Shown: positions 1 to 64,000 of the stretch, one piece after another
How the letters are laid out: each line of letters starts with the position of its first letter
How positions within the stretch are numbered: position 1 is the first letter of the stretch
Source: Celeribacter persicus
Lineage (GTDB): Bacteria > Pseudomonadota > Alphaproteobacteria > Rhodobacterales > Rhodobacteraceae
Length of the DNA: 64,000 bases
Assembly: GCF_003050785.1 (NCBI RefSeq)
Contig: NZ_QAOH01000002.1
Span: 248,001 to 312,000, forward strand
Direction: 5' to 3'
The notes under the pieces: model-generated
The model's database searches: none
Told to the model about the DNA's origin: nothing
What the model saw: only the letters and a program-made list of their open reading frames with translations
Made by a program: the position numbers and the translations under genes

Positions 1-672
1 CTCATCGCCAGTTTCGACGCTCTGGGAGAGCGGGAAGACGTGCGTGTGGTGATCCTCACGGCCTCCGGCAAATTCTTTTCCGCCGGTGCGGATTTGAAAG
101 AACGACAGACCTTCACAGGAGCACCGGGGGAATATACCGCGCACAACCGGATGACGCGCGAATTCTTCTATGCCGTCCGGGACTGTGCCAAACAGGTGAT
201 CGCCGCCGTGAATGGTCCCGCGATCGGGGCGGGGTTTGCACTGATGCTGGCTTGCGACATTATGTATGCTACCGAAGACGCGTTCTTTTCCATGCCCGAG
301 ATCGACGTGGGTCTGGCCGGTGGCGTCAAATTCATCTCCGAGCATTTCGGCAAATCGCGGACCAATGCCATGTATATGACCGGGCGCCGCTACCCGGCCT
401 CCGAGCTTTACCGGCTTGGGATCATCGAGGCCGCCCTTCCCGCCGATGAAATGTGGCAGGAGGTCCGCAAGACCGCTGCGAGCATTGCCGCCAAAAGCCC
501 CTATGCCATGGGCCGGATCAAGGTCTCCCTCGGAGTGATAGATGAAATGCCTGTGCGGGAGGCCTATCGCTACGAACAGTCGATCACCGTCGATCTGGCG
601 AAAAGCGAAGATGCCAATGAGGCGCAACGCGCCTTTCTCGAAAAACGCAAACCGGTCTTCAAGGGGCGCTGA
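1..672 (+). CDS. Enoyl-CoA hydratase/isomerase family protein (5' end outside window)
   Basis: The reading frame is open from the first base, so the start lies upstream; 223 C-terminal residues are visible. The crotonase fold is clear: an oxyanion-hole segment (SAGADLKE), an alpha-helical AVNGPAIGAGFALMLACDI block, and FSMPEIDVGL with the Glu expected in hydratases. The C-terminal part includes a TGRRYPASE helix typical of the family. It would hydrate or isomerise an enoyl-CoA in the cytoplasm. The substrate cannot be told. About 570 bp without a gene separate it from the next operon, so a link to its neighbours is not shown. Confidence 0.9.
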   Translation, partial: LIASFDALGEREDVRVVILTASGKFFSAGADLKERQTFTGAPGEYTAHNRMTREFFYAVRDCAKQVIAAVNGPAIGAGFALMLACDIMYATEDAFFSMPEIDVGLAGGVKFISEHFGKSRTNAMYMTGRRYPASELYRLGIIEAALPADEMWQEVRKTAASIAAKSPYAMGRIKVSLGVIDEMPVREAYRYEQSITVDLAKSEDANEAQRAFLEKRKPVFKGR

Positions 673-1239
673 GGATCAGGGCGGGTCGCAAAACTCCGCG
701 CGCTCCCTCCGGACTTGCCCCGTCCCGTCACAAAGGCGACATGGCGATCCCAGACAAGTAGAATCGTGGCGCAGCGTCTCGTCTATGTTGTGTTGCGCCG
801 CCATGAAATTCGCCTATTCCAGTCCTTTCAACACGCACGTTGCAATAGCGTGTGTCGGGGGCAGACCTTGTTTCCGACGAAGGGCTTCACGTTACGGATG
901 TGTGATGCCGGTTTATCAGGACACGTTGCGACGGCAGCACGATTCGATCCGCCCGGAGCCGCATATCCACGCGGCGCAACTGACGATGTATTTCCCGGAA
1001 ACGCGCACCCCGAATCCTATTCGGCCTAAATTTCATTTATGATCCGGATAAATCATATTGAGAATCCCCAAACAGCATAAAATTAAACCTTCGAAAAAAG
1101 AAATATTAATGCTTTGTTATTTATGAATTTTATAAGAATCCCCACAAAACAAACAAGTCAAAACTCACGATCTTCACAAAAAATCCTTGCACTATTTATT
1201 TTATATTTAAAAGTATACCAAGAAACATAAGAGGGCACC
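673..1239. promoter_or_regulatory. Gene-free stretch; AT-rich promoter region of the GntR operon
   Basis: No convincing gene on either strand. Bases 673-1030 have ordinary GC-rich composition with no recognisable protein; bases 1031-1239 turn strongly AT-rich, as expected for a promoter. The AT-rich part carries a direct repeat AGAATCCCCA at 1061-1070 and 1135-1144, 74 bp apart. The GntR ribosome-binding site (GAGGG) sits just before the ATG at 1240. Confidence 0.55.
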
Positions 1240-1962
1240 ATGCCACGCCGAAGCCGCACAAGCTCCCCCTTGGCCGACCGGGTTTACGACGGTCTGCTCG
1301 ACGATCTGACCAGCCGCCGTCGCGGAGCCGGGGATCGTCTGGTCGAAGCCGAGATCGCCCGCGAGATGGACGTATCCCGCACACCGGTGCGCGAGGCGCT
1401 TTCGCGGCTTGAAAACGACGGGCTGATCACCGGAACACGACCGGGCGGCTATGCCATCATCACCCCATCCATCGACGACATCCGCGAGATTTTCGACATC
1501 CGTCGGGCGCTCGAACCCATGGCCTTCGCCAGTGTGGTGCGCGGCGGCGATGCGAGCGGAGATATTGCGATCACCGAGGCCCTCGCCACACTGCGTCAAG
1601 CCCGCACGATGCCGGAAGCGATCCACGCCAATATCGGCTTTCGTGGTTTCTGGATCGAACGCATCGCCAACCGGCGGCTGCGCGAAACACTCAGACGTTT
1701 CGACATGCAGGTACAGATCGTCCGCGCCGCGACGCTCTACACCGAAGAGGCCCGCACCACTGCCCGTGACGGCGCCGCCCGTCTCGCACAAACCTATCTC
1801 GACCGCGACGCAGAGGCCGCAGAGACCGCAATGCGCGCCTTCGTCGAAGACGCCTTTCGCTATTTCGAACGGGCCGATGCGGAAAACCTTCTGCATACCC
1901 GCACCGAAGACCGTCCCGTTCCGGGACCAAATCAACCCAAACAACAATCGGCCAACGATTGA
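1240..1962 (+). CDS. GntR-family transcriptional regulator, FCD (FadR-like) subfamily
   Basis: 240 residues. The N-terminal winged helix-turn-helix (about residues 10-75) contains the family signature VSRTPVREALSRLENDGLI. Residues 80-215 form an all-helical FCD ligand-binding domain beginning DDIREIFDIRRALEP. GAGGG precedes the ATG. It lies 34 bp upstream of the TRAP binding protein in the same direction, so it most likely controls the operon 1240-7633 in response to the transported organic acid or a catabolite. Probably self-regulated through the AT-rich region upstream. Confidence 0.9.
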   Translation: MPRRSRTSSPLADRVYDGLLDDLTSRRRGAGDRLVEAEIAREMDVSRTPVREALSRLENDGLITGTRPGGYAIITPSIDDIREIFDIRRALEPMAFASVVRGGDASGDIAITEALATLRQARTMPEAIHANIGFRGFWIERIANRRLRETLRRFDMQVQIVRAATLYTEEARTTARDGAARLAQTYLDRDAEAAETAMRAFVEDAFRYFERADAENLLHTRTEDRPVPGPNQPKQQSAND

Positions 1963-1996
1963 CCCCCTGCCCACGCAGAGCAACAGAGAGGATACC

Positions 1997-2992
1997 ATGT
2001 CCAAATCCCGTCTTTTCAAAACCCTCGCCTCGGCGGCACTGTTTGGCCTGTCCGCCATGGCCGCCCAGGCCGAGGATGTGATCCGCGCCGTGACCTTCAC
2101 CCCGGCGCAGGTCTCTTTCTCGCAGAACTTTCAAAAATTCGTCGATCTGGTGAATGAGCGCGGCAAGGGAGTCGTGCAGATTCAGGTGATCGGTGGCCCC
2201 GAAACCATCCCGCAGCCGCGTATGGGCGAGGCGCAGAAGAACGGCATCGCCGATATGTTCCTGCTGCCCGCCGGGCTCTATCTCAACATCGTGCCCGAGG
2301 GTGAGGCCTTTGCTGGCTCCAACCGCGATCCGATGTCGGTGCGCGCAGATGGCGGCATCGACCTGATCAACGGCATCTTCCACGAGAAAGCCAACGCCCA
2401 TGTGCTCGCCCATGTCGATGGCGGTGCGGGCTTTCACCTCTGGCTGACCAAGAAACCTGGCATCACCGAAGACGGTCAGGTCGATCTGACCGACATCCGC
2501 CTGCGCTCCTCGCCGCTCTATCGCGCCTTCCTCGAAACCCTTGGCGCCACCATCGTCGTGCAACCCGCCGCCGAGGTCTACACGTCGCTCGAACGCGGCG
2601 TCGTCGATGGCACCGGCTACCCGATTTCGGGTCTTCGCGACTATGGCTGGAACAAATTCCTGAAATACCGCCTCGATCCGAGCTTCTTTCAGACCGATGT
2701 TCTCATCACCATGAACCTCGACGCCTGGGAAGGTCTCTCCGATGAGGCCAAGAACATCGTCCAGCAGGCCGCCATCGACCACGAGAAATCCTCTTTCGAC
2801 GCCAATATCGTGCTGAACGAAGAGGAAGGCAAACTTCTGGCCGAAGGCGGGATCGAAACCATCACCCTCACCGGTGAACAGGAGACCCTGTTCCTCAAGA
2901 CCGCCTATGACATCGCATGGGCCCGCCTGAAAGAGCGCGATCCGGCCAACCACGATGCCCTCAAAGCGATCTTTTTCGAAGAGATCGAATAA
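1997..2992 (+). CDS. TRAP transporter periplasmic substrate-binding protein (DctP family), system 1
   Basis: 331 residues with a Sec signal peptide ending at about residue 25 (MAAQA). The mature part is a DctP-type clamshell; the segment LRSSPLYRAFLETLGA followed by VYTSLERGVVDG is the conserved region whose Arg usually binds the substrate carboxylate. The start at 1997 is chosen because AGAGAGG precedes it and a signal peptide begins there; longer readings overlap the GntR gene. It delivers a carboxylate to the membrane subunits encoded next. The substrate is unknown; the aldolase and FAD oxidase downstream suggest a hydroxy or oxo acid. Confidence 0.92.
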   Translation: MSKSRLFKTLASAALFGLSAMAAQAEDVIRAVTFTPAQVSFSQNFQKFVDLVNERGKGVVQIQVIGGPETIPQPRMGEAQKNGIADMFLLPAGLYLNIVPEGEAFAGSNRDPMSVRADGGIDLINGIFHEKANAHVLAHVDGGAGFHLWLTKKPGITEDGQVDLTDIRLRSSPLYRAFLETLGATIVVQPAAEVYTSLERGVVDGTGYPISGLRDYGWNKFLKYRLDPSFFQTDVLITMNLDAWEGLSDEAKNIVQQAAIDHEKSSFDANIVLNEEEGKLLAEGGIETITLTGEQETLFLKTAYDIAWARLKERDPANHDALKAIFFEEIE

Positions 2993-3006
2993 GCCTCACA
3001 GCTCAC

Positions 3007-3030
3007 GCGCGCCCGCCTGTCCGGGCGCGC
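3007..3030 (+). other. GC-rich stem-loop between TRAP genes P and Q
   Basis: Perfect 9-bp arms GCGCGCCCG (3007-3015) and CGGGCGCGC (3022-3030) with a 6-base loop, lying between the binding protein and small-permease genes. It has no T-run, so is more likely an mRNA-stabilising or partial-attenuation hairpin that leaves more transcript for the binding protein than for the permeases. Confidence 0.6.
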
Positions 3031-3068
3031 CTCTCCCCTTTCCCGAGCCCCTGCCCCGAGGATCTCCC

Positions 3069-3581
3069 ATGTCCGCCGCCCTGTCCCTGCTCGATGCGCT
3101 GTCCAAACTGATGTTCTGGATCGCCTGCGCTCTCGTCGTGATGATCGTTTGCGTCGTCACCTATGACGTCGCCTCCCGCAACCTCGGCCTGCCCACCGCC
3201 ATCTGGGCGGTGAACTCCGTCGAATATGCCATGCTGCATATCACCTTCCTGTGCTTTCCATGGCTGGTGCGCACCCGCGGCCATGTCTGCGTGGAAGTGC
3301 TTCTGACCTACCTCCCCGCAGGGCTGCGCCGCCTTTGGCAGGCGGGCCTTCAGATCCTCGCCGCCCTGATCGCCTTCTATCTCATGTATCACAGCGGCAA
3401 ATCCTTCTTCGAAGTGCTCACGGACGGCTCCTATGAGGTCCGCGCCTTCGATGCGCCGATGTGGATGCTCTACGCCTCCATGCCGCTTGGCTTCGGCCTC
3501 GGCGCGCTGCAATTCCTGTCCTTTTTCCCACGTCATGAAAGCTTCTACGGCGCCCCGCCAGAAGCCCATGCCGGTCTGTAA
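3069..3581 (+). CDS. TRAP transporter small permease (DctQ family), system 1
   Basis: 170 residues with four predicted hydrophobic segments, and the DctQ hallmark of a Glu and aromatic residues after the second helix (VNSVEYAMLHITFLCFPWLVRTRGHVCVEVL). It is the 4-helix subunit that pairs with the large permease. The start at 3069 is preceded by GAGGAT; the frame extends upstream but that part overlaps the previous gene. Its stop codon overlaps the AAGGAG ribosome site of the next gene. Confidence 0.9.
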   Translation: MSAALSLLDALSKLMFWIACALVVMIVCVVTYDVASRNLGLPTAIWAVNSVEYAMLHITFLCFPWLVRTRGHVCVEVLLTYLPAGLRRLWQAGLQILAALIAFYLMYHSGKSFFEVLTDGSYEVRAFDAPMWMLYASMPLGFGLGALQFLSFFPRHESFYGAPPEAHAGL

Positions 3582-3593
3582 GGAGACACGCTC

Positions 3594-4907
3594 ATGATGG
3601 ACTGGACCCTCTCCATTGCGATCCTGATCGGCGGGCTGATGCTGTCGATGGGGATCGGCCTTCCCGTCGCGCTCGGATTTTTCCTGATCAACGTCGTTGG
3701 CGTCTTCCTGTTCATGGGAGGCGCACGGGGCATCGACCAGATGATCTCGAATGCCACAATGGCGGTCTCGACCTATTCGCTCGCCCCCGTGCCGCTGTTT
3801 CTGGTCATGGGATCGCTGTTCTTCCACTCGGGCCTCGCGCGCCGGGTGCTGGACGCGATCGACGTGCTGATCGGTCGACTGCCCGCCCGCCTGTCTTATC
3901 TCACCGTCACCTCCGGCACGGTTTTCGCCGCCCTCTCCGGCTCGTCTCTGGCGAACACCGGCATGCTCGGCTCGCTGATGGTGCCGGAGATGATGAAGCG
4001 CGGCTATAAGAAACATATGGCCATCGGACCGATCCTTGGCTCCGGCGGTCTCGCCGTGATCATCCCGCCCTCGACCCTGGCGGTGCTCTTCGGCTCTCTG
4101 GCCCGTATCGACATCGGCGCGCTTTTGATTGCCGGGCTTCTCCCCGGCGTGGTGCTCGCCTTCCTCTATGCCGGACTGATCTTCGCCCAGGCGAAACTCG
4201 ATCCGGAGGCTGCGCCGAATTACGAATACACTCCCCTGCCACTGATGAAACGCCTCGGCATTTTCGCCCGCGACGTGGTGCCCATGGTGGTGATTGTCAT
4301 GGCTGTGGTCGGCTCGATCCTCACCGGCGTCGCCACCCCCACCGAAAGCGGCGCGCTCGGCATCGTCGCCGTTGCGGTTCTGGCCCTGCTGTTTCGTGCC
4401 CTCGACTGGAAGGCCGTCACCGACGCCATTCAGGATGCCGCCCGTGTGACCGGCATGACCTTCCTGCTGATCACAGCCTCTTCGACCTTTGCCCAGCTTC
4501 TCGCCTTCTCCGGCGCGTCCTCCGGGTTGGTCCGCTGGGCCACCTCGCTCGACATGGGGCCGACGCAGACGCTTCTGGTCATGGCGTTGATCCTTCTGGT
4601 GCTCGGCATGTTCATGGATCAGGTCTCGATGATGCTCATCACCCTGCCGATCTTCGTCCCGCTCGCCATGTCGCTCCAGTTCGACATGGTCTGGTGGGGC
4701 CTGATCATGCTCCTGATGCTCGAAGTCAGTTTCACCACCCCGCCCTTCGGCCTCCTGCTTTTCGTCATGCACGGGGTCAGTCCGCCGGGAACGACATTGC
4801 CTGAAGTGGCCCGTGCAGCCCTGCCTTACATCCTTTGTGTCTTCCTGCTGATCGCCCTTGTGATCCTGTTCCCGACGCTTGCCACCTTCCTGCCGTCGCT
4901 GATGTGA
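3594..4907 (+). CDS. TRAP transporter large permease (DctM family), system 1
   Basis: 437 residues, about twelve hydrophobic helices, the usual length for DctM. Family features include ALSGSSLANTGMLGSLMVPEMMKRGY near residue 120, the IIPPSTLAVLFG loop, and GMFMDQVSMMLITLPIFVP in the C-terminal half. It forms the sodium-driven substrate channel in the inner membrane. ATGATG at the start leaves a one-codon ambiguity; AAGGAG lies 8 bases before the first ATG. Confidence 0.93.
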   Translation: MMDWTLSIAILIGGLMLSMGIGLPVALGFFLINVVGVFLFMGGARGIDQMISNATMAVSTYSLAPVPLFLVMGSLFFHSGLARRVLDAIDVLIGRLPARLSYLTVTSGTVFAALSGSSLANTGMLGSLMVPEMMKRGYKKHMAIGPILGSGGLAVIIPPSTLAVLFGSLARIDIGALLIAGLLPGVVLAFLYAGLIFAQAKLDPEAAPNYEYTPLPLMKRLGIFARDVVPMVVIVMAVVGSILTGVATPTESGALGIVAVAVLALLFRALDWKAVTDAIQDAARVTGMTFLLITASSTFAQLLAFSGASSGLVRWATSLDMGPTQTLLVMALILLVLGMFMDQVSMMLITLPIFVPLAMSLQFDMVWWGLIMLLMLEVSFTTPPFGLLLFVMHGVSPPGTTLPEVARAALPYILCVFLLIALVILFPTLATFLPSLM

Positions 4908-4919
4908 TGACGGGTCCCC

Positions 4920-4958
4920 GCGCGCCCGCGATTTCCGCTCTCCTCCCCGCGGGCGCGC
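4920..4958 (+). other. GC-rich stem-loop between TRAP permease and V4R gene
   Basis: Perfect 11-bp arms GCGCGCCCGCG (4920-4930) and CGCGGGCGCGC (4948-4958) around a 17-base loop. It has no T-run and sits inside the operon. The core GCGCGCCCG is the same as in the hairpin at 3007-3030, so the two may serve the same purpose, setting relative expression of operon segments. Confidence 0.55.
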
Positions 4959-4982
4959 GCCAAATTCAGAAAGACCTTCCCG

Positions 4983-5480
4983 ATGAGTTTCCGAGACCGC
5001 CTCTCCTACGCCCCCGATGCTGGCACCTATCACGACGGCGCCATGCGCTATATGTTCATCAAGCCCGAAGCCGTGATGGGCATCCTCCACGCCCTGCCGC
5101 CCGAGTTGCGTCCAACCGTGATGGAGGCCATGGCCGAAAGCGTTTTTGTCAACGGCGGCAAGTCGGCACAGACTTACAAAGCGCAGGGTGCCGAGGCCGC
5201 GCAGGCGCTCCTGGATGTGATCCGCGAGACCTCCGGTCAGCTCGGCTGGGGCCACTGGACCCTGACGCTCACGGGCGCGGCGCTAACGGTCGAGGTCGAG
5301 AATTCACCCTTCGCCGAGGGGTTCGGCCCCTCAGACATACCGGTCTGCGCGCCGATCCGCGGCATGCTCCGCGCGGTCTCCGGCATGATTTTCGGGACGC
5401 CTTGCGAAGTGACTGAGACCGCCTGCGCCGCCATGGGTGCGACCCGCTGCACCTTCATCGCCAAACCTAAGGAGGTCTGA
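4983..5480 (+). CDS. Free-standing V4R (4-vinyl reductase) domain protein
   Basis: 165 residues, soluble, no signal peptide. The C-terminal part matches the V4R domain known from BchJ-like proteins and from the sensory half of XylR/DmpR-type aromatic regulators: CEVTETACAAMGATRCTFIA has the three Cys spaced as in that family (about residues 141, 148, 156). V4R domains bind small hydrophobic or aromatic ligands. Here it has no regulator or enzyme domain attached and sits between a TRAP transporter and a FAD oxidoreductase. Its function is not known; a ligand-binding or chaperone role for the operon's substrate is possible. Confidence 0.7.
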   Translation: MSFRDRLSYAPDAGTYHDGAMRYMFIKPEAVMGILHALPPELRPTVMEAMAESVFVNGGKSAQTYKAQGAEAAQALLDVIRETSGQLGWGHWTLTLTGAALTVEVENSPFAEGFGPSDIPVCAPIRGMLRAVSGMIFGTPCEVTETACAAMGATRCTFIAKPKEV

Positions 5481-5483
5481 CAG

Positions 5484-6899
5484 ATGGCCGAGCAAACTCC
5501 GACGCAAATCCGACAGTCGTTTCTGGACCGTTTCGGCCCGCAGGTCATCACCGTGGGCGAGGACATCCCGGCGAAATATCACCACGACTGGGCCGGATTG
5601 CCCCCGGTCACTCCGCTGGTTCTCGCGCGTCCCTCAACCACCGAAGAGGTCTCTCAAATCATGGCCTATTGTCATGAAAAGGGCGTTGCCGTGGTGCCCC
5701 AGGGCGGTCTCACCGGCATCTCCGGCGCGGCCCAGCCGGATGCGGGATCCGTGGTCCTGAGCCTTGAGCGGTTCAACCGGATCGAAGAAATCGACACCGC
5801 CGCAGGAACACTCACGGCGGGCGCGGGCGTGATCCTTGAGACTGCACAAAAGGCCTGCGAGGACAAGGGCCTGATGCTCGGCATCGACATCGGCGCGCGC
5901 GGCTCCTGCCAACTCGGCGGCGTGCTCGCCACCAACGCGGGTGGCAACACCGTGATCCGTTACGGCATGGCCCGCGATCATGTTCTGGGCCTCGAAGTCG
6001 TGCTGGCCGACGGCACCGTCCTCGACGGTATGAACACCATGCTGAAGAACAACGCGGGGCTCGATCTGAAACAGTTGTTCATCGGCACCGAGGGCCTTCT
6101 CGGCGTGATCACCCGCTGCGTATTGCGCCTGCATCCGCTGCCGCCCGCGCGTGCCACCGCCTTCGTCGGATGTGCCGACACGGCCTCTGTCATCGCGCTG
6201 CTCACAAAGACGAAATCCACCCTCGGTCCGATGCTGTCGAGCTTCGAGGTGATGTGGCCAAGCTTCTTTCACTACATGTCGAAAGCCACCGGATTGGGCT
6301 CTCCGCTTGAGGGCGAACACGGCGCCTATATCATCATCGAAGCCACAGGGTTCGACGCCGAGAGCACCCGCACCGCGATGGAACACCTGTTCGAGCAGGC
6401 CTTTGCGGAGGACCTTGTCGAAGACGGTGTGCTCGCCAATTCGGTGAAGGAAGAGCGCGCGCTCTGGGCCGTCCGCGAAAGCCCCGCCGAATATGAAACC
6501 GTGCTCGGTCCGGTCATTCCATTCGATGTCGGCATTCCGATCTCGCGCATGGGCGAAGCGGTCGACACCCTGCAAGCGGGGATCAAAGCGCTCTACCCCT
6601 CCGCCCGCGCGCTCTCCTATGGTCACATCGGCGATTCCAACCTGCACCTCGTTGTCAACGTGCCCGAATTCGGCAAGGACCAGCCCGACGGCCCGATCAA
6701 GGCCTTTGTCTATGACACGGTGCGCAAGCTGGGCGGTACGGTCTCGGCAGAGCACGGTATCGGCGCGATCAAACGCGATTACCTCAGCTATTCACGCACG
6801 GAACCCGAGATTGCCCTGATGCGCGCGATCAAGGACCTGATGGACCCGAAAGGCATCCTCAATCCCGGCAAGGGCTTTGATCGGGAGCGGGATACATGA
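5484..6899 (+). CDS. FAD-binding oxidoreductase of the GlcD / D-lactate dehydrogenase type
   Basis: 471 residues. The N-terminal FAD_binding_4 domain (about 35-220) shows VVPQGGLTGISGAAQP and LGGVLATNAGGNTVIRYG; the C-terminal FAD-oxidase domain has YGHIGDSNLHL, EHGIGAIKR and the closing DPKGILNPGK. Such enzymes oxidise D-2-hydroxyacids (glycolate, D-lactate, D-2-hydroxyglutarate) to 2-oxoacids. A strong AAGGAGG lies upstream and the stop overlaps the aldolase start by ATGA, showing tight co-translation. The pairing suggests oxidation of a hydroxyacid that is then cleaved by the aldolase, or oxidation of an aldolase product. Confidence 0.9.
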   Translation: MAEQTPTQIRQSFLDRFGPQVITVGEDIPAKYHHDWAGLPPVTPLVLARPSTTEEVSQIMAYCHEKGVAVVPQGGLTGISGAAQPDAGSVVLSLERFNRIEEIDTAAGTLTAGAGVILETAQKACEDKGLMLGIDIGARGSCQLGGVLATNAGGNTVIRYGMARDHVLGLEVVLADGTVLDGMNTMLKNNAGLDLKQLFIGTEGLLGVITRCVLRLHPLPPARATAFVGCADTASVIALLTKTKSTLGPMLSSFEVMWPSFFHYMSKATGLGSPLEGEHGAYIIIEATGFDAESTRTAMEHLFEQAFAEDLVEDGVLANSVKEERALWAVRESPAEYETVLGPVIPFDVGIPISRMGEAVDTLQAGIKALYPSARALSYGHIGDSNLHLVVNVPEFGKDQPDGPIKAFVYDTVRKLGGTVSAEHGIGAIKRDYLSYSRTEPEIALMRAIKDLMDPKGILNPGKGFDRERDT

Positions 6900-7633
6900 G
6901 CCTGCGCGACAAGATCAGGAACCACCAGCCGCTCCGCGGCATCTTCCTCGGCCTGCCCACCCCCATGGCGGTGGAGATCGTCGCGGGGGCCGGGCCGGAT
7001 TTCCTCTGCATCGACACGGAGCACAGCCCGATCGGGCCGGACCTCTTGACCGATATGATCCGGGCCTGCGACCTTGCGGGCATCCCCGCGCTCGTGCGCA
7101 CCCGCTCCGCACAAGCCTTTGACATCGCCGCCGCACTGGATGCCGGCGCGGCGGGTGTGCTGATCCCGCATGTCTCCGATCCGGAAACCGCTGCCGCCGT
7201 GGTCCGTGCCGCCCGCTTTCCGCCCGAAGGCTGCCGTGGCGCAGGTCCTGCGCGCTCTGCAAAATACCTGCGCGACATTCCCGGCTCCATCGCCCGCGCC
7301 GCACGCGAGACCGTGGTCGCGATCCAGATCGAAACCGTCGCCGCCGTGGACCGGGTTGCCGATCTCCTTGCCGTACCCGGCCTCGATCTCGCCTTCATCG
7401 GCCCCGGCGACCTGGGCGTGGATCTTTCGGCCCGTCCCGAGCGCGAAGAAAGTCTGGAGACACTGATCGGCACCGCGCTCTCGGCGACCGAGGCCGCTCA
7501 GATTCCCGCAGGTATTTTCACCGCCGACCGCGAGGCCTCGCGCAACTGGCTGAAGCGACTGGCATTCGTCATCGAAGGTTCGGACGCAATGCATCTCTCA
7601 GAGGCGACGGACACGGCCTTCGCCCCGCTCTGA
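6896..7633 (+). CDS. HpcH/HpaI-type class II aldolase
   Basis: 245 residues, slightly below the usual 250-265. Family motifs are the catalytic His in DTEHSPIGPD, the metal-binding Glu in AIQIETVAAV and Asp in IGPGDLGVDL. Members cleave 4-hydroxy-2-oxoacids to pyruvate plus an aldehyde using a divalent metal. It is the last gene of the GntR-TRAP operon. It ends base-to-base against the stop of the flavin reductase on the other strand. The substrate is not deducible from sequence alone. Confidence 0.9.
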   Translation: MSLRDKIRNHQPLRGIFLGLPTPMAVEIVAGAGPDFLCIDTEHSPIGPDLLTDMIRACDLAGIPALVRTRSAQAFDIAAALDAGAAGVLIPHVSDPETAAAVVRAARFPPEGCRGAGPARSAKYLRDIPGSIARAARETVVAIQIETVAAVDRVADLLAVPGLDLAFIGPGDLGVDLSARPEREESLETLIGTALSATEAAQIPAGIFTADREASRNWLKRLAFVIEGSDAMHLSEATDTAFAPL

Positions 7634-8131
7634 TCAACCGGCTTCCTGCAAGCGATGGAACCGGGCATGGGCGTAGACCAGCGCCTTGCCCGCTTCCGGT
7701 CGCAGCCGCGCCTCCTCGATGCGACCGATGAACACCCGATGACTGCCGTTGTCGCTCTCCGAGGTCACGGTACAGGCCAGCGAGGCCAGCGCAGTGTCGA
7801 GCGACGGCAGCCCCATGTCGAACTCCGACCATGCCCCTTCCGCGAATTTCTCAGCCCCGCGCACGCCGCCCGCCCCGGCAAAGCGCATCGCCAGAGCGTC
7901 ACCGTCCTCGGCCAGAAGCTGCACGGAGAACTGCCCCGCGCGGGTGATCTCGGCACAGGCCTCCACCTTGCGGTTCACACAGATCAGAAGGCTCGGCGGC
8001 TCATCGGTCAGCGAACAGACGGCGGTGGCCGTCAACCCGCGACGCGCCGGACCCGCCCCCACGGTGATCAGAGTCACCGCGCCGGGAAACAGCGCCATGG
8101 AGGTGCGAAAAAGCTCTTTGGTGATCGCCAT
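7634..8131 (-). CDS. Flavin reductase family protein (reductase of a two-component monooxygenase)
   Basis: 165 residues, a split-barrel FMN-binding flavin reductase: GLTATAVCSLTDEPPSLLICVNR is the diagnostic flavin-binding block. It would supply reduced FAD or FMN to an oxygenase, most plausibly the acyl-CoA-dehydrogenase-like monooxygenase at 9109-10302. It is paralogous to the iacG-like gene at 29922. The start at 8131 has AAGGA 8 bases upstream; a longer reading overlaps the LysR gene. It lies 11 bp downstream of LysR in the same direction. Confidence 0.88.
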   Translation of the reverse strand: MAITKELFRTSMALFPGAVTLITVGAGPARRGLTATAVCSLTDEPPSLLICVNRKVEACAEITRAGQFSVQLLAEDGDALAMRFAGAGGVRGAEKFAEGAWSEFDMGLPSLDTALASLACTVTSESDNGSHRVFIGRIEEARLRPEAGKALVYAHARFHRLQEAG

Positions 8132-8142
8132 GTCAGCGTTCC

Positions 8143-9060
8143 TTATCTTCTTGTGTCTTCGGTCAGGGCGCTCACGATCACGCCGCGCAGCCATGTGATC
8201 CCGGGATCGGCGGCGAAGGAGTCATGTACCCAGAGTTTGATGTCGTAGGACGGCAGGTCGAAAGGCAGATCGCGGGTCGCGAAACCTTCGAGCCGTGCGG
8301 CAATGGATTGCGGGAAGATCGCGACATAGTCGGTCCGCCGTATGATCTCCGGCACCACGGTGAAATGGTCGAGCCGGGCCTTGACCCGATAATGAACACC
8401 CATCTGCTGTAACAGTGTGCGCCCCATCTGATAGCCCGTCGCCGCCCGGCTGACATCGAGAAACGAGAGACGGACGAAGCGCTCCTCGGTCAGGGGCTCG
8501 GCAAGCACCGGATGTCCCTCACGAAACAGGCAAACCAGACGGTCAGTGACCAGCAACTGCCCCTGGCACGGGGCCTGTTCGAGATCGGGCAGATAGCCGA
8601 GCGCGAGATCGGCCTGACCGCTGCGGAGCGCCGATTCCATCTCTTCGGGCGGCACACGAAACGAGGTCAGCTCCACATCCGGCGCTTGCTTTTCCAGCAC
8701 GGACAGGATGCGGGCCAGCGAAAAGAACTCCCCCGTGTCGGTCATCGCGATGCGAAACCCGCGGCTTGAGGTGGCGGGCCGAAAACTGCCGCTGTCCTGA
8801 AGCGTCTGTTCCAGAAGCGAAAGCGCCGCCTCGAACGGTTCGCGCAACCGGGTCGCGGCCTCCGTCGGCTCCATCACATTGCCCACCCGCAGGAACAGCG
8901 GATCGTTGAACTGCTCGCGCAGCCGTTTCAACCCGTGCGAGATCGCAGGCTGCGTCAACCCGAGCCGGGTGCCCGCCACCGTCAGGCTGCGCACATCCCA
9001 GATGGTCAGGAACACCTTGATCAGGTTGAGATCGAAACGGGTCGGACGCGGGTCTGTCAT
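8143..9060 (-). CDS. LysR-family transcriptional regulator
   Basis: 305 residues. The N-terminal HTH (about residues 10-70) reads LTVAGTRLGLTQPAISHGLKRLREQF, followed by LFLRVGN and a periplasmic-binding-protein-like effector domain. Unlike most LysR genes it is not divergent from its target but sits in line between the monooxygenase (stop 48 bp upstream) and the flavin reductase (11 bp downstream). No clear ribosome-binding site is visible. It probably senses an aromatic intermediate and controls the minus-strand arm. Confidence 0.88.
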   Translation of the reverse strand: MTDPRPTRFDLNLIKVFLTIWDVRSLTVAGTRLGLTQPAISHGLKRLREQFNDPLFLRVGNVMEPTEAATRLREPFEAALSLLEQTLQDSGSFRPATSSRGFRIAMTDTGEFFSLARILSVLEKQAPDVELTSFRVPPEEMESALRSGQADLALGYLPDLEQAPCQGQLLVTDRLVCLFREGHPVLAEPLTEERFVRLSFLDVSRAATGYQMGRTLLQQMGVHYRVKARLDHFTVVPEIIRRTDYVAIFPQSIAARLEGFATRDLPFDLPSYDIKLWVHDSFAADPGITWLRGVIVSALTEDTRR

Positions 9061-9108
9061 AAGATCAGCGGATCACATTCGGCACGAAATGGAAAGCCGA
9101 TTAGGCCC

Positions 9109-10302
9109 TCAGGGATAGCCGCGCGGCGGCTCAAGCCCCGCAAGCACCCGCCCTGCGGCCTCGATGGTGACCTCAGTCACCGCGGCGTGCTGGGTGACCA
9201 CCATGGCGTCGCGCAGATGGCGCTGCATCGGGTTGTGTTTCGAAATCACCCCCATGCCCGCGATTGTATAGCAGCGCTGCACCACCTCGGCCCCACGCTG
9301 CGCCGCATTGGTCGCACTCAGCCGCAGCATGTTGTTCTCCTCAAGCGATACCGGATCACCGCGCATCAGACTGTCCCAGGCCTGCTCTGCGGCATCGTAG
9401 AAAAATGCCCGCGCACCGCGCAGTTTCGCCTCGCATTCCGCCAATCCCTGTAGGAAATAAGGCCGGTCGCAAAGCCGGGAATGTCCCACCGCGATCTTCG
9501 CCGCGCCAGAGACGGATGTCGCCGCTTCAATGGCCGCCCGCGCCAGACCGAGGTTGCAGGCGGCATGAACCTGCGCCTGATAGGCCATGGCGGGGTATCT
9601 GTAGAGTGGCTCGTCGATCACGCCAGGCGCGCCGCGTTCGCAAATCCAGAGATCGGAATAGAACTTGTCCGTGACCGTGGTGTCATGGCTGCCTGTGCCC
9701 TGCATGCCGGAGACCTCCCAGGTCTCGATGATCTCCACCTCATCCGCCGGGCAGACCGCCATCATCACGGTCGGCGGCGCGTCGGGCTCGGAGCCCTGTG
9801 GCACGCCCTCGATACCGACGCCGATCCAGTCCGCCCCCATGCAGCCGGAGGCGAATTTCCAGCGCCCGGAGACATTCCAACCGCCCTCCACGCGCTCGGC
9901 TTTATGCACCGGGTGCAAACCTCCCGCGAAAACCTGATCCGGGCTGTCCTTGTACATGATCGCTTGCGCCTCTTCCGGCAGAGCCGCCGTATAGGTGTTT
10001 GCCGAGCCAAAAGCCGCGATCCACGCCGCCGAGCCGTCTACCGTGCCGATGGCATCGACCATCTTGAGGAAATGATGCGGCGCGATGGCGTCGCCACCGA
10101 ATTTCGCGGGGGTCGCGGAGCGGAAAATCCGCGCCTTTTTCATCAGATCGACAATGTCACGCGGAATGTGGCGCAGGGTTTCGAACGTTTCACGCCGCGC
10201 GGCGATCTCCGCCAGAAGCGTCTTGAATTCCGGGGTTTCGGTGAGCGTCGCCGGATCGAAAGCAACCTCGGGTTCGCGGAGCTTGGCAGCGGGAAGGGTC
10301 AT
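9109..10302 (-). CDS. Acyl-CoA-dehydrogenase-fold flavin monooxygenase (IacA / IifC-like)
   Basis: 397 residues from the ATG at 10302, which has AAAGGA upstream. It belongs to the flavin-dependent monooxygenases built on the acyl-CoA dehydrogenase fold (HpaB/HsaA/IacA/IifC group). It is clearly paralogous to the iacA-like gene at 34358: both share LRHxPxDxV near the N-terminus, PAxFGGD, GSHD after the middle domain, the block RFPAMA/RYPAMAYQAQV, and an identical C-terminal GYP. Known relatives oxygenate the indole ring of indole or indole-3-acetate with reduced flavin from a partner. The flavin reductase at 7634 is the likely partner. Exact substrate unproven. Confidence 0.82.
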   Translation of the reverse strand: MTLPAAKLREPEVAFDPATLTETPEFKTLLAEIAARRETFETLRHIPRDIVDLMKKARIFRSATPAKFGGDAIAPHHFLKMVDAIGTVDGSAAWIAAFGSANTYTAALPEEAQAIMYKDSPDQVFAGGLHPVHKAERVEGGWNVSGRWKFASGCMGADWIGVGIEGVPQGSEPDAPPTVMMAVCPADEVEIIETWEVSGMQGTGSHDTTVTDKFYSDLWICERGAPGVIDEPLYRYPAMAYQAQVHAACNLGLARAAIEAATSVSGAAKIAVGHSRLCDRPYFLQGLAECEAKLRGARAFFYDAAEQAWDSLMRGDPVSLEENNMLRLSATNAAQRGAEVVQRCYTIAGMGVISKHNPMQRHLRDAMVVTQHAAVTEVTIEAAGRVLAGLEPPRGYP

Positions 10303-10431
10303 GTGCGTGTCCTTTGTTTTGTCCCTCTCATGACAGCGCAAATCATTTCATAACTCAAATTTATTATCATAATTTTACGAATAGAAATACCTAATTTATA
10401 TGGCGTTATCTATTGTTATAAATACAAAATA
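10303..10431 (-). promoter_or_regulatory. AT-rich promoter region of the monooxygenase gene
   Basis: A distinctly AT-rich island upstream of the minus-strand monooxygenase and beyond the stem-loop that ends the SDR transcript. It carries a direct repeat GTTAT at 10405-10409 and 10415-10419 (10-bp period) and the 12-mer AAATACAAAATA at 10420-10431, which recurs upstream of the ABC importer at 21140-21151. This suggests the monooxygenase has its own promoter. Confidence 0.5.
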
Positions 10432-10457
10432 CCCTTCACCCCGTTCGGAGCGAAGGG
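10424..10457 (-). terminator. Probable rho-independent terminator after the SDR gene
   Basis: Read on the minus strand, arms CCCTTC (10452-10457) and GAAGGG (10432-10437) enclose a further CCG/CGG pairing, and the stem is followed by TATTTT. It lies about 30 bp past the SDR stop and would end the cupin-FAH-SDR transcript. Confidence 0.6.
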
Positions 10458-10486
10458 CAGACTTGCTTTGACCCTCATGCAATTCT

Positions 10487-11293
10487 TCAGAGAATGCCGG
10501 TCTCTTTCGCCACACGCCGATAACCCGCGCCAGCCGTAAATCCGCCGTCGATGACGAAATCCTCGCCGGTGATGAACGCGGACGCATCTGAGGCGAGAAA
10601 CAGCACGAGCTGAGCCACCTCATCGGCCTCCCCCGCGCGGCTCATCGGCGTCATCCCGATCATCGGGCCGAGGTGTGGCGAGTTGCGATTGAGATCGGTG
10701 ACGATCAGACCGGGACAGATCGCATTGACACGAATGCCATCTTCGGCAAACTCCATCGCCGCCGTCCGGGTCAGCCCCCGGATCGCCCATTTCGACGCCG
10801 TGTAGGCCGGGTCGTAATGGCCGGAAAAGGCGCTGTTGGACGAGATGTTCACGATAGAACCGCCCCCCGTCTCCGCCATTAGAGGCGCGGCCAGCTTCAC
10901 ACCGATGAAGGCGCCTGTCGCGTTGACTTCGACCACCTTCTTCCACTCATCGACAGACATATCCGTGATGGTCTTGCGGTTGATAATACCCGCGTTGTTC
11001 ACGAGGATGTCGAGCCGCCCGGTCCAGTCGCGGATCAGCGCCAGAGCCTCCAGCCATCCGGCCTCGGAGGTCACGTCGAGCTTGAGGAATTTCACATCCC
11101 GCCCTTCGGCAGCGAGGCGCGTGGCCAGAGCCTCGCCCTCATCCACCAGCACATCGCAGATCAGCACAGAAGCCCCCGCCGTGGCGAGCAATTCGGCCTC
11201 GACCGCACCCTGCCCGCGCGCAGCACCTGTGACCAGTGCCGTCTTGCCGGAAAGATCGCTCATTGCGTCCTTGAGTTTCGCGAAATCGCTCAT
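10487..11293 (-). CDS. Short-chain dehydrogenase/reductase (SDR), left module
   Basis: 268 residues, classical SDR: TGAARGQG cofactor motif near residue 20, NNAG, catalytic Ser in NISSNSAFSG, and YTASK. By analogy with the IifB step of indole degradation it could oxidise an indole dihydrodiol or hydroxy-oxindole intermediate. The first ATG overlaps the upstream FAH stop by ATGA. An internal ATG at residue 11 (11263), where MSDLSGK begins, also has AAGGA upstream, so the true start is uncertain. Confidence 0.88.
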   Translation of the reverse strand: MSDFAKLKDAMSDLSGKTALVTGAARGQGAVEAELLATAGASVLICDVLVDEGEALATRLAAEGRDVKFLKLDVTSEAGWLEALALIRDWTGRLDILVNNAGIINRKTITDMSVDEWKKVVEVNATGAFIGVKLAAPLMAETGGGSIVNISSNSAFSGHYDPAYTASKWAIRGLTRTAAMEFAEDGIRVNAICPGLIVTDLNRNSPHLGPMIGMTPMSRAGEADEVAQLVLFLASDASAFITGEDFVIDGGFTAGAGYRRVAKETGIL

Positions 11294-12132
11294 GCCTGCA
11301 CCATCCTTTGTCTTTGTTCACCGAGGCCCGTGGCCCCGAGCGTCACCACCTGACCGGGTTTGAGAAACACCGGCGGTTTCATTCCAAGCCCAACCCCCGG
11401 CGGCGTACCGGTGGCGATGATGTCACCGGGTTCCAGCGTCATGAATTGCGAAATATAACTGACCAGCGTGGCAACACCGAAGATCATTGTGCGGGTGTTG
11501 CCGGTCTGGCGGCGCTCACCATCGACGTCGAGCCAGAGGTCGATATTCGCGATATCGGCAATCTCATCTTTCGTCGCCAGCCACGGACCCACCGGGCCGA
11601 AGGTGTCATGCGACTTGCCCTTGGTCCATTGCCCGCCACGCTCCGACTGAAACGCCCGTTCGGAGACGTCATTTACCAGAACATAACCCGCCACATGGTC
11701 GAGCGCTTCGGCCTCGGACACATATTTCGCGCGGGTGCCGATGACGACGCCCAGTTCGACCTCCCAATCGATCTTTTCCGAACCGCGCGGAATCTCCACA
11801 TCGTCATTCGGCCCACAGATCGCGTTCGACGCCTTGGCAAACAGGATCGGCTCCGCAGGCGGCTCCTTGCCGGTTTCCTTGGCGTGATCGGCATAGTTCA
11901 GACCGACGCAAATGAATTTTCCCGGACGTGCAATTGCAGACCCGAAACGCGGGTTGCCCTCGACCTTCGGCAAGGACGCAGGGTCGAGCGCGGCCAGAGT
12001 TGCAAGCATCGAAGGGGCCAGAGCGGCCCCGTCAATGTCGGACAGATGGGCGGAGAGATCGCGGATCGCGCCCTCCCCGTCCAGCAGGCCGGGCTTTTCG
12101 GCCCCGGCCTCACCATATCGCACCAGCCGCAT
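11290..12132 (-). CDS. Fumarylacetoacetate hydrolase (FAH) family protein
   Basis: 280 residues. FAH catalytic-domain features: CVGLNYADHAKETG, the metal-binding Glu pair in IDWEVELGVVIG, the FGPVGPWLATKDE block and DIIATGTPPGVGLGM. Members hydrolyse C-C bonds of acylpyruvates, decarboxylate oxaloacetate or act on ureidoglycolate. It lies between cupin (2 bp) and SDR (4-bp overlap), so it acts in the same pathway, perhaps on a ring-opened product or side chain. Confidence 0.88.
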   Translation of the reverse strand: MRLVRYGEAGAEKPGLLDGEGAIRDLSAHLSDIDGAALAPSMLATLAALDPASLPKVEGNPRFGSAIARPGKFICVGLNYADHAKETGKEPPAEPILFAKASNAICGPNDDVEIPRGSEKIDWEVELGVVIGTRAKYVSEAEALDHVAGYVLVNDVSERAFQSERGGQWTKGKSHDTFGPVGPWLATKDEIADIANIDLWLDVDGERRQTGNTRTMIFGVATLVSYISQFMTLEPGDIIATGTPPGVGLGMKPPVFLKPGQVVTLGATGLGEQRQRMVQA

Positions 12133-12134
12133 GA

Positions 12135-12560
12135 TCAGGCCCGACGGTAGCCTTCCAGCGCCTCGTCCGGCACATCCGGCAGGTTGGTCACAAGGTTGTC
12201 CGGCGTCCGGCAGGTCAACCAGACCAGTTCTTCGGTCGTGGACATGTTCACCTCGACATGCGGCATGAAAGGCGGCACGAAGACGAAATCGCCCTCATAC
12301 ATGTCGATATATTCCTTGTAATCCTCGCCGAAATAGATCCGGCCATGGCCCTTGAGCACATACCCCCCGGTTTCGCATTCCTCATGATGATGCGGCGGAG
12401 AGCGGTGGCCCGGCTCATTGGAAACGCGGCCGAACCAGATTTTCGTGGCCGGCGTGTGCTGCGGGCTGACGCCGGATTTACGGACGCATTCGCCCGACTG
12501 CAACGTGGACTCGTCGAGCTCTCCGGCCCGGGTGACGACGGGAACGACTTGATCGCTCAT
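12135..12560 (-). CDS. Cupin-domain protein
   Basis: 141 residues from the ATG at 12560, which has GGGAGG upstream. The first cupin motif is visible as HRSPPHHHEECETGGYVLKGHG and the second as FVPPFMPHVEVNM, giving the usual His/Glu metal site. Single-domain cupins of this size act as dioxygenases, isomerases or ligand sensors; the sequence does not decide. First gene of the minus-strand arm, so it is transcribed from the divergent promoter region next to it. Confidence 0.85.
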   Translation of the reverse strand: MSDQVVPVVTRAGELDESTLQSGECVRKSGVSPQHTPATKIWFGRVSNEPGHRSPPHHHEECETGGYVLKGHGRIYFGEDYKEYIDMYEGDFVFVPPFMPHVEVNMSTTEELVWLTCRTPDNLVTNLPDVPDEALEGYRRA

Positions 12561-12948
12561 TATGGGGATCCTCCCTGTGGAATGTGGCCTTTGGAATGTG
12601 GCTCGTTCCCGCCCGCCTTCTGCGTGCGGGAACAACATGAGCCAGCTTGCATATTTTATTTTAAACTTCAATCTTTTTTATTCTGGGAATTTCATCAATC
12701 TCCAGATGCAAAACTTAAGAGAGTCGCCGCAACATGGGGCTCCACCTTTTCAAAATCACCCAAAATACCGACTATGCAGGCGCAGAAACAGAAATTTTCG
12801 TCTATAATTTATGCAAATGCATAGAATTTTCCTCTTTGCATTTCGAGAATTTCTCTTTTCTTAATTTTTGGACTTGAAGTAAAAAATACATGCGCTTGCA
12901 TACATCTAGCCCAAAACGCGACCAAAACAAACCATCAGGGAGCACATG
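12561..12948. promoter_or_regulatory. Divergent regulatory region between the two catabolic arms
   Basis: Nearly 390 bp without a gene. The cupin side holds a tandem repeat GGAATGTGGC (12579-12588 and 12593-12602) and an 8-bp inverted repeat GTTCCCGC/GCGGGAAC (12605-12633). The AT-rich cyclase side holds two exact ATGC-N4-GCAT palindromes (12811-12822, 12890-12901) and a one-mismatch copy (12774-12785). These are candidate operators for the MarR at 15322 or the LysR at 8143. Confidence 0.6.
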
Positions 12949-13737
12949 ATGACCACTCAGGACACCCTCGCACAGCTTGCGACCGGCCTGCTTTCCGGCG
13001 CAATCAAGGTGATCGACTGCGCCGCCGTTCTCGGCCCAAACACCCCGCTTCTGAAACTGCCGCCGGAGATCGCCGACGACACGCCACCGATCGAAATTCA
13101 CAAAATCTCCGAATATGGCGACCGGGGGCCGTTCTGGGCGTGGAACTGGCTGAAACTCGGCGAGCACTCCGGTACGCATTACGACGCGCCGCATCACTGG
13201 ATCACCGGCAAGGATTACCCGGACGGCGCGGTGGACACGATCGACCCGCAATATTTCGTCGCCCCCGCCAATGTCATCGACTGTTCAAAAGAGGCCGCCG
13301 CCGACCCTGATTTCCTTTTGACCAAGGACGCGCTGATCGCCTGGGAAAAAGAGCACGGCGAAATCAAGGAGGGCGAATGGGTGCTGATGCGCACCGACTG
13401 GGATCAGTATAACGAAGATGCCGACAAATTCCTCAATGCCAATGAGACCGGGCCGCACACGCCGGGGCCGTCCGTCGATTGCATCGAATACCTGATGGAG
13501 AAAAAGGCGCTCGGCTGGGGTACGCAATGTGTGGGCACCGACGCGGGAGCTGCCGGTGGGTTCGAACCGCCCTACCCGGCGCATAACCTGTTGCACAAGA
13601 ACAACCGCTATGGCCTCGCCTCGCTCACCAATCTCGACAAGCTGCCGCCCAAAGGCGCGATCTTCATCACAGCTCCGCTCAAGATCGAGAACGGCACCGG
13701 CTCGCCGGTGCGCGCTCTGGCGCTGATCGCAGAGTAA
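12946..13737 (+). CDS. Cyclase-family metal-dependent hydrolase, isatin-hydrolase-like
   Basis: 263 residues. The cyclase/kynurenine-formamidase motif HxGTHxDxPxH is intact as HSGTHYDAPHHW, with metal ligands His74, His78, Asp80 and His84. From memory of the family, the surrounding text (RGPFWAWN before the motif, WITGKD after it, and the C-terminal NRYGLASLTNLDKLPPKGA) is closer to the isatin hydrolase of Labrenzia than to kynurenine formamidase; an alignment is needed. Isatin hydrolase opens isatin to isatinate. ATGATG at the start leaves one codon of ambiguity. First gene of the plus-strand arm. Confidence 0.8.
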   Translation: MMTTQDTLAQLATGLLSGAIKVIDCAAVLGPNTPLLKLPPEIADDTPPIEIHKISEYGDRGPFWAWNWLKLGEHSGTHYDAPHHWITGKDYPDGAVDTIDPQYFVAPANVIDCSKEAAADPDFLLTKDALIAWEKEHGEIKEGEWVLMRTDWDQYNEDADKFLNANETGPHTPGPSVDCIEYLMEKKALGWGTQCVGTDAGAAGGFEPPYPAHNLLHKNNRYGLASLTNLDKLPPKGAIFITAPLKIENGTGSPVRALALIAE

Positions 13738-13750
13738 GGGAACGCCGCGC

Positions 13751-15325
13751 ATGACCGCCCCAAAAACCACTCCGGACATTGCGATCATCGGCTCCGGCAT
13801 CAACGCGCTCACTGCGGGGGCGATGCTGGCCAAATCCGGCAAGAACGTCGCGATCTTCGAACGTGAAGACGTCGCGGGTGGCTGTATGCGCAGCGAAACC
13901 TTGGCCGAGGGGGTCACATACGATCCCCTCGCCACAACCTTCGTTCTTTGGGTGACCGGGGCGGCGCACGGGGTCTTGGGCGAGGACCTTGCGCGTCATG
14001 GCGTGGAATTCTGCGCCACCGATACGCCCACGGGCGTCCTGCTCCCTGATGGCAGGGCGCTCACCTACAAAATGGATCGCGCCACCAATGTCGCGGCTTT
14101 CAATGCGTCCCATCCCGGCGATGGCGACCAACTCGCCGCCGATCTCGACGCCTTCGCAGCCGACGCGGAATTGCTGTTCGGACTGATGGGCGGCGATCCG
14201 TGGTCGAAATCCACCGCCAAACTGCTCGCCAAAGAAGCGTGGAAACGCAAACCACACGGGCTGGCGGCCACCATGGGCGGCGCATTGCAGCCCATGCGCG
14301 GCTGGCTTGAGACCTCGTTTGCGTCCGATCTGAACCGCGCGCTCTGGGCACCGTGGTGCCTGCACGCGGGACTTGGTCCCGAGGCGTCGTTTTCCGGCCA
14401 GATGGGTCAGGTGATCGGCTTTGCCCTCGAACTCGCAGGAGCACCTCTGGTGAAAGGCGGCGCGGCCAATATGGTGCGCGGGCTGATCGCCATCATCGAG
14501 GAGCACGGCGGCACGGTCACGACCGGGGCCGAGGTGGCGGAAATCGTGATCTCGAACGGCACCGCGACCGGGGTGAAACTCGCCTCCGGCGAGGTGGTGA
14601 AAGCGGGCAAGGTGCTGGCCTCGACCACCCCGAACCAGCTTTATGAAAAACTCGTCCCTGTGCCGGAGCGCTGTAACGACCTGCGCAAATACCGCTACGG
14701 CAAGGGCGATTTCCAGCTGCATTACCTGTTGAACGGCCCCGTTAAGTGGAAAACGGAAGGGCTTGAAAGGGTGCAACTTCTGCACATCACGCCGGGATTG
14801 GACGGGGTATCGAAAGCGGGCAACGAGGCCGAGCGCGGCATGTTGCCCGAGGTGCCGACGATCTGCGTCGGCCAACCCTCCGCCGCCGATCCGACCCGCG
14901 CGCCCGAGGGCCAGTCGGTGCTCTGGCTCCAGCTCCCCGAAGCGCCCCGCATCGTCAAGGGCGATGCCAAGGGCGAGATCGACGCGCCCGCTGACGGCCA
15001 ATGGACCGAGGCCCTGCGTGAGACCTATGCCGACCGGATCGAGGCCATTCTTGCAAACCACATCGGAGGCTTCCGCGACCAGATCGTCACCCGCCGGGCG
15101 GTGTCACCTGCCGATCTCGAAGGCTACAATATGAACCTTGTCGGCGGCGATCCTTATGGTGGAGCCTGCAACCTCGAACAGTTCTTCCTGTGGCGACCGT
15201 TTGCCGGCAGCAAGCGCCACGACACAGGCGTGAAGAACCTCTATCACATCGGCGCCTCGACCCATCCGGGACCGGGTCTTTCGGGCGGATCGGGTTTCCT
15301 GACCGCAAAGGAGCTGGGCGCATGA
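13751..15325 (+). CDS. FAD-dependent oxidoreductase, phytoene-desaturase-like (copy 1)
   Basis: 524 residues. An N-terminal dinucleotide fold gives IIGSGINALTAGAMLAKSG and FEREDVAGGCMR, as in CrtI and amine oxidases. The C-terminal FAD-binding part ends PGPGLSGGSGF. It is paralogous to the gene at 19550: both have VGQPS..DPTRAPEG, KGDAKGEI and NLVGGD in the same order. The substrate is unknown; an oxidase or dehydrogenase for a reduced indole intermediate is one option. The stop overlaps the MarR start by ATGA. Confidence 0.85.
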   Translation: MTAPKTTPDIAIIGSGINALTAGAMLAKSGKNVAIFEREDVAGGCMRSETLAEGVTYDPLATTFVLWVTGAAHGVLGEDLARHGVEFCATDTPTGVLLPDGRALTYKMDRATNVAAFNASHPGDGDQLAADLDAFAADAELLFGLMGGDPWSKSTAKLLAKEAWKRKPHGLAATMGGALQPMRGWLETSFASDLNRALWAPWCLHAGLGPEASFSGQMGQVIGFALELAGAPLVKGGAANMVRGLIAIIEEHGGTVTTGAEVAEIVISNGTATGVKLASGEVVKAGKVLASTTPNQLYEKLVPVPERCNDLRKYRYGKGDFQLHYLLNGPVKWKTEGLERVQLLHITPGLDGVSKAGNEAERGMLPEVPTICVGQPSAADPTRAPEGQSVLWLQLPEAPRIVKGDAKGEIDAPADGQWTEALRETYADRIEAILANHIGGFRDQIVTRRAVSPADLEGYNMNLVGGDPYGGACNLEQFFLWRPFAGSKRHDTGVKNLYHIGASTHPGPGLSGGSGFLTAKELGA

Positions 15326-15768
15326 TCGACCGGCCCGAGGAGCTTGAGGAGTTCACCCCCTACCTGATGAACCGCATCATGGCGCGCTACAACAAGGGCG
15401 TCGAGGCGGCTTTGAAAGAGGTTGGCGTGTCGGTCGCCCAAATGCGGGCGCTCGCCGTTCTGGCCGAGGGCGGTCCTTGTACGATCAACGAGCTTTCCGT
15501 GATGACGGTGATCAAGCAATCGACGCTCTCACGCACACTGGATGCGATGGAGGCGGCCGGGCTGATCCGCCGTGAGGCCGGGGAGAACGACAGTCGTATC
15601 CGCAAGATCCACCTGACCCAAACGGGGAAAGCCGCCTATCAGGCTGCCTGGCCCGCGATGGAACACATGCGCGACACGATGCTCGCCGCCCTCTCGGAAG
15701 AGGAACGCGAGACACTCAAACACATGCTGTCGCGGGTACTGCACGACATCCGTCACCACGATTTTTAA
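15322..15768 (+). CDS. MarR-family transcriptional regulator (left module)
   Basis: 148 residues. The winged helix reads INELSVMTVIKQSTLSRTLDAMEAAGLIRRE with the basic wing ENDSRIRKIHLTQTG. The start at 15322 is set by the ATGA overlap with the upstream oxidoreductase; a longer reading runs inside that gene. MarR proteins control other auxin and indole catabolic loci by releasing DNA on binding the aromatic ligand. The ATGC-N4-GCAT elements at 12811 and 12890 are candidate binding sites. Confidence 0.9.
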   Translation: MIDRPEELEEFTPYLMNRIMARYNKGVEAALKEVGVSVAQMRALAVLAEGGPCTINELSVMTVIKQSTLSRTLDAMEAAGLIRREAGENDSRIRKIHLTQTGKAAYQAAWPAMEHMRDTMLAALSEEERETLKHMLSRVLHDIRHHDF

Positions 15769-15839
15769 AGACAAAAGCCCACGCAAGGGCAAACGCACCA
15801 CCGCCTGTGACACAGGCAAACCCATCAAGGAGACCACCG

Positions 15840-17984
15840 ATGGCCGAAAGATCCTTCGCCAAGGAAGTCCAGAAACTCAAGAAAGGTAACGGGGAGGTCT
15901 TCACAGGCGAAGGCATCCTCGGCATCACCAAGGCATTGCTCGAAAACGGTGTCGGCTATGTCGGCGGCTATCAGGGCTCGCCGATCTCGCACCTGATGGA
16001 CGTTCTGGCGGATGCACAGGAAATCCTCGGCGAGCTGGGCGTCCATTTCGAGGCCTCCGCCAACGAGGCCACCGCCACCGCCATGCTCGCGGCCTCGGTG
16101 CATTACCCGATCCGCGGCGCCGTGACCTATAAATCCGTCGTGGGGACCAACGTCGCCTCCGATGCTTTGTCCAACCTCGCCTCGGGCGGCGTCACCGGCG
16201 GCGCGCTCATCATCGTCGGCGAGGATTTCGGCGAAGGCTCCTCGATCATGCAGGAACGCACCTATGCTTTCGCGATGAAATCGCAGGTCTGGATGCTCGA
16301 CCCGCGCCCGAACCTTCCGCGAATCACCAAGGCGGTGGGCGACGGTTTCGACCTCTCGGAAGCCTCGAACACGCCGGTGATGTTGCAGGTCGGCATCCGG
16401 TCCTGCCACGTCCACGGCCATTTCACCGCGAAGGACAACAAGCGCCCCGCGATGACCGTCTCGGACGCATTGGAGAACCCGCGCCGCGATCTCAACCGCA
16501 TCGTCCTGCCGCCCGCGACCTACCTGCACGAACAGGAAAAGCTCACCAAACGCCTGCCCGCCGCGCAGAAGTTCATCATGGAGCGCGAGATCAACGAGCG
16601 CTTCGGCAAGGAAGACGCCAAGGTCGGTCTGATACTTCAGGGTGGCAGCTACAACACGGTGATCCGGGCGCTTAACCGGCTCGACCTCGCCGATCTCTAT
16701 GGCGACACGGACGTCGACATGCTGGTGCTGAACTGCATTTACCCGCTGGTGGATGAGCAGATCATGGACTTCTGCGAGGGCAAGGACGCGGTTCTGGTGA
16801 TCGAGGAAGGCCACCCGAATTACATCGAACAACAGATCGCCACCATGCTCTACAAGCGCGGCAAAACCGTGAAGCTCGAAGGCAAGGGCATCCTGCCGAT
16901 GGGCGGCGAATACACCGGTCAGGTGATGGTCGACAGCCTCGGGGCCTTCTTCGCGCAATACGCGCCCTCAATGCTGCCGGTGGCGAAAACCGCCACCAAC
17001 GAAGAGCCCGTCGCGATCCCCGATCTGTCGAAAACCCTGCCGGGGCGTCCGCCGGGGTTCTGCACCGGCTGCCCGGAACGACCCATTTTTGCCGCCACGA
17101 AACTGGTGGAGGAAGAGTTGGGCGAGCACCACATTTCCTCCGACATCGGTTGTCACCTGTTTTCGATCATGCCGCCCTTTGACATTGGTGCGACGACCAT
17201 GGGCTACGGCCTCGGCCCCGCCTCCGCCGCCGCGTTTCACAACGAGAACAAGAAGGGCCGTCGTTCGATCTCTTTCGTGGGCGATGGCGGGTTCTGGCAC
17301 AACGGTTTGACCAGTTCGGTCGGCAACGCGGTGTTCAATAAATCCGACAACGTGATCGTCATCGTCGACAACTTCTACTCGTCCGCGACCGGGGGGCAGG
17401 ACATCCTGTCGTCCCGCGCCGTCAACAAAACGAAACAGACGCAGAACTCCATTGTCGAGGCCTGCAAGGGCATGGGCGTGAAATGGGTGCGTCAGGTGGA
17501 TCGCACCTATGACGTGACCAAAATGCGCGACACGTTGAAAGAGGCGCTGACCACCGAGGAGGAAGGCCCGAAAGTCATCGTCGCCTCTTCCGAATGCATG
17601 TTGAACAAACAGCGCCGGGTGAAGCCGGAGATGGCCAAGGCCGCCAAGGAAGGCAAGCGCGTCGTCAAGCCGCGTTTCGGTGTCGATGAAGATGTCTGCA
17701 CCGGCGATCACGCCTGTATGCGGCTTTCGGGTTGTCCGTCCCTGTCGGTGAAGGACACCGGCGATCCCCTGCGCGACGATCCGGTGGCGGCGATCGACCA
17801 GACCTGTGTCGGCTGTGGCAACTGTGGCGAAGTGGCGGATGCCGCCGTGCTCTGCCCGTCGTTCTATCAGGCAGAGGTCGTCACCAACCCGACCGCGACA
17901 GAGAAACGCCGCGCCGCGCGCGCCTCGAAAATCATCTCCTGGCTGCAAAGCCGCCGCGACGCGAAACGCGTGGCCTTTGCCTGA
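15840..17984 (+). CDS. Indolepyruvate:ferredoxin oxidoreductase-like alpha subunit (IorA-like)
   Basis: 714 residues; AAGGAG precedes the ATG. Order of domains: N-terminal pyrimidine-binding TPP domain with GYQGSPISHLMD, a middle domain, a C-terminal TPP domain with SSDIGCHLFSIMPP and the GDGGFWHNG diphosphate motif near residue 481, then two ferredoxin-like clusters after residue 615 (CTGDHACMRLSGCP and CVGCGNCGEVADAAVLCP). It would decarboxylate an aryl 2-oxoacid and form an acyl-CoA, passing electrons to ferredoxin. Neighbouring genes make isatinate a candidate substrate besides indolepyruvate. Confidence 0.9.
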   Translation: MAERSFAKEVQKLKKGNGEVFTGEGILGITKALLENGVGYVGGYQGSPISHLMDVLADAQEILGELGVHFEASANEATATAMLAASVHYPIRGAVTYKSVVGTNVASDALSNLASGGVTGGALIIVGEDFGEGSSIMQERTYAFAMKSQVWMLDPRPNLPRITKAVGDGFDLSEASNTPVMLQVGIRSCHVHGHFTAKDNKRPAMTVSDALENPRRDLNRIVLPPATYLHEQEKLTKRLPAAQKFIMEREINERFGKEDAKVGLILQGGSYNTVIRALNRLDLADLYGDTDVDMLVLNCIYPLVDEQIMDFCEGKDAVLVIEEGHPNYIEQQIATMLYKRGKTVKLEGKGILPMGGEYTGQVMVDSLGAFFAQYAPSMLPVAKTATNEEPVAIPDLSKTLPGRPPGFCTGCPERPIFAATKLVEEELGEHHISSDIGCHLFSIMPPFDIGATTMGYGLGPASAAAFHNENKKGRRSISFVGDGGFWHNGLTSSVGNAVFNKSDNVIVIVDNFYSSATGGQDILSSRAVNKTKQTQNSIVEACKGMGVKWVRQVDRTYDVTKMRDTLKEALTTEEEGPKVIVASSECMLNKQRRVKPEMAKAAKEGKRVVKPRFGVDEDVCTGDHACMRLSGCPSLSVKDTGDPLRDDPVAAIDQTCVGCGNCGEVADAAVLCPSFYQAEVVTNPTATEKRRAARASKIISWLQSRRDAKRVAFA

Positions 17985-17995
17985 GGACACATACC

Positions 17996-19546
17996 ATGAA
18001 CATGCAAGCCAAACCCATCATCGCCCGCCGCTCTCCCGGTCCCGACGGGGAAAAGGTCATCACACTCGCGGCCCTTGCTGTCGGCGGTCAGGGTGGTGGC
18101 GTTCTCACCAACTGGATCGTCGATGTCGCCGAATTGAACGGCTATAACGCGCAATCCACCTCGGTCGCGGGCGTGGCGCAGCGCACCGGTGCCACGATCT
18201 ATTACGTCGAGATGTGCCGCGATACGGGCCGCCAGCCGGTCTTCGCGCTCTCGCCCGCCGTGGGCGATGTGGACATTCTCATGGCCTCCGAGCTGATGGA
18301 AGGCGGGCGCGCCATCATGCGCGGGTTTGTGACCCCCGGTCGTACCACGCTCATCGCCTCCACCCACCGTATCCCCGCCGTGTCGGAGAAAATCGCCCCC
18401 GGCGACGGACGCGCCAACGGGCCGGAGGTGATCGCCGCCATGGACATCGCCGCCGATCATGTTGTGGCGTTCGATATGGAAACCGTCGCGAAACAGGCGG
18501 GATCGGTGATTTCCTCGTCGCTTCTGGGCGCTCTCGCAGGCTCCGGCGCATTGCCTTTCCCCCGCGAAAGCTATGAAAAGGTCATCCGCAAATCGGGTCG
18601 GGGTGTCGAGGCCTCTCTGCGGGCCTTTGGTGAGGCTTATGAAATCGCAAAGGGCAACAAACCCGCGCCGGTTTTCGAAGAGACCCCGGTCAAGCCCGTC
18701 CCGGTACTCAATGTGCCCAACAAGCTCAAAACCAAATGGACCGCACTTGAAAAGCGCCTGACCGCCCTGCCCGCCGAGGTGCAGGAGATGGCCGGTCTCG
18801 GTCTCCGGAAGGTCGTGGATTATCAGGACGTGGACTACGGCGCACAGTTCCTCGATATGCTGGACGAGATCGTGGCGCTGGATGCCGCCCCCTATGAGAT
18901 GAGCGTCAGTGCCGCAAAATATATCGCCCGCGCACTCTGTTATGACGACATCCTGCGCGTCGCCGACATCAAGACCCGTGCGAGCCGGTTCGAGCGCGTC
19001 AAGGATGAGGTCGTGGTGAAGGACGATCAGGTCCTCATGCTCACCGAATATTTCCACCCGCGCTTCGAAGAATTCACCACCACGCTACCGAAGGGCTTGG
19101 GCAAATGGGTGCAGAGCAAAAAGGGCTTCGAGGCGTGGTACAGCAAGCGGTTTGACAAGGGCCGCCGCATCCGCACCGACTCTTTGCGCGGCTTCCTGAT
19201 GCTCTGGCTCGTCTCCTCCCTGCGCCCGATGCGCCGCCGCCTCCTGCGCCATGAAAGCGAAATGGCCCATGTGGATCGGTGGTTCGCGACTGTGAAAGAC
19301 GTGGCCAAAACCGACCGGGCGCTGGCCACCGAGGTTCTCGCCAATTACCGGCTGATCAAGGGGTATTCCGATACCCACGCACGCGGGCTTTCGAAATTCT
19401 CCCGCGTCATGGGCGCGCTCGACATGCTCAAAGGCCGCCAAGACGCCGCCGACTGGATGCGCCGCCTGCGCACGGCTGCACTCGAAGATGAAAAGGGCAC
19501 GGCGCTCGATGGAGCGCTTGCCACGATCAAGAGCTTTGCGGGGTGA
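17996..19546 (+). CDS. Indolepyruvate:ferredoxin oxidoreductase-like beta subunit (IorB-like, with C-terminal extension)
   Basis: 516 residues, far longer than archaeal IorB (about 200). The first 200 form the POR gamma-type domain with GGQGGGVLTNWIVD and STSVAGVAQRTG. Residues about 240-510 are the extra helical domain found in the long proteobacterial form. The ATG at 17996 follows GAGGACAC; it starts 11 bp after the alpha subunit. The two subunits together make one enzyme. The next gene begins 3 bp after its stop. Confidence 0.88.
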   Translation: MNMQAKPIIARRSPGPDGEKVITLAALAVGGQGGGVLTNWIVDVAELNGYNAQSTSVAGVAQRTGATIYYVEMCRDTGRQPVFALSPAVGDVDILMASELMEGGRAIMRGFVTPGRTTLIASTHRIPAVSEKIAPGDGRANGPEVIAAMDIAADHVVAFDMETVAKQAGSVISSSLLGALAGSGALPFPRESYEKVIRKSGRGVEASLRAFGEAYEIAKGNKPAPVFEETPVKPVPVLNVPNKLKTKWTALEKRLTALPAEVQEMAGLGLRKVVDYQDVDYGAQFLDMLDEIVALDAAPYEMSVSAAKYIARALCYDDILRVADIKTRASRFERVKDEVVVKDDQVLMLTEYFHPRFEEFTTTLPKGLGKWVQSKKGFEAWYSKRFDKGRRIRTDSLRGFLMLWLVSSLRPMRRRLLRHESEMAHVDRWFATVKDVAKTDRALATEVLANYRLIKGYSDTHARGLSKFSRVMGALDMLKGRQDAADWMRRLRTAALEDEKGTALDGALATIKSFAG

Positions 19547-19549
19547 ATC

Positions 19550-21094
19550 ATGGATGAAATCGTCCTGATCGGAGCCGGGATCAACGGACTTGTCGCCGCC
19601 GCCGAGCTGGCGGTGCGCGGCAAGAAGGTTCGTATTCTGGAACGCGGCCCGACCCCCGGCGGTGCGGTGCGGACCGAAGAGCTGACGCTTCCCGGCTTTC
19701 GCCATGACATAGCTGCGATGAACCTGTCGATGTTCGCAGGCTCCGCCTTCATGGCCGCCCATGGCGACGAGATGGCGAAACACGGCATGGAATTCGTTCC
19801 CATCCCCCGCCCCTTCGCGCAGGCGATGGAGCCGGGCGATTACCTTGGCGTCTCGACCGATCTGGAGGAAACCCTCGCCACCTTCCATTCCGAGACCGAC
19901 AAGACGACGTGGAAGCAGATGATGTCGGATTTCCCCGCACAGGCGGCGGTGATCGGCGGGCTTCTCGGCACACCGATGCGACGTGGGCCGCTGTTGAAAT
20001 TCCTCTGGAAGACGTGGCGGCAGATCGGCACAGCGAAAATGCTTGAGACCATGCGTTTCCTGCTCACCTCGCCGCGCGCATGGTTGGAAGACACGTTCGA
20101 AGACCTGCGCCTGCGCACCGCGCTTTCGACATGGGGCCTGCACATCGACTTTGCCCCGGACATCGCGGGCGGCGCGATTTTTCCTTATCTCGAAGGCATG
20201 GCCGGACAAGCCATGGGTATGGTGATCGGCAAGGGCGGCGCGGATGTGGCAACGCGGGCACTTGTGTCGATGATCGAGGCCCATGGCGGGCGGATCGACT
20301 GCGATACCGAGGTGACCGAGATCCTGCACGCAGACGGTCAGGTTACGGGGGTGATCGCAAAGGATGAAAAGATTGAAACCTCAACCATTATCGCCTCCCT
20401 CGCGCCGAAACACCTGCTGCGACTGATCGGTGGCTCTTCCGGCAATGCGCGTTACGATCAGGGCCTCGCCAAATTCCGCCACGCGCCGGGAACGATGATG
20501 GTGCATCTGGCGCTCGATGCGCCGGTGCCGTGGATCGCGGAGGCGCTCCAGGACTATGCTTATGTCCATATCGGACGTTCCATCGACACGGCCGCCGCAA
20601 CCTATACGCAGGCGATGGCCGGGCTTTTGCCGGAAACGCCGCTGCTGGTCGTCGGACAACCCTCGCTCTTCGACCCGACCCGTGCGCCCGAGGGCAAGCA
20701 CACGCTCTGGGTGCAGGCGCGCGTCCTGCCCGCAGAGATCAAAGGCGATGCAAAAGGCGAAATTTCCGCGAAAAACTGGGACGAAGCGAAAGAAGCCATG
20801 GCCGAGCGTGTGCTCGATCTGATCGAGGAACAGGCCCCCGGTTTCCGTAGCCACATTCTCGCCCGCCATGTGGTCTCGCCCCTCGATCTGGAAACGGAGA
20901 ACCCCAATCTCGTCGGCGGCGATCAGGTCTGCGGCTCGCATCACCTGACTCAGAACTTCCTGTTTCGCCCCGTTGCAGGCTTTGCCGATGGACACACCCC
21001 GATCAAAGGGCTGTCACTGATCGGAGCGGCAAGCTGGCCCGGAGCCGGCACAGGCGCGGGATCGGGTCACTTTGCCTCACAGATGATCAAATAG
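19550..21094 (+). CDS. FAD-dependent oxidoreductase, phytoene-desaturase-like (copy 2)
   Basis: 514 residues, GAGINGLVAAAELAVRG at residues 8-24 and ERGPTPGGAVR, then a C-terminal GAASWPGAGTGAGSGHFAS flavin segment. Paralogue of the gene at 13751; together they flank the MarR and IOR genes. It starts 3 bp after IorB-like and is the last catabolic gene before the importer operon. Function unknown beyond FAD-dependent oxidation or isomerisation. Confidence 0.85.
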   Translation: MDEIVLIGAGINGLVAAAELAVRGKKVRILERGPTPGGAVRTEELTLPGFRHDIAAMNLSMFAGSAFMAAHGDEMAKHGMEFVPIPRPFAQAMEPGDYLGVSTDLEETLATFHSETDKTTWKQMMSDFPAQAAVIGGLLGTPMRRGPLLKFLWKTWRQIGTAKMLETMRFLLTSPRAWLEDTFEDLRLRTALSTWGLHIDFAPDIAGGAIFPYLEGMAGQAMGMVIGKGGADVATRALVSMIEAHGGRIDCDTEVTEILHADGQVTGVIAKDEKIETSTIIASLAPKHLLRLIGGSSGNARYDQGLAKFRHAPGTMMVHLALDAPVPWIAEALQDYAYVHIGRSIDTAAATYTQAMAGLLPETPLLVVGQPSLFDPTRAPEGKHTLWVQARVLPAEIKGDAKGEISAKNWDEAKEAMAERVLDLIEEQAPGFRSHILARHVVSPLDLETENPNLVGGDQVCGSHHLTQNFLFRPVAGFADGHTPIKGLSLIGAASWPGAGTGAGSGHFASQMIK

Positions 21095-21223
21095 GTCGAA
21101 AATCCGGAAAAATATGCCTGACTTGCATCTTTATGCTTTAAATACAAAATAACTGGACCCAAAGTAAATCCGACAATCGAGTCCGGAAAACGGACCGGAG
21201 ATCGCCAACAGGAGAGACACGAA
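21095..21223 (+). promoter_or_regulatory. Promoter region of the ABC importer operon
   Basis: An AT-rich stretch with GCAT-CTTT-ATGC (21125-21136), a TGC/GCA arrangement just before it, and the 12-mer AAATACAAAATA at 21140-21151 shared with the monooxygenase promoter region at 10420. The ATGC/GCAT half-sites resemble those upstream of the cyclase, though spacing and order differ. Confidence 0.4.
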
Positions 21224-22765
21224 ATGACTGCCAAAGGACAACTGACACGGCGTGGATTCATGGGCGCTTCCGCCGCCCTGACCGCCCTTCTCGCCTCCGG
21301 TGCGCCACTTCTGGCGCAGGACGGCACAAGCCTGACCATCGCCTATAACATCCCGGTGCAAAGCTGGGACCCGACCACGGGTCCGGCGGCGGTGAACCCG
21401 GTGCTACAATCCGTCTATCTGGCGGTATTCGACCGCTATATCGCACAGGCTCCCGACCTGTCCTTCGGTCCCGGCCTTCTGACCGAATGGGGCTTCAACG
21501 AGGATCAAAGCAAGATCACCATGACCGTTCGCGAGGGTGTGAAATGGCACAACGGCACCGATCTGACGCCCGAAGACATCGTCTGGTCACTGGAGCGCGC
21601 CGCCAATCCCGAGACCGGCAACCCGATGCAATTCGTCTGGGGCAAGATCGGCAATTTCTCCGTGGACGGACAGGTGATCACCGCCGACGTGCTGGAATTC
21701 GAACCGGCGCTGTTCAAATGGATGGCCTTCCTGACTGCTTTCGTTCTGCCGAAAGCGTACTATGAAGAGGTCGGTGCGGAAGGGTTCGAGAAAGCCCCGG
21801 TCGGCACCGGCCCCTATATGGTCGACGCGTTTGAGCAAGGCGCTTATGTCCGCCTCAAAGCCTTCCCCGAGTATTGGGGCGACGCACCGGCGTTCGAGAC
21901 CGTGACGATCAAATTCGTAACCGATGCGGCCTCGCGCGTGGCCGAGGTGGAAAGCGGCAATTCGGACGTCACCGTGAACATCCCCTACGAGGAATACGAT
22001 CGGTTGATCACCAAGGACGGGCTCACGGGCGAGGCCGTACCGATCACCGACATCGGCATGATTTTCCTCAACGACGTGGGACCGATGCTCGACAAGAACG
22101 TGCGCCTCGCCGCGCATTACGCCATCGACAAGCAACTGATCATAGACCGGCTGCTGCGGGGCTACGGCGTGCCGATCTCGACGTTGGAGGCACCGGGCTA
22201 TGCGGCTTATGACGAGAGCATCGTCGTCGCCTATGACCCTGAAAAGTCGAAAGAGCTTCTGGCCGCTTCCGGTTATTCCACCGACAACCCGGTCAAGTTC
22301 ACCATCCAGACCACGCGGGGGCTCAAACCCAAGGATTACGAGATGGTGCAGGCCATCGTCGGCATGTGGCGCAAGGTCGGGATCGAGGCGGAGATCGAGG
22401 TCTACGAAATCGCCAAGCATTACGAGTTGCGCGCCACCGACCAACTGGCGCCCGCCGCCTTCTACAACTGGGGCAATTCCATTGGCGATCCTTCGACCGC
22501 GACCGGGTTTTCCATGTTCGGCCCCTCGCCGCATGCGGTCTGGGATACCGAGGATCTTGTGAACATGATCGCGCCGCTCTTCTCCGAACGCGATGAGGCG
22601 AAGCGTATTCAGGGCTACAAAGACGTGTCGCGCTATATCGCGGAAGAGGGCTATGTCATCCCGCTTCTGCAATATGTGATGCCCATCGTCTTCTCCAGCG
22701 CGGTCTCGGTCACGCCCTACACCTCCGGCGATCTTCTGCCGCAGGCGATTACCCCCGCGAGCTGA
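21224..22765 (+). CDS. ABC transporter substrate-binding protein, family 5 (DppA/OppA type)
   Basis: 513 residues. The N-terminus carries a twin-arginine-like export signal (LTRRGFMG, residues 7-14) and a hydrophobic stretch ending LLAQ near residue 32. Family 5 features are EWGFNEDQSKITMTVREGVKWHNG and the GTGPYMV segment. It would bind a peptide, opine or other small hydrophobic solute outside the membrane. AGGAG precedes the ATG. Position directly after the catabolic arm suggests uptake of that arm's substrate. A strong terminator follows it. Confidence 0.9.
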   Translation: MTAKGQLTRRGFMGASAALTALLASGAPLLAQDGTSLTIAYNIPVQSWDPTTGPAAVNPVLQSVYLAVFDRYIAQAPDLSFGPGLLTEWGFNEDQSKITMTVREGVKWHNGTDLTPEDIVWSLERAANPETGNPMQFVWGKIGNFSVDGQVITADVLEFEPALFKWMAFLTAFVLPKAYYEEVGAEGFEKAPVGTGPYMVDAFEQGAYVRLKAFPEYWGDAPAFETVTIKFVTDAASRVAEVESGNSDVTVNIPYEEYDRLITKDGLTGEAVPITDIGMIFLNDVGPMLDKNVRLAAHYAIDKQLIIDRLLRGYGVPISTLEAPGYAAYDESIVVAYDPEKSKELLAASGYSTDNPVKFTIQTTRGLKPKDYEMVQAIVGMWRKVGIEAEIEVYEIAKHYELRATDQLAPAAFYNWGNSIGDPSTATGFSMFGPSPHAVWDTEDLVNMIAPLFSERDEAKRIQGYKDVSRYIAEEGYVIPLLQYVMPIVFSSAVSVTPYTSGDLLPQAITPAS

Positions 22766-22777
22766 TCGCGAAACTCT

Positions 22778-22813
22778 GCCCGGTGGCTGCTCCCCTTGCC
22801 ACCGGGCTTTTTT
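22778..22813 (+). terminator. Strong rho-independent terminator/attenuator inside the ABC operon
   Basis: Perfect 10-bp arms GCCCGGTGGC (22778-22787) and GCCACCGGGC (22798-22807), a 10-base loop and six T residues (22808-22813). It lies between the binding-protein gene and the first permease, so most transcripts should stop here, giving excess binding protein. Confidence 0.85.
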
Positions 22814-22829
22814 CCATGAAGAGACCGAT

Positions 22830-23837
22830 ATGCTTCTCAAGACCGTTCTGACCCGGCTTGCGACCACGGTGGTGACACTGTTCGGCGTGGCCGTGGTGGT
22901 GTTCACTCTCGTGCGCGTGGCTCCGGGCAATCCCATCGCGATGATGCTGCCGCCCGGTGCGACCGAGGAGGACATCGCCAATCTCACCCGGCTTTACGGC
23001 TTCGACAAGAGCCTGCCCGAACAGTTCGTGATCTGGCTCGGCGGGGTGTTGCAGGGCGATTTCGGCACCTCGATCACTCTGCGCCAGCCGGTCATGGAGC
23101 TGGTGCTCGGTCGTCTGCCCGCCACTTTGGAACTGTCTTTCATGGCGCTTGTCATCGCCGTGGCGCTTGGCGGCACCATCGCCGTGATTGGCGCGCGCAA
23201 ACGTGGCACCGGAACCGAGGTCGGGCTCGATCTCACCAACGGCGCGGTGCTCTCCGTGCCGGATTTTCTCTGGGGGCTGATCTTCGTGCTGCTGTTCGGC
23301 GTGCTCTGGCCGGTACTGTCGATCTCGGGCCGAGTCGATCCGCGTCTCGACATTGATTTCACGACGAATTTCTACGTGATCGAGGGGCTGTTGCGGGGGC
23401 GGCTCGACGTGGTCGGCTCGACACTCTCGCATATGCTGATGCCCGCCATGTCGCTTGCCCTGCCCCTCGCCGCGATGATCGCACAGCTTCTGAAACAGTC
23501 GCTCAAGGAAGTTCTGCATCTCGATTACACCACGCTCGCCCGCGTGCGTGGATTTTCCGAGACCGCCGTGATCCTGCGAGAGGCGCTGCGCAACGCGGCT
23601 TTGCCTACACTGACGCTGATCGGCGTGCAATTCACCTTCCTCATTGGCGGGACCGTGATCGTGGAGCGCATCTTTGCCTATGAGGGCCTCGGCAACATGG
23701 CGATTGATGCGGTGATCAACCGCGATCTGCCGCTCATTCAGGGCATCGTCATCCTGTTTGCCGCACTGTTCATCGTGATCAACCTGCTGGTCGATCTGTC
23801 CTACACCCTCCTGAACCCGAGGCTGCGCCATGGCTGA
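22830..23837 (+). CDS. ABC transporter permease (DppB type)
   Basis: 335 residues with six predicted helices. The N-terminus LLKTVLTRLATTVVTLFGVAVVVFTLVRVAPGNP is typical of DppB/OppB, and the EAA loop is seen as YTTLARVRGFSETAVILREALRNA. Ribosome site AAGAG precedes it. It overlaps the next permease by 8 bp. Confidence 0.92.
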   Translation: MLLKTVLTRLATTVVTLFGVAVVVFTLVRVAPGNPIAMMLPPGATEEDIANLTRLYGFDKSLPEQFVIWLGGVLQGDFGTSITLRQPVMELVLGRLPATLELSFMALVIAVALGGTIAVIGARKRGTGTEVGLDLTNGAVLSVPDFLWGLIFVLLFGVLWPVLSISGRVDPRLDIDFTTNFYVIEGLLRGRLDVVGSTLSHMLMPAMSLALPLAAMIAQLLKQSLKEVLHLDYTTLARVRGFSETAVILREALRNAALPTLTLIGVQFTFLIGGTVIVERIFAYEGLGNMAIDAVINRDLPLIQGIVILFAALFIVINLLVDLSYTLLNPRLRHG

Positions 23838-24690
23838 CATCACCGCCCCCCGCGCCCGTCGCATTGGGCCGATCAACCTGCGGCTCTGGTTGCCGCTTTT
23901 CTGGATCGCCCTCGTCATCGCCGCCGCGCTCTTTGCGCCGCTCATCGCCCCGCACGATCCGCTGGAACAAGACCTGATGCTCGAACGTCTGCCACCCTGG
24001 TTCGTCGCGGGCACAGAGCCGGGCTATTGGCTTGGCACCGACAGTCTGGGCCGCGATGTACTGTCGCGGATGATCTTCGGGGCGCGCATAGCCCTCATCG
24101 TCAGCTTCACCGCGGCGCTGGCCGCCTGTCTCGTGGGCACGACGCTCGGCCTGATCGCGGGCTTTTTCGGCGGCTGGTGGGATCGGGTGATCTCTCGCCT
24201 CGTCGACATCTGGATGGCCTTTCCGCCGGTGCTCTTTGCCGTGCTTCTGGTTGCGGTTCTGGGCACTGGATTGGGCTCCGTGATCCTCGCCATTGCGGTG
24301 ATCGACTGGACCCGGTTCGCCCGTGTGATCCGGGCCGAAACGATGGTTCAGGCACGGATGGATTACGTCGACAGCGCAAGGATCGGCGGTGCACACCGGA
24401 TGACCACGCTGATCTCGGAGATTCTGCCCAATGTCCTGCCCTCCGTCATCGCGCTTCTGACGCTCGAAATGGGTATCGCGGTGATTGTCGAGGCGATCCT
24501 CAGCTTCGTGAACCTGTCGATCTCGTCCGACGATCCGACCTGGGGTGCGATGATCGCTGAAGGCCGTGGTGCGATCCATTTCGCCTGGTGGGTGCTTCTC
24601 TTTCCGCTGATTGCGCTCTTCCTGACCGTGCTGAGTTTCTCGACGCTCGGCGAAGGGCTCAAACGTCATTTCGATCCGGTGCTGCAATGA
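23830..24690 (+). CDS. ABC transporter permease (DppC type)
   Basis: 286 residues. DppC features: APHDPLEQD after the first helix, GTDSLGRDVLSRMIFGAR, and an EAA loop MDYVDSARIGGAHRMTTLISEILPN. Forms the inner-membrane channel with the previous gene. Its stop overlaps the ATPase start by ATGA. Confidence 0.92.
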   Translation: MADITAPRARRIGPINLRLWLPLFWIALVIAAALFAPLIAPHDPLEQDLMLERLPPWFVAGTEPGYWLGTDSLGRDVLSRMIFGARIALIVSFTAALAACLVGTTLGLIAGFFGGWWDRVISRLVDIWMAFPPVLFAVLLVAVLGTGLGSVILAIAVIDWTRFARVIRAETMVQARMDYVDSARIGGAHRMTTLISEILPNVLPSVIALLTLEMGIAVIVEAILSFVNLSISSDDPTWGAMIAEGRGAIHFAWWVLLFPLIALFLTVLSFSTLGEGLKRHFDPVLQ

Positions 24691-25577
24691 GTTCTCTTCA
24701 TGCCCATACGCTTGACGTAATCAAGCTCAACATCGCCCTGCCGAACGGTCATCGCCTGTTGCGCAACGTGTCGCTCACGCTGGAACCCGGCGAGGTGCGC
24801 GCGCTCGTGGGCGAAAGCGGCGCGGGCAAATCGATGATCGGCAAATCCGTCCTCGGCATCCTGCCACCCAATGTGGCGATCACCGAAGGGGAAATCCTGC
24901 TCGAAGGGCAGCATCTCAACATGATGACCCCGCCCACACGTCGCAAGATCGTGGCGCAATCGGCAGCGCTGATCCCGCAAGACCCGCTGACCGCGCTCAA
25001 CCCGGTGCGCAAAATCGGGCCGCAGATCATCGACCCGCTGGTGCGCATTCAGGGCTGGAATGCCCGAGAGGCCGAGACCCGCGCACTCGATCTCCTCGAC
25101 CGGGTACATATCCGCGATCCGAAACGGGTGATGCAGAGCTATCCGCATGAGCTTTCAGGCGGGATGCGCCAGCGCGTGCTGATCGCCGCCGCCTTCGCCC
25201 CCTCACCGCGCCTCATCGTGGCGGATGAGCCGACGACGGCGCTCGATGTGACGGTGCAGAAACAAATCCTGCGGCTTATTCGCGAGCTGCAACAGGAGAC
25301 GGGAACCGCCGTATTGTTCGTCACGCACGACATGGGCGTGGTCGCCAAGATCAGCCAGAAAGTCACGGTACTCTTCGCCGGCAAGGTGATGGAGGATGCG
25401 CCAACGCGGGAGGTCTTCACCAATCCGCAACACCCCTACACCCGCGCCCTGATCGCCGCGACTCCGAGCTATGCCGATCTGGAGCGTCCGTTTTCGCCCG
25501 TGCCCGCGTCTCTCATTGCCGATCTGCACGCCCAGATCGCGCAGGACGATCTGCTCTACAGAGGAGGCCGGATATGA
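24687..25577 (+). CDS. ABC transporter ATP-binding protein (DppD type)
   Basis: 296 residues. Walker A GESGAGKS, signature LSGGMRQRV, Walker B LIVADEPTTALD and the switch His in VTHDMG are all intact, with the DppD/OppD C-terminal extension HPYTRALIAATPS. The start at 24687 is fixed by the ATGA overlap with the permease; the frame continues upstream only within that gene. First of two ATPases energising the importer. Confidence 0.92.
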   Translation: MSSLHAHTLDVIKLNIALPNGHRLLRNVSLTLEPGEVRALVGESGAGKSMIGKSVLGILPPNVAITEGEILLEGQHLNMMTPPTRRKIVAQSAALIPQDPLTALNPVRKIGPQIIDPLVRIQGWNAREAETRALDLLDRVHIRDPKRVMQSYPHELSGGMRQRVLIAAAFAPSPRLIVADEPTTALDVTVQKQILRLIRELQQETGTAVLFVTHDMGVVAKISQKVTVLFAGKVMEDAPTREVFTNPQHPYTRALIAATPSYADLERPFSPVPASLIADLHAQIAQDDLLYRGGRI

Positions 25578-26383
25578 GCGCCCTGTTTTCCGTTCGCGAT
25601 CTGCGCCTGTCCTTCCCGGATCGCGCACATAAACCACTCTTCGGCCCTGCTCCCCGTAACGAGGTCCTGAAAGGCTTCAGCCTCGACATTCCCGAGGGTC
25701 GGATCACCGGAATCGTCGGCGAGTCCGGCTCCGGCAAATCGACCTTCGGGCGCGTTTTGGTGCGGCTTCTTGAACCCGACAGCGGACAGGTTCTGTTCGA
25801 CGGGCAGGAGATCGGCCATCTGGACGAGGCGGCGCTGCGTCCCTTGCGTCGCGATCTTCAGATGATCTTTCAGGACCCTATGTCGTCGCTCAATCCCCGC
25901 CACAGGGTCTGGCGGATCATCTCTCAGCCGATGAAACGCTACGGGCGCGGCGGCACGAAGGCAGATGCGATTGCGGCGCTGGAAAAGGTCGGCCTGCCCC
26001 CGACCTTCGCCGAGCGCTATCCGCATGAGCTTTCGGGCGGACAGCGGCAAAGGGTCGGCATCGCACGGGCCATCGCACTTGAGCCGCGCTTCATTCTGGC
26101 CGACGAGATCGTTTCCGGCCTCGATGTCTCCTCTCAGGCGCAGGTGCTGTCTCTGCTCAAGACCCTCGCCCGCGACATGGGGCTGACGGTGGCCTTCATC
26201 TCTCACGACCTGTCGGTAATCCGTCACCTCTGCGATCATGTGATCGTCCTGAACCATGGCGAGATTGTTGACCATGGGCCGGTGGTGGAGGTGTTCGAGG
26301 CCCCCAAATCCGAGATCACGAAAACCCTTCTCTCGGCCATTCCACTGCCGGAACTGGATGACGACTGGTTCGACGAGGCCTGA
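25574..26383 (+). CDS. ABC transporter ATP-binding protein (DppF type)
   Basis: 269 residues. Walker A GESGSGKS, signature LSGGQRQRVGIARAIALEPRF, Walker B ILADEIVSGLD (Ile instead of the usual Pro after Glu) and ISHDLS are present. It overlaps the DppD-type gene by ATGA. The C-terminal OppF extension is short. Last gene of the importer, followed by a terminator. Confidence 0.92.
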   Translation: MSALFSVRDLRLSFPDRAHKPLFGPAPRNEVLKGFSLDIPEGRITGIVGESGSGKSTFGRVLVRLLEPDSGQVLFDGQEIGHLDEAALRPLRRDLQMIFQDPMSSLNPRHRVWRIISQPMKRYGRGGTKADAIAALEKVGLPPTFAERYPHELSGGQRQRVGIARAIALEPRFILADEIVSGLDVSSQAQVLSLLKTLARDMGLTVAFISHDLSVIRHLCDHVIVLNHGEIVDHGPVVEVFEAPKSEITKTLLSAIPLPELDDDWFDEA

Positions 26384-26402
26384 GACACCGCATCGGAAAC
26401 GC

Positions 26403-26433
26403 AAAACACCCGCCCCAATGAGGCGGGTGTTTT
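26403..26433. terminator. Bidirectional terminator between ABC operon and TRAP system 2
   Basis: Perfect 12-bp arms (26403-26414 and 26422-26433), AAAACACCCGCC paired with GGCGGGTGTTTT, and a 7-base loop. A-run on one side and T-run on the other let it end transcripts from both convergent genes. Confidence 0.88.
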
Positions 26434-26454
26434 CATGTCTGACCACAAATGTTC

Positions 26455-27765
26455 TCACATCATGTTCGGCACGAGCAAAACGATCAGCGGGAAAGCCAGG
26501 ATGAGGGCGACACGCAGCACATCCACGGCCAGAAACGCCACAAGCCCACGGAAAATCGTGCCGAGCTGCACATCCTTGACCACGGATTTCAGCACGAAAG
26601 CATTCAGCCCGACCGGCGGCGTGATATAGCTCACCTCGGTCACAATCACGACATAGATGCCGAACCAGATCAGATCGAAGCCCTGTGCGGCCACGATCGG
26701 ATAGAAGATCGGCACGGTCAGGGTGATCATCGACAACCCTTCAAGCACACAGCCGAGCACCAGATAGACCAGCGTGATCACGGCGATCACCATCAACGGA
26801 TGATTTCCCACCGAAGTCACCAGTGTCTGGATGTCCCGGCTCATGCCCGAGAGGTTCACGTAGTTCGCGAAGGTCAGCGCGCCGAAGAGGATGAAGAACA
26901 TCATCGCCGTGGTCTTCGCCGTCTCATAGAGCGTCGAGAGTGTCTGCGACAGGTTCAGACGGCCCTGCAAGACCACCAGAAGGAAAGCCCCGCCCGCCCC
27001 CATTCCCGCACTCTCGGTGGGCGTGAACACCCCAAAATAGATGCCGCCCATGACAAAGGCGAAAAGCCCCAGCGCGCCTGCCACACCCTTGAGCGCGATG
27101 ATGCGGTCGCGGAGCGGCAGTTTCTCTTCGACCGGCAGGTCGAAATGGCCGAAGTGGATCGAGATGCGCACCGCAAGCGCGTAGAGGATCACGCCCAGAA
27201 TGCCCGGCAGGATGCCCGCGAGGAACAGCTTGCCGATGTCCTGCTGGGTCATGATACCGTAGAACACGAGGATCACCGAGGGCGGGATCAGGATGCCCAA
27301 GGTGCCGCCTGCCGCAATGGAGGCGGTGGAGAGGCTGTCGGGATAGCCGAATTTGCGCATGTTCGGCAAAGCGATCTTTGCCATGGTCGAAGCCGTCGCC
27401 AGAGACGATCCACACACGGAGGAAAACCCGCCGCAAGCCACCACGGTCGCCACCGCCAGCCCGCCCTTGCGATGGCGAAGCCAGGCGTAAGCGGCGGAAT
27501 AGAGATCGCGCGCGATGCCCGATTGCACCACGAAGTTCCCCATCATCAGAAACAGCGGCAGGATCGACAGAGAATAGCTCCGGCTGTGTTCGAAATAGGT
27601 CTGGCCAAGGAGCGAAAACGACGGCGTCCAACCGATGATTGCCGCCGTGCCGACCGTCCCCAGAAGCGCCAGCGCGAAGGAGATCGGCACGCCCAGGAAC
27701 AACATGATGAACAGGACAAGAGTCCCGAATTCCCAATGAGCAAGCAAGGACATCTCAGTTTTCAC
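26455..27765 (-). CDS. TRAP transporter large permease (DctM family), system 2
   Basis: 436 residues, about twelve helices. Conserved parts are CGGFSSVCGSSLATASTMAKIALPNMRKFGY, the GGTLGILIPPSVILVFYG loop and VLGCVLEGLSMITLTVPIFYP. GAGGTG precedes the ATG, which overlaps the small permease gene by 11 bp. Third gene of the TRAP 2 operon located beside the iac cluster. Confidence 0.93.
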   Translation of the reverse strand: MKTEMSLLAHWEFGTLVLFIMLFLGVPISFALALLGTVGTAAIIGWTPSFSLLGQTYFEHSRSYSLSILPLFLMMGNFVVQSGIARDLYSAAYAWLRHRKGGLAVATVVACGGFSSVCGSSLATASTMAKIALPNMRKFGYPDSLSTASIAAGGTLGILIPPSVILVFYGIMTQQDIGKLFLAGILPGILGVILYALAVRISIHFGHFDLPVEEKLPLRDRIIALKGVAGALGLFAFVMGGIYFGVFTPTESAGMGAGGAFLLVVLQGRLNLSQTLSTLYETAKTTAMMFFILFGALTFANYVNLSGMSRDIQTLVTSVGNHPLMVIAVITLVYLVLGCVLEGLSMITLTVPIFYPIVAAQGFDLIWFGIYVVIVTEVSYITPPVGLNAFVLKSVVKDVQLGTIFRGLVAFLAVDVLRVALILAFPLIVLLVPNMM

Positions 27766-28276
27766 CTCTCATCGGGTAGAAGATTTCCGCGAACATGATG
27801 ATCGCGGAGACGATGCAGAGCACGGCCGAGACGTAACCGATCGGCGCAATCGGAAGCTCCAGCGTCGCCGTGGTGCCGCCATAGCCCGCGACCTGCGTCG
27901 CGGTCACCCAGAGCCGCCAGGCGATCATGACCTGCACGCCCGAGGAGAGCAAAAGCACCACAGGGCGGCGGATTTTGTCGACCGCCAGAGGCAGACGGTC
28001 GGTGATGAGATCGACGGTGACATGTTCGCGGTCCAGCGTCGCCGCCGGAAGCCCGAGAAAGATCAGCGCCGCGAGCATCAACTCGGTCAGCTCGGTCGCC
28101 CCTTTCACCGGATTGTTGAACAGATAACGCCCAAGCACATCCACGACCGTCAGCCCCATCATCGCGATCAGCAGCACCGAACAGGCGATGGCGATCGCAC
28201 CGTGAATGGGTCGGGCTGCCTTGGGAGGCAGCCCTTGCTCATGCGGTCCGGCAATATTTTCGGACAGGTTGATCAT
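27755..28276 (-). CDS. TRAP transporter small permease (DctQ family), system 2
   Basis: 173 residues, four hydrophobic segments, with KGATELTELMLAALIFLGLPAATLDREHVTVDL matching the DctQ core. GAGG lies just before the ATG, which overlaps the stop of the binding-protein gene by ATGA. A partner of the large permease downstream. Confidence 0.9.
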   Translation of the reverse strand: MINLSENIAGPHEQGLPPKAARPIHGAIAIACSVLLIAMMGLTVVDVLGRYLFNNPVKGATELTELMLAALIFLGLPAATLDREHVTVDLITDRLPLAVDKIRRPVVLLLSSGVQVMIAWRLWVTATQVAGYGGTTATLELPIAPIGYVSAVLCIVSAIIMFAEIFYPMRGEN

Positions 28277-29295
28277 TCTTCGGCCTCGATTTTGGCAATC
28301 TCTTCAAAGAGCATGTCATAGGCCGCCTGTCCGTCAATCCCTGTTTCGCTCACCTGCGCCACACGGGCTTCGACAATCGGTTGCAGCCGGGTCTTCAGCT
28401 CGGCCACTTCCTCCTCCGTCGCCGCCTTGAGCGTGATCTTGCCCTCCATGGAGGCCCGTCCCTCGGCATCGACCTTGTCCCACATCTCGCCCGCGCGCCG
28501 CGCGAAGGCTTCACCCAGAAGCGGTTCGATCAAAGCCTGATCCTCGGGCGAGATCGAATTCCATTTCGCCTCATTCATCACCACAAACATCGCGGTATTA
28601 TAGAGTCCGCCCGGCACGGTATAGCCGTAGTCGAGAATGTCATTGAGGTTGAAGAAATTGACGGATTCGAACGGAAAGAAGATGCCGTCGGCCACGCCTT
28701 GCGAGAGTAGCTCATAGGCTTTCGAAGACGGTCCCTCGACCGGCACCGCGCCCAGATCGGTGGCAATGGAATGCGCCAGCGCCGAACCGATGCGGATTTT
28801 CTGACCCGCGATATCTTCGGGCGTCTCGATCGGTTTCGTGGAGAAGATCTCCCCCGGCCCATGGGTGAAAAGCGTCAGAACCTTCACCCCCTCATATTCG
28901 CCCGCATCCTTGAGCATCGCTTCATGTACGCGCCAGAAGGCGACCGAGGTGGCCACCGAACTGTCGGACATAAAGGGCATTTCCGCGATCATCGGCGTCT
29001 TGAACCGGCCCGGCGTGTAGCCATGCACGGAATAGGCAATGTCGGCCACACCGTTTTTGGCCAGATCGAAGGCGGCGGGCGGCGGCCCGAGCGGCGCGGG
29101 CAGCATGTTGATCCTGACCCGGCCTTCGGTGACGCGCTCGATGTCCGCCATCCACGGCACGAACAGTTCAGAAACCTGCGGGTGGGTCGGCGGCAGCCAG
29201 CTGTTCATGGTCAGAACCGTGTCGGCCTGAGCCACCCCGGCGTAAAGTGCGATGGACGCCGCCATTGTGGCGATCTTTTTGAGTTTCACGTTCAT
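28273..29295 (-). CDS. TRAP transporter periplasmic substrate-binding protein (DctP family), system 2
   Basis: 340 residues from the ATG at 29295 (AGGGA 8 bases upstream); a GTG two codons earlier is an alternative. The signal peptide ends at about residue 24 (GVAQA). The mature protein begins TVLTMNSWLPPTHPQV, typical of the DctP subgroup found with aromatic catabolism. GQKIRIGSALAHSIATDLGAVPV carries the carboxylate-binding Arg region. It is divergent from iacR, 126 bp apart, so its transport substrate is likely an indole acid or related aromatic acid. Confidence 0.9.
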   Translation of the reverse strand: MNVKLKKIATMAASIALYAGVAQADTVLTMNSWLPPTHPQVSELFVPWMADIERVTEGRVRINMLPAPLGPPPAAFDLAKNGVADIAYSVHGYTPGRFKTPMIAEMPFMSDSSVATSVAFWRVHEAMLKDAGEYEGVKVLTLFTHGPGEIFSTKPIETPEDIAGQKIRIGSALAHSIATDLGAVPVEGPSSKAYELLSQGVADGIFFPFESVNFFNLNDILDYGYTVPGGLYNTAMFVVMNEAKWNSISPEDQALIEPLLGEAFARRAGEMWDKVDAEGRASMEGKITLKAATEEEVAELKTRLQPIVEARVAQVSETGIDGQAAYDMLFEEIAKIEAEE

Positions 29296-29421
29296 TTTCA
29301 CATTCCCTATTGGTGAGTGATGGTGTTAAGACGCCCGTTACCGGACATTTTTCTTTTAAATGGATGTGGCGGACACGAAGTGACGCCGCAGACCGTCAGA
29401 CCGATTGATCGAGGGCCACGC

Positions 29422-29898
29422 ATGACGACCACCCCGACCGAGCAGACACAGGACAAGCAGACGCCGGAACATTTCCGCGACAGCTGGCCGTATTTCTGGA
29501 TCAACCGCGCCAATGCCTATTACACGCGGGCACTGGAGAAGCGGCTTAAACCGCTGGGCGTGGATGCGCCGCGCTGGCGGGTGCTGATGTCGCTTTACCA
29601 GCAGAACTTCATGTCGGTCTCCGAGATCGCGGAATTCTCCACGCTCAAGCTCAACACCACGACTAAAATCGTGCAGCGCATGATCGGCGACGGGCTTGTC
29701 GAGACCCGGGTACGCCCGACCGACGGGCGGGTGACCGAGGTCTGTCTCACCGCGAAAGGCGACGCGCTGCGCGCCCGTGCGCTGGTCGAGGTCGACCGCA
29801 TCCGCGACGAGAGTTTTTACAACACCTCTCCCGCCGAGCTTGAAACACTCAACGAAATCCTCGCCAAGATCTCGAAAGATCTTGCCCGGATGATCTGA
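29422..29898 (+). CDS. iacR: MarR-family regulator, likely IacR of the auxin catabolic cluster
   Basis: 158 residues. The winged helix is SVSEIAEFSTLKLNTTTKIVQRMIGDGLVETRV with the wing RPTDGRVTEVCLTAKG. GAGGG precedes the ATG at 29422; earlier in-frame starts lack a ribosome site. It ends 23 bp from the end of the iacG-like gene and is divergent from TRAP system 2. In described iac clusters a MarR repressor, IacR, is relieved by indole-3-acetate or an intermediate. Position and family support that role here. Confidence 0.8.
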   Translation: MTTTPTEQTQDKQTPEHFRDSWPYFWINRANAYYTRALEKRLKPLGVDAPRWRVLMSLYQQNFMSVSEIAEFSTLKLNTTTKIVQRMIGDGLVETRVRPTDGRVTEVCLTAKGDALRARALVEVDRIRDESFYNTSPAELETLNEILAKISKDLARMI

Positions 29899-29921
29899 AA
29901 AACGCCACGCCGCGATGCGCA

Positions 29922-30425
29922 TCAGTGCCGCTCCGTCACCAGATGGTGATAATCGCGGCTGAACCAGACAAGCCCATGCCGGGTCTCGCTGGCCAGCCGC
30001 ACCGCCTCGACCTGACAGAAGAACACGGAATGCGTGCCCTCCTCCTGGCGTCCCGTGATGCGGCAATCGAAAGCGACATTGGCATCCGCGAGGAGCGGCG
30101 CCCCGGTCGCCTCCGTAACCCACTCGCCAAAGGAGAAACGGTCCACCCCTTCGACATAGCGGGCAAAATGGCCAGACAACGCCTGATGCTCGGCGGCCAG
30201 CACATTGACCGCCAACACGCCGTTCCCGATAAACTTGTCATGGGCATAGGCGCTCTTGTTAATGCAGACCAGAAGCGTCGGTGGATGATCCGTCACCGAA
30301 CAGACAGCAGAGGCCACAAGGCCATGTTTGCCCGCTGGCCCGTCCGTGGTGATCAAATTCACCGCCGCCCCGAGCCGGCTCATGCCTTCGCGGAAATCAA
30401 GCTGGGTTTGCGTCAGTTCCGTCAT
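29922..30425 (-). CDS. iacG: Flavin reductase, IacG-like
   Basis: 167 residues, split-barrel flavin reductase with GLVASAVCSVTDHPPTLLVCINKSAYAHD. It begins 3 bp after the iacF-like stop and is the last gene of the eight-gene minus-strand iac run. It should supply reduced flavin to the IacA-like monooxygenase. It is paralogous to 7634-8131 but belongs to the longer HpaC/IacG type. Confidence 0.85.
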   Translation of the reverse strand: MTELTQTQLDFREGMSRLGAAVNLITTDGPAGKHGLVASAVCSVTDHPPTLLVCINKSAYAHDKFIGNGVLAVNVLAAEHQALSGHFARYVEGVDRFSFGEWVTEATGAPLLADANVAFDCRITGRQEEGTHSVFFCQVEAVRLASETRHGLVWFSRDYHHLVTERH

Positions 30426-30428
30426 GGC

Positions 30429-31391
30429 TCAGATATCCAGCACCAGTTTCGGCCCCTTGGCCCGTGAGCAACAGGCGCAGATCACGTCACCGTCTTCGCG
30501 CTCTTCCTCGGTGAGGAACTGATCGCGGTGGTCGATCTCGCCCGAAAGCACATCGGTCAGGCAGGTGCCGCAAACACCCTCTTCGCATTTCACCTCGATC
30601 TTAATCCCTTCGCGCGCCAGCGCCTTGGCAATCGTATCATCCGGCCCCACGGTGATGGTCACGCCCGATTGCGCGCATTCGACCTCGAAGCTGTCGCCCG
30701 AAAGCTCGACATCGGCAGAAAAATATTCGCGGTGGACATTGGCGGTGGCGTGCCCCGCAGCCTCTGCCGTGTCGATCACCCAGTCCATGAAACCCTGCGG
30801 GCCGCAGACGTAGAGATGGGTGGACGCATTCGGCGCAGGAAGATCGCGTTTCAGATCAAGCCGTTGTTCCGCATCCTTGTCGTCGAAATGAAACACCACC
30901 TTGTCAGTAAACCCGCAACCTTGCAGCTCGTCCATGAAGGCGGTGACGCCCTCGGAGCGGGTGCAGTAATGCAGGGTGAAATCCTTGCCGAGCGCATGGA
31001 GACGCTTTGCCATCGCGATCATCGGCGTGATGCCGATGCCGCCACCGAAGAGCACCGTGGTTTCCGCCGTCTCATCCAGCGGAAAATGATTGCGCGGGCC
31101 TTCGACGGTGAACACGGCACCCTCAAGCGCCGTTTCATGCACCTTCACCGAACCGCCCCGGCTTTGCGGGTCTTTCAGAACGCCGATCTCGTAGAACCCG
31201 GTCTCTGCCGGATCGGAGCAGAGCGAATACTGCCGCCACATATCGAGATCGGGCAGGTAGAGATCGAGATGCGCGCCTGCCTCGAACGGGACAATTGGGC
31301 CCCCCGCCTCCGGTGCAAACCGGATGCGGGCAATGTCGCCACGGTCGTCCATGCGGGCGATGACTTTGAGTTTCTGTGCGTTATCGGCCAT
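30429..31391 (-). CDS. iacF: Oxygenase reductase (FNR-type plus 2Fe-2S ferredoxin), IacF-like
   Basis: 320 residues of the phthalate-dioxygenase-reductase/VanB type. The N-terminal flavin domain has RQYSLCSDPAE, then the NAD(P) domain LFGGGIGITPMIAMAKRL, then a C-terminal plant-type 2Fe-2S domain with Cys in CEEGVCGTC and a distant final Cys in VICACCS. It passes electrons from NAD(P)H to the Rieske oxygenase encoded by the next genes upstream. GAGG precedes the ATG; 2-bp gap from the SDR stop. Confidence 0.88.
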   Translation of the reverse strand: MADNAQKLKVIARMDDRGDIARIRFAPEAGGPIVPFEAGAHLDLYLPDLDMWRQYSLCSDPAETGFYEIGVLKDPQSRGGSVKVHETALEGAVFTVEGPRNHFPLDETAETTVLFGGGIGITPMIAMAKRLHALGKDFTLHYCTRSEGVTAFMDELQGCGFTDKVVFHFDDKDAEQRLDLKRDLPAPNASTHLYVCGPQGFMDWVIDTAEAAGHATANVHREYFSADVELSGDSFEVECAQSGVTITVGPDDTIAKALAREGIKIEVKCEEGVCGTCLTDVLSGEIDHRDQFLTEEEREDGDVICACCSRAKGPKLVLDI

Positions 31392-31393
31392 CG

Positions 31394-32155
31394 TTACCTC
31401 ACATAAAGCCCGCCGTTGACGTCCCAGCAGGCACCGTTGACGAAGGCCGCCTCGGGGCTCGCGAGCATCACCACCATCTGCGCCACGAACTCGGGATCGC
31501 CGAGTTTCTGCACCGGAATATTGGCAATCGCCTTGTCGATATTCTCGCCCAGAACGCCGCGCACCATCGGTGTGTCCATCGGACCCGGCGCGATGGCATT
31601 GCAGGTGATGCCGAAGGGGGCGAGATCGCGGGCGAAGACCTTGGTCAGCGTCAGGATCGCACCTTTCGAAGCCGCGTAATGCGCACCCGTCGCCGTGCCG
31701 CCGTTCTGCCCCGCAAGCGAAGCCATGTTGACGATCCGGCCATAACCGCGCGCTTTAAAATGCCGGGCAAAGATCTGGCTGCCCGCAAAGGTGCCACCGG
31801 CGTTCGTCGCCATGATGTCGTTGAACGTGGCCGGGTCGATCTCCATCAGCGGCTGCGCCATGGTGCGGGCGGCGTTGTTCACCAGCACTTCGACGGAGCC
31901 ATAGCGCTCGATGCATTTGTCGAGCACCTCCTGGAAGTCTTCCGGTTTGGAGACGTCCAGCGTGGCGGTGATCGCGGTTTCGCCCGCAAGATCGAGTTCG
32001 GAGGCCAGAGCCGTGGCCTCCTCCCCCGGGTCGATGTCGGCGATCACCACGCGGTAGCCCGCTTTATGCAGGGCCCGCACGACGGACGCACCGAAGCCTC
32101 GGGCACCGCCGGTGATGACGGCGGTTTGGATTTTTTCAGGAAGAGGTGCCGCCAT
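31394..32155 (-). CDS. iacE: Short-chain dehydrogenase/reductase, IacE-like
   Basis: 253 residues. SDR motifs: TGGARGFG, NNAA, catalytic Ser in MASLAGQNGG and YAASK. The ATG overlaps the stop of the dioxygenase small subunit by one base (TGATG). In the iac pathway IacE assists conversion of the first hydroxylated indole-acetate product towards dioxindole-3-acetate. Confidence 0.85.
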   Translation of the reverse strand: MAAPLPEKIQTAVITGGARGFGASVVRALHKAGYRVVIADIDPGEEATALASELDLAGETAITATLDVSKPEDFQEVLDKCIERYGSVEVLVNNAARTMAQPLMEIDPATFNDIMATNAGGTFAGSQIFARHFKARGYGRIVNMASLAGQNGGTATGAHYAASKGAILTLTKVFARDLAPFGITCNAIAPGPMDTPMVRGVLGENIDKAIANIPVQKLGDPEFVAQMVVMLASPEAAFVNGACWDVNGGLYVR

Positions 32156-32649
32156 CAGAACAAATAGCTGAACGAATTCAGCATCCCATCGGAGTTGAGG
32201 AGACGGACGATTTTCTCATGGAGTTTGAAACCGTCCCCGGTCACTTTCAGCGTGTACCAGGCATCGCCCGCCCAAATGCGTTGGCGGCCGAATTTGTCCT
32301 CGACCACATGCTCGGCGCATGTGACCTTGATCACATCGCCCTCGGCCGCCTCGATGCGAAACCGCGACAGCGTGCGAACGGTCTGCGCGGGCGGCGCGGA
32401 CGAGATCGAGAAACCGCGCTGGAACCGACCGATCCGGTCGCGACGCATCTTGTCGTTGTCGTAGCAGAGGTTGAGCTGATTCTTGTAATCCTCGCCCTCG
32501 CCCATCGGCATGATATAGAGCCCGTCCTCGGTCCAGAGCTCCAGCCAGTCGTCGTATTCCTTGGCATCGAGCATCGCGCCCTCGGCCCAGATGAAGGCGG
32601 TGACATCGGCCAACAGGGATTTGCTGTCGATCTTGCTCATCTCGGTCAT
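32155..32649 (-). CDS. iacD: Aromatic-ring-hydroxylating dioxygenase small (beta) subunit, IacD-like
   Basis: 164 residues from the ATG at 32649, chosen because it overlaps the large-subunit stop by ATGA; an in-frame ATG 7 codons earlier is possible. The NTF2-like fold of ring-hydroxylating beta subunits is seen in AFIWAEGAMLDAKEYDDWLELWTEDGLYIMPMG and SSAPPAQTVRTLSRFRIEA. It forms an alpha-beta oxygenase with the next gene upstream. Confidence 0.87.
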   Translation of the reverse strand: MTEMSKIDSKSLLADVTAFIWAEGAMLDAKEYDDWLELWTEDGLYIMPMGEGEDYKNQLNLCYDNDKMRRDRIGRFQRGFSISSAPPAQTVRTLSRFRIEAAEGDVIKVTCAEHVVEDKFGRQRIWAGDAWYTLKVTGDGFKLHEKIVRLLNSDGMLNSFSYLF

Positions 32650-33923
32650 TGCTCCATCATCCTTTTCCACATTTTGTAAGCGGCGCGCATACCGGTCTCC
32701 GCTGAAATGTGACCGCGCGGGCCATACTCGCCCGGCTCCTCATCGACCATGCCACGGTTGACGAGGATCGGCAGGTCCTCGGCCCCCTTGGTGCCGCGCT
32801 GCACCCGTTCCCAGACTTCTGCGTCATCGGGAGAGCCGAAGCCCATCGGCCCCTGAAAGTGCTCGTGCAGACGCATCCGCGCCTGATTGGCCGCCGCCGG
32901 GCCACCGTCCATACCGATGGCGATGTGACGAATGTCGGTTTGTTCGACATTGATCGGGGTCAGCACACGGAAGAAGGCCAGAGAGAAGGACACGTTCGGG
33001 AAGAGGTTGAGGTTGAACCCCGCCCCGCCCACAGCGCGCACGATCTTCTTGACCTGATCCTCCGGGTAGCCCTCGGCGCGGATTTCCTCGGCCAGTTCCT
33101 CGAACCGCTCGGGGATCGGCGCGTCGAGACCCTCGTCGAGGTCCTCAAGCTCGGGGATCATCATCATGATTGAATGCCCGTTGCCGAGATCTTCGACCCA
33201 GCCACGCCCCTTGTCGAGGAAATCGAACATCTCCTCCGTCGCACCGTCGAGCGTTTGCATGAAGCTCTTGTGCACGATCGGGAAGTGATAGGCATCGGTG
33301 GTGTTCTCAAGCTGCACTTTCCAGTTCATCGGAACGGAAAACTGATGCTCGCCCAGCACTTTCACCGGGAAACCACCGCCCTGTTTCATGAACAGGTCGA
33401 TGTACTTGCGCACGCCCTCGCCGAGGAAATCCTCAAGAGGCTCGATGTCTTCTCTGAACGTCGCGAAGACCATGCCGTTATAGGCCTCGGTCCGCAGTTT
33501 TTCCAAACCGTGCTGGGCCTTGTCGAAGTCGTCGCCGTATTGCTCCGGGTAAGGCAACGCGCGGAGCGATCCGTCGAGTCCGTAACCCCAACCGTGATAC
33601 GGGCATTGGAAGGACGACGTCTTGCCCTTTTTCACCTCGCAGACGGTCGCGGCGCGGTGGCGGCAACGGTTGACCATGCAGTGGATCTTGCCCTTGCGGT
33701 CACGCACCACGATCACCGGCTCAAGACCGACCTGGCTGAGTTTGAAAGACCCCTTGTCGGGAAATTCGCTTTCATGCGCGACCCAGACCCAGGTGTTCTT
33801 GAAGATCTTCTCCATCTCCAAAGCGAAGAGGTCAGGATCCTCGTACATTTCGGTGGCGACCCTGGCGTTGTTCTCGTCGTAGAGCGCGTCGAGATCGCTG
33901 AACTTCGGCATATCGAGAGACAT
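32646..33923 (-). CDS. iacC: Rieske ring-hydroxylating dioxygenase large (alpha) subunit, IacC-like
   Basis: 425 residues; AAGGAGG precedes the ATG. The Rieske 2Fe-2S site is C87-x-H89 ... C107-x2-H110 (NRCRHRAATVC and QCPYHGWGYG). The mononuclear iron site is marked by D210, H213 and H218 in TDAYHFPIVH. In iac pathways IacCD with IacF convert dioxindole-3-acetate-type intermediates towards catechol. Both key sites are intact, so the enzyme should be active. Confidence 0.9.
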   Translation of the reverse strand: MSLDMPKFSDLDALYDENNARVATEMYEDPDLFALEMEKIFKNTWVWVAHESEFPDKGSFKLSQVGLEPVIVVRDRKGKIHCMVNRCRHRAATVCEVKKGKTSSFQCPYHGWGYGLDGSLRALPYPEQYGDDFDKAQHGLEKLRTEAYNGMVFATFREDIEPLEDFLGEGVRKYIDLFMKQGGGFPVKVLGEHQFSVPMNWKVQLENTTDAYHFPIVHKSFMQTLDGATEEMFDFLDKGRGWVEDLGNGHSIMMMIPELEDLDEGLDAPIPERFEELAEEIRAEGYPEDQVKKIVRAVGGAGFNLNLFPNVSFSLAFFRVLTPINVEQTDIRHIAIGMDGGPAAANQARMRLHEHFQGPMGFGSPDDAEVWERVQRGTKGAEDLPILVNRGMVDEEPGEYGPRGHISAETGMRAAYKMWKRMMEQ

Positions 33924-33946
33924 GTCGTCCTCCTTACATTGCGGAC

Positions 33947-34309
33947 TTAAAGCTGCGGGATTTCGAGGGCGCGCCCCATGCGCGCCTCGACGGTCATGTA
34001 TTTCCAGAGCCGGTCATTGCCCTCGCCCACCACAATGGTGCGCAACAGGTTGCAGGCGGCCATGACATCCTCGCGGGTCGGGAAATCGGCCATGATGTAC
34101 CAAGTGTAGGGAAAGCCCACGGAGGCGCCGACAAAGGTCTGGTCGTCGTCGAACGTGCCGACGATCTCGACGCCCTCCATCTGGTCGATCTTGAACATCA
34201 GCTCTTGGGTCGCTTTCCAGACCGGTCCGATCTGGTCGAACGGCAGGCTGAAAAACGCGGCGTGATTGTTGAAGCACAAAAGTGTGCGGATCGGTTTCTT
34301 ATCGCTCAT
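33947..34309 (-). CDS. iacB: Small conserved protein, IacB position
   Basis: 120 residues, no signal peptide or membrane segment, no motif that I recognise with certainty. It reads as a small alpha/beta protein (TLLCFNNHAAFFSLPF, IVGTFDDDQTFVGASVG, WYIMADFPTREDVMAACNLLRTI), compatible with a dimeric ferredoxin-like barrel. It lies between iacA and iacC, the place of IacB in described iac clusters, whose function I do not know to be settled. AGAGGA precedes the ATG. Confidence 0.7.
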   Translation of the reverse strand: MSDKKPIRTLLCFNNHAAFFSLPFDQIGPVWKATQELMFKIDQMEGVEIVGTFDDDQTFVGASVGFPYTWYIMADFPTREDVMAACNLLRTIVVGEGNDRLWKYMTVEARMGRALEIPQL

Positions 34310-34357
34310 CTCTCTGGTCCTCTCTGAAGGAAAATCTTTGGAATATGCCTCGGAAGG

Positions 34358-35509
34358 TTATGGGTAACCGGGCATCGTCGGCTGATCGAAAAATCCGGCA
34401 CCGGCGGCGGTCCATGTCCCCTCGCCCATGAAGGCGTGCTGGGCGACACAGGCTGCATCCACCATGCAACGCCCAAGCGTGTGCCCGGTCATCATCACGC
34501 CGGAGCCACCGATGACAAAGGCGATGCGCGCCGCTTCCGCCCCGTCTCGCGCGGCCTTAGTGGCGACAAGGCGCAGACGGATTTTCATGTCCGGGCTCAC
34601 GTCGCCCGTGGTTTTCAATTCGTCCCACGCCGCCTCGATGGTGTCGTAAAACGCCGCGCGCGCGCCCATCAGAAGCCCTTGGGCTTTCGCGAATTCCGCC
34701 TGCACATAGGGCCGTGCACCGGGGTTCGGCGCGCCGGTGATGGAGGCGCGCTGGCGAGCATCCTCGACGAGGAAATCCAGCGCCTCGCGCGCCGCGCCAA
34801 GCGCCACCACCGCCAACACCTGCGCGGCGAGCGCCATGGCAGGAAAGCGGAAAATCGCATCGTCCATCAGCGGCTTTCCTCCGCGAATGAAGGTCCATTC
34901 CGGGGCCACCACCACATCCTCGGCCACCGCGTCATGCGAGCCGGTCGCAGACAAGCCGATGGTATCCCACACCTCATCAACCGTGACCTTGTCACGCGGC
35001 ATGACGGCGACACGCGGCAGTGGCGTGTCATCGCCCTCGACCTTGATGCCGACACCCACGACCGAAGACCCCATGATCCCCGAGCACCACGGCCAGCGGC
35101 CCGAAACCTTGAAACCGCCTTCGACCTTTTCGGCCTTTTGCGGTGGGAACATCGCACCCGCGAACACCGTGTCCGGGTCCTTGGCGTAGATTTGCGCGTA
35201 GGTTTCCGGCGGCAGCGCCGCGAGATAGGTCGCCGAGACGCCGAAGGAGGCAACCCAGCCGGTGGAGGCATCGGCGGCGGCAATATCCTCGATCAGCCGA
35301 CAGAAATCGGCGGGGCTCAGTTCATCGCCCCCGAAGCGTGCGGGCACGAAAGCGCGATAAGCCCCGATCTGTTGCAGCTTTTGCACCATGTCGAGCGGCA
35401 CATGACGCAGTTTGGTAAACTCTGCCCGGCGCGCCCGGATCTCGTCCAGAACGCCGACATAAGCGGCCTCATTGGCCTGCTCAAAAGCCAGCTTCGTTTG
35501 ATAGGTCAT
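34358..35509 (-). CDS. iacA: Indole-3-acetate flavin monooxygenase, IacA-like (acyl-CoA dehydrogenase fold)
   Basis: 383 residues; AAGGACC precedes the ATG, which overlaps the amidase stop by ATGA. The acyl-CoA dehydrogenase fold is shown by VPARFGGDELSPADF, GGFKVSGRWPWCSGIMGSS and FRFPAMALAAQVLAVVALGAARE, but the catalytic Glu expected of a true dehydrogenase was not identified. IacA starts the pathway by hydroxylating the indole ring of indole-3-acetate. Paralogue of 9109-10302. Confidence 0.85.
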   Translation of the reverse strand: MTYQTKLAFEQANEAAYVGVLDEIRARRAEFTKLRHVPLDMVQKLQQIGAYRAFVPARFGGDELSPADFCRLIEDIAAADASTGWVASFGVSATYLAALPPETYAQIYAKDPDTVFAGAMFPPQKAEKVEGGFKVSGRWPWCSGIMGSSVVGVGIKVEGDDTPLPRVAVMPRDKVTVDEVWDTIGLSATGSHDAVAEDVVVAPEWTFIRGGKPLMDDAIFRFPAMALAAQVLAVVALGAAREALDFLVEDARQRASITGAPNPGARPYVQAEFAKAQGLLMGARAAFYDTIEAAWDELKTTGDVSPDMKIRLRLVATKAARDGAEAARIAFVIGGSGVMMTGHTLGRCMVDAACVAQHAFMGEGTWTAAGAGFFDQPTMPGYP

Positions 35510-36669
35510 TGGGTGAGGTCCTTTGACTGAAACAGCGGAATACAGGAGGCGATCCAGCTCGCGATGGCGCAGAGCCCAGCGTCCTCCCCCTTGCGCCCGA
35601 TGATCTGCAACCCGATGGGCAGACCGGTGTTGGAGCGCGCAGGAAGGGTGATGGCGGGATGGCCCGAAAGGTTGAACGGGCGCTGAAATCGGGTAAGCGA
35701 GAGGACGTTCTGTGGGTCCTTCGCCTCGGTGAACGTCGGCGGCACCGTCGGCAGAGACGGTGTGACCAGCGCGTCATAATGTTCGAGAAGCGCGTCCACC
35801 TCGGCGGTGAAACGGGTGCGGACCTCTTCGGCCTCGGCACGTTGCACCTCTGTGATCTTTTGCGCATTGGCGAGACGTGCCGCGATGTCCGCCCCGAACG
35901 GCGCGCCCTGATCGAGCAGCGGCCCGAACTCCTGCGCCATTTCATGCGACATCACCACCATGCCCGCGTCGAACGCCGCCTCAAACGAGGGCAGGATTTC
36001 ATAGGGCATGTCCGGATAGGCGTCCATCAGGGCATAAACCAGAGGATCGCCCACCTCCGCGTCCACTCCCTCGGATTTGATACGGCCAAGCTTCGGCGCC
36101 AGAGACAGGGTTTCGGATTTAAATGTCGGGTCGATCGCCATCATGCCTTTGGTGAGCATCTCCATGTCACGGGCCAGAATGCCGGGGCAATCGAGTGAAC
36201 TGTCCCTCGGCGTCAGCCCCTTGCGACTGATCCTCCCATAGGTCGGCTTGATCCCGATCACGCCACAGCAGGTCGCGGGCTGGCGTACGGAGCCGCCCGT
36301 GTCGGTGCCCACGGCAAAATCGCAAAGCCCCGAAGCAACCGCCACGGCGGAGCCCGAAGACGACCCGCCCGGAATGCGGTCCGGCCAGTTCGGGTTGACC
36401 GGCGTGCCGGTGAAGCCGTTGACCCCGGTCATGCCAAAGGCGATCTCATGCATATTGGCCTTGCCCACGATCCGGCAGCCTGCCTTCAGAAGCGCATCGA
36501 CCAGATCCGCGTTTTGCGTCGCCGGGGCCTGCATAGCGAAAGTCTTCGAGCCGCAGCCCGTGACGGTGCCAGCGATATCAATGCAATCCTTGACGACCAC
36601 GGTCGGCCCGTCCCCGCCAAGGGACAGCGCTCCGACCAGCGTCGCGGCGCTGGGAGTATGTGCGTTCAT
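35506..36669 (-). CDS. iacH: Amidase-signature family protein, IacH-like
   Basis: 387 residues, a little short for the family. The Ser-cisSer-Lys triad is visible: Lys27 in VVVKDCID, the Ser run at 103-105 in PGGSSSGSAVAVA, and nucleophile Ser127 in GTDTGGSVRQPA. It heads the minus-strand iac run (ATGA overlap with iacA) and is preceded by AGGGA. IacH is not essential in the model pathway; it may hydrolyse auxin amides or a pathway amide. Confidence 0.87.
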   Translation of the reverse strand: MNAHTPSAATLVGALSLGGDGPTVVVKDCIDIAGTVTGCGSKTFAMQAPATQNADLVDALLKAGCRIVGKANMHEIAFGMTGVNGFTGTPVNPNWPDRIPGGSSSGSAVAVASGLCDFAVGTDTGGSVRQPATCCGVIGIKPTYGRISRKGLTPRDSSLDCPGILARDMEMLTKGMMAIDPTFKSETLSLAPKLGRIKSEGVDAEVGDPLVYALMDAYPDMPYEILPSFEAAFDAGMVVMSHEMAQEFGPLLDQGAPFGADIAARLANAQKITEVQRAEAEEVRTRFTAEVDALLEHYDALVTPSLPTVPPTFTEAKDPQNVLSLTRFQRPFNLSGHPAITLPARSNTGLPIGLQIIGRKGEDAGLCAIASWIASCIPLFQSKDLTQ

Positions 36670-36928
36670 CTTGTGATCCCTGTTGGGCTTTTCTTGTGCC
36701 GTTCTCGCGGCTCTTTACGGTAAGTTTCACGCAAAAAGTCGATACGTCAAGTGAAAATTGAAATAAATCCTTTACCCCAACAATCTCTTTTCGTAAAAAT
36801 CATTTACAGTAATTTTACCGCTTTAAATCCCAGCACGCCTCGCCCGAAAACGATCAAAAACTATGCAGGGCTTGTCTCGAAAACAGGGAGCGCGACTCGC
36901 GCCTCATCACCGGCAAGAAAGGACGCAC
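36670..36928. promoter_or_regulatory. Divergent iacH/iacI promoter region with TTACnGTAA elements
   Basis: About 260 bp without a gene. Palindromes TTAC-G-GTAA at 36715-36723 and TTAC-A-GTAA at 36804-36812; around the second, further phased half-sites GTAAA (36793-36797), TTTAC (36803-36807) and TTTAC (36814-36818). The same palindrome, TTAC-C-GTAA, lies upstream of TRAP system 3 at 40655. These are the best candidates for the operator of the cluster's regulator, presumably IacR. Confidence 0.6.
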
Positions 36929-37501
36929 ATGTCACAAGACGCCACACAGACCATCGAAACCCTCACCCGCCGCATCGAAAACCTTGAGGCCGCAAACGAG
37001 GTCCGCAATGTCCAGATGCGCTACATGTTCCTCTGCGACACGCCGCTGCCCGAATATGGCGTGAAAGACGACGCCGGGCGCATCGACCGGATCATGGAAC
37101 TGTTCTCGGACGAAGCCGTCTGGGAAGGCGTCGGTGAGTATTATGACGGCCAGTTCGGCCGCGCCGTGGGCAAAGCCGCCGTCCGCCGCCATTTCGAAGG
37201 CTTCTGGGGCGGCAAGACCGATCCCGCGCTCATTCTCAATTGCCATTACGTGACCTCCGAACAGATTCACGTTGCGGACGACGGGCTGACCGCGACCGGG
37301 CAATGGGTCCACATGCAGCCCTGGCTGTTCTCCGACGGCAAAGCGCTCTTGCGCTCCTCGCGGCTCTTCAACGCCTTCAAGAAATGCAAGGACGGCAAAT
37401 GGCGCTACACGCGCAACCGGACGGAAAACGTTTTCGTCGCCCCCCTGCCCGCGACATGGGCCTCCGACTACCCGTCGAAATCCGTGCTGATGAAACCGTA
37501 A
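36929..37501 (+). CDS. iacI: SnoaL/NTF2-like protein, IacI-like
   Basis: 190 residues from the ATG at 36929 with AAGAAAGGA upstream. It has the short helix-rich start IETLTRRIENLEAANEVRNVQMRYMF and a cone-shaped SnoaL-type body (IMELFSDEAVWEGVGEYYDGQFGRAVG, HYVTSEQIHVADDGLTATGQWVHMQPW). IacI is a small protein of unknown role in described iac clusters. It is transcribed divergently from iacH. A terminator follows. Confidence 0.78.
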   Translation: MSQDATQTIETLTRRIENLEAANEVRNVQMRYMFLCDTPLPEYGVKDDAGRIDRIMELFSDEAVWEGVGEYYDGQFGRAVGKAAVRRHFEGFWGGKTDPALILNCHYVTSEQIHVADDGLTATGQWVHMQPWLFSDGKALLRSSRLFNAFKKCKDGKWRYTRNRTENVFVAPLPATWASDYPSKSVLMKP

Positions 37502-37518
37502 CAATCTCAGAGACCACA

Positions 37519-37545
37519 AAAAAGGGCGCTTTAAGCGCCCTTTTT
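37519..37545. terminator. Bidirectional terminator between iacI and TRAP system 3
   Basis: 12-bp arms AAAAAGGGCGCT (37519-37530) and AGCGCCCTTTTT (37534-37545) with a 3-base loop and A/T runs at both ends. Placed between convergent genes, it should work in both directions. Confidence 0.88.
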
Positions 37546-37562
37546 CATGTCTGCGCCCGCCC

Positions 37563-38888
37563 TCACCAGAGAGCGAGCTTTGGAAAGACCAGCGTGAGCA
37601 CCAGAATGCCGATCTGCATTGCCACGAACGGCAGGACCGAGCGATAAATCTGCGTGATCTCCACATCCGGCACGGCGTTTTTCAAGTAGAACAGCGCCAT
37701 GCCCACCGGTGGCGTCAGGAAGGAGGTCTGGAGACAGATCGCCATCAGGATCGCCACCCAGGCCGGATCGTGCCCCAAGGCCGTGAGGACCGGGAGGACC
37801 AGTGGAGCAACGATCAGGATGATCTCCATCCAGTCGAGGAAAAAGCCCAGCAAGAAGACGATAAAGAGAATGAGGATCAGCGTCCCCATCGGCGGCAGCG
37901 GGATCGCATGCAGAGCCCCTTCGATCAGTTCGTCGCCGCCATAACCGCGCAGTACGACCGAAAAACACGAGGCCCCAAAGATCAGCGCGAAGAGAAAAGC
38001 CGTGGTCAGCCCGGTGCCTTCGCAGACCTCCCGGAAATCCGACCAGGTGAGACGGCGCGACCCTACGGCAATGAGCGTCGCCCCAGCCGCACCGACACCC
38101 GAAGCCTCGGTCGGGGTGGCGATGCCGAAGACGATGGAGCCAAGCACGGCGATGACCAGAAGAAGCGGTGCCAGCAGAGAGCCCAGAAGATCGCGCAGGA
38201 TCTCCCCCGCGCCGCGCCCCTCTTCCAAGGCGCGGGCGGGCGCATGCTCCGGATGCAGGATCGCAGTGATCACCGCATAGACCACGTAGGCCATGGCCAA
38301 AAGAAGCCCCGGCACCATCGCGCCACGGAACAGGTCACCCACGGGGATTTGAAGCTGATCGCCCATGACGATGAGCATGATCGAAGGCGGGATAAGAATG
38401 CCAAGACACCCGGTCGCGCCCACAACGCCCAGCCCCAGACGGTCGTCATAGCCCGCCCCGCGCATCGCCGGCATGGCGATGGTGGCGAGCAGCACGACGG
38501 AAGCGCCGATGATGCCGGTCGAGGCGGCAAGCACCACGCCGATCAGCACGACAGACACCGCCATGCCCCCCGGTACGACGCGCAGAAGCGAATGCATCCG
38601 GGTCAAAAGCCGCTCCGCCACACCGGATTTGTCGAGCATCATCCCCATGAAGACGAACATCGAAATCGGGATCAGAGAATAGCTCGACAACGTGTCGAAA
38701 ATCCGGTTGGCGACGAAACCGATCATCCGGAGCGAGGCCATATCGGCATCGACGGAAAAGTAATCGAGCATGGTGCCAAGCGAGGCAAATCCCACGGCCA
38801 CACCGCCCAGCACGAAGGCAATCGGGTAGCCGGAGAACATCACCACGAGGAAGGTGGAGAACAGCAGAAAGACGAACAGCACATCCAT
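37563..38888 (-). CDS. TRAP transporter large permease (DctM family), system 3
   Basis: 441 residues with about twelve helices. Family blocks: LAASTGIIGASVVLLATIAMPAMRGAGYDDRLGLG, GCLGILIPPSIMLIVMG and LLGFFLDWMEIILIVAPLVLPVL. GGGAG precedes the ATG; 6 bp separate it from the small permease. Last gene of the TRAP 3 operon, whose promoter carries the TTACnGTAA palindrome of the iac promoter. Confidence 0.93.
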   Translation of the reverse strand: MDVLFVFLLFSTFLVVMFSGYPIAFVLGGVAVGFASLGTMLDYFSVDADMASLRMIGFVANRIFDTLSSYSLIPISMFVFMGMMLDKSGVAERLLTRMHSLLRVVPGGMAVSVVLIGVVLAASTGIIGASVVLLATIAMPAMRGAGYDDRLGLGVVGATGCLGILIPPSIMLIVMGDQLQIPVGDLFRGAMVPGLLLAMAYVVYAVITAILHPEHAPARALEEGRGAGEILRDLLGSLLAPLLLVIAVLGSIVFGIATPTEASGVGAAGATLIAVGSRRLTWSDFREVCEGTGLTTAFLFALIFGASCFSVVLRGYGGDELIEGALHAIPLPPMGTLILILFIVFLLGFFLDWMEIILIVAPLVLPVLTALGHDPAWVAILMAICLQTSFLTPPVGMALFYLKNAVPDVEITQIYRSVLPFVAMQIGILVLTLVFPKLALW

Positions 38889-38894
38889 CTCGGA

Positions 38895-39407
38895 TCACTC
38901 CCGATATGTCTTCGGACCGAAGAGGAACAGAAGCGATTTCAAAAGAATCGCCACGCCTTGCAGGAAAAGAAGCGACAGCCCCGCTGCCATCACGCCCTTG
39001 ATCAGATAGCGCGCGGGCAATCCGGACGGCATGGGCGAACCTTCCTTCAGGTTCCAGGAATATTTGAAGATCGTCCAGGCCGAGCCCGTGACGTACCATA
39101 GGAAGGGCAACAGAAGGAACACGACACCCAGCACCTCGACAATGGCGCGCGCTGTAGGCGACATTTTCGCGTGAAAGGCATCGACCCGGACATGCACGTC
39201 CTTTTGATAGGCCCAGGCGAGACAGGACATCACCGCAATGGCATTCAGATGCCATTGCAGTTCTTCGAGTTGAATGAACCCGAGGCCAAGCACATAGCGA
39301 GAGAAGACATTGACCAGAATGGTAAGCATCAGAAGCGGCAGGAACAGGCTGCCGATGCGTCCGATCCCGGCGATGAACCGTTCGGTGTAGGAGATGAGTG
39401 CGTGCAT
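38895..39407 (-). CDS. TRAP transporter small permease (DctQ family), system 3
   Basis: 170 residues, four hydrophobic segments; GFIQLEELQWHLNAIAVMSCLAWAYQKDVHVRVD is the DctQ core. No strong ribosome site is visible before the ATG, so translation may depend on the upstream gene or on the hairpin at 39417-39442 for mRNA stability. Confidence 0.9.
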   Translation of the reverse strand: MHALISYTERFIAGIGRIGSLFLPLLMLTILVNVFSRYVLGLGFIQLEELQWHLNAIAVMSCLAWAYQKDVHVRVDAFHAKMSPTARAIVEVLGVVFLLLPFLWYVTGSAWTIFKYSWNLKEGSPMPSGLPARYLIKGVMAAGLSLLFLQGVAILLKSLLFLFGPKTYRE

Positions 39408-39416
39408 GGTGGATCA

Positions 39417-39442
39417 GCGCCGGAAGCCCCTGCCCCCGGCGC
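39417..39442 (-). other. Stem-loop between TRAP 3 binding protein and permease genes
   Basis: 7-bp arms GCGCCGG (39417-39423) and CCGGCGC (39436-39442) in the 42-bp gap between the P and Q genes. It has no T-run on the transcribed strand. Same location as the hairpin of TRAP system 1. Confidence 0.5.
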
Positions 39443-39449
39443 AACTCTC

Positions 39450-40493
39450 TTAGCGGCGTTCGGACCAAGCGGCCGTTTTGGCGCGATAGGCTTCAAGCGA
39501 GTCCCAGACCCGCTTGAAATCCTCGTCCTTCGTGGTCTGCTCGGCAATCACCTCGTCAAAGGCGGCGTGAAGCCCTTCGAGCACTTCGGGTGGGAAGCTC
39601 TTGATCTCCACACCGGCCTCCTCGAAAGTCGCAATCGCATCGCCATTGGCGGTCAGCGTCGAGAGCACGGAGGTCAGGTTCACCGCCTTGCAGCTCTCCT
39701 CGATCAGGGTCTTCTGGCTCTCGTCCAGACTGTCCCATTTCGCCATGTTGATGATCAACTCATTCATCGCCGCCGGTTGGTGCCACCCCGGCAAGTAGTA
39801 ATATTTACCGACATCCTGAAGGCCCAACGTGATGTCGATGGCGGGCATGGACAGTTCGGTGCCGTCGATGATGCCCTTTTCCATGCCCGGATAAATCTCG
39901 CCGCCCGGCAAAAGCACGATGGAGGCACCGACCTTGGCCATGGCCTCGCCTGCGAGACCCGCGAAACGGATTTTCTTGCCTTTCAGATCGTCGATGGAGT
40001 TGATCTCGAAATTATACCAACCGCCCGCTTCGCTATCCATCAACCCGCAGGGAATGGTTTTGACACCTTGCTCGGCGTAGATCTCGGACCAGATTTCCGC
40101 GCCGCCGCCCTCATAGAGCCAGCCGGTGTGAGTGAGCACATCGGGGCCGAACGGGATACCGCCGAACAACTGCACCGCCGGAAACCGGCCCGCCACATAG
40201 AGCGGCGAGGTAATCCCCGCATCCAGCGTCCCCTGTTGCACTGCGTCGAAGATTTGTAGCGACGGCACCAGCTTGCCCGCGCCGTACACCGTCACGTCGA
40301 GCGAGCCGCCCGAAGCTTCGTTGAGCTTTTCGCCAAGATAGGCCGCATTGGCACCGGAGGCCGGCATGGTCAGCGGCCAGGCGCTTTGAATGTCGAGCTT
40401 GGTGCCCCCCGCAAGCGCTGGGCTTGCCAGCGCCGCTGTCACAGTCAGCGCGCCAAGGGTCTTTTTCAGTGTCGAGGTCGTGCGTGCAGTCAT
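39450..40493 (-). CDS. TRAP transporter periplasmic substrate-binding protein (DctP family), system 3
   Basis: 347 residues with a signal peptide cut near residue 28 (LASPALA). Mature features: IQSAWPLTMPASGANAAYLGEKL, LKGKKIRFAGLAGEAMAKVGAS with the ligand Arg, and ELSMPAIDITLGLQDVGKYYYLPGWHQPAAMNELIIN. This is the DctP subgroup that usually transports larger or aromatic carboxylates. AGGAG precedes the ATG. The element TTAC-C-GTAA lies about 160 bp upstream of the start. Confidence 0.92.
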   Translation of the reverse strand: MTARTTSTLKKTLGALTVTAALASPALAGGTKLDIQSAWPLTMPASGANAAYLGEKLNEASGGSLDVTVYGAGKLVPSLQIFDAVQQGTLDAGITSPLYVAGRFPAVQLFGGIPFGPDVLTHTGWLYEGGGAEIWSEIYAEQGVKTIPCGLMDSEAGGWYNFEINSIDDLKGKKIRFAGLAGEAMAKVGASIVLLPGGEIYPGMEKGIIDGTELSMPAIDITLGLQDVGKYYYLPGWHQPAAMNELIINMAKWDSLDESQKTLIEESCKAVNLTSVLSTLTANGDAIATFEEAGVEIKSFPPEVLEGLHAAFDEVIAEQTTKDEDFKRVWDSLEAYRAKTAAWSERR

Positions 40494-40969
40494 CTCAGAT
40501 CTCCTGTTGGATGGGTCTCCGGTGCGGATCGGACAAACGCAATGCCTGCTGTGCGGTGCACGTCTTCGGCCTCGAAAGACCAGCGGACAGACCTGCCAGA
40601 ACAGGGGACGACAGGAGTGCGTTTGGCCGGACCATCCGGCATTTTACGTTATTATTACCGTAATTATTGCCAATCTCCGAAAGGTTATGTCAAATGCTTT
40701 TCCAGAAAATTGGATGACAAAGCATATAATGCACAAAAAACAGGCGCAGCGAGCGTTACCCCTCTCGAAACGATCAATGCCACAACCAAATCCAAGCACG
40801 GCACCCGATGTCTCTGCGTTTCGCAAGGCTAAACTCACGTTATAGAAAGCCGAAAGACAGATGGGTCACGTCGCAGCAGCCCGCAGATCGGACTTGACCC
40901 ATGCCGCGTACGCGTGGTCTCTCGACCCCAACACATTCAAAAACGCACATCTATTTCGGAGATCCAGCC
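40494..40969. promoter_or_regulatory. Divergent region between TRAP 3 and the RND efflux genes
   Basis: About 480 bp without a credible gene. Bases 40640-40740 are AT-rich and contain TTAC-C-GTAA (40655-40663), extended to ATTAC-C-GTAAT, plus a TTTAC half-site at 40643. Nearer the efflux genes is a perfect 8-bp inverted repeat ATGGGTCA/TGACCCAT at 40861-40868 and 40895-40902. The first element may serve the TRAP promoter and the second the efflux promoter. Confidence 0.5.
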
Positions 40970-42469
40970 ATGGCCACACGCAGCCGTTCCGCGGCAGGCC
41001 TCGCCATTCTCGGAGCCACCCTCGCCCTCACCCTGACCGCTGGCGGTCTGCTCTATCAGGCCGCCACCGGCCCGAAAGCCACCGCCGCCACGCGCAGCCC
41101 GAAAGAGCGCGCCTATGCCGTCGAGGTCGCGACGCTCACCGCCGAAACCCTTACTCCGGTGATCACCGCCTATGGCCGACTTGAGGCCGCGCATACGCTC
41201 GAACTGCGCAGCGCAGTGGCGGGGACGCTGGTCGATCTGCCGGAGAGCTTTCGCAATGGCGGTCAGGTGGCGGCAGGCGATCTTTTGTACCGCATCGACC
41301 CGGCCAAATTGCAAAGTGCCTATGAACTGGCGGAAACCGATGTGGCCGAGGCAGAGGCCAATCTGAACGAAATGCGCGCGACACTGGAGCTGTCACGACT
41401 TGAGGCCAGAGCCGCCGAGGAACAGCGCGATCTGCGGACCCAAGCCTACGCCCGCCAGCTCGACCTGCGCGAGCGCGGTGTGGCAACGGCGGCGGAGCTT
41501 GAGACCGCATCTCTGGCGCGTGCCGCTGCCGAGCAGACGCTGATCAACCGGCAACAGGTGGTGGCGGGCGACGAGGCGCAGTTGGCACAGGCGGATATCC
41601 TTCTGAACCGCGCTCGGATCGCTCTCAAGGAAGCCGAACGCGCCCTTTCCGACACGGAGATGCGCGCACCTTTCGCGGGTGTGCTCTCCGATGTGACCGC
41701 CCTGCCCGGCGGACTGGTGTCGGCCAATGAACAACTGGGCGTGCTGGTCGACCCGAGCCAGATCGAGGTCGCCTTTCGCCTCACCGGCAATCAATACGCG
41801 CGCTTGCTGAATGACGCGGGCACGCTGCGCAAGGCCGAAATTACCACAGTGATCCAGCGTGGGCGGCAGGAAACCGAGATCCCCGCCAAACTCGACCGCG
41901 CGGCCATCGCACTTGACGATGGGCAGGTCGGGCGTCTGGTCTATGCCCGTCTCACCGATCCCGACCCGCGCCTCGTACAACCCGGCGATTTCGTCTCGCT
42001 GCGCATCCCCGAAAAACCGCTCTCCAATGTCGCACTCATCCCTGCAAGCGCCGTGACCACCGACGGGCGTATGCTTTTGATCGGCGAAAACAACCGGCTG
42101 GAGGAAATCACCATCACACCGCTGCGCCATCAGGGCGATGAGTTGATTGTCTCCGACGTGCCCTTCGGCCAGCAATATGTCACCGCGCGCGCGCTTCAGC
42201 TTGGGCCGGGAATCGTGGTGACGCCGGTGGCGCCTGCGCTTGCGACCGAGACCGCGCCCTCCGCCACACCTGCCGCCGCAGCCCCGGCCCCGGCTGCGGA
42301 CACCATCGCCCTCGATGACACCCGCCGCGCCGCGATCGTCGCCTTCATCGAGGCCAGCGAGAAGATGAAACCCGAGAAGAAGGAACAGTTCCTCGAAGAG
42401 TTGAGCCGCCCCGACGTGCCGCGCGCCACCGTCGAGAAATTCGAAGCCATGATCGCGGAGGGCCAGTGA
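40970..42469 (+). CDS. RND efflux periplasmic adaptor (membrane fusion protein) with unusual C-terminal tail
   Basis: 499 residues from the ATG at 40970 (GGAG upstream); the N-terminal segment SAAGLAILGATLALTLTAGGLLY is a signal/anchor. A lipoyl/hairpin core follows: LRSAVAGTLVDLPESFRNGGQVAAGDLLYRID, a coiled coil of about 100 residues, and MRAPFAGVLSDVTALPGG. Beyond the usual end, near residue 425, comes a Pro/Ala-rich linker and about 55 charged helical residues (DDTRRAAIVAFIEASEKMKPEKKEQF). One-base overlap region with the pump gene. Confidence 0.88.
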   Translation: MATRSRSAAGLAILGATLALTLTAGGLLYQAATGPKATAATRSPKERAYAVEVATLTAETLTPVITAYGRLEAAHTLELRSAVAGTLVDLPESFRNGGQVAAGDLLYRIDPAKLQSAYELAETDVAEAEANLNEMRATLELSRLEARAAEEQRDLRTQAYARQLDLRERGVATAAELETASLARAAAEQTLINRQQVVAGDEAQLAQADILLNRARIALKEAERALSDTEMRAPFAGVLSDVTALPGGLVSANEQLGVLVDPSQIEVAFRLTGNQYARLLNDAGTLRKAEITTVIQRGRQETEIPAKLDRAAIALDDGQVGRLVYARLTDPDPRLVQPGDFVSLRIPEKPLSNVALIPASAVTTDGRMLLIGENNRLEEITITPLRHQGDELIVSDVPFGQQYVTARALQLGPGIVVTPVAPALATETAPSATPAAAAPAPAADTIALDDTRRAAIVAFIEASEKMKPEKKEQFLEELSRPDVPRATVEKFEAMIAEGQ

Positions 42470-45400
42470 TGGCCGCCCCCGCTTCCGGTCTTCTGTCCTA
42501 TTTTACGCGTCATCGCACGGCGGCGGCCTTTGTCATGGTTCTGATGCTGGCCTTCGGGCTGGTGTCCTCGACGAAAATCCGCTCGCAATTCTTCCCCGAC
42601 GTGGTGGTCGACACGGTCACCGTCACGGTCGACTGGGACGGTGCCGGTCCCGAGGAGATCGACCGCGCGGTCGTGGCCCTATTGGAACCCGCGCTGCAAG
42701 GCGTCGAAGGGGTCGCAAGCTCCACCGCCGTGTCGAAAGAGGGCTCCACCACGCTGACCCTCACCCTCGATCCCGGCTGGGACATGGCGCGAGCGACCGA
42801 GGATGTGAAAGCGGCGGTCGAGACAGTCAAGAGCCTGCCGGAGACCACCGAAGAGCCTGTCGTGCGGCGCGGCGTGTGGCGCGACAAGGTGACCGAGGTG
42901 ATAATCTGGGGCGATATCGGTCCCGCTCAACTGGGCGAGATCGGCGACGATTTCGTCGCCCGGCTCTACCGCGCGGGGCTGACCCGCAGTTCGATCACCG
43001 GGGTCGCTGCACCTCAGATCGACGTCAGCGTCTCCGAGGCCGCCCGCGTGCGTCATGACATCGGGCTGAGCGATATATCATCCGCCATCGCGCGACAGGT
43101 CGACACGCGGCCTGCGGGCGACGTCGGCGAAAGCGGCGCGCGGCTCACCGCCGGGCGCGAAACCCGCGAGGCGGATGCGCTGCGCGATCTGGTGATCCGG
43201 GTCAATGACGATGGCTCGAAGCTCTATCTGCGCAATCTCGCCACCATCGAGACCACCCGCTCGGATGCCGGTCAGGCCTATGCCATCAACGGCTTGCCCG
43301 CTGTGTTGATCCGGGTCGACCGCACCGCCGAGGGCGACGCCATCGGCATGGAAGCAACCGTGCGCCGGATCGCCGACGAAATACTGCCCGATCTGCCCGA
43401 AGGTGTCTCCGTCCAGTTGATCAACGCCCGCGCGCAGGACATCACCGACCGACTCGATATCTTGATGAAAAACGGCATTTCCGGTCTGGCGCTGGTGCTT
43501 GTGGTGCTGTTTCTCTTCCTGTCGGCGCGCACGGCCCTTTGGGTCGCTATGGGCATTCCGGTCTCCATGCTGGCCGCCATCGGCGTCATGTATGTCGGCG
43601 GGCTGACGCTGAACATGATGTCGCTGTTCGGCCTGATCATCACGCTCGGCATCGTCGTCGATGATGCCATCGTCGTGGCCGAACATGCCGATTACCGGGC
43701 GCGGCGACTGGGGGAAAGCCCCGATCTCGCCCCCGTAAACGCCGTGCGCCGGATGCTCGGCCCGGTGTTCAGCTCCACCGCCACCACGATCCTCGCCTTT
43801 GTCGGGCTTTTGTTCATCGGCGGCGAATTCGGCAGCCTGATCGCGGACATTCCCTATGTGGTCGCCGCCGTTCTGGTTGCCTCGCTGATCGAAAGCTTCC
43901 TCATCCTGCCACATCACATGCGCCACGCCCTGATGCACGGAGCGAAGGAACGCTGGTATGACTGGCCCTCGCGCCAGTTCAACCGGGGCTTTGCATGGGT
44001 CTCCGAGCGCTGGTTCGCGCCTCTCATGACGCTTGTGCTCCGCCTGCGCTACCCGGTGATCGCAGCCATGCTCCTGCTTCTGTCTCTCTCCGCCTCTCAG
44101 GTGCTGCGCGGCTCCGTCCCTTGGGCTTTCTTCACCGCGCCCGAGCGCAGTTCTGTCACCGGCAATTTCGCCTTCCTTCCCGGTGCGACCCGCGAAGACG
44201 CCCTTGCGCTTGCACAGGAACTCGACCGCGCCACCAAGGCCGTCGGTGCCGCCTATGAGACCGAGAGCGGCATCGACCCTCTGGTGCACATCCTGACACA
44301 GGTCGGCGGCACGGCGGCCAAGGGCATTCCGGGGCAGGAAACCATGGACCCCGACACGCTTGGCTCCATCGACATCGGGCTTGTCGGCGCGGATCAGCGG
44401 GAGTTTTCCGGACAGGATTTCGTGCGTGAGTTGATGGCGGAGATCAAACGCCCGGCAGGGCTTGCCGTGTTGAGCTTCCGCTCGCAGGGTGTCGGTCCGG
44501 GCGGGGATTCGCTCTCGGTCAATTTTTACGGCAGCGACAGCGACAGGTTGAAATCCGCCGCCACCGATTTGATCGCCGCGCTTGGCCAATACCCGGAGGT
44601 CACCGGGCTTCAGGACAGCCTGCCCTACGGGCGCGAGGACATCCGCCTAGACCTCACCCCGACGGGCGAAGCGCTCGGGTTCACCACCTCCGAGATCGGC
44701 GCGGAGCTGTTCGGGCGGTTGAATGGCCTGACGGCGGCGGAATTCCCGGCAGGGACACGCACCACCGAAGTGACCGTTAAAGTGCCGGAGGCGGAACTGA
44801 CCGCCGATTACCTCGACAGCACGCTGATGCAAAGCCCGGACGGCCAGTGGATTCCGCTGGGCGAGATCGTCACGGCAAAGAGCAGCCTCGCCTTCTCCAC
44901 CATCTCGCGCGAAAACGGACGGCAGTTGGTGAGCATCACCGGCGCGCTCTCTGAGGACGATCCGGTGCGCGCCACCGAGATCGGTCGGGCGCTCAACGAA
45001 GAGATTTTACCGCAGATCGCCGCACGTTACGATCTCGACTGGGATCTGGGCGGGCTGGTGTTGCAACAGAACGCCTTCCTTGACGAGGCCATGGTCGGTT
45101 TCCTGCTCTGCATCCTCGGCATTTATCTCGTACTCGGCTGGGTCTTCGGAAGCTGGACCCGCCCGCTCATCGTCATGGCCGTCATCCCCTTCGGCCTGAT
45201 CGGCGCGATCTGGGGCCATGCGCAATTCGGCCTCGCCATGTCGCTTTTCACCATCATCGGGCTCATTGGCATGTCGGGGATCATCATCAATGACGCCATT
45301 GTCCTCGTCACCACGATTCAGGACAACGCCCGGACCATGCCGATCCTGCGCGCCGCCGTCTCTGGCGCAACAGAACGGTTGCGCCCGATCCTTTTGACCA

Positions 45401-45852
45401 CGCTCACGACCGTCCTGGGCCTTGCGCCGCTGATGTATGAGGAGAGCCGTCAGTCGCTGTTCCTCAAACCCACGGTGGTGACACTGGTCTACGGCCTGAC
45501 GGTGGGCTTTTTCATCGTGCTGCTTCTGGTCCCTGCACTTCTGTTGGTCCAAAACGATCTGTCACAGCGTCTCACCAGCCTGCGCCATCTGATCCGGGGC
45601 CGCCGCATGCCGGAGCGCCTGCGCCGGGCTGCGGGCGGGACGGCTCTGGCGGTCCTCCTGGTCACCCTCGTGCTGATGCTGCCATGGGCACTGACCGGCA
45701 CAGCACTGATCCCGCTCGGATCGTTGCCTCCCTTGGCCGCAAGCCTGATCGTGACGCTTCTGGTCGATCTGGCGCTTGCCGGGGGCTTTCTCTGGCTCAG
45801 TGGCTCACAGGGTCGGGCAAAGGGGGATGACCGCCGCACGCTTTCCCATTAA
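42469..45852 (+). CDS. RND-family efflux pump (inner-membrane permease)
   Basis: 1127 residues from the ATG at 42469, whose first base is the last base of the adaptor stop; a GTG one codon earlier is possible. Two RND repeats: the proton-relay helix FGLIITLGIVVDDAIVVAEHADYRAR with the Asp pair and, in the second half, MSGIIINDAIVLVTTIQDNA. Two large periplasmic loops are of normal size. After the normal last helix (LLLVPALLLVQNDL) there are about 100 more residues with two extra hydrophobic segments. It probably exports toxic aromatics or metals; no outer-membrane factor gene is adjacent. Confidence 0.92.
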   Translation: MAAPASGLLSYFTRHRTAAAFVMVLMLAFGLVSSTKIRSQFFPDVVVDTVTVTVDWDGAGPEEIDRAVVALLEPALQGVEGVASSTAVSKEGSTTLTLTLDPGWDMARATEDVKAAVETVKSLPETTEEPVVRRGVWRDKVTEVIIWGDIGPAQLGEIGDDFVARLYRAGLTRSSITGVAAPQIDVSVSEAARVRHDIGLSDISSAIARQVDTRPAGDVGESGARLTAGRETREADALRDLVIRVNDDGSKLYLRNLATIETTRSDAGQAYAINGLPAVLIRVDRTAEGDAIGMEATVRRIADEILPDLPEGVSVQLINARAQDITDRLDILMKNGISGLALVLVVLFLFLSARTALWVAMGIPVSMLAAIGVMYVGGLTLNMMSLFGLIITLGIVVDDAIVVAEHADYRARRLGESPDLAPVNAVRRMLGPVFSSTATTILAFVGLLFIGGEFGSLIADIPYVVAAVLVASLIESFLILPHHMRHALMHGAKERWYDWPSRQFNRGFAWVSERWFAPLMTLVLRLRYPVIAAMLLLLSLSASQVLRGSVPWAFFTAPERSSVTGNFAFLPGATREDALALAQELDRATKAVGAAYETESGIDPLVHILTQVGGTAAKGIPGQETMDPDTLGSIDIGLVGADQREFSGQDFVRELMAEIKRPAGLAVLSFRSQGVGPGGDSLSVNFYGSDSDRLKSAATDLIAALGQYPEVTGLQDSLPYGREDIRLDLTPTGEALGFTTSEIGAELFGRLNGLTAAEFPAGTRTTEVTVKVPEAELTADYLDSTLMQSPDGQWIPLGEIVTAKSSLAFSTISRENGRQLVSITGALSEDDPVRATEIGRALNEEILPQIAARYDLDWDLGGLVLQQNAFLDEAMVGFLLCILGIYLVLGWVFGSWTRPLIVMAVIPFGLIGAIWGHAQFGLAMSLFTIIGLIGMSGIIINDAIVLVTTIQDNARTMPILRAAVSGATERLRPILLTTLTTVLGLAPLMYEESRQSLFLKPTVVTLVYGLTVGFFIVLLLVPALLLVQNDLSQRLTSLRHLIRGRRMPERLRRAAGGTALAVLLVTLVLMLPWALTGTALIPLGSLPPLAASLIVTLLVDLALAGGFLWLSGSQGRAKGDDRRTLSH

Positions 45853-45883
45853 GATCGCCGAAAACCCTTTTCGGAATAGGCAC

Positions 45884-46828
45884 ATGACCCAACCTGTGAT
45901 CGTCAATCAGATCGACCCGGAGTTCGGCCAGACCCTCTCCGCGCATCCCAGCCAGCCGCGCGTGATCGACCATTTCGACCGGAAACGGCCCTGGGATTTG
46001 CCGGGGGACGCCGAAGTGCTGGTCACCCGCTCCTTTCGGTCATGGCTCAAGGCCCCCGAGACGTGCGACTTTCCGGCGCTGAAATGGGTGCAGACCTTCT
46101 CCGCCGGGATAGAAACCTACCCCAACTGGTTGATGCAGGGACGCGTGGTGACCAACGGACGCGGCCTGACCGCGCCGCAGATCGCGGAATATGTCATGGC
46201 CGCGCTTTTGCTGGTGGAAAAGGATATTTACGGCGCCCGCACCACCTCTCTCGAAGATTGGGGCACACGGGTGTTCGGCACGCTTGAGGGCAAAAGCCTC
46301 GGCCTCATCGGCTATGGTGCGATTGGCGCAGCCGTGGCGAAACGCGCCCGGGCCTTCGACATGGAGGTGCTGGCCTGTCGGCGCGGGGCATGGCGCGAGG
46401 TGCCTGAGGGGATCACGCCTTGCGCTTCTCCCAAAGAGGTATTGGCGGGCTCGGATCATGCGGTGATCGCCATGCCTCTCACGCCCGAGACGACCGGCAT
46501 GGTGAATGACGCCCTGCTCGCGCACGCCAAGCCCGGTTTGCACCTGATCAACGTCGCACGCGGCGCGCTTGTCGAGCAAAGCGCCCTCTTGCGCGCGCTG
46601 GACGCGGGGCAATTGAGCAAGGCGACGCTCGATGTCACACACCCGGAGCCGCCTGTCGCAGGCGATCCGATCTGGACCCATCCAAAAGTGCTTTTGACCC
46701 CGCATGAATCCTACAAAGGCGGCTTGTCGGAGCGTGCGCGGTTCGAACATAAAATGCTCGCCAACCTCGACGCCTGGCTTGCGGGCAAGCCGATGACCGA
46801 TGTCGTCGACCTCGCCCGCGGTTATTGA
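45884..46828 (+). CDS. D-2-hydroxyacid dehydrogenase (NAD-dependent, glyoxylate/hydroxypyruvate reductase type)
   Basis: 314 residues. NAD-binding G143-x-G145-x-x-G148 in LGLIGYGAIGAAV; catalytic Arg226 (INVARGALV), Glu255 (THPEPPVAG) and His274 (LTPHES) are all present. It reduces a 2-oxoacid to a D-2-hydroxyacid or the reverse. It starts 31 bp after the efflux gene and could be co-transcribed. A longer reading overlaps the efflux gene and is less likely. It ends 2 bp from the convergent lipoprotein gene. Confidence 0.9.
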   Translation: MTQPVIVNQIDPEFGQTLSAHPSQPRVIDHFDRKRPWDLPGDAEVLVTRSFRSWLKAPETCDFPALKWVQTFSAGIETYPNWLMQGRVVTNGRGLTAPQIAEYVMAALLLVEKDIYGARTTSLEDWGTRVFGTLEGKSLGLIGYGAIGAAVAKRARAFDMEVLACRRGAWREVPEGITPCASPKEVLAGSDHAVIAMPLTPETTGMVNDALLAHAKPGLHLINVARGALVEQSALLRALDAGQLSKATLDVTHPEPPVAGDPIWTHPKVLLTPHESYKGGLSERARFEHKMLANLDAWLAGKPMTDVVDLARGY

Positions 46829-46830
46829 AT

Positions 46831-47028
46831 TCAGGCCCCTTTGAAGCTCGGCACGTCGACCGGTTCAAGATCCGCCGGGCTTTCTCCCTCCTGAATTTTC
46901 TGACAGGCGACCGGGTAATGGTCGGAGGTGGTGCATTGCGACACCGGATATGTCTCCACCTGATCACAGGCGGCAAGGGTCCCCAGAGTCAATGTGGCCA
47001 ACGCCACGGGCAGGATGAGTTTTTTCAT
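46831..47028 (-). CDS. Small predicted lipoprotein
   Basis: 65 residues. The signal sequence KKLILPVALATLTLGTLAAC ends in a lipobox (LAAC, lipidated Cys20). The mature part of 45 residues has two more Cys and is acidic towards the end. AGGAGC lies before the ATG. No known domain recognised; similar small lipoproteins are common in Rhodobacteraceae. It may be an envelope structural protein. Confidence 0.8.
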   Translation of the reverse strand: MKKLILPVALATLTLGTLAACDQVETYPVSQCTTSDHYPVACQKIQEGESPADLEPVDVPSFKGA

Positions 47029-47246
47029 ATCAGGCTCCTCATAAAGAACGTTTCGCCACCCTATGTGGGAGTTTTGACAAAACCGTCAATATGAGAAGTG
47101 CCCCAAAATGAACTGATCAGTTCACTTTTTGTGTCATCCAACCCCTTCCCCTTTGTATTCAATCCATTAAAGCGTCCTGCCTCTATGTGATGTCTCAGGT
47201 TAAAGGCTGGGCGCTTTAGACTGCGTGGGATCACAGAGGACGGGAT
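47029..47246. promoter_or_regulatory. Divergent region between two small lipoprotein genes, with a 16-bp palindrome
   Basis: Contains a perfect palindrome TGAACTGATCAGTTCA at 47109-47124, flanked by A- and T-runs. Such a site is typical of an operator for a dimeric regulator such as TetR/AcrR, but no regulator gene is adjacent. An inverted TAAAGCG/CGCTTTA pair also lies nearer the right-hand gene. Confidence 0.6.
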
Positions 47247-47402
47247 ATGTCACGGTTTCTGATGGGTTCGGCGCTTATGCTGCTCACCGGCTGTTACGGC
47301 TTTGTCGTCGCGTATCAGAACCTCGCGCGATGCGATGGCAGTGCCGCGCCGCTGGTGCCGGCCAGACGTAAAAGCGACGCCTGCCACCATTACTTTGCCT
47401 GA
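47247..47402 (+). CDS. Very small predicted lipoprotein (51 residues)
   Basis: ATG at 47247 with GAGG 8 bases upstream; stop TGA at 47400-47402. The peptide begins MSRFLMGSALMLLTGCYG, a short signal with a lipobox LTGC and lipidated Cys16, followed by 35 residues with two more Cys, one near the end (DACHHYFA). Length, ribosome site and lipobox support a real gene. Function unknown. It is divergent from the lipoprotein at 46831. Confidence 0.65.
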   Translation: MSRFLMGSALMLLTGCYGFVVAYQNLARCDGSAAPLVPARRKSDACHHYFA

Positions 47403-47421
47403 GCGGTCTTCTGCGCTCAGG
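47398..47421. terminator. Stem-loop shared by two convergent gene ends
   Basis: Perfect 8-bp arms CCTGAGCG (47398-47405) and CGCTCAGG (47414-47421) with an 8-base loop, spanning the stop codons of the small lipoprotein and adenine deaminase genes. It lacks a clear T-run, so termination strength is uncertain. Confidence 0.45.
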
Positions 47422-49111
47422 CGATGATCTCGAATTTCGTCACATCGACCATGCCCCGGTCGGTGATCTTGAGCGCCGGGATCACGGGAAGCGCCAGAAA
47501 CGCCAGTTGCAGGAACGGTTCTTCCAGAGTGACACCGAGAGAGGCCGCCGCCGCACGCAGATCGACAAGATGATCGCGCACCACCTCGAAGGGCTCCAAA
47601 CTCATCAGCCCCGCCACCGGCAGCGCCAGTTCCGCCAAGACCTCCCCATCGCGGACCACGACGAACCCGCCCTCGATCTCCGACAGACGGTTCGCGGCCA
47701 GCGCCATATCGGCGTAATCGACACCGACGCAGGCAATGTTGTGATGGTCATGACAGACCGTCGAAGCAATCGCCCCGGCCTTGAGGCCAAAGCCTTTGAC
47801 GAAGCCGCTGGCGATATTGCCATTCTTGCCGTGGCGTTCGATGACCGTGATCCGGCTCAGATCGCGGTCCGGGTCCGGTGCCTTGTCGCCATCGACGATG
47901 GGCACGGTCTCGCGCAGGTGTTCGGTGATGATCTTGCCCTCGATGATGCCGATCACGTCGACCTCTTCGCGGTTGCCGGTCGCGCGGAAGTCCTCCGGTT
48001 TCACCTGTGGCGCTTTCACTGACCCGCGTCCCACCGGCGCGACATGGCCGCGCGCGGCGAAGGCCTCGTCTGTCACCTCAACCCCGCCCGCTAACACTAT
48101 GACAGCATTGCATTTTTCCAGACTGTCGAGCACCACGATATCCGCGCGTTTACCAGGTGCAATCATGCCGCGATCCTTGAGCCCAAAGGCCTCCGCCGCC
48201 GACAAAGTCGCCGCGCGGTACACCGCCAGCGCCGGACTGCCCAGCTCGATCAGCGTGCGAATGACGTAATCCAGATGGCCGTATTCGCCGATGTCCAGAG
48301 GGTTGCGATCATCGGTACACAGGCACATATAGGGCGCGGTCAGATGGGTCAGAAGCGGTTGCAGCGCGTGCATATCCTTTGACACCGACCCTTCGCGGAT
48401 CAAAACCCGCATCCCCTTGCGCAGCTTCTCGCGCGCTTCCTCGGCGGTGGTCGCCTCATGTTCCGTGCGGATGCCCGCCGCGATATAGGCGTTGAGGTCC
48501 ATACCCGAAAGCTGCGGACAATGGCCGTCGATATGGGCGTCCTCGAAGAGACGGATTTTCTTCATCGCCTCGGGGTCGCGATAGATCACGCCCGGATAAT
48601 TCATGAACTCCGCAAGGCCGATGCCCGACGGATGGCCCATGACCTCCTTGAGATCATCCGCCAAAAGCTCCGCCCCCGCCGTCTCCATATGCGTGGAGGG
48701 CACACAGGAGGACAGTTGCACCCGGATCGACATCAGCGTGTGCTCGGACGCCTCCTGAAAATAGCGGATGCCCGGCAGGCCGATGACATTGGCGATCTCA
48801 TGCGGGTCGCAGATCGCCGTGGTCACGCCCCGCGGCAAAACACAGCGGTCGAACTCGAACGGCGTCACAAGGGAGCTTTCGATATGCAGATGCGTGTCGA
48901 TGAAGCCAGGCACGATCACTTTGCCCGTCACGTCGATCTCGCGCTTTCCCTCGTAGCGCTCATAAACCCCCGCGATCCGGTCGCCGACGATGGCCACATC
49001 GCCGACGATCAGCTCACCGGTCATCAGGTCAAAGATCGAACCGTTTTTCAAAACGATATCCGCAGGCGCCTCGCCGCGCGCCACCGCAATCCGCCGTTCC
49101 AGATCCGCCAT
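47417..49111 (-). CDS. ade: Adenine deaminase
   Basis: 564 residues, close to the usual 570-600. The amidohydrolase metal site is seen in [17 protein letters not shown]; the Ade-specific parts are [47 protein letters not shown] and the C-terminal [16 protein letters not shown]. It converts adenine to hypoxanthine and ammonia for purine salvage. The start at 49111 has GGAGACG upstream. The frame continues open upstream but only inside the next gene. Confidence 0.93.
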
Positions 49112-49122
49112 TTTCGTCTCCT

Positions 49123-50103
49123 TCAAACCCTCACCGCCGGCACGCGCTCCACATCCTCGGGCAGCCCCAAAGCCGCCCGTTCCGCATCGCGTCGCGGCAC
49201 CAGCCAGACAACCCGCGCACCCTTCTCGTAGTCTTGCAGAACAACGTGACGCTGATCCGACAGAAGCCAGTCCTCCGTGCCGTGGCTCACGCCGACGATC
49301 ACCCGCTCGGCGTCGCGTCGCGCCAGTTCCAGCATCGGCGCGAATTCCGCCTCGGCACAGACCACCAGATCGGCCTCCTGCAAACGCTGCACAGCGCGCA
49401 GCGTCAGAAGGTCCGGATCGGGGCTTCCGATCGGCAGAAGCGCCAGAGCGCCCCGCGCATCGTCCTCCGGCGCACCACCCGCGGCAATCGCGGCCTTGAT
49501 CTTTTCCGCAGCCTCCCGCTCCGCCCCACGGGCAAAGAGAGTGCGCGGGGCATCGTGATAAACCCACCGCCAGAATTCCCGGCGTTTCTCGCGCGGCACC
49601 TCCTGCGCCACCGCCTCGCGCAACCGCCCCGCAAGCGCCACAAGCTCCCCCAGACGCGGTTCGAGAATCTCCTCCAGCCGGGTCTTGATCTGACGCGCCA
49701 GAACCGGCGCCGCCCCCTCTGTCCCAATCGCCACCACCAGAGGATCGCGGTCCACGATGGAAGGCGTGTTTGCCTCGCAGAGATCGGGCCGGTCGACGAC
49801 GTTCACCAGAGCACCCGCGTCGCACACGATCTGCGCCATGCGCACATCGCAGTCTTCGTCCCCGGTGCAGACAAACACCAGAGCCGCATTGACAAACAGA
49901 TCGTCGGTGATCTCGCCCGCATGCTGCACCGCCCTGTTGTCCGCAACCAGAGCCGCCAGTTCCGGGTCGAGTTCCGGCGCCGCCAGAACGATCCGCGCCT
50001 CGGTCTTGAGCATCAGCCGAGCCTTTTGCGCCGCCGTCTCGCCGCCCCCGATGATGACGACATCGCGCCCGGTCATACGCAGGAACATGGGAAAGAATTT
50101 CAT
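49123..50103 (-). CDS. CysG-like protein: precorrin-2 dehydrogenase/ferrochelatase domain with a cut-down methyltransferase remnant
   Basis: 326 residues; full CysG is about 460. Residues 1-210 are the dehydrogenase/ferrochelatase part ([69 protein letters not shown]). Residues about 225-326 align with only the first part of the uroporphyrinogen-III methyltransferase domain ([23 protein letters not shown]) and then stop; its GDPE motif is altered to PDPD. The first half should make sirohydrochlorin and siroheme; the second is unlikely to methylate. A start at 50103 gives a standard N-terminus. Confidence 0.85.
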
Positions 50104-50312
50104 AGGGTGCGGCCTCTTCGTGGACTTTCGGTCAGAGTTTCCCATCGGGGCGGAAATGACAAGCCTGTCTCTTTCCTGGACCGGCTTTAATCTCATTTTA
50201 CGCAGCGCTCGCGACGAGAGGCGCTAAATCTCTGGTCAAAAACCTTTTCTTGACAATTGCCGGCCCAGGGTCACCGTTAACCCAAAGACAGCCTGATTAT
50301 GAAAAGCGTGAC
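50104..50312 (+). promoter_or_regulatory. Region upstream of glpD
   Basis: About 210 bp between divergent genes. A TTGACA hexamer at 50250-50255 could be a -35 box for glpD, but no good -10 is seen at the right distance. No GlpR-type operator was recognised. Confidence 0.3.
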
Positions 50313-51899
50313 ATGACTTCCCCGGACACGACCTCACCTGCTCCCAAAGACGACATTCTGGACCTGTTCATCATCGGTGGCGGCGTGAATGGCTGCGGCA
50401 TTGCCCGCGATGCCGCCGGGCGCGGCCTCAAGGTCGCTCTGGCCGAGATGGGCGATCTGGCGCAGGCAACCTCGTCGGCCTCCTCGAAGCTCTTTCACGG
50501 CGGCCTGCGCTATCTCGAATATGGTGAGGTCCGTCTGGTGCGCGAGGCTTTGGAGGAACGCGAGGTCCTGCTCAAGGCCATGCCGCATATCGCTTTTCCC
50601 ATGCGCTTTGTCCTGCCGATCTCGAAAGAAATGCGGTTTGACGCGGACACACCGATCTCGAAACTTCTGAAATACACCATGCCCTGGCTCAAGGGGCAGC
50701 GCCCCGGCTGGATCATCCGCATCGGGCTCTGGATGTATGACCATCTGGGCAAACGCAAGATCCTTCCCGGCACCACGGGCTATGACCTTGCCGGTCGCCC
50801 CGAGGGCGCGCCCTTGCAGGACCGGTTCAAACACGCGTTCGAATATTCCGATGTCTGGGTCGATGACGCCCGCCTCGTGGTGCTCAATGCGATGGATGCC
50901 CGCGATCTGGGCGCGAAGATCATGACGCGGGCTAAAGTGACCTCGGCGAAACGCGCAGGCGATCACTGGGAGATCGAGGTCGAGGGTCAGGGCATCTTTC
51001 GGGCCAAAGCCCTCGTCAACGCTGGCGGACCCTGGGTCGCCGACATCCTCACCGGCGTGATCCGCGCCAATTCGACCGAACGTGTGCGCCTCGTGCGCGG
51101 CTCGCATATCGTCGTCAACCGGCTCTACGAACACGAAAAGGCTTATTTCCTGCAAGGTCCTGACGGGCGGATCATCTTTTTCCTGCCATTTCAGCGCGAT
51201 TTCACCATGATCGGCACGACCGAAGCCCGGCATGAGGCCGACCCGCTGGTGGCCGAAGCCACATTCGAGGAAAAGCGCTATCTTCTCGATTTCGCCAACC
51301 AGTATCTCAGGACACCTCTGACACAGGCCGATGTGGTGCATAGTTTCGCGGGCGTCCGCCCGCTCTATGAGGACGGAGCCTCGACCGCGACGGCGGCGAC
51401 GCGCGAATATGTGCTTTCGCTCGATCAGAACGGCCCGCCCTTGCTCAACGTCTTCGGCGGCAAGATCACCACCTACCGCAAACTCGCCGAAGCCGCTCTC
51501 GCCAAACTCACACCGTTCTTCGTCATGACAGAGCCGTGGACTAAGGAAGCCCTCCTGCCCGGAGGCTTCACCTATGGCCATGACATGGAACAGGTGACCT
51601 CCCTCACCCTGCAATTTCCCTTCCTGACACCCGAGGCCGCCGACCGGCTCGTGCATCTTTACGGCCGCAACGCCGCCGCGATTTTCGACGACGTGGTGGG
51701 GCCAACAGACATGGGGCGCGATTTCGGCCATGGGCTGACGGAAGCGGAACTGCGCTATCTCATCCGCGAGGAATTCGCCCGCGACGTCGAGGACGTGATC
51801 TGGCGACGTACCAAACTCGGTCTGCGCCTCAGCGCCGCCGAGATCGCCGCCATCGACGACTGGATGCGCCAGCACGTCCCCCTGCTTGCCGATCTGTAA
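50313..51899 (+). CDS. glpD: Glycerol-3-phosphate dehydrogenase (FAD, respiratory)
   Basis: 528 residues. FAD fold [22 protein letters not shown], the GlpD signature [27 protein letters not shown], and a C-terminal helical DAO domain. It oxidises sn-glycerol-3-phosphate to dihydroxyacetone phosphate at the inner membrane, reducing quinone. The ribosome site before the ATG at 50313 is weak. It is followed 34 bp later by glpK, an operon for glycerol use. No glpR or glpF is in the window. Confidence 0.95.
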
Positions 51900-51933
51900 C
51901 CGGGTCCTTATCCTCGGCACAAAGGGAGGCATC

Positions 51934-53400
51934 ATGGCAGACACACTCGTCGCCCTCGATCAGGGCACCACATCCACGCGCACGATCCTGTTCGACGCAG
52001 ATCTCACCCCGATCGCCAGCGCGCAGGAAGAATTCGCACAGCATTATCCCCGCTCCGGCTGGGTCGAACACGATGCGATGGATTTGTGGGAGACCTCGCG
52101 ACGCTGTCTCGCGCAGGTTTTAACCGAGGTCCGCCCCGCCGCCCTCGGCATCACCAACCAGCGTGAAACCACGGTGGTGTGGAATGCGGACACTGGCAAA
52201 CCGCTCGCCCCCGCCATCGTCTGGCAGGACCGGCGGACGTCGGAAACCTGCGCCAGGCTGCGCGCAGAAGGCTTTGAGACCGAAGTCACCGCCCGGACCG
52301 GCCTCCTGCTCGACCCGTATTTCTCCGCCACCAAGCTTGCCTATATCCTCGACCAGCACGATGGTGCCCGCGAGGCCGCCAAAGCGGGTCGCATGAAATT
52401 CGGCACGGTCGACACATGGCTGATCTGGAACCTGACCGAAGGCCGGGTGCACGCCACAGACGCGACCAACGCCTGCCGCACCATGCTCTACAACATCCAT
52501 GAGGGGCGCTGGGATCAGACCATCTGCGATCGCCTCGGCATCCCGATGGAGATTCTCCCCGAGGTGCGCGACAGTGCCGCCGACTTCGGCGAAACCACCC
52601 TCTTCGGCGCAGCGCTCCCCATTCGCGGTGTCGCGGGCGATCAACAGGCCGCCACCGTCGGTCAGGCCTGTTTCACCCCCGGCATGATGAAATCCACCTA
52701 TGGCACCGGCTGTTTCGCACTTCTCAACACCGGCGCGCATCCCGTCGCCTCGCAACACCGGCTCCTCACCACCATCGCTTATCAGTTGAACGGCACCCCG
52801 ACCTATGCGCTCGAAGGCTCGATCTTTGTCGCGGGCGCGGTGGTGCAATGGCTGCGCGACGAGCTTGGCGTCATCGAACAGGCCTCCGACACGCTGGAAA
52901 TGGCACAAAAGGCCGATCCCGAGCAACAGCTCTACCTCATTCCCGCCTTCACTGGCCTTGGCGCACCGTGGTGGGATGCCGAGGCGCGCGGGGCCATCTA
53001 TGGCCTGACCCGCAACAGCGGGCCGAATGAGTTCGCCCGCGCGGCGCTGGAAAGCGTCGGTTACCAGACACGGGACCTGATCGAAGCCATGCACGCCGAC
53101 TGGACCGCGCCGCAAGAGACGACACTGCGCGTCGATGGCGGGCTCTCGGCCAACCCCTTCGCGATGCAGTTCCTCGCCGACATCCTCGGCGCCCCGGTGG
53201 ACCGCCCCGCCAATCTGGAAACCACCGCCTTGGGGGCGGCCTATCTCGCGGGGCTGGCCGTGGGCCTCTGCCCGGCACCGCAAGAGTTTGCCCGAAACTG
53301 GCGTGCAGAAGCCACCTTCTCTCCCGAAATGGACAAAACCACACGCGAGATGAAATACAACGGCTGGACCGACGCGATCCGCCGCACGCTCAGTCACTGA
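51934..53400 (+). CDS. glpK: Glycerol kinase
   Basis: 488 residues, FGGY family: [13 protein letters not shown] at the N-terminus, [25 protein letters not shown], and the C-terminal [20 protein letters not shown] and [16 protein letters not shown] blocks. It phosphorylates glycerol to give the substrate of GlpD. AAAGGGAGG lies 5 bases before the ATG at 51934; a longer reading overlaps glpD. A terminator follows. Confidence 0.95.
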
Positions 53401-53428
53401 CGGTTTTCTGATGGCTAAAATACTCGAA

Positions 53429-53456
53429 AAGGCGGGGATGCCCCCGCCCCTTCTTG
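53429..53456. terminator. Terminator between glpK and xylA
   Basis: 7-bp GC stem GGCGGGG (53431-53437) and CCCCGCC (53442-53448) with a 4-base loop, A-rich before and followed by CCTTCTTGTCTT. It is located between the convergent glpK and xylA genes. Confidence 0.7.
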
Positions 53457-53474
53457 TCTTTCACACGCTGTCTG

Positions 53475-54779
53475 TCACACGAACGAACTTACGAGGTTCT
53501 CCAGCCGTTCCTGCCGCCCCGAGCGCGGTTCCGGGTTGATGCCTTCCGAAAGCACCCGCGCCTGAATGCTCTCCAGATCGCCGGTCTTCAGCATCGTCGC
53601 ATTCTCCGCCTTGTCCCAATCGGCGTAACGCGCCGCGCGGTTGGCCTCCAGCCGCCCGTCTTCCAGCATCGCCGCCGCTGCTTTCAGCCCCCGAGCGCAC
53701 ATATCCATGCCACCAACATGGGCCAGGATCAGATCTTCGGGGTCGAGCGATTGCCGCCGGATACGCGCGTCGAAATTGGTGCCGCCGGTGGTGAAACCGC
53801 CCGCTTTCAGCACCTCGTAATACGCGAGCGCCACCTCATGCGGCGCGTTCGGGAACTGATCGGTGTCCCAGCCGGATTGATAGTCATTACGGTTCATGTC
53901 GATGGAGCCGAGGATGCCGAGCGAAGCCGCCAGCGCCAGCTCATGCTCGAACGAGTGTCCAGCGAGAATGGCGTGGCCCTGCTCTATGTTCATCTTCACC
54001 TCGCCCTCAAGCCCGTAGCGCTTGAGAAAGCCATAGACCGTCGCCACATCGAAATCATACTGATGTTTCGAAGGCTCCTGCGGCTTCGGCTCGACCAGAA
54101 TAGCGCCTTTCCAGCCCATCTTATGCTTATACTCGACGACCATTTCGAGCATCCGCGCAGCCTGATCCGCCTCGCGCGTCAGATCGGTGTTCAAGAGCGT
54201 CTCATAGCCTTCACGCCCGCCCCAGAGCACGTAGTTCTCGCCCCCGAGCTTGATGGTCGCATCCATGCAGGACTTGATCGTCGCGGCACTATAGGCGAAC
54301 ACATCCGGGTCCGGGTTGGTCGCCGATCCGGCCATGAAGCGGCGATGAGTAAAGAGGTTGGCCGTGCCCCACAGAAGACGGGTTTTCGAGCTTTCCATCT
54401 TCTCCGCAAAGTAATCGACGATCTCTTCGAGATTGCGTTTGCTCTCAGCAAAATCCGCCCCCTCGGGCCGCACATCGAGGTCATGGAAACAGAAGAACGG
54501 CGCTTGCAGGATGTCGAACATCTCGAAGGCCACATCGGCCTTCATCTTGGCCTTCGCCATACCCTCGCCGAACCACGGACGGTCGAACGTCCGCCCGCCG
54601 AACGGATCGCCGCCCTCATAGGCAAAGCTGTGCCAATAGGCCACGGCGAAGCGCAGATGGTCCTCCATCCGCTTGCCCATCACTACCTCATCGGGGTTGT
54701 AATGCTTGAAAGCGAACTCGTTGCCGCTTTCCGGCCCTTCATAGGCAATCTGCGGGATATTTTTGAAAAACTCTGTCAT
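53475..54779 (-). CDS. xylA: Xylose isomerase
   Basis: 434 residues, the usual length. Catalytic His99 lies in [13 protein letters not shown]; metal and substrate residues are seen in [40 protein letters not shown] and [20 protein letters not shown]. It converts D-xylose to D-xylulose. AAGGGG precedes the ATG, which overlaps the xylB stop by ATGA. Confidence 0.97.
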
Positions 54780-56215
54780 GTCAGCCCCTTGATAGCTTTT
54801 TGTGCAGCCTTGAACCGGGCGAACCCGTCTTCATAAGCCGTCATCAGATCCTGAACCGGGTCGATCGTGGCCTGTATGCGTGGCGTTGTGGCGATCTCCG
54901 CCCCGCCGCCCGTGGCCGCCATCATGCCCAGACGCGCCGCCCCGAAAGCGCCGCCGAAATCTCCGGCAACCGGCAGATCGACAGGCACGCCCAGAGCCGT
55001 GGCAATCGCCATGCACCAGTAATGCGAGCGCGATCCTCCGCCGACGGCCAGAAGCCGCTCGATATTGGTCCCGGTGGCGGAAAGCGCCTGCGCACAGTCC
55101 TTGATCGCGAACGTGACGCCTTCAAGCACCGCGCGCGTGCCCGCCGCCGTGTCGGTCGCATGTTCGAGCCCCGTAAACGCGCCCCGAATGGCCGCGTCAT
55201 TCAAAGGCGTGCGTTCGCCGCCCAGATAGGGCAAGAATTGCGTCTTGCCCGGCGCTTTGAGCGCGCCCAGATTGGCGGTCAGCTCCGCCGCGCCCTTGCC
55301 AACGAACCGCCCGTACCAGTTGAGCGCATCGGTCGCCGCGAGGATCACGCCCATCTGGTGCCACGTGCTCGGCAGCGCGTGACAAAACGTATGGACCGCC
55401 GTGGCGGCGTCGGGTTGATAGCCGTCATTGGCGGCAAAAAGCACGCCGGAGGTCCCAAGGCTCACGAAAGCCTGCCCGGCCTTGACCACGCCCACGCCGA
55501 TGGCCGAGGCGGCATTGTCACCGCCGCCGCCCGCGATGACGCAGGTGGTGGGAATGTTCCATTTGGCCGCCAGTTCCGGACGCAATTGGCCAGAAACCTC
55601 AGAGCCCTCGACCAGACGCGGCATGAAGCTGCGGTCCATGTCGGTCGCCGCCAGAAGATCGTCAGACCAATCGCGCGCACCTGTGTCAAACCACGCGGTG
55701 CCTGCGCTGTCAGACATCTCACCGACGAAATCGCCCGTCAGATAGAGGCGCAGATAGTCCTTTGGCAAAAGCACCTTTCGGACCTGCGCGAAAATCTCCG
55801 GCTCGTTGTTTTTCACCCAGGCAAGCTTCGGCGCGGTGAAGCCCGGAAAAACGATATTGCCGGTGATCGCCCGAAAGCGCGGATCGGCATCGAGCGCGGC
55901 AGCCTCGGCATGGGATCGCGTGTCGTTCCACAGGATGCAGGGCCGCAGCACCTGATCCGCGGCATCGAGCAACGTCGCGCCGTGCATCTGCCCTGAGAGA
56001 CCGATGCCCTTGACGCCCGACAGGTCCGCCTTCTCACCCAAAGCGGCCATCACCGCATCGCAGGCCGCAAGCCACGCCGCCGGGTCCTGTTCCGACCAGC
56101 CGTCTTGCGGGCGCTCGTTGCTCAGAGGCGCACCGGCCTCCGCCACGACATTTTGCTCCGCGTCGATCAGCAGGGCTTTGAGACCGGAGGTCCCGAGATC
56201 AAGTCCGATATACAT
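54776..56215 (-). CDS. xylB: Xylulokinase
   Basis: 479 residues, FGGY family: [47 protein letters not shown], and [28 protein letters not shown]. It phosphorylates D-xylulose to xylulose-5-phosphate. The start at 56215 is where the conserved N-terminus begins; 16 further codons upstream are possible but overlap xylG. It lies between xylG and xylA in the xylose operon. Confidence 0.95.
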
Positions 56216-56259
56216 GAATGATCCGTATGTTGCGGGCGGGCGTCCTGCCCACCCAAGGT

Positions 56260-57027
56260 TCAATACGCCTGCGGCGGCTTTTTCCCCATGATGATCATGC
56301 CGAGAATGTCCTCGTCCGTGACCTCATTCACATTGACCGTGCCGACCTTCTGCCCGTTCTTCATCACCATCGCCCGGTCGCAAAGCCGCATGACGTTGTG
56401 AATGTCGTGCTCAATGAGGAAGATGCCGAGGCCCTGCGCTTTCAGTTCCTCGATGAGTTCGGCGACCATCTGGGTCTCATGCGGGCCAAGCGCTGCCGTC
56501 GGCTCATCCATGATCAGGATTTTCGCGTTGAAATAGACCGCGCGGGCAATGGCGACGGATTGGCGCTGACCGCCCGAAAGGGCTGAGACCGGCACTTTGA
56601 ACTTCTGGAAGTTCGGGTTGAGCCGCCCCATGATCTTGCGCGTCTCCGCCTCCATCGCGGGTTCATCGACAAAGCCCAGAGGCGTCACCAGTTCACGCCC
56701 GAGGAACAGGTTCGAGGCGGCATCGAGATTGTCGGCGAGCGCAAGCGTCTGATAGATCGTCTCGACATTATAGCGCCGCGCATCGCGGGTGTTGCGGATA
56801 TCGGCCTTCTCGCCGTTGATGAAGACCTCGCCGGCATCCTTTTGGTAAGCCCCGGAGAGGCATTTGATCAGGGTCGATTTCCCCGCGCCGTTGTGGCCCA
56901 GAAGACCGACGACTTCGCCGGGATAGAGGTCGATGGTTACATGATCCACCGCCTTGACGCCGCCGAAAGCGATGGAAATGTCCCGAAGCTCCACGAGGGG
57001 CGTGCCGGTGTTCGGATTGCTGCTCAT
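56260..57027 (-). CDS. xylG: Xylose ABC transporter ATP-binding protein, single ATPase domain
   Basis: 255 residues. Walker [10 protein letters not shown], signature [14 protein letters not shown], Walker [13 protein letters not shown] and LIEHDI. Only one ATPase domain is present, whereas the E. coli XylG has two fused; the short form is usual in alphaproteobacterial sugar importers of the FrcA type. AAGGAGAG precedes the ATG. It works with XylH and XylF encoded upstream. Confidence 0.92.
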
Positions 57028-57039
57028 GATCGTCTCTCC

Positions 57040-58398
57040 TTACACCTTGATGCCAAGTTTCTTGCGATACTGGATGTCGATCCAGACGGCGAACACGAGA
57101 ACGGACCCCACGACGATGTTCTGAAGCGGCGCATCGACGCCGACCATCGCCATGCCCGATTGCAACGACTGCATGATCAGCGCGCCGAGGATAGCCCCGT
57201 GAATGGTGCCGATCCCGCCCGAAAGCGCCGTGCCGCCGATCACCGCCGCCGCGATCACCCGCAACTCGTCCAAAGTGCCGATGTCATTGGCATGAGACGC
57301 CAGACGCGCGGAAGCGATCACCGCAGAAAGACCACAAAGGAAGCCCATCAGCGCGAAAATCTTGACCGTCAGGAGTTTGGTGTTGATGCCGGAGAGTTCC
57401 GCCGCATCCGGGTTGCCGCCGGTGGCAAAGATATATTTGCCGAGGCGGGTTTTCTTGGCGAGCATGGTCATGGCGATGGCCACCACGATCAGAACGATCA
57501 CCGAGATCGGCAGACCGTAGGCCTCGGTATAGCCGTCCGGCAGCACCTCACCGCGCGCTTCGAACATCCGGCGCAGCTTGCCGGTCGGGATGTCATAGGC
57601 GTTGAGCGTGGCGATGTAGCCGAGGATCACCGCAACCGAGATACCGCCAAGCGTCATCTCCGCCCAGAGCGGTTTCGTCGGGAAACCATGGGTCTTGCGC
57701 GCCTGACGCGCGTTCCAGATCGCGTAGATCGCAAAGGCCGAAGCGAGCAGCCCCACACCCCATGAGAGCGTCGCCCCCAAAGTGCCCTCCGCGCCCCCGA
57801 GCACAAGATAGGTCGTATCAAGCGGCGCAATGGTCTGCCCGTCGGTGACATACCAGCCGACATAGCGCCAGATCAGCAAGCCGCCGAGAGTGACGATGAA
57901 GGCCGGAATGCCCTGATAACCGATGAGCCAGCCGTTGAACGCCCCGATTAGTGTGCCGATTGCCAGACAGGTCAGGATCGCCAGAGGCGCGATCATCGGG
58001 TTGCCATAGTCGAGCCCGACGATCTGCGGCAGCCAGCGCGCCTGCATCATCGCCCCCATGGCGGAGGCAATCGCCAAAACCGCGCCGACGGAAAGGTCAA
58101 TGTGGCGGGTGACGATCACGAAGACCATCCCCGTCGCCATGATCGCGACCGAGACGGTCTGAACCGTCAGGTTGAAGATATTGCGCGGCGTGACGAACCG
58201 TCCGTCGGTAAAGAAATTGAACGCCAGCGCGATGAGGATGAAGGCTCCCACCATCCCGAGAAGGCGCACATCCAGTTCCAACTGCCCGAATACACTCTTG
58301 CGCATCGCGGGCAGCCCGGTTTCGGTGCCTGTACCCGCTTCGGCCTTGCCCGTCGCATGATCGGCCGTTTGATCAGCCCCATGATCTATCATTGTCAT
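57040..58398 (-). CDS. xylH: Xylose ABC transporter permease
   Basis: 452 residues with ten or more hydrophobic segments, somewhat longer than E. coli XylH. The BPD_transp_2 core is visible in MATGMVFVIVTRHIDLSVGAVLAIASAMGAMM and AELSGINTKLLTVKIFALMGFLCGLSAVI. A 40-residue hydrophilic N-terminus precedes the first helix. AAAGGAAT lies before the ATG at 58398; ATG two codons later is an alternative. Confidence 0.92.
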   Translation of the reverse strand: MTMIDHGADQTADHATGKAEAGTGTETGLPAMRKSVFGQLELDVRLLGMVGAFILIALAFNFFTDGRFVTPRNIFNLTVQTVSVAIMATGMVFVIVTRHIDLSVGAVLAIASAMGAMMQARWLPQIVGLDYGNPMIAPLAILTCLAIGTLIGAFNGWLIGYQGIPAFIVTLGGLLIWRYVGWYVTDGQTIAPLDTTYLVLGGAEGTLGATLSWGVGLLASAFAIYAIWNARQARKTHGFPTKPLWAEMTLGGISVAVILGYIATLNAYDIPTGKLRRMFEARGEVLPDGYTEAYGLPISVIVLIVVAIAMTMLAKKTRLGKYIFATGGNPDAAELSGINTKLLTVKIFALMGFLCGLSAVIASARLASHANDIGTLDELRVIAAAVIGGTALSGGIGTIHGAILGALIMQSLQSGMAMVGVDAPLQNIVVGSVLVFAVWIDIQYRKKLGIKV

Positions 58399-58454
58399 GA
58401 TTCCTTTCGCCCCTCCCCGAGGCGCTTCTGTTCCGCCGCGTTCCCGGCGGCATC

Positions 58455-58482
58455 GACCTGCGCAGGCACACCCGCGCAGGTC
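58455..58482 (-). other. Stem-loop between xylF and xylH
   Basis: Perfect 9-bp arms GACCTGCGC (58455-58463) and GCGCAGGTC (58474-58482) with a 10-base loop, 23 bp after the xylF stop. No T-run. It likely protects xylF mRNA from 3' decay so that the binding protein is made in excess. Confidence 0.65.
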
Positions 58483-58505
58483 CTTGTCCACGGTTCAAAT
58501 ACGGA

Positions 58506-59534
58506 TCAGTTACAGGGCGACGGACCGTCGCTCACCCCCTGGCAAAGCGCATCCTTGGTGATCCAGCCCGCGTCCACCACCACGTCGAGATTGTCCTTGG
58601 TGATCGGGATCGGGGCGAGGAACATCGCCTTCATCTCCTTGCCGCCCGGCGTGGTGAAATCGACCGTGCCCGGCACATCCGCCGGCGCCATGCCGCCCGC
58701 AAGCTCCACCGCGATCTCTGCGGCGTTCTTGCCCAGTTCGCGCGAGTCTTTCCAGACCGACACAGTCTGGGTGCCGAGCGCGATGCGATTGAGCGCCGCG
58801 TGATCGCCGTCCTGACCGGAGACCGGAATACCCGCCATGCCCTGCGCCATAAGTGCGGCAACGGCACCACCCGCGGTCCCGTCATTGGAGGCCACGACCG
58901 CATCCACCTTGTTGTCATTGGCGGTCAAGATCGATTCCATGTTGCGCTGCGCATTCGCCGGCAGCCAGGCATCGGTATAGGCCTCGCCCACGATGGTGAT
59001 GTCACCCGCATCAATCGCCGCCTGCAACACCTCCTGCTGACCGCCGCGCAGGAAGTCCGCGTTCGGGTCGGTCGGAGAGCCTTTGATCATCACGTAATTG
59101 CCGGTCGGCTGGGCTTCATAAACGGCCTTCGCCTGAAGACGACCGACCTCGATATTGTCAAAGGTCAGGTAATAGGCGCGCGGGTCCTCGATCAGCCGGT
59201 CATAGGCGATCACCGGGATGTCCTCGTCGGTGGCCAGCTGCACCGCCGGGATCACCGCCTGGGTGTCCTGCGCCAGAACGATCAGCGCATCCACGCCTTG
59301 AGCGATCAGGCTTTCGATATCGGAAAGCTGCTTGGCCGAGGACGATTGCGCGTCCGCCGAGACATATTCGGCACCGGCCGCTTCGAGCGCCGCCTTGATC
59401 GCGCCCTCGTCCGTTTTCCAGCGCTCTTCCTGAAAGTTGGACCAGCTCACGCCCACCGTCAGCCCTTCGGCCATGGCAGATGTGACAAAACCGGCGGCCA
59501 CAATCGTGGCGGCCATCAGCATGGATTTACGCAT
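58506..59534 (-). CDS. xylF: D-xylose ABC transporter periplasmic binding protein
   Basis: 342 residues with a signal peptide cut after SAMA (residue 22). The mature start EGLTVGVSWSNFQEERWKTDE and the block YDRLIEDPRAYYLTFDNIEVGRLQA are characteristic of XylF. It binds xylose in the periplasm. GGGAGG lies before the ATG. First gene of the operon and divergent from the ROK regulator. Confidence 0.95.
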   Translation of the reverse strand: MRKSMLMAATIVAAGFVTSAMAEGLTVGVSWSNFQEERWKTDEGAIKAALEAAGAEYVSADAQSSSAKQLSDIESLIAQGVDALIVLAQDTQAVIPAVQLATDEDIPVIAYDRLIEDPRAYYLTFDNIEVGRLQAKAVYEAQPTGNYVMIKGSPTDPNADFLRGGQQEVLQAAIDAGDITIVGEAYTDAWLPANAQRNMESILTANDNKVDAVVASNDGTAGGAVAALMAQGMAGIPVSGQDGDHAALNRIALGTQTVSVWKDSRELGKNAAEIAVELAGGMAPADVPGTVDFTTPGGKEMKAMFLAPIPITKDNLDVVVDAGWITKDALCQGVSDGPSPCN

Positions 59535-59762
59535 GAATTTCCTCCCAAATGTCCACGCCGTCGCCGCTCCTTCTCCTCAAGACGAGCGCACAACGGGTCC
59601 GACTCGCTGCCGGATGCCGAAATCATGCCATATTTATTTTGGCTGTCAAAAAAATAATCTCGCCTTTGCATAAAAAATGGGTGTAAATGAATCAAAATCC
59701 CTGCGAAAAACTTGAAATTTCATGCTGCAAAGCGGCATTTAATTAGACAGGTAAACTATAAA
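59535..59762. promoter_or_regulatory. Divergent xylF / ROK regulator region with candidate operator
   Basis: AT-rich between 59625 and 59762. An inverted repeat TTATTTT (59634-59640) and AAAATAA (59651-59657) with a 10-base spacer resembles operators of ROK-type XylR repressors. It lies about 100 bp upstream of the xylF start. Confidence 0.5.
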
Positions 59763-61019
59763 ATGTCCAATATCGCACATGACACAGAGATCGAGACCCA
59801 AAGCCCCGGCGGCTGCGGCCCGCTGTTTCCGGCCCCCGACAGCAGCGTGAAATCCACACGCCAGCAGCTCTTCGAGGCGGTGCGGGCGGCGGGGGCGATC
59901 TCGCGCATGGACCTGTCGCGCCAGACCGGATTTTCGCCGGCCACCGTGACCCAGACCTCCGCCGATCTGATCGCCAGCGGCCTGATCGAGGAAACCGACC
60001 TGCCGCGTCGCGACAGCGATGGCGGTCGTGGCCGCCCGCCCGTGGGCCTCAAGGTGCGCCCCAGCGCCGGGGTGGTCATCGGCGTCAAGATCTCCGACCG
60101 CTCGAACTCCGCCGTGGTGCTCGATCTGGCGGGCCGTCTCCTTGGCTCGGCCACCCTCCCCGCGCCACCCACCGCCCGTAGCACCGAAGAAATCCTGCGC
60201 GAGGCCGAGGATATCGTGCGTGCAGGGCTCCGGGACGCAGGTCGCGAGGGCGCACGCCCCGACGCCATCGCGCTCGGCCTGCCGGGGATGGTGGATTTCG
60301 ATCTCGGACGGGTGCTTTGGTGCCCTTTCATGGAAGAGGCCGATATTCCGCTGCGCGACTTGCTGTGCGCCCGTCTCGGCGCGCCTGTGCGGATCGACAA
60401 TGACGCCAACCTGCTGGCACTGGCGGAGCTGTGGTTCGGCGAAGGGCGCGGGCTCGACAACTTCGCTGTGGTCTCCATCGAACATGGCGTCGGCATGGGT
60501 CTGGTGATCAACCATCGGCTGCATCGCGGCGGCATGGGGCACGGGATGGAGATCGGCCACACCAAGGTGCAGCTCGACGGTGCACTCTGCCGCTGCGGAC
60601 AGCGCGGCTGCCTTGAGGCCTATGTCGCCGACTACGCGCTGGTCCGGGAGGCGCATACCGCGCTCAACCTCAGCCACCAGAATCCGAGCGCCGACGACAT
60701 GCTGGAAACCCTCTACCGTCAGGCGAAAGAGGGCAATGCGCTGGCCCGGACGATCTTTTCCCGCGCCGGGCGCTATCTCGCCGTGGGGCTCGCCAATGTG
60801 GTGACGCTCTTTGACCCCGCGCTGATCCTTCTCTCCGGTGATCGTTTGCGCTACGACTTTCTCTATGCCGAAGAGGTGCTCAGCGAGACCCGCACGCTGA
60901 CCCACCGGCCCGGACGCCCGCCCACACCCGTGGAAATCCACGCCTGGGGCGATCTGGTCTGGGCCCGGGGCGCGGGGGCGCTGGCGCTCGATTTTGCCAC
61001 GGAGACACTGGTCGGATGA
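59763..61019 (+). CDS. ROK-family transcriptional regulator, probable xylose repressor
   Basis: 418 residues from ATG 59763; a TTG start 17 codons earlier is possible and the ribosome site is weak. N-terminal HTH (about 30-80): ISRMDLSRQTGFSPATVTQTSADLIASGLIEE. The ROK domain has IDNDANLLALAELWFGEGRG and the zinc motif CRCGQRGCLEAY. Divergence from xylF and the nearby inverted repeat point to control of the xylose operon. Its stop overlaps the next gene by ATGA. Confidence 0.85.
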   Translation: MSNIAHDTEIETQSPGGCGPLFPAPDSSVKSTRQQLFEAVRAAGAISRMDLSRQTGFSPATVTQTSADLIASGLIEETDLPRRDSDGGRGRPPVGLKVRPSAGVVIGVKISDRSNSAVVLDLAGRLLGSATLPAPPTARSTEEILREAEDIVRAGLRDAGREGARPDAIALGLPGMVDFDLGRVLWCPFMEEADIPLRDLLCARLGAPVRIDNDANLLALAELWFGEGRGLDNFAVVSIEHGVGMGLVINHRLHRGGMGHGMEIGHTKVQLDGALCRCGQRGCLEAYVADYALVREAHTALNLSHQNPSADDMLETLYRQAKEGNALARTIFSRAGRYLAVGLANVVTLFDPALILLSGDRLRYDFLYAEEVLSETRTLTHRPGRPPTPVEIHAWGDLVWARGAGALALDFATETLVG

Positions 61020-62533
61020 TGCGCACCCTTTTGCTTGCCCCCTTGTTTGCCTGTTCCCTCGCCCCGTCCGGCGGATTTGCCCAGACCATCCCGCAGTTCC
61101 AGGACCGCTCCGACGCGCTCCCCACACAAATTTACGCGGGCGGCTGGGAGCATTACGTCGGCGGCGGGCTCGCCGTGTTCGATTGCAACGAGGATGGCCT
61201 GCCAGAGATTTTCGCGGCGGGCGGGTCAAGCCCTGCAAGCCTGATGCTCAATCGTTCCGGAAAGGGCGGCGCGCTGACATTCGAGCGCGGTACGCTGCCG
61301 GTGATCACCGGGGTGACGGGAGCCTATCCGCTCGACATCGACAGCGACGGAACGCTCGATCTCGCCGTGCTTCGCGTCGGGCAGAACCTCTTGTTGAAAG
61401 GGACGGGCGAATGTCACTTCGAAGTGGCGAATGAGGACTGGGGTTTTGACGGTGGCGACCGCTGGACCACAGCCTTTGCCGCCGGCTGGGAAGGCGACAA
61501 CGCCCGCCCCACCCTGTTCTTCGGCAATTACGTCGACCGCGACAATCCCGAAGGGCCTTTCGAGGCCTGCGACGTGAACGAGTTGCACCGACCTACCCCG
61601 GAAGGCTGGCGGAAGACCCCTCTGGAACCCGGCTTTTGCACCCTCTCGGCGCTGATCTCCAAAGGCGCGCGCGGTGTGCAGAGCCTGCGCCTCTCCAACG
61701 ACCGGCATTACTACGTCAAAGGCGGCTACGAGCAGGTCTATGACCTTCAAAACAATCGCTTTCTCGACGAAAGCGACGGCTGGGAGCGGGTCTCGCTCTG
61801 GGGCATGGGCATTGCCGAGCGCGACATCAACGGCGACGAGGTGCCCGACGTGATGCTGACTTCCATGGGCGATCAGCTTCTGCAATTCGGCCAGCCGGGT
61901 GGCGGCTACGACCCCGCGCCTTATGACATCGGCATCTATGCCCATCGTCCGCATCTAGGCGATGACGGGCGCGCCTCGACCGGATGGGCAGCGGATTGGG
62001 GCGATGTGGACAATGACGGGCGGGCGGACCTGTTTATCGCCAAGGGCAATGTTGAGCAAATGCCGAACAACGCCGCACGCGACCCGAACAATCTCCTGCA
62101 GCAAAAGCCCGACGGCACGTTTCGCGAGGTCTCGATCGCGGCGGGGGTCGCCTCCATGGCGAAATCGCGCGGCGCACATCTCGTGGACCTGAATGGCGAT
62201 GGGCGGCTCGATCTCGTGGTGGTGAACCGCGAAAACCCGATGGAGCTTTATGAGAACGTCACCCCGTCGGGGAACTGGCTCGACGTCAGTCTGACACAGC
62301 CGGGCGTGAACCCGCGCGCCGTGGGTGCCATGGTGGAGATCGCCACAAATCAGAGTGTTCAAATGCAGGAGATCACCATCGGCGGCTCGCATGGTTCCGG
62401 CAAGGCTGTGCCACTGCATTTCGGTCTCGGCACCGCAAAGACGGCGCGGGTACGGGTGACATGGCCGAACGGGGACCAAAGCGATTGGGTCGAACTTGAC
62501 CAGTTGAACCGCTGGGTGCAACTGGCGCGCTAA
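61016..62533 (+). CDS. Secreted CRTAC1-family FG-GAP/VCBS repeat protein with ASPIC/UnbV C-terminus
   Basis: 505 residues. A signal peptide ends near residue 23 (GGFAQ). Repeated calcium-type blades are FDCNEDGLPEIF, DIDSDGTLDLAVL, DINGDEVPDVMLT, DVDNDGRADLFIA and DLNGDGRLDLVVV. The C-terminal ASPIC/UnbV part reads RAVGAMVEI...SHGSGKAVPLHFGLG. It is an extracytoplasmic beta-propeller of unknown partner. The start overlaps the ROK stop by ATGA, an odd companion for a sugar repressor. It ends 2 bp from the convergent peroxidase gene. Confidence 0.88.
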   Translation: MMRTLLLAPLFACSLAPSGGFAQTIPQFQDRSDALPTQIYAGGWEHYVGGGLAVFDCNEDGLPEIFAAGGSSPASLMLNRSGKGGALTFERGTLPVITGVTGAYPLDIDSDGTLDLAVLRVGQNLLLKGTGECHFEVANEDWGFDGGDRWTTAFAAGWEGDNARPTLFFGNYVDRDNPEGPFEACDVNELHRPTPEGWRKTPLEPGFCTLSALISKGARGVQSLRLSNDRHYYVKGGYEQVYDLQNNRFLDESDGWERVSLWGMGIAERDINGDEVPDVMLTSMGDQLLQFGQPGGGYDPAPYDIGIYAHRPHLGDDGRASTGWAADWGDVDNDGRADLFIAKGNVEQMPNNAARDPNNLLQQKPDGTFREVSIAAGVASMAKSRGAHLVDLNGDGRLDLVVVNRENPMELYENVTPSGNWLDVSLTQPGVNPRAVGAMVEIATNQSVQMQEITIGGSHGSGKAVPLHFGLGTAKTARVRVTWPNGDQSDWVELDQLNRWVQLAR

Positions 62534-62535
62534 AG

Positions 62536-63867
62536 CTATTTCTCGAAGGAAAGCCCCGAGGGCACGCGCTCCGGAATGCCCAGACGTTTCGGGTCATCCT
62601 CAAGGGCGGCGAGAAACGCCATGAGCGCGTCGATCTGCGCCTCCGGCAGGGTGCGGTCCGACACTTCGATGGCGGAAAGGATCGCCGCGACATCGGCCTC
62701 GCTGTTCATCACCTCCCAATCCTCCACCGGCAGTTGCGGCAGGGTGGCATGGAAGCGCTCGTAATTCAGCAGGTTGTCGGCAGGAGCGAGATGGGCGACG
62801 AGAAAGCTGCGCAGATCGCTATAAGCCCCCGCATGCCCATAAGGCCCGGTCAGCGTCACATTGCGCAGCGACGGCGTGCGGAAGGCATAGAGGTCTTCGG
62901 CACGTCCGGTCACGCGAAACCGCCCCTCGTCGCGGCTGCCCCGTTCGAAATCGAGCGTCTTGCCGGGGCCGAACTGCGGTTGTCCCATGGCGTGAAAATC
63001 GTGATCGGTCTGGAACGGACCGGAATGACACGTGGCACACCCCGCCTCACCGTAGAACAGCGCCATGCCCTCCATCGCCGTGTCAGACAACATATCTTCG
63101 CCGCGCAGGTAGCGGTCGAAAGCGCTGTCGTCAGAGCGATACTCGAAAGCCATGAACCCCGCAATGGCGTTGGAAATATCGGCGAAATGGATCGGACGCC
63201 CTGCCGCGATCTCGGGATAGACCGCCTCGAACTTCGCCTGATACTCCGGGATGCCCGCCACCTTCGCGGCGATCAGGTCCCAGGCCCCGCCCTCACCGGA
63301 AAACCGCCCCATGCGAATGGCTTTCGAGAGCGGGTTCTCGCTGACATTGCCGCCCATCTCGTCGGGCGACAGCACAGGGAACGCCGCCTGTGTCGCCAGA
63401 ATGCCGGACACTTGCTCAAAGAAACCGTCTTCGATCGGTACGCGCAGGGTGCCATCCACGCGCTCGACCCGACCGTCGTGGAACATATGGGTGAATTCGC
63501 GCGCACCAAGGTTGTAAAGCGCGGGTGCATTGCGCGGCACCCGGTCCTCCGGCACGTTCGCGGGGTCCGCCACCCGGTCGGGGCCAAGGCCGATCCCGCC
63601 TTCCCCCATGCCCAGAGACAACCCGTCGGAGGTGCCAAGACGGGGATGGTGACAGGTCGAACAGGAAATGTTGTCATTGCCCGACAGGATCGGGTCGAAG
63701 AACAACAATTGCCCCAACTCGGCTTCCGCACGCGTGACCGGCAGGTAGTCGGCATCCGTCACCGGCGCAGGCAGGTTCTTGGGCAAGTTTTCAGGCAAGT
63801 CGAACGCCCCGGCGGCCCCGCCGAGCAGGACAAGACAAAGGGAGAGATCAACCCGCATATTCGACAT
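62536..63867 (-). CDS. Di-heme cytochrome-c peroxidase / MauG-like protein
   Basis: 443 residues with an N-terminal signal (LSLCLVLLGGAAGAF). Two c-type heme sites: C69-S-T-C72-H73 and C277-A-T-C280-H281. RNAPALYNLGAREFTHMFHDGR and FRTPSLRNVTLTGPYGHAGAYSDL are typical of bacterial CCP/MauG proteins. It would act in the periplasm in peroxide reduction or protein oxidation. Its start overlaps the upstream partial gene by 20 bp, and it converges with the FG-GAP gene, suggesting a shared extracytoplasmic role. A second start lies three codons in. Confidence 0.92.
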   Translation of the reverse strand: MSNMRVDLSLCLVLLGGAAGAFDLPENLPKNLPAPVTDADYLPVTRAEAELGQLLFFDPILSGNDNISCSTCHHPRLGTSDGLSLGMGEGGIGLGPDRVADPANVPEDRVPRNAPALYNLGAREFTHMFHDGRVERVDGTLRVPIEDGFFEQVSGILATQAAFPVLSPDEMGGNVSENPLSKAIRMGRFSGEGGAWDLIAAKVAGIPEYQAKFEAVYPEIAAGRPIHFADISNAIAGFMAFEYRSDDSAFDRYLRGEDMLSDTAMEGMALFYGEAGCATCHSGPFQTDHDFHAMGQPQFGPGKTLDFERGSRDEGRFRVTGRAEDLYAFRTPSLRNVTLTGPYGHAGAYSDLRSFLVAHLAPADNLLNYERFHATLPQLPVEDWEVMNSEADVAAILSAIEVSDRTLPEAQIDALMAFLAALEDDPKRLGIPERVPSGLSFEK

Positions 63868-64000
63868 AGGCGAAAGCCTTTCCGTCCGGCGACCAGGACG
63901 GCACGTTCATCGTCCCCTGACCGCCGGTCAGTTGCACCAGTGTCTCGACAGACCGCTCCTTGCCGGTCCAGAGCCGAAGCTCAACCTGAAACCCGGAAGG
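63848..64000 (-). CDS. C-terminal end of a PD40/TolB-like beta-propeller protein (partial)
   Basis: The last 50 residues of a gene whose start lies beyond the window. The ending GTMNVPSWSPDGKAFAYVEY is a PD40 (WD40-like) blade as found in TolB and related periplasmic proteins. The stop at 63848-63850 lies inside the start of the peroxidase gene, so the two are probably translated from one transcript. Confidence 0.7.
   Translation of the reverse strand, partial: PSGFQVELRLWTGKERSVETLVQLTGGQGTMNVPSWSPDGKAFAYVEYAG

Follow-up and report, generated by a model that had tools for sequence, protein, structure and literature searches.

The window analysed here is a 64,000-nucleotide stretch of the Celeribacter persicus genome. 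Positions 7634–21094 of it hold 12 genes, among which every gene named in the original prediction (a monooxygenase, a flavin reductase, an SDR, a cyclase, an IOR-like enzyme, two CrtI-like flavoproteins, LysR and MarR regulators, a cupin and an FAH protein) is present as an intact ORF. Ten of the 12 were assigned by family matches; the MarR regulator was placed by PDB sequences and the LysR regulator by identity. The minus strand carries a flavin reductase (7634–8131; PF01613, E 1.9e-33), the LysR regulator (8143–9060; 47–54% identical to annotated LysR-type genes), an IacA-family flavin-dependent monooxygenase of the acyl-CoA-dehydrogenase fold (9109–10302), and a cassette comprising an SDR (10487–11293; PF13561), an FAH-family hydrolase (11290–12132; PF01557; NF053535 at 428 bits vs a cut-off of 500) and a small cupin (12135–12560; PF07883). 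The plus strand carries the cyclase (12946–13737), a CrtI/CrtO-like FAD oxidoreductase (CrtI1, 13751–15325; TIGR02734 at 117 bits, below the cut-off of 238), the MarR regulator (15322–15768; best PDB matches 3cjn and 7kym), IorA-type (15840–17984) and IorB-type (17996–19546) subunits, and a second CrtI/CrtO-like protein (CrtI2, 19550–21094; 128 bits in TIGR02734, again below 238). This unit extends past 21094 into a peptide-type ABC importer on the same strand (21224–26383), of which the solute-binding protein (SBP, 21224–22765) was assigned by family, and the permeases (22830–23837 and 23830–24690) and ATPases (24687–25577 and 25574–26383) by homology to annotated transporter genes. A plus-strand set at 4983–7633 adjoins the interval on the left. 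A complete iac cluster stands apart at 29422–37501, 8 kb outside the interval, which bears out the claim that the module is separate from iac.

The cyclase can be assigned with strong sequence support to the isatin hydrolases of the IHB type (IH). It matches isatin hydrolase B of Labrenzia aggregata (PDB 4j0n) over residues 2–261 with 435.6 bits, vs 24.8 bits for the best kynurenine formamidase, so that grouping with the latter family, judged here by sequence score and named by the original prediction as grounds for rejecting the assignment, did not materialize. The signatures of isatin hydrolases given in excerpts of PMC6117287 (WXW/FXW and GLAS/GLQC) occur as WAWNW and GLAS, identical in the two proteins, and the metal site HxxxHxD plus His lies in HSGTHYDAPHH (residues 74–84). 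By homology, IH would thus be expected to convert isatin to isatinate (2-aminophenylglyoxylate).

To place IH in context we used two samples. The first comprised 80 IH loci, the best 80 of 150 confirmed relatives, a choice that makes the sample lean toward close kin; the second comprised 390 genomes of the order, at least three of which also supplied some of the 80 loci, making the two sets of counts non-independent. Since a simple gene caller missed genes (it recovered IH in 64 of 86 loci), locus counts were made by tblastn with identity thresholds of our choosing. Among the best 80 loci, IorA lies within 10 kb of IH in 68 and on the same strand in 67, and its start falls 53–3134 bases downstream of IH in 66 of those 68. 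At the genome level, IH is found in 53/390 genomes and IorA (at least 60% identity) in 55; both occur in 52 (vs 7.5 expected), and hence 52 of the 53 IH genomes hold a close IorA homologue. Moreover, IH and IorA distances correlate across 71 loci (r 0.74, uncorrected for species kinship). The monooxygenase, on the other hand, is rare, with matches in 2/390 genomes at E ≤ 1e-90 and in one of the best 80 loci. The gene-set search proposed with the original prediction therefore shows IH and IorA occurring together and does not show the monooxygenase as a constant partner; the constant partner of IH is the IOR-like pair.

IorA contains a TPP domain (PF02775) and the Fe-S motif CxxCxxCx8CP, and IorB contains a POR domain together with DUF6537 and exceeds the NF006179 cut-off of 348 with 678 bits. 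In the IOR_alpha equivalog family (TIGR03336) IorA reaches 305.9 bits, below the cut-off of 650.9, so family membership does not give its substrate. Of seven more distant IorAB stretches that we checked, five (L110, L111, L115, L136 and L138) do not contain IH. In one of these, L111 (IorA 56%, IorB 40%), the pair has an alpha-hydroxyacid oxidase and an enolase-type protein as neighbours, a context that, going by annotation alone, would fit arylglyoxylates.

The other genes are separable add-ons to the core of IH and IorAB, namely CrtI1 and CrtI2 with the importer, the SDR-FAH-cupin cassette, and the IacA-like monooxygenase set. The SBP is found in 49 of the best 80 loci and in none of 20 loci without CrtI genes. 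A structural model of CrtI1 (pLDDT 86.6) has carotenoid desaturase 4rep as its best fold match, with nicotine and amine oxidases at lower scores; these predicted similarities do not fix a substrate. The SDR, FAH and cupin genes occur together in 15 of the best 80 loci, which are all 15 of the loci that have the SDR. The cupin is 71–72% identical even to a Tsukamurella copy; its PDB sequence matches are weak, and its structure prediction (pLDDT 36.1) was unusable. A unit of oxygenase, reductase and SDR like that of iif was rejected on the finding that in relatives the SDR travels with FAH and cupin, not with the monooxygenase. Thus, although the genes of both proposed arms are there, the grouping of oxygenase, reductase and SDR into one arm is not supported.

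The monooxygenase is 40% identical to the IacA of this window. In a tree of 15 rows (which leaves out L114, L127, L128 and the Acinetobacter IacA, missed by the gene caller), it groups with iac-linked relatives, opposite that IacA across a 100/99 split; relatives lie beside iac genes in L124, L125 and L131, and a LysR gene adjoins the monooxygenase in L022, L113, L114 and L118 too. To its left in the window, the set at 4983–7633 consists of a V4R-domain protein (4983–5480; a 65% homologue annotated as V4R lies upstream of IH in the La6 plasmid locus L083), possibly an accessory of a front end, a GlcD-like FAD-linked 2-hydroxyacid oxidase (5484–6899; TIGR00387 at 252 bits, below 567.9) and an HpcH/HpaI-type pyruvate aldolase (6896–7633; TIGR02311 at 139 bits, below 368.8). 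Near IH, the V4R gene is found in two of the best 80 loci and the FAD oxidase in six, in five of which the aldolase accompanies it. Linkage of the oxidase and aldolase to the monooxygenase occurs in this window, on the La6 plasmid (~14 kb apart) and in Caballeronia L114, where an FAD oxidase homologue lies near the monooxygenase relative, and is absent from the other 10 of 12 monooxygenase loci; with linkage in so few loci, a front end acting on indole-lactate stays a suggestion.

That the monooxygenase, reductase and SDR make dioxindole from indole, with the rest giving isatin and anthranilate, was broadly the view of the original prediction. All three genes are indeed present, and oxidation of indoles by IifC and IacA is described in the parts of PMC6221969 and PMC7225977 consulted. 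We nevertheless regard this reading as very unlikely, as the SDR tracks FAH and cupin, the monooxygenase clusters with IacA-like enzymes and accompanies IH in one of the best 80 loci, and a StyA-type styrene/indole monooxygenase is already encoded on another contig, C16. What stands is an isatin-centred module in which IH would yield isatinate; the free-standing indole-to-isatin operon does not, the core being IH with IorAB.

A second set of genes bears on the fate of isatinate. These encode a bifunctional FAD monooxygenase-OYE enzyme (ABMA) that, going by context, we take to be 2-aminobenzoyl-CoA monooxygenase/reductase, abm being the gene name for the 2-aminobenzoyl-CoA pathway. (Note that the NCBI name is salicylyl-CoA 5-hydroxylase/oxidoreductase.) In this genome ABMA lies on C16 (68931–71213; 87% identical to the L082 copy), in a stretch of genes for an SDR, the StyA-type enzyme, a reductase, a thioesterase, ABMA, an SDR, a thioesterase, RidA, a hotdog protein and MarR. 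This places it apart from the IH-IorAB island; in Caballeronia, IorAB adjoins ABMA. ABMA is found in 153/390 genomes, some matches being just 48–49% identical, and in 53/53 IH genomes. The last count, together with the close match of the cyclase to solved isatin hydrolases and its full signature, makes it highly improbable that the cyclase acts on some other cyclic amide and that the island serves to break down another N-heteroaromatic or aryl-2-oxoacid, a reading to which the two CrtI-like proteins, FAH, cupin and importer, all without an assigned step, would lend themselves.

The abm genes of this genome appear to lack the usual CoA ligase. No ligase match was found within the 20 kb read around them on C16, and the best candidate for a 2-aminobenzoate-CoA ligase in this genome is 31% identical, with a best TIGR02262 score of 168 vs 375. 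A match to the benzoate-CoA-ligase family at E ≤ 1e-95 (a line of our choosing; just 92/390 genomes pass the curated cut-off of the family) is present in 149 of the 153 ABMA genomes, and the four without one (G000, G084, G157 and G303, this genome included) all carry IH and IorA (Fisher p 0.012, uncorrected for kinship). Compared with the Alloyangia ligase, the best homologue in these four is 31–33% identical, vs 69–81% in four others with a close ABMA; acyl-CoA ligases at 31–33% could serve as stand-ins. Since 48 of the 52 genomes with IH, IorA and ABMA hold a ligase match, the argument from a missing ligase comes down to four genomes, two of them from a single genus. A largely similar gene set on an actinomycete plasmid comes with a ligase. 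This genome also has an anthranilate-dioxygenase-like gene (444.6 bits, under the cut-off of 671.9).

Taken together, these data make it fairly likely, as far as sequences can tell, that the island serves as a hub of isatin catabolism, in which IH would open the ring of isatin to give isatinate, IorAB would convert isatinate and CoA to 2-aminobenzoyl-CoA by oxidative decarboxylation, and the product would enter the aerobic abm pathway encoded on C16. We infer the CoA-dependent step for IorAB from its genomic context and from the reactions that 2-oxoacid oxidoreductases generally catalyse. The front ends delivering isatin look interchangeable: one here may be CrtI1 and CrtI2 with the importer, another the StyA-type monooxygenase beside abm, and a third the IacA-like monooxygenase with the flavin reductase, 2-hydroxyacid oxidase and pyruvate aldolase. 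Speculatively, the third would suit indole-3-lactate, with dioxindole-3-pyruvate split into isatin and pyruvate. With somewhat less assurance, we lean toward the broader proposal that the IorAB of this clade is an isatinate:acceptor oxidoreductase that yields 2-aminobenzoyl-CoA while avoiding free anthranilate and the ATP-dependent ligase for it, as part of an isatin-CoA pathway that is modular, spans phyla and can exchange its front ends; one of these front ends here possibly frees isatin and pyruvate from an aldol derived from indole-3-lactate.

A competing explanation draws on the family name of IorAB (indolepyruvate oxidoreductase): the pair would begin a tryptophan/IAA route by converting indole-3-pyruvate to indoleacetyl-CoA, with IH acting later on isatin and a ligase activating anthranilate. 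In keeping with such a route, 13 of the best 80 loci have class V aminotransferase-like genes close to IH, a class I-type aminotransferase cluster occurs in 6/86 loci, the iac cluster lies 8 kb away and 48 of 52 genomes have a ligase match. We nonetheless think it unlikely, given that no aminotransferase was recognised among the genes at 4983–26383, that 66 of the 68 IorA-bearing loci (from the best 80 of 150) have the IorA start at most 3.2 kb downstream of IH, that four ABMA genomes have no ligase match and that a related IorAB lies in the arylglyoxylate-like context of L111.

Returning to the isatin-CoA proposal, known systems share parts of it. The iad loci of Variovorax and Bradyrhizobium, which as far as excerpts of PMC9613470 and PMC12633357 describe them lead from IAA to anthranilate via isatin under MarR control, have IOR genes (iadA/iadB), whose marker the module carries as IorA/IorB-type proteins by family match, and a cyclic-amidohydrolase-type step. 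No counterpart of the Rieske genes iadDE with iadC was found among 13 proteins scanned at 5484–22765, and the Rieske genes found in the window belong to the iac cluster. The module differs in the association of IH-IorAB with the CoA-dependent abm route and in its extra CrtI pair and peptide-type importer. In Variovorax, a compound C8H7NO3 accumulates strongly just on overexpression of iadC-K2 (PMC12633357, in part); by its naming that region would be without iadAB, and the compound would be isatinate, which speaks for the step proposed for IorAB. The same portion of that paper has iadC-K2 without iadAB still restoring anthranilic acid, so an IOR after isatinate is not strictly needed there. 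The iac route, ending in catechol according to excerpts of PMC9613470, is linked to the module by its IacA, the 40% relative; of the iac genes, the module has an IacA-like one alone, with iacB, iacC, iacD and iacI found in the separate cluster (iacB and iacI at 33947–37501). The iif/ind cluster, in the text available from PMC6221969, has a flavin monooxygenase, reductase and SDR, as does the module, gives an anthranilate-level product and, by that account, lacks a gene for isatin; in relatives of the module, unlike iif/ind, SDR and oxygenase are unlinked. The same source describes the 2-aminobenzoyl-CoA pathway of Cupriavidus sp. SHE, with which C16 shares the ABMA-type enzyme, RidA and thioesterases, whereas our searches of this genome did not find a 2-aminobenzoate-CoA-ligase-like gene. 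Indole and auxin breakdown is reported to pass through isatin and isatinate, and the portions of the literature examined name no enzyme for the step after isatinate. What connects IorAB with this step is gene order, near-complete co-occurrence with IH and a downstream pathway for whose CoA substrate four genomes show no recognised ligase. If correct, this would amount to an ATP-saving route with a small, testable gene set and would reassign a group of aerobic-bacterial proteins annotated as indolepyruvate ferredoxin oxidoreductase.

The gap between the cupin and IH genes may hold the regulatory sites of the island. A scan of 12500–13000 for promoters and terminators found nothing; three unstranded operator-like palindromes, TATGCAnnTGCATA, lie at 12773–12902, starting at 12773 (2 mismatches), 12810 (perfect) and 12889 (2 mismatches). 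As the possible binder of these sites, MarR is the probable regulator of two divergent units, cupin-FAH-SDR and IH-CrtI1-MarR-IorAB-CrtI2. The abm stretch on C16 yielded no copy with up to 2 mismatches, which leaves common control of the two loci unsupported. A looser form of the palindrome is mildly enriched over the whole window (8 matches; shuffle mean 3.6, with 5/100 shuffles reaching 8). Upstream of IH, a site with at most 2 mismatches is present in 60 of the best 80 of 150 relatives, vs 0.7 expected from shuffles, and two markers, IH with IorAB on the one hand and the palindrome on the other, could serve for finding the pathway in genomes.

The genes of the interval and its surroundings are intact, and most have clear family matches. 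Genes for a cupin, an FAH protein and an SDR, then an IacA-like monooxygenase (9109–10302), a LysR regulator and a flavin reductase lie on the minus strand; the plus strand carries a cyclase (12946–13737), a CrtI-like FAD oxidoreductase (CrtI1), a MarR regulator, IorA (15840–17984), IorB with DUF6537 (17996–19546), a second CrtI-like protein (CrtI2) and the five genes of a peptide-type ABC importer. Left of the module lie genes for a V4R protein, a GlcD-like FAD oxidase and an HpcH aldolase. The original prediction that the cyclase is isatin-hydrolase-like, rather than a member of the kynurenine formamidases, was borne out: in phmmer searches of the PDB the cyclase scored 435.6 bits with isatin hydrolase B (4j0n) and 285.7–291.8 bits with other isatin hydrolases, against 24.8 bits with the best kynurenine formamidase, and by score it does not group with the latter. 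It also contains the metal motif and both isatin hydrolase signatures, WXW/FXW and GLAS/GLQC, described in the accessible part of PMC6117287. We refer to the enzyme as IH; its closest relative (L002) matches at 96%. Some IH-like matches elsewhere lie in open frames of ~670–706 codons (G155:C4, G098:C104, G187:C1, G171:C72, G042:C1 and G338:C16), far above the length of the enzyme, and are either fusion proteins or just long open frames.

For the best 80 of 150 cyclase relatives, we counted neighboring genes by tblastn within flanks of up to 10 kb, at thresholds of our own choosing. IorA accompanied IH in 68 of 80 loci (52 of 56 with full flanks), on the cyclase strand in 67 of 68 and starting 53–3134 bases downstream of it in 66 of 68; IorB was present in 62, CrtI1 in 58 and CrtI2 in 56. 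The importer binding protein occurred in 49 of 80 loci and in none of the 20 lacking both CrtI genes, and SDR, FAH and cupin were each found in the identical 15. Less frequent were ABMA, a bifunctional enzyme discussed below (23/80), RidA (15), a class V aminotransferase-like protein (13), flavin reductase (7), a StyA-type monooxygenase (6), FAD oxidase (6), HpcH (5), a CoA ligase (3, with ABMA alongside only in L036), V4R (2), and the IacA-like monooxygenase and LysR (1 each). These co-occurrence counts therefore define a core of IH and IorAB with separable add-ons, namely CrtI1, CrtI2 and the importer; SDR-FAH-cupin; and, as a rare third, the monooxygenase set. Because ABMA occurs in 10 of the 15 SDR-FAH-cupin loci versus 13 of the remaining 65, the counts suggest that SDR-FAH-cupin acts close to where the route joins the aerobic 2-aminobenzoyl-CoA (abm) pathway, to which we assign ABMA.

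We consider it very likely that the island serves isatin-centered indole catabolism, and IorAB is probably an isatinate oxidoreductase that yields 2-aminobenzoyl-CoA. Another contig of the source genome (C16) encodes an SDR, a StyA-type monooxygenase (83% to its Alloyangia counterpart, whose NCBI name is styrene/indole monooxygenase family), a flavin reductase, a thioesterase, ABMA (87%), an SDR, a thioesterase, RidA, a hotdog protein and a MarR regulator; the 20 kb read there contained no match to the ligase. In Alloyangia and Thalassovita this gene block adjoins SDR-FAH-cupin and IH. The NCBI name of ABMA is bifunctional salicylyl-CoA 5-hydroxylase/oxidoreductase; we take ABMA-type proteins to be 2-aminobenzoyl-CoA monooxygenase/reductases, a reading to which RidA and the isatin context lend support.

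Among 390 evenly drawn genomes of the order (≥90% complete), IH was detected in 53 (E ≤ 1e-40) and IorA in 60 (E ≤ 1e-150), or 55 once five with only 50–55% matches are removed. The two occurred together in 52 genomes versus 7.5 expected; IH lacked IorA only in G338, and IorA lacked IH in G089, G184 and G289. ABMA (E ≤ 1e-150) was found in 153 genomes, some matches being at only 48–49%, and was present in all 53 genomes with IH and in 54 of the 55 with IorA. The benzoate-CoA-ligase family was matched in 189 genomes at E ≤ 1e-95 and in 92 over the curated cut-off; many matches just below that cut-off sit some kb from ABMA (for example G003:C16 and G158:C39) and for this reason were taken for the abm ligase. 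At E ≤ 1e-95, 149 of the 153 ABMA genomes had a ligase match, and the four that did not (the source genome G000, G084, G157 and G303) all carry IH and IorA (Fisher p 0.012, with kinship ignored and G000 and G157 belonging to one genus). In a direct search with the Alloyangia ligase, the best homologue in these four reached 31–33% (135–171 bits), versus 69–81% (855–1021 bits) in G168, G158, G378 and G223, the other genomes with ABMA of 83–88%, of which only G223 has IH.

Gene contexts were also compared in more distant bacteria. Within ~18 kb, Tsukamurella (Actinomycetota) encodes RidA (35%), FAH (41%), cupin (72%), ligase (50%), ABMA (48%), a nitrilase-type protein, IH (46%), IorA (62%), IorB (41%), SDR (35%) and two NAD(P)/FAD oxidoreductases (40% and 22% to CrtI1), and Caballeronia SBC1 has IorAB, a thioesterase, ABMA, FAH, IH (47%) and a longer, different cupin within 13 kb. 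Azospirillum IorA (69.6%) adjoins genes for a Rieske oxygenase, an AMP-binding ligase and ABMA, with IH on another plasmid, and in Variovorax boronicumulans the neighbors of IorA (56%) and IorB (40%) include an alpha-hydroxyacid oxidase and an enolase-type protein. Of the seven distant stretches with IorAB, five (L110 from Ruegeria pomeroyi, L136 from Hydrogenophaga, L138 from Delftia, and L111 and L115) contained no IH, which counts against a strict link to IH. In L138, a plasmid, two copies of IorA flank an IS1071 element, among aromatic degradation genes. The accessible portions of the open-licence literature surveyed yielded no IOR assigned to isatinate. In Variovorax, iadC-K2 is reported to suffice for anthranilic acid (PMC12633357), and C8H7NO3 and C7H7NO strongly accumulated in strains overexpressing iadC-K2; the former result speaks against an IOR being necessary.

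A complete iac cluster lies at 29422–37501: iacA to iacI each have matches in two or more of the three iac clusters compared (from Klebsiella, Acinetobacter and Thioclava), and iacR has a match in one of them (among these records, only that of Klebsiella names an Iac protein). This cluster has its own IacR-type MarR, adjoins TRAP-transporter-like genes and is 8 kb from the module; thus the window holds two indole systems. The module monooxygenase shares 40% identity with the window's IacA. In a tree of 15 rows (midpoint root for drawing only), a 100/99 split placed it with a Rhizobium relative from an iac-like cluster and Burkholderiaceae enzymes, opposite a group that comprises the IacA of the window and enzymes from Thioclava, Klebsiella and Delftia. 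At E ≤ 1e-90 it was detected in 2 of the 390 genomes; close copies lie 7 kb (L022) and ~14 kb (La6 plasmid) from IH, and the 20 kb read around the G205 copy contained no IH. C. glathei IacA oxidises indole-3-lactic acid to a product not converted by IacE, as stated in the accessible part of PMC7225977. Considered with the neighboring genes for a 2-hydroxyacid oxidase and a pyruvate aldolase, that activity raises the tentative and rather unlikely idea of an indole-lactate front end, in which the three enzymes would convert indole-3-lactate via dioxindole-3-pyruvate to isatin and pyruvate. Near IH in L027, L028, L033 and L065 are a luciferase-type monooxygenase and an FAD oxidase, with HpcH too in three, as if the former replaced the IacA-like oxygenase. 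In Sulfitobacter indolifex (L086, 12863–13825) a gene of the dihydrodipicolinate-synthase family, which includes pyruvate aldolases, directly precedes IH and is possibly a non-homologous counterpart of the HpcH aldolase.

Between cupin and IH the window contains the palindrome TATGCAnnTGCATA, with sites at 12773, 12810 (perfect) and 12889. With up to 2 mismatches it occurs within 300 bases upstream of IH in 60 of 80 other loci versus 0.7 expected from dinucleotide shuffles, and in 1 of 68 loci tested for a stretch inside IorA; a looser form showed only mild enrichment across the whole window. We infer that the module MarR binds this palindrome. Nearest to that MarR are 3cjn and 7kym; nearest to the iac-cluster MarR are 7kua, which the accessible part of PMC9613470 gives as P. 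putida IacR, and 7l1i and 7l19 from the same study.
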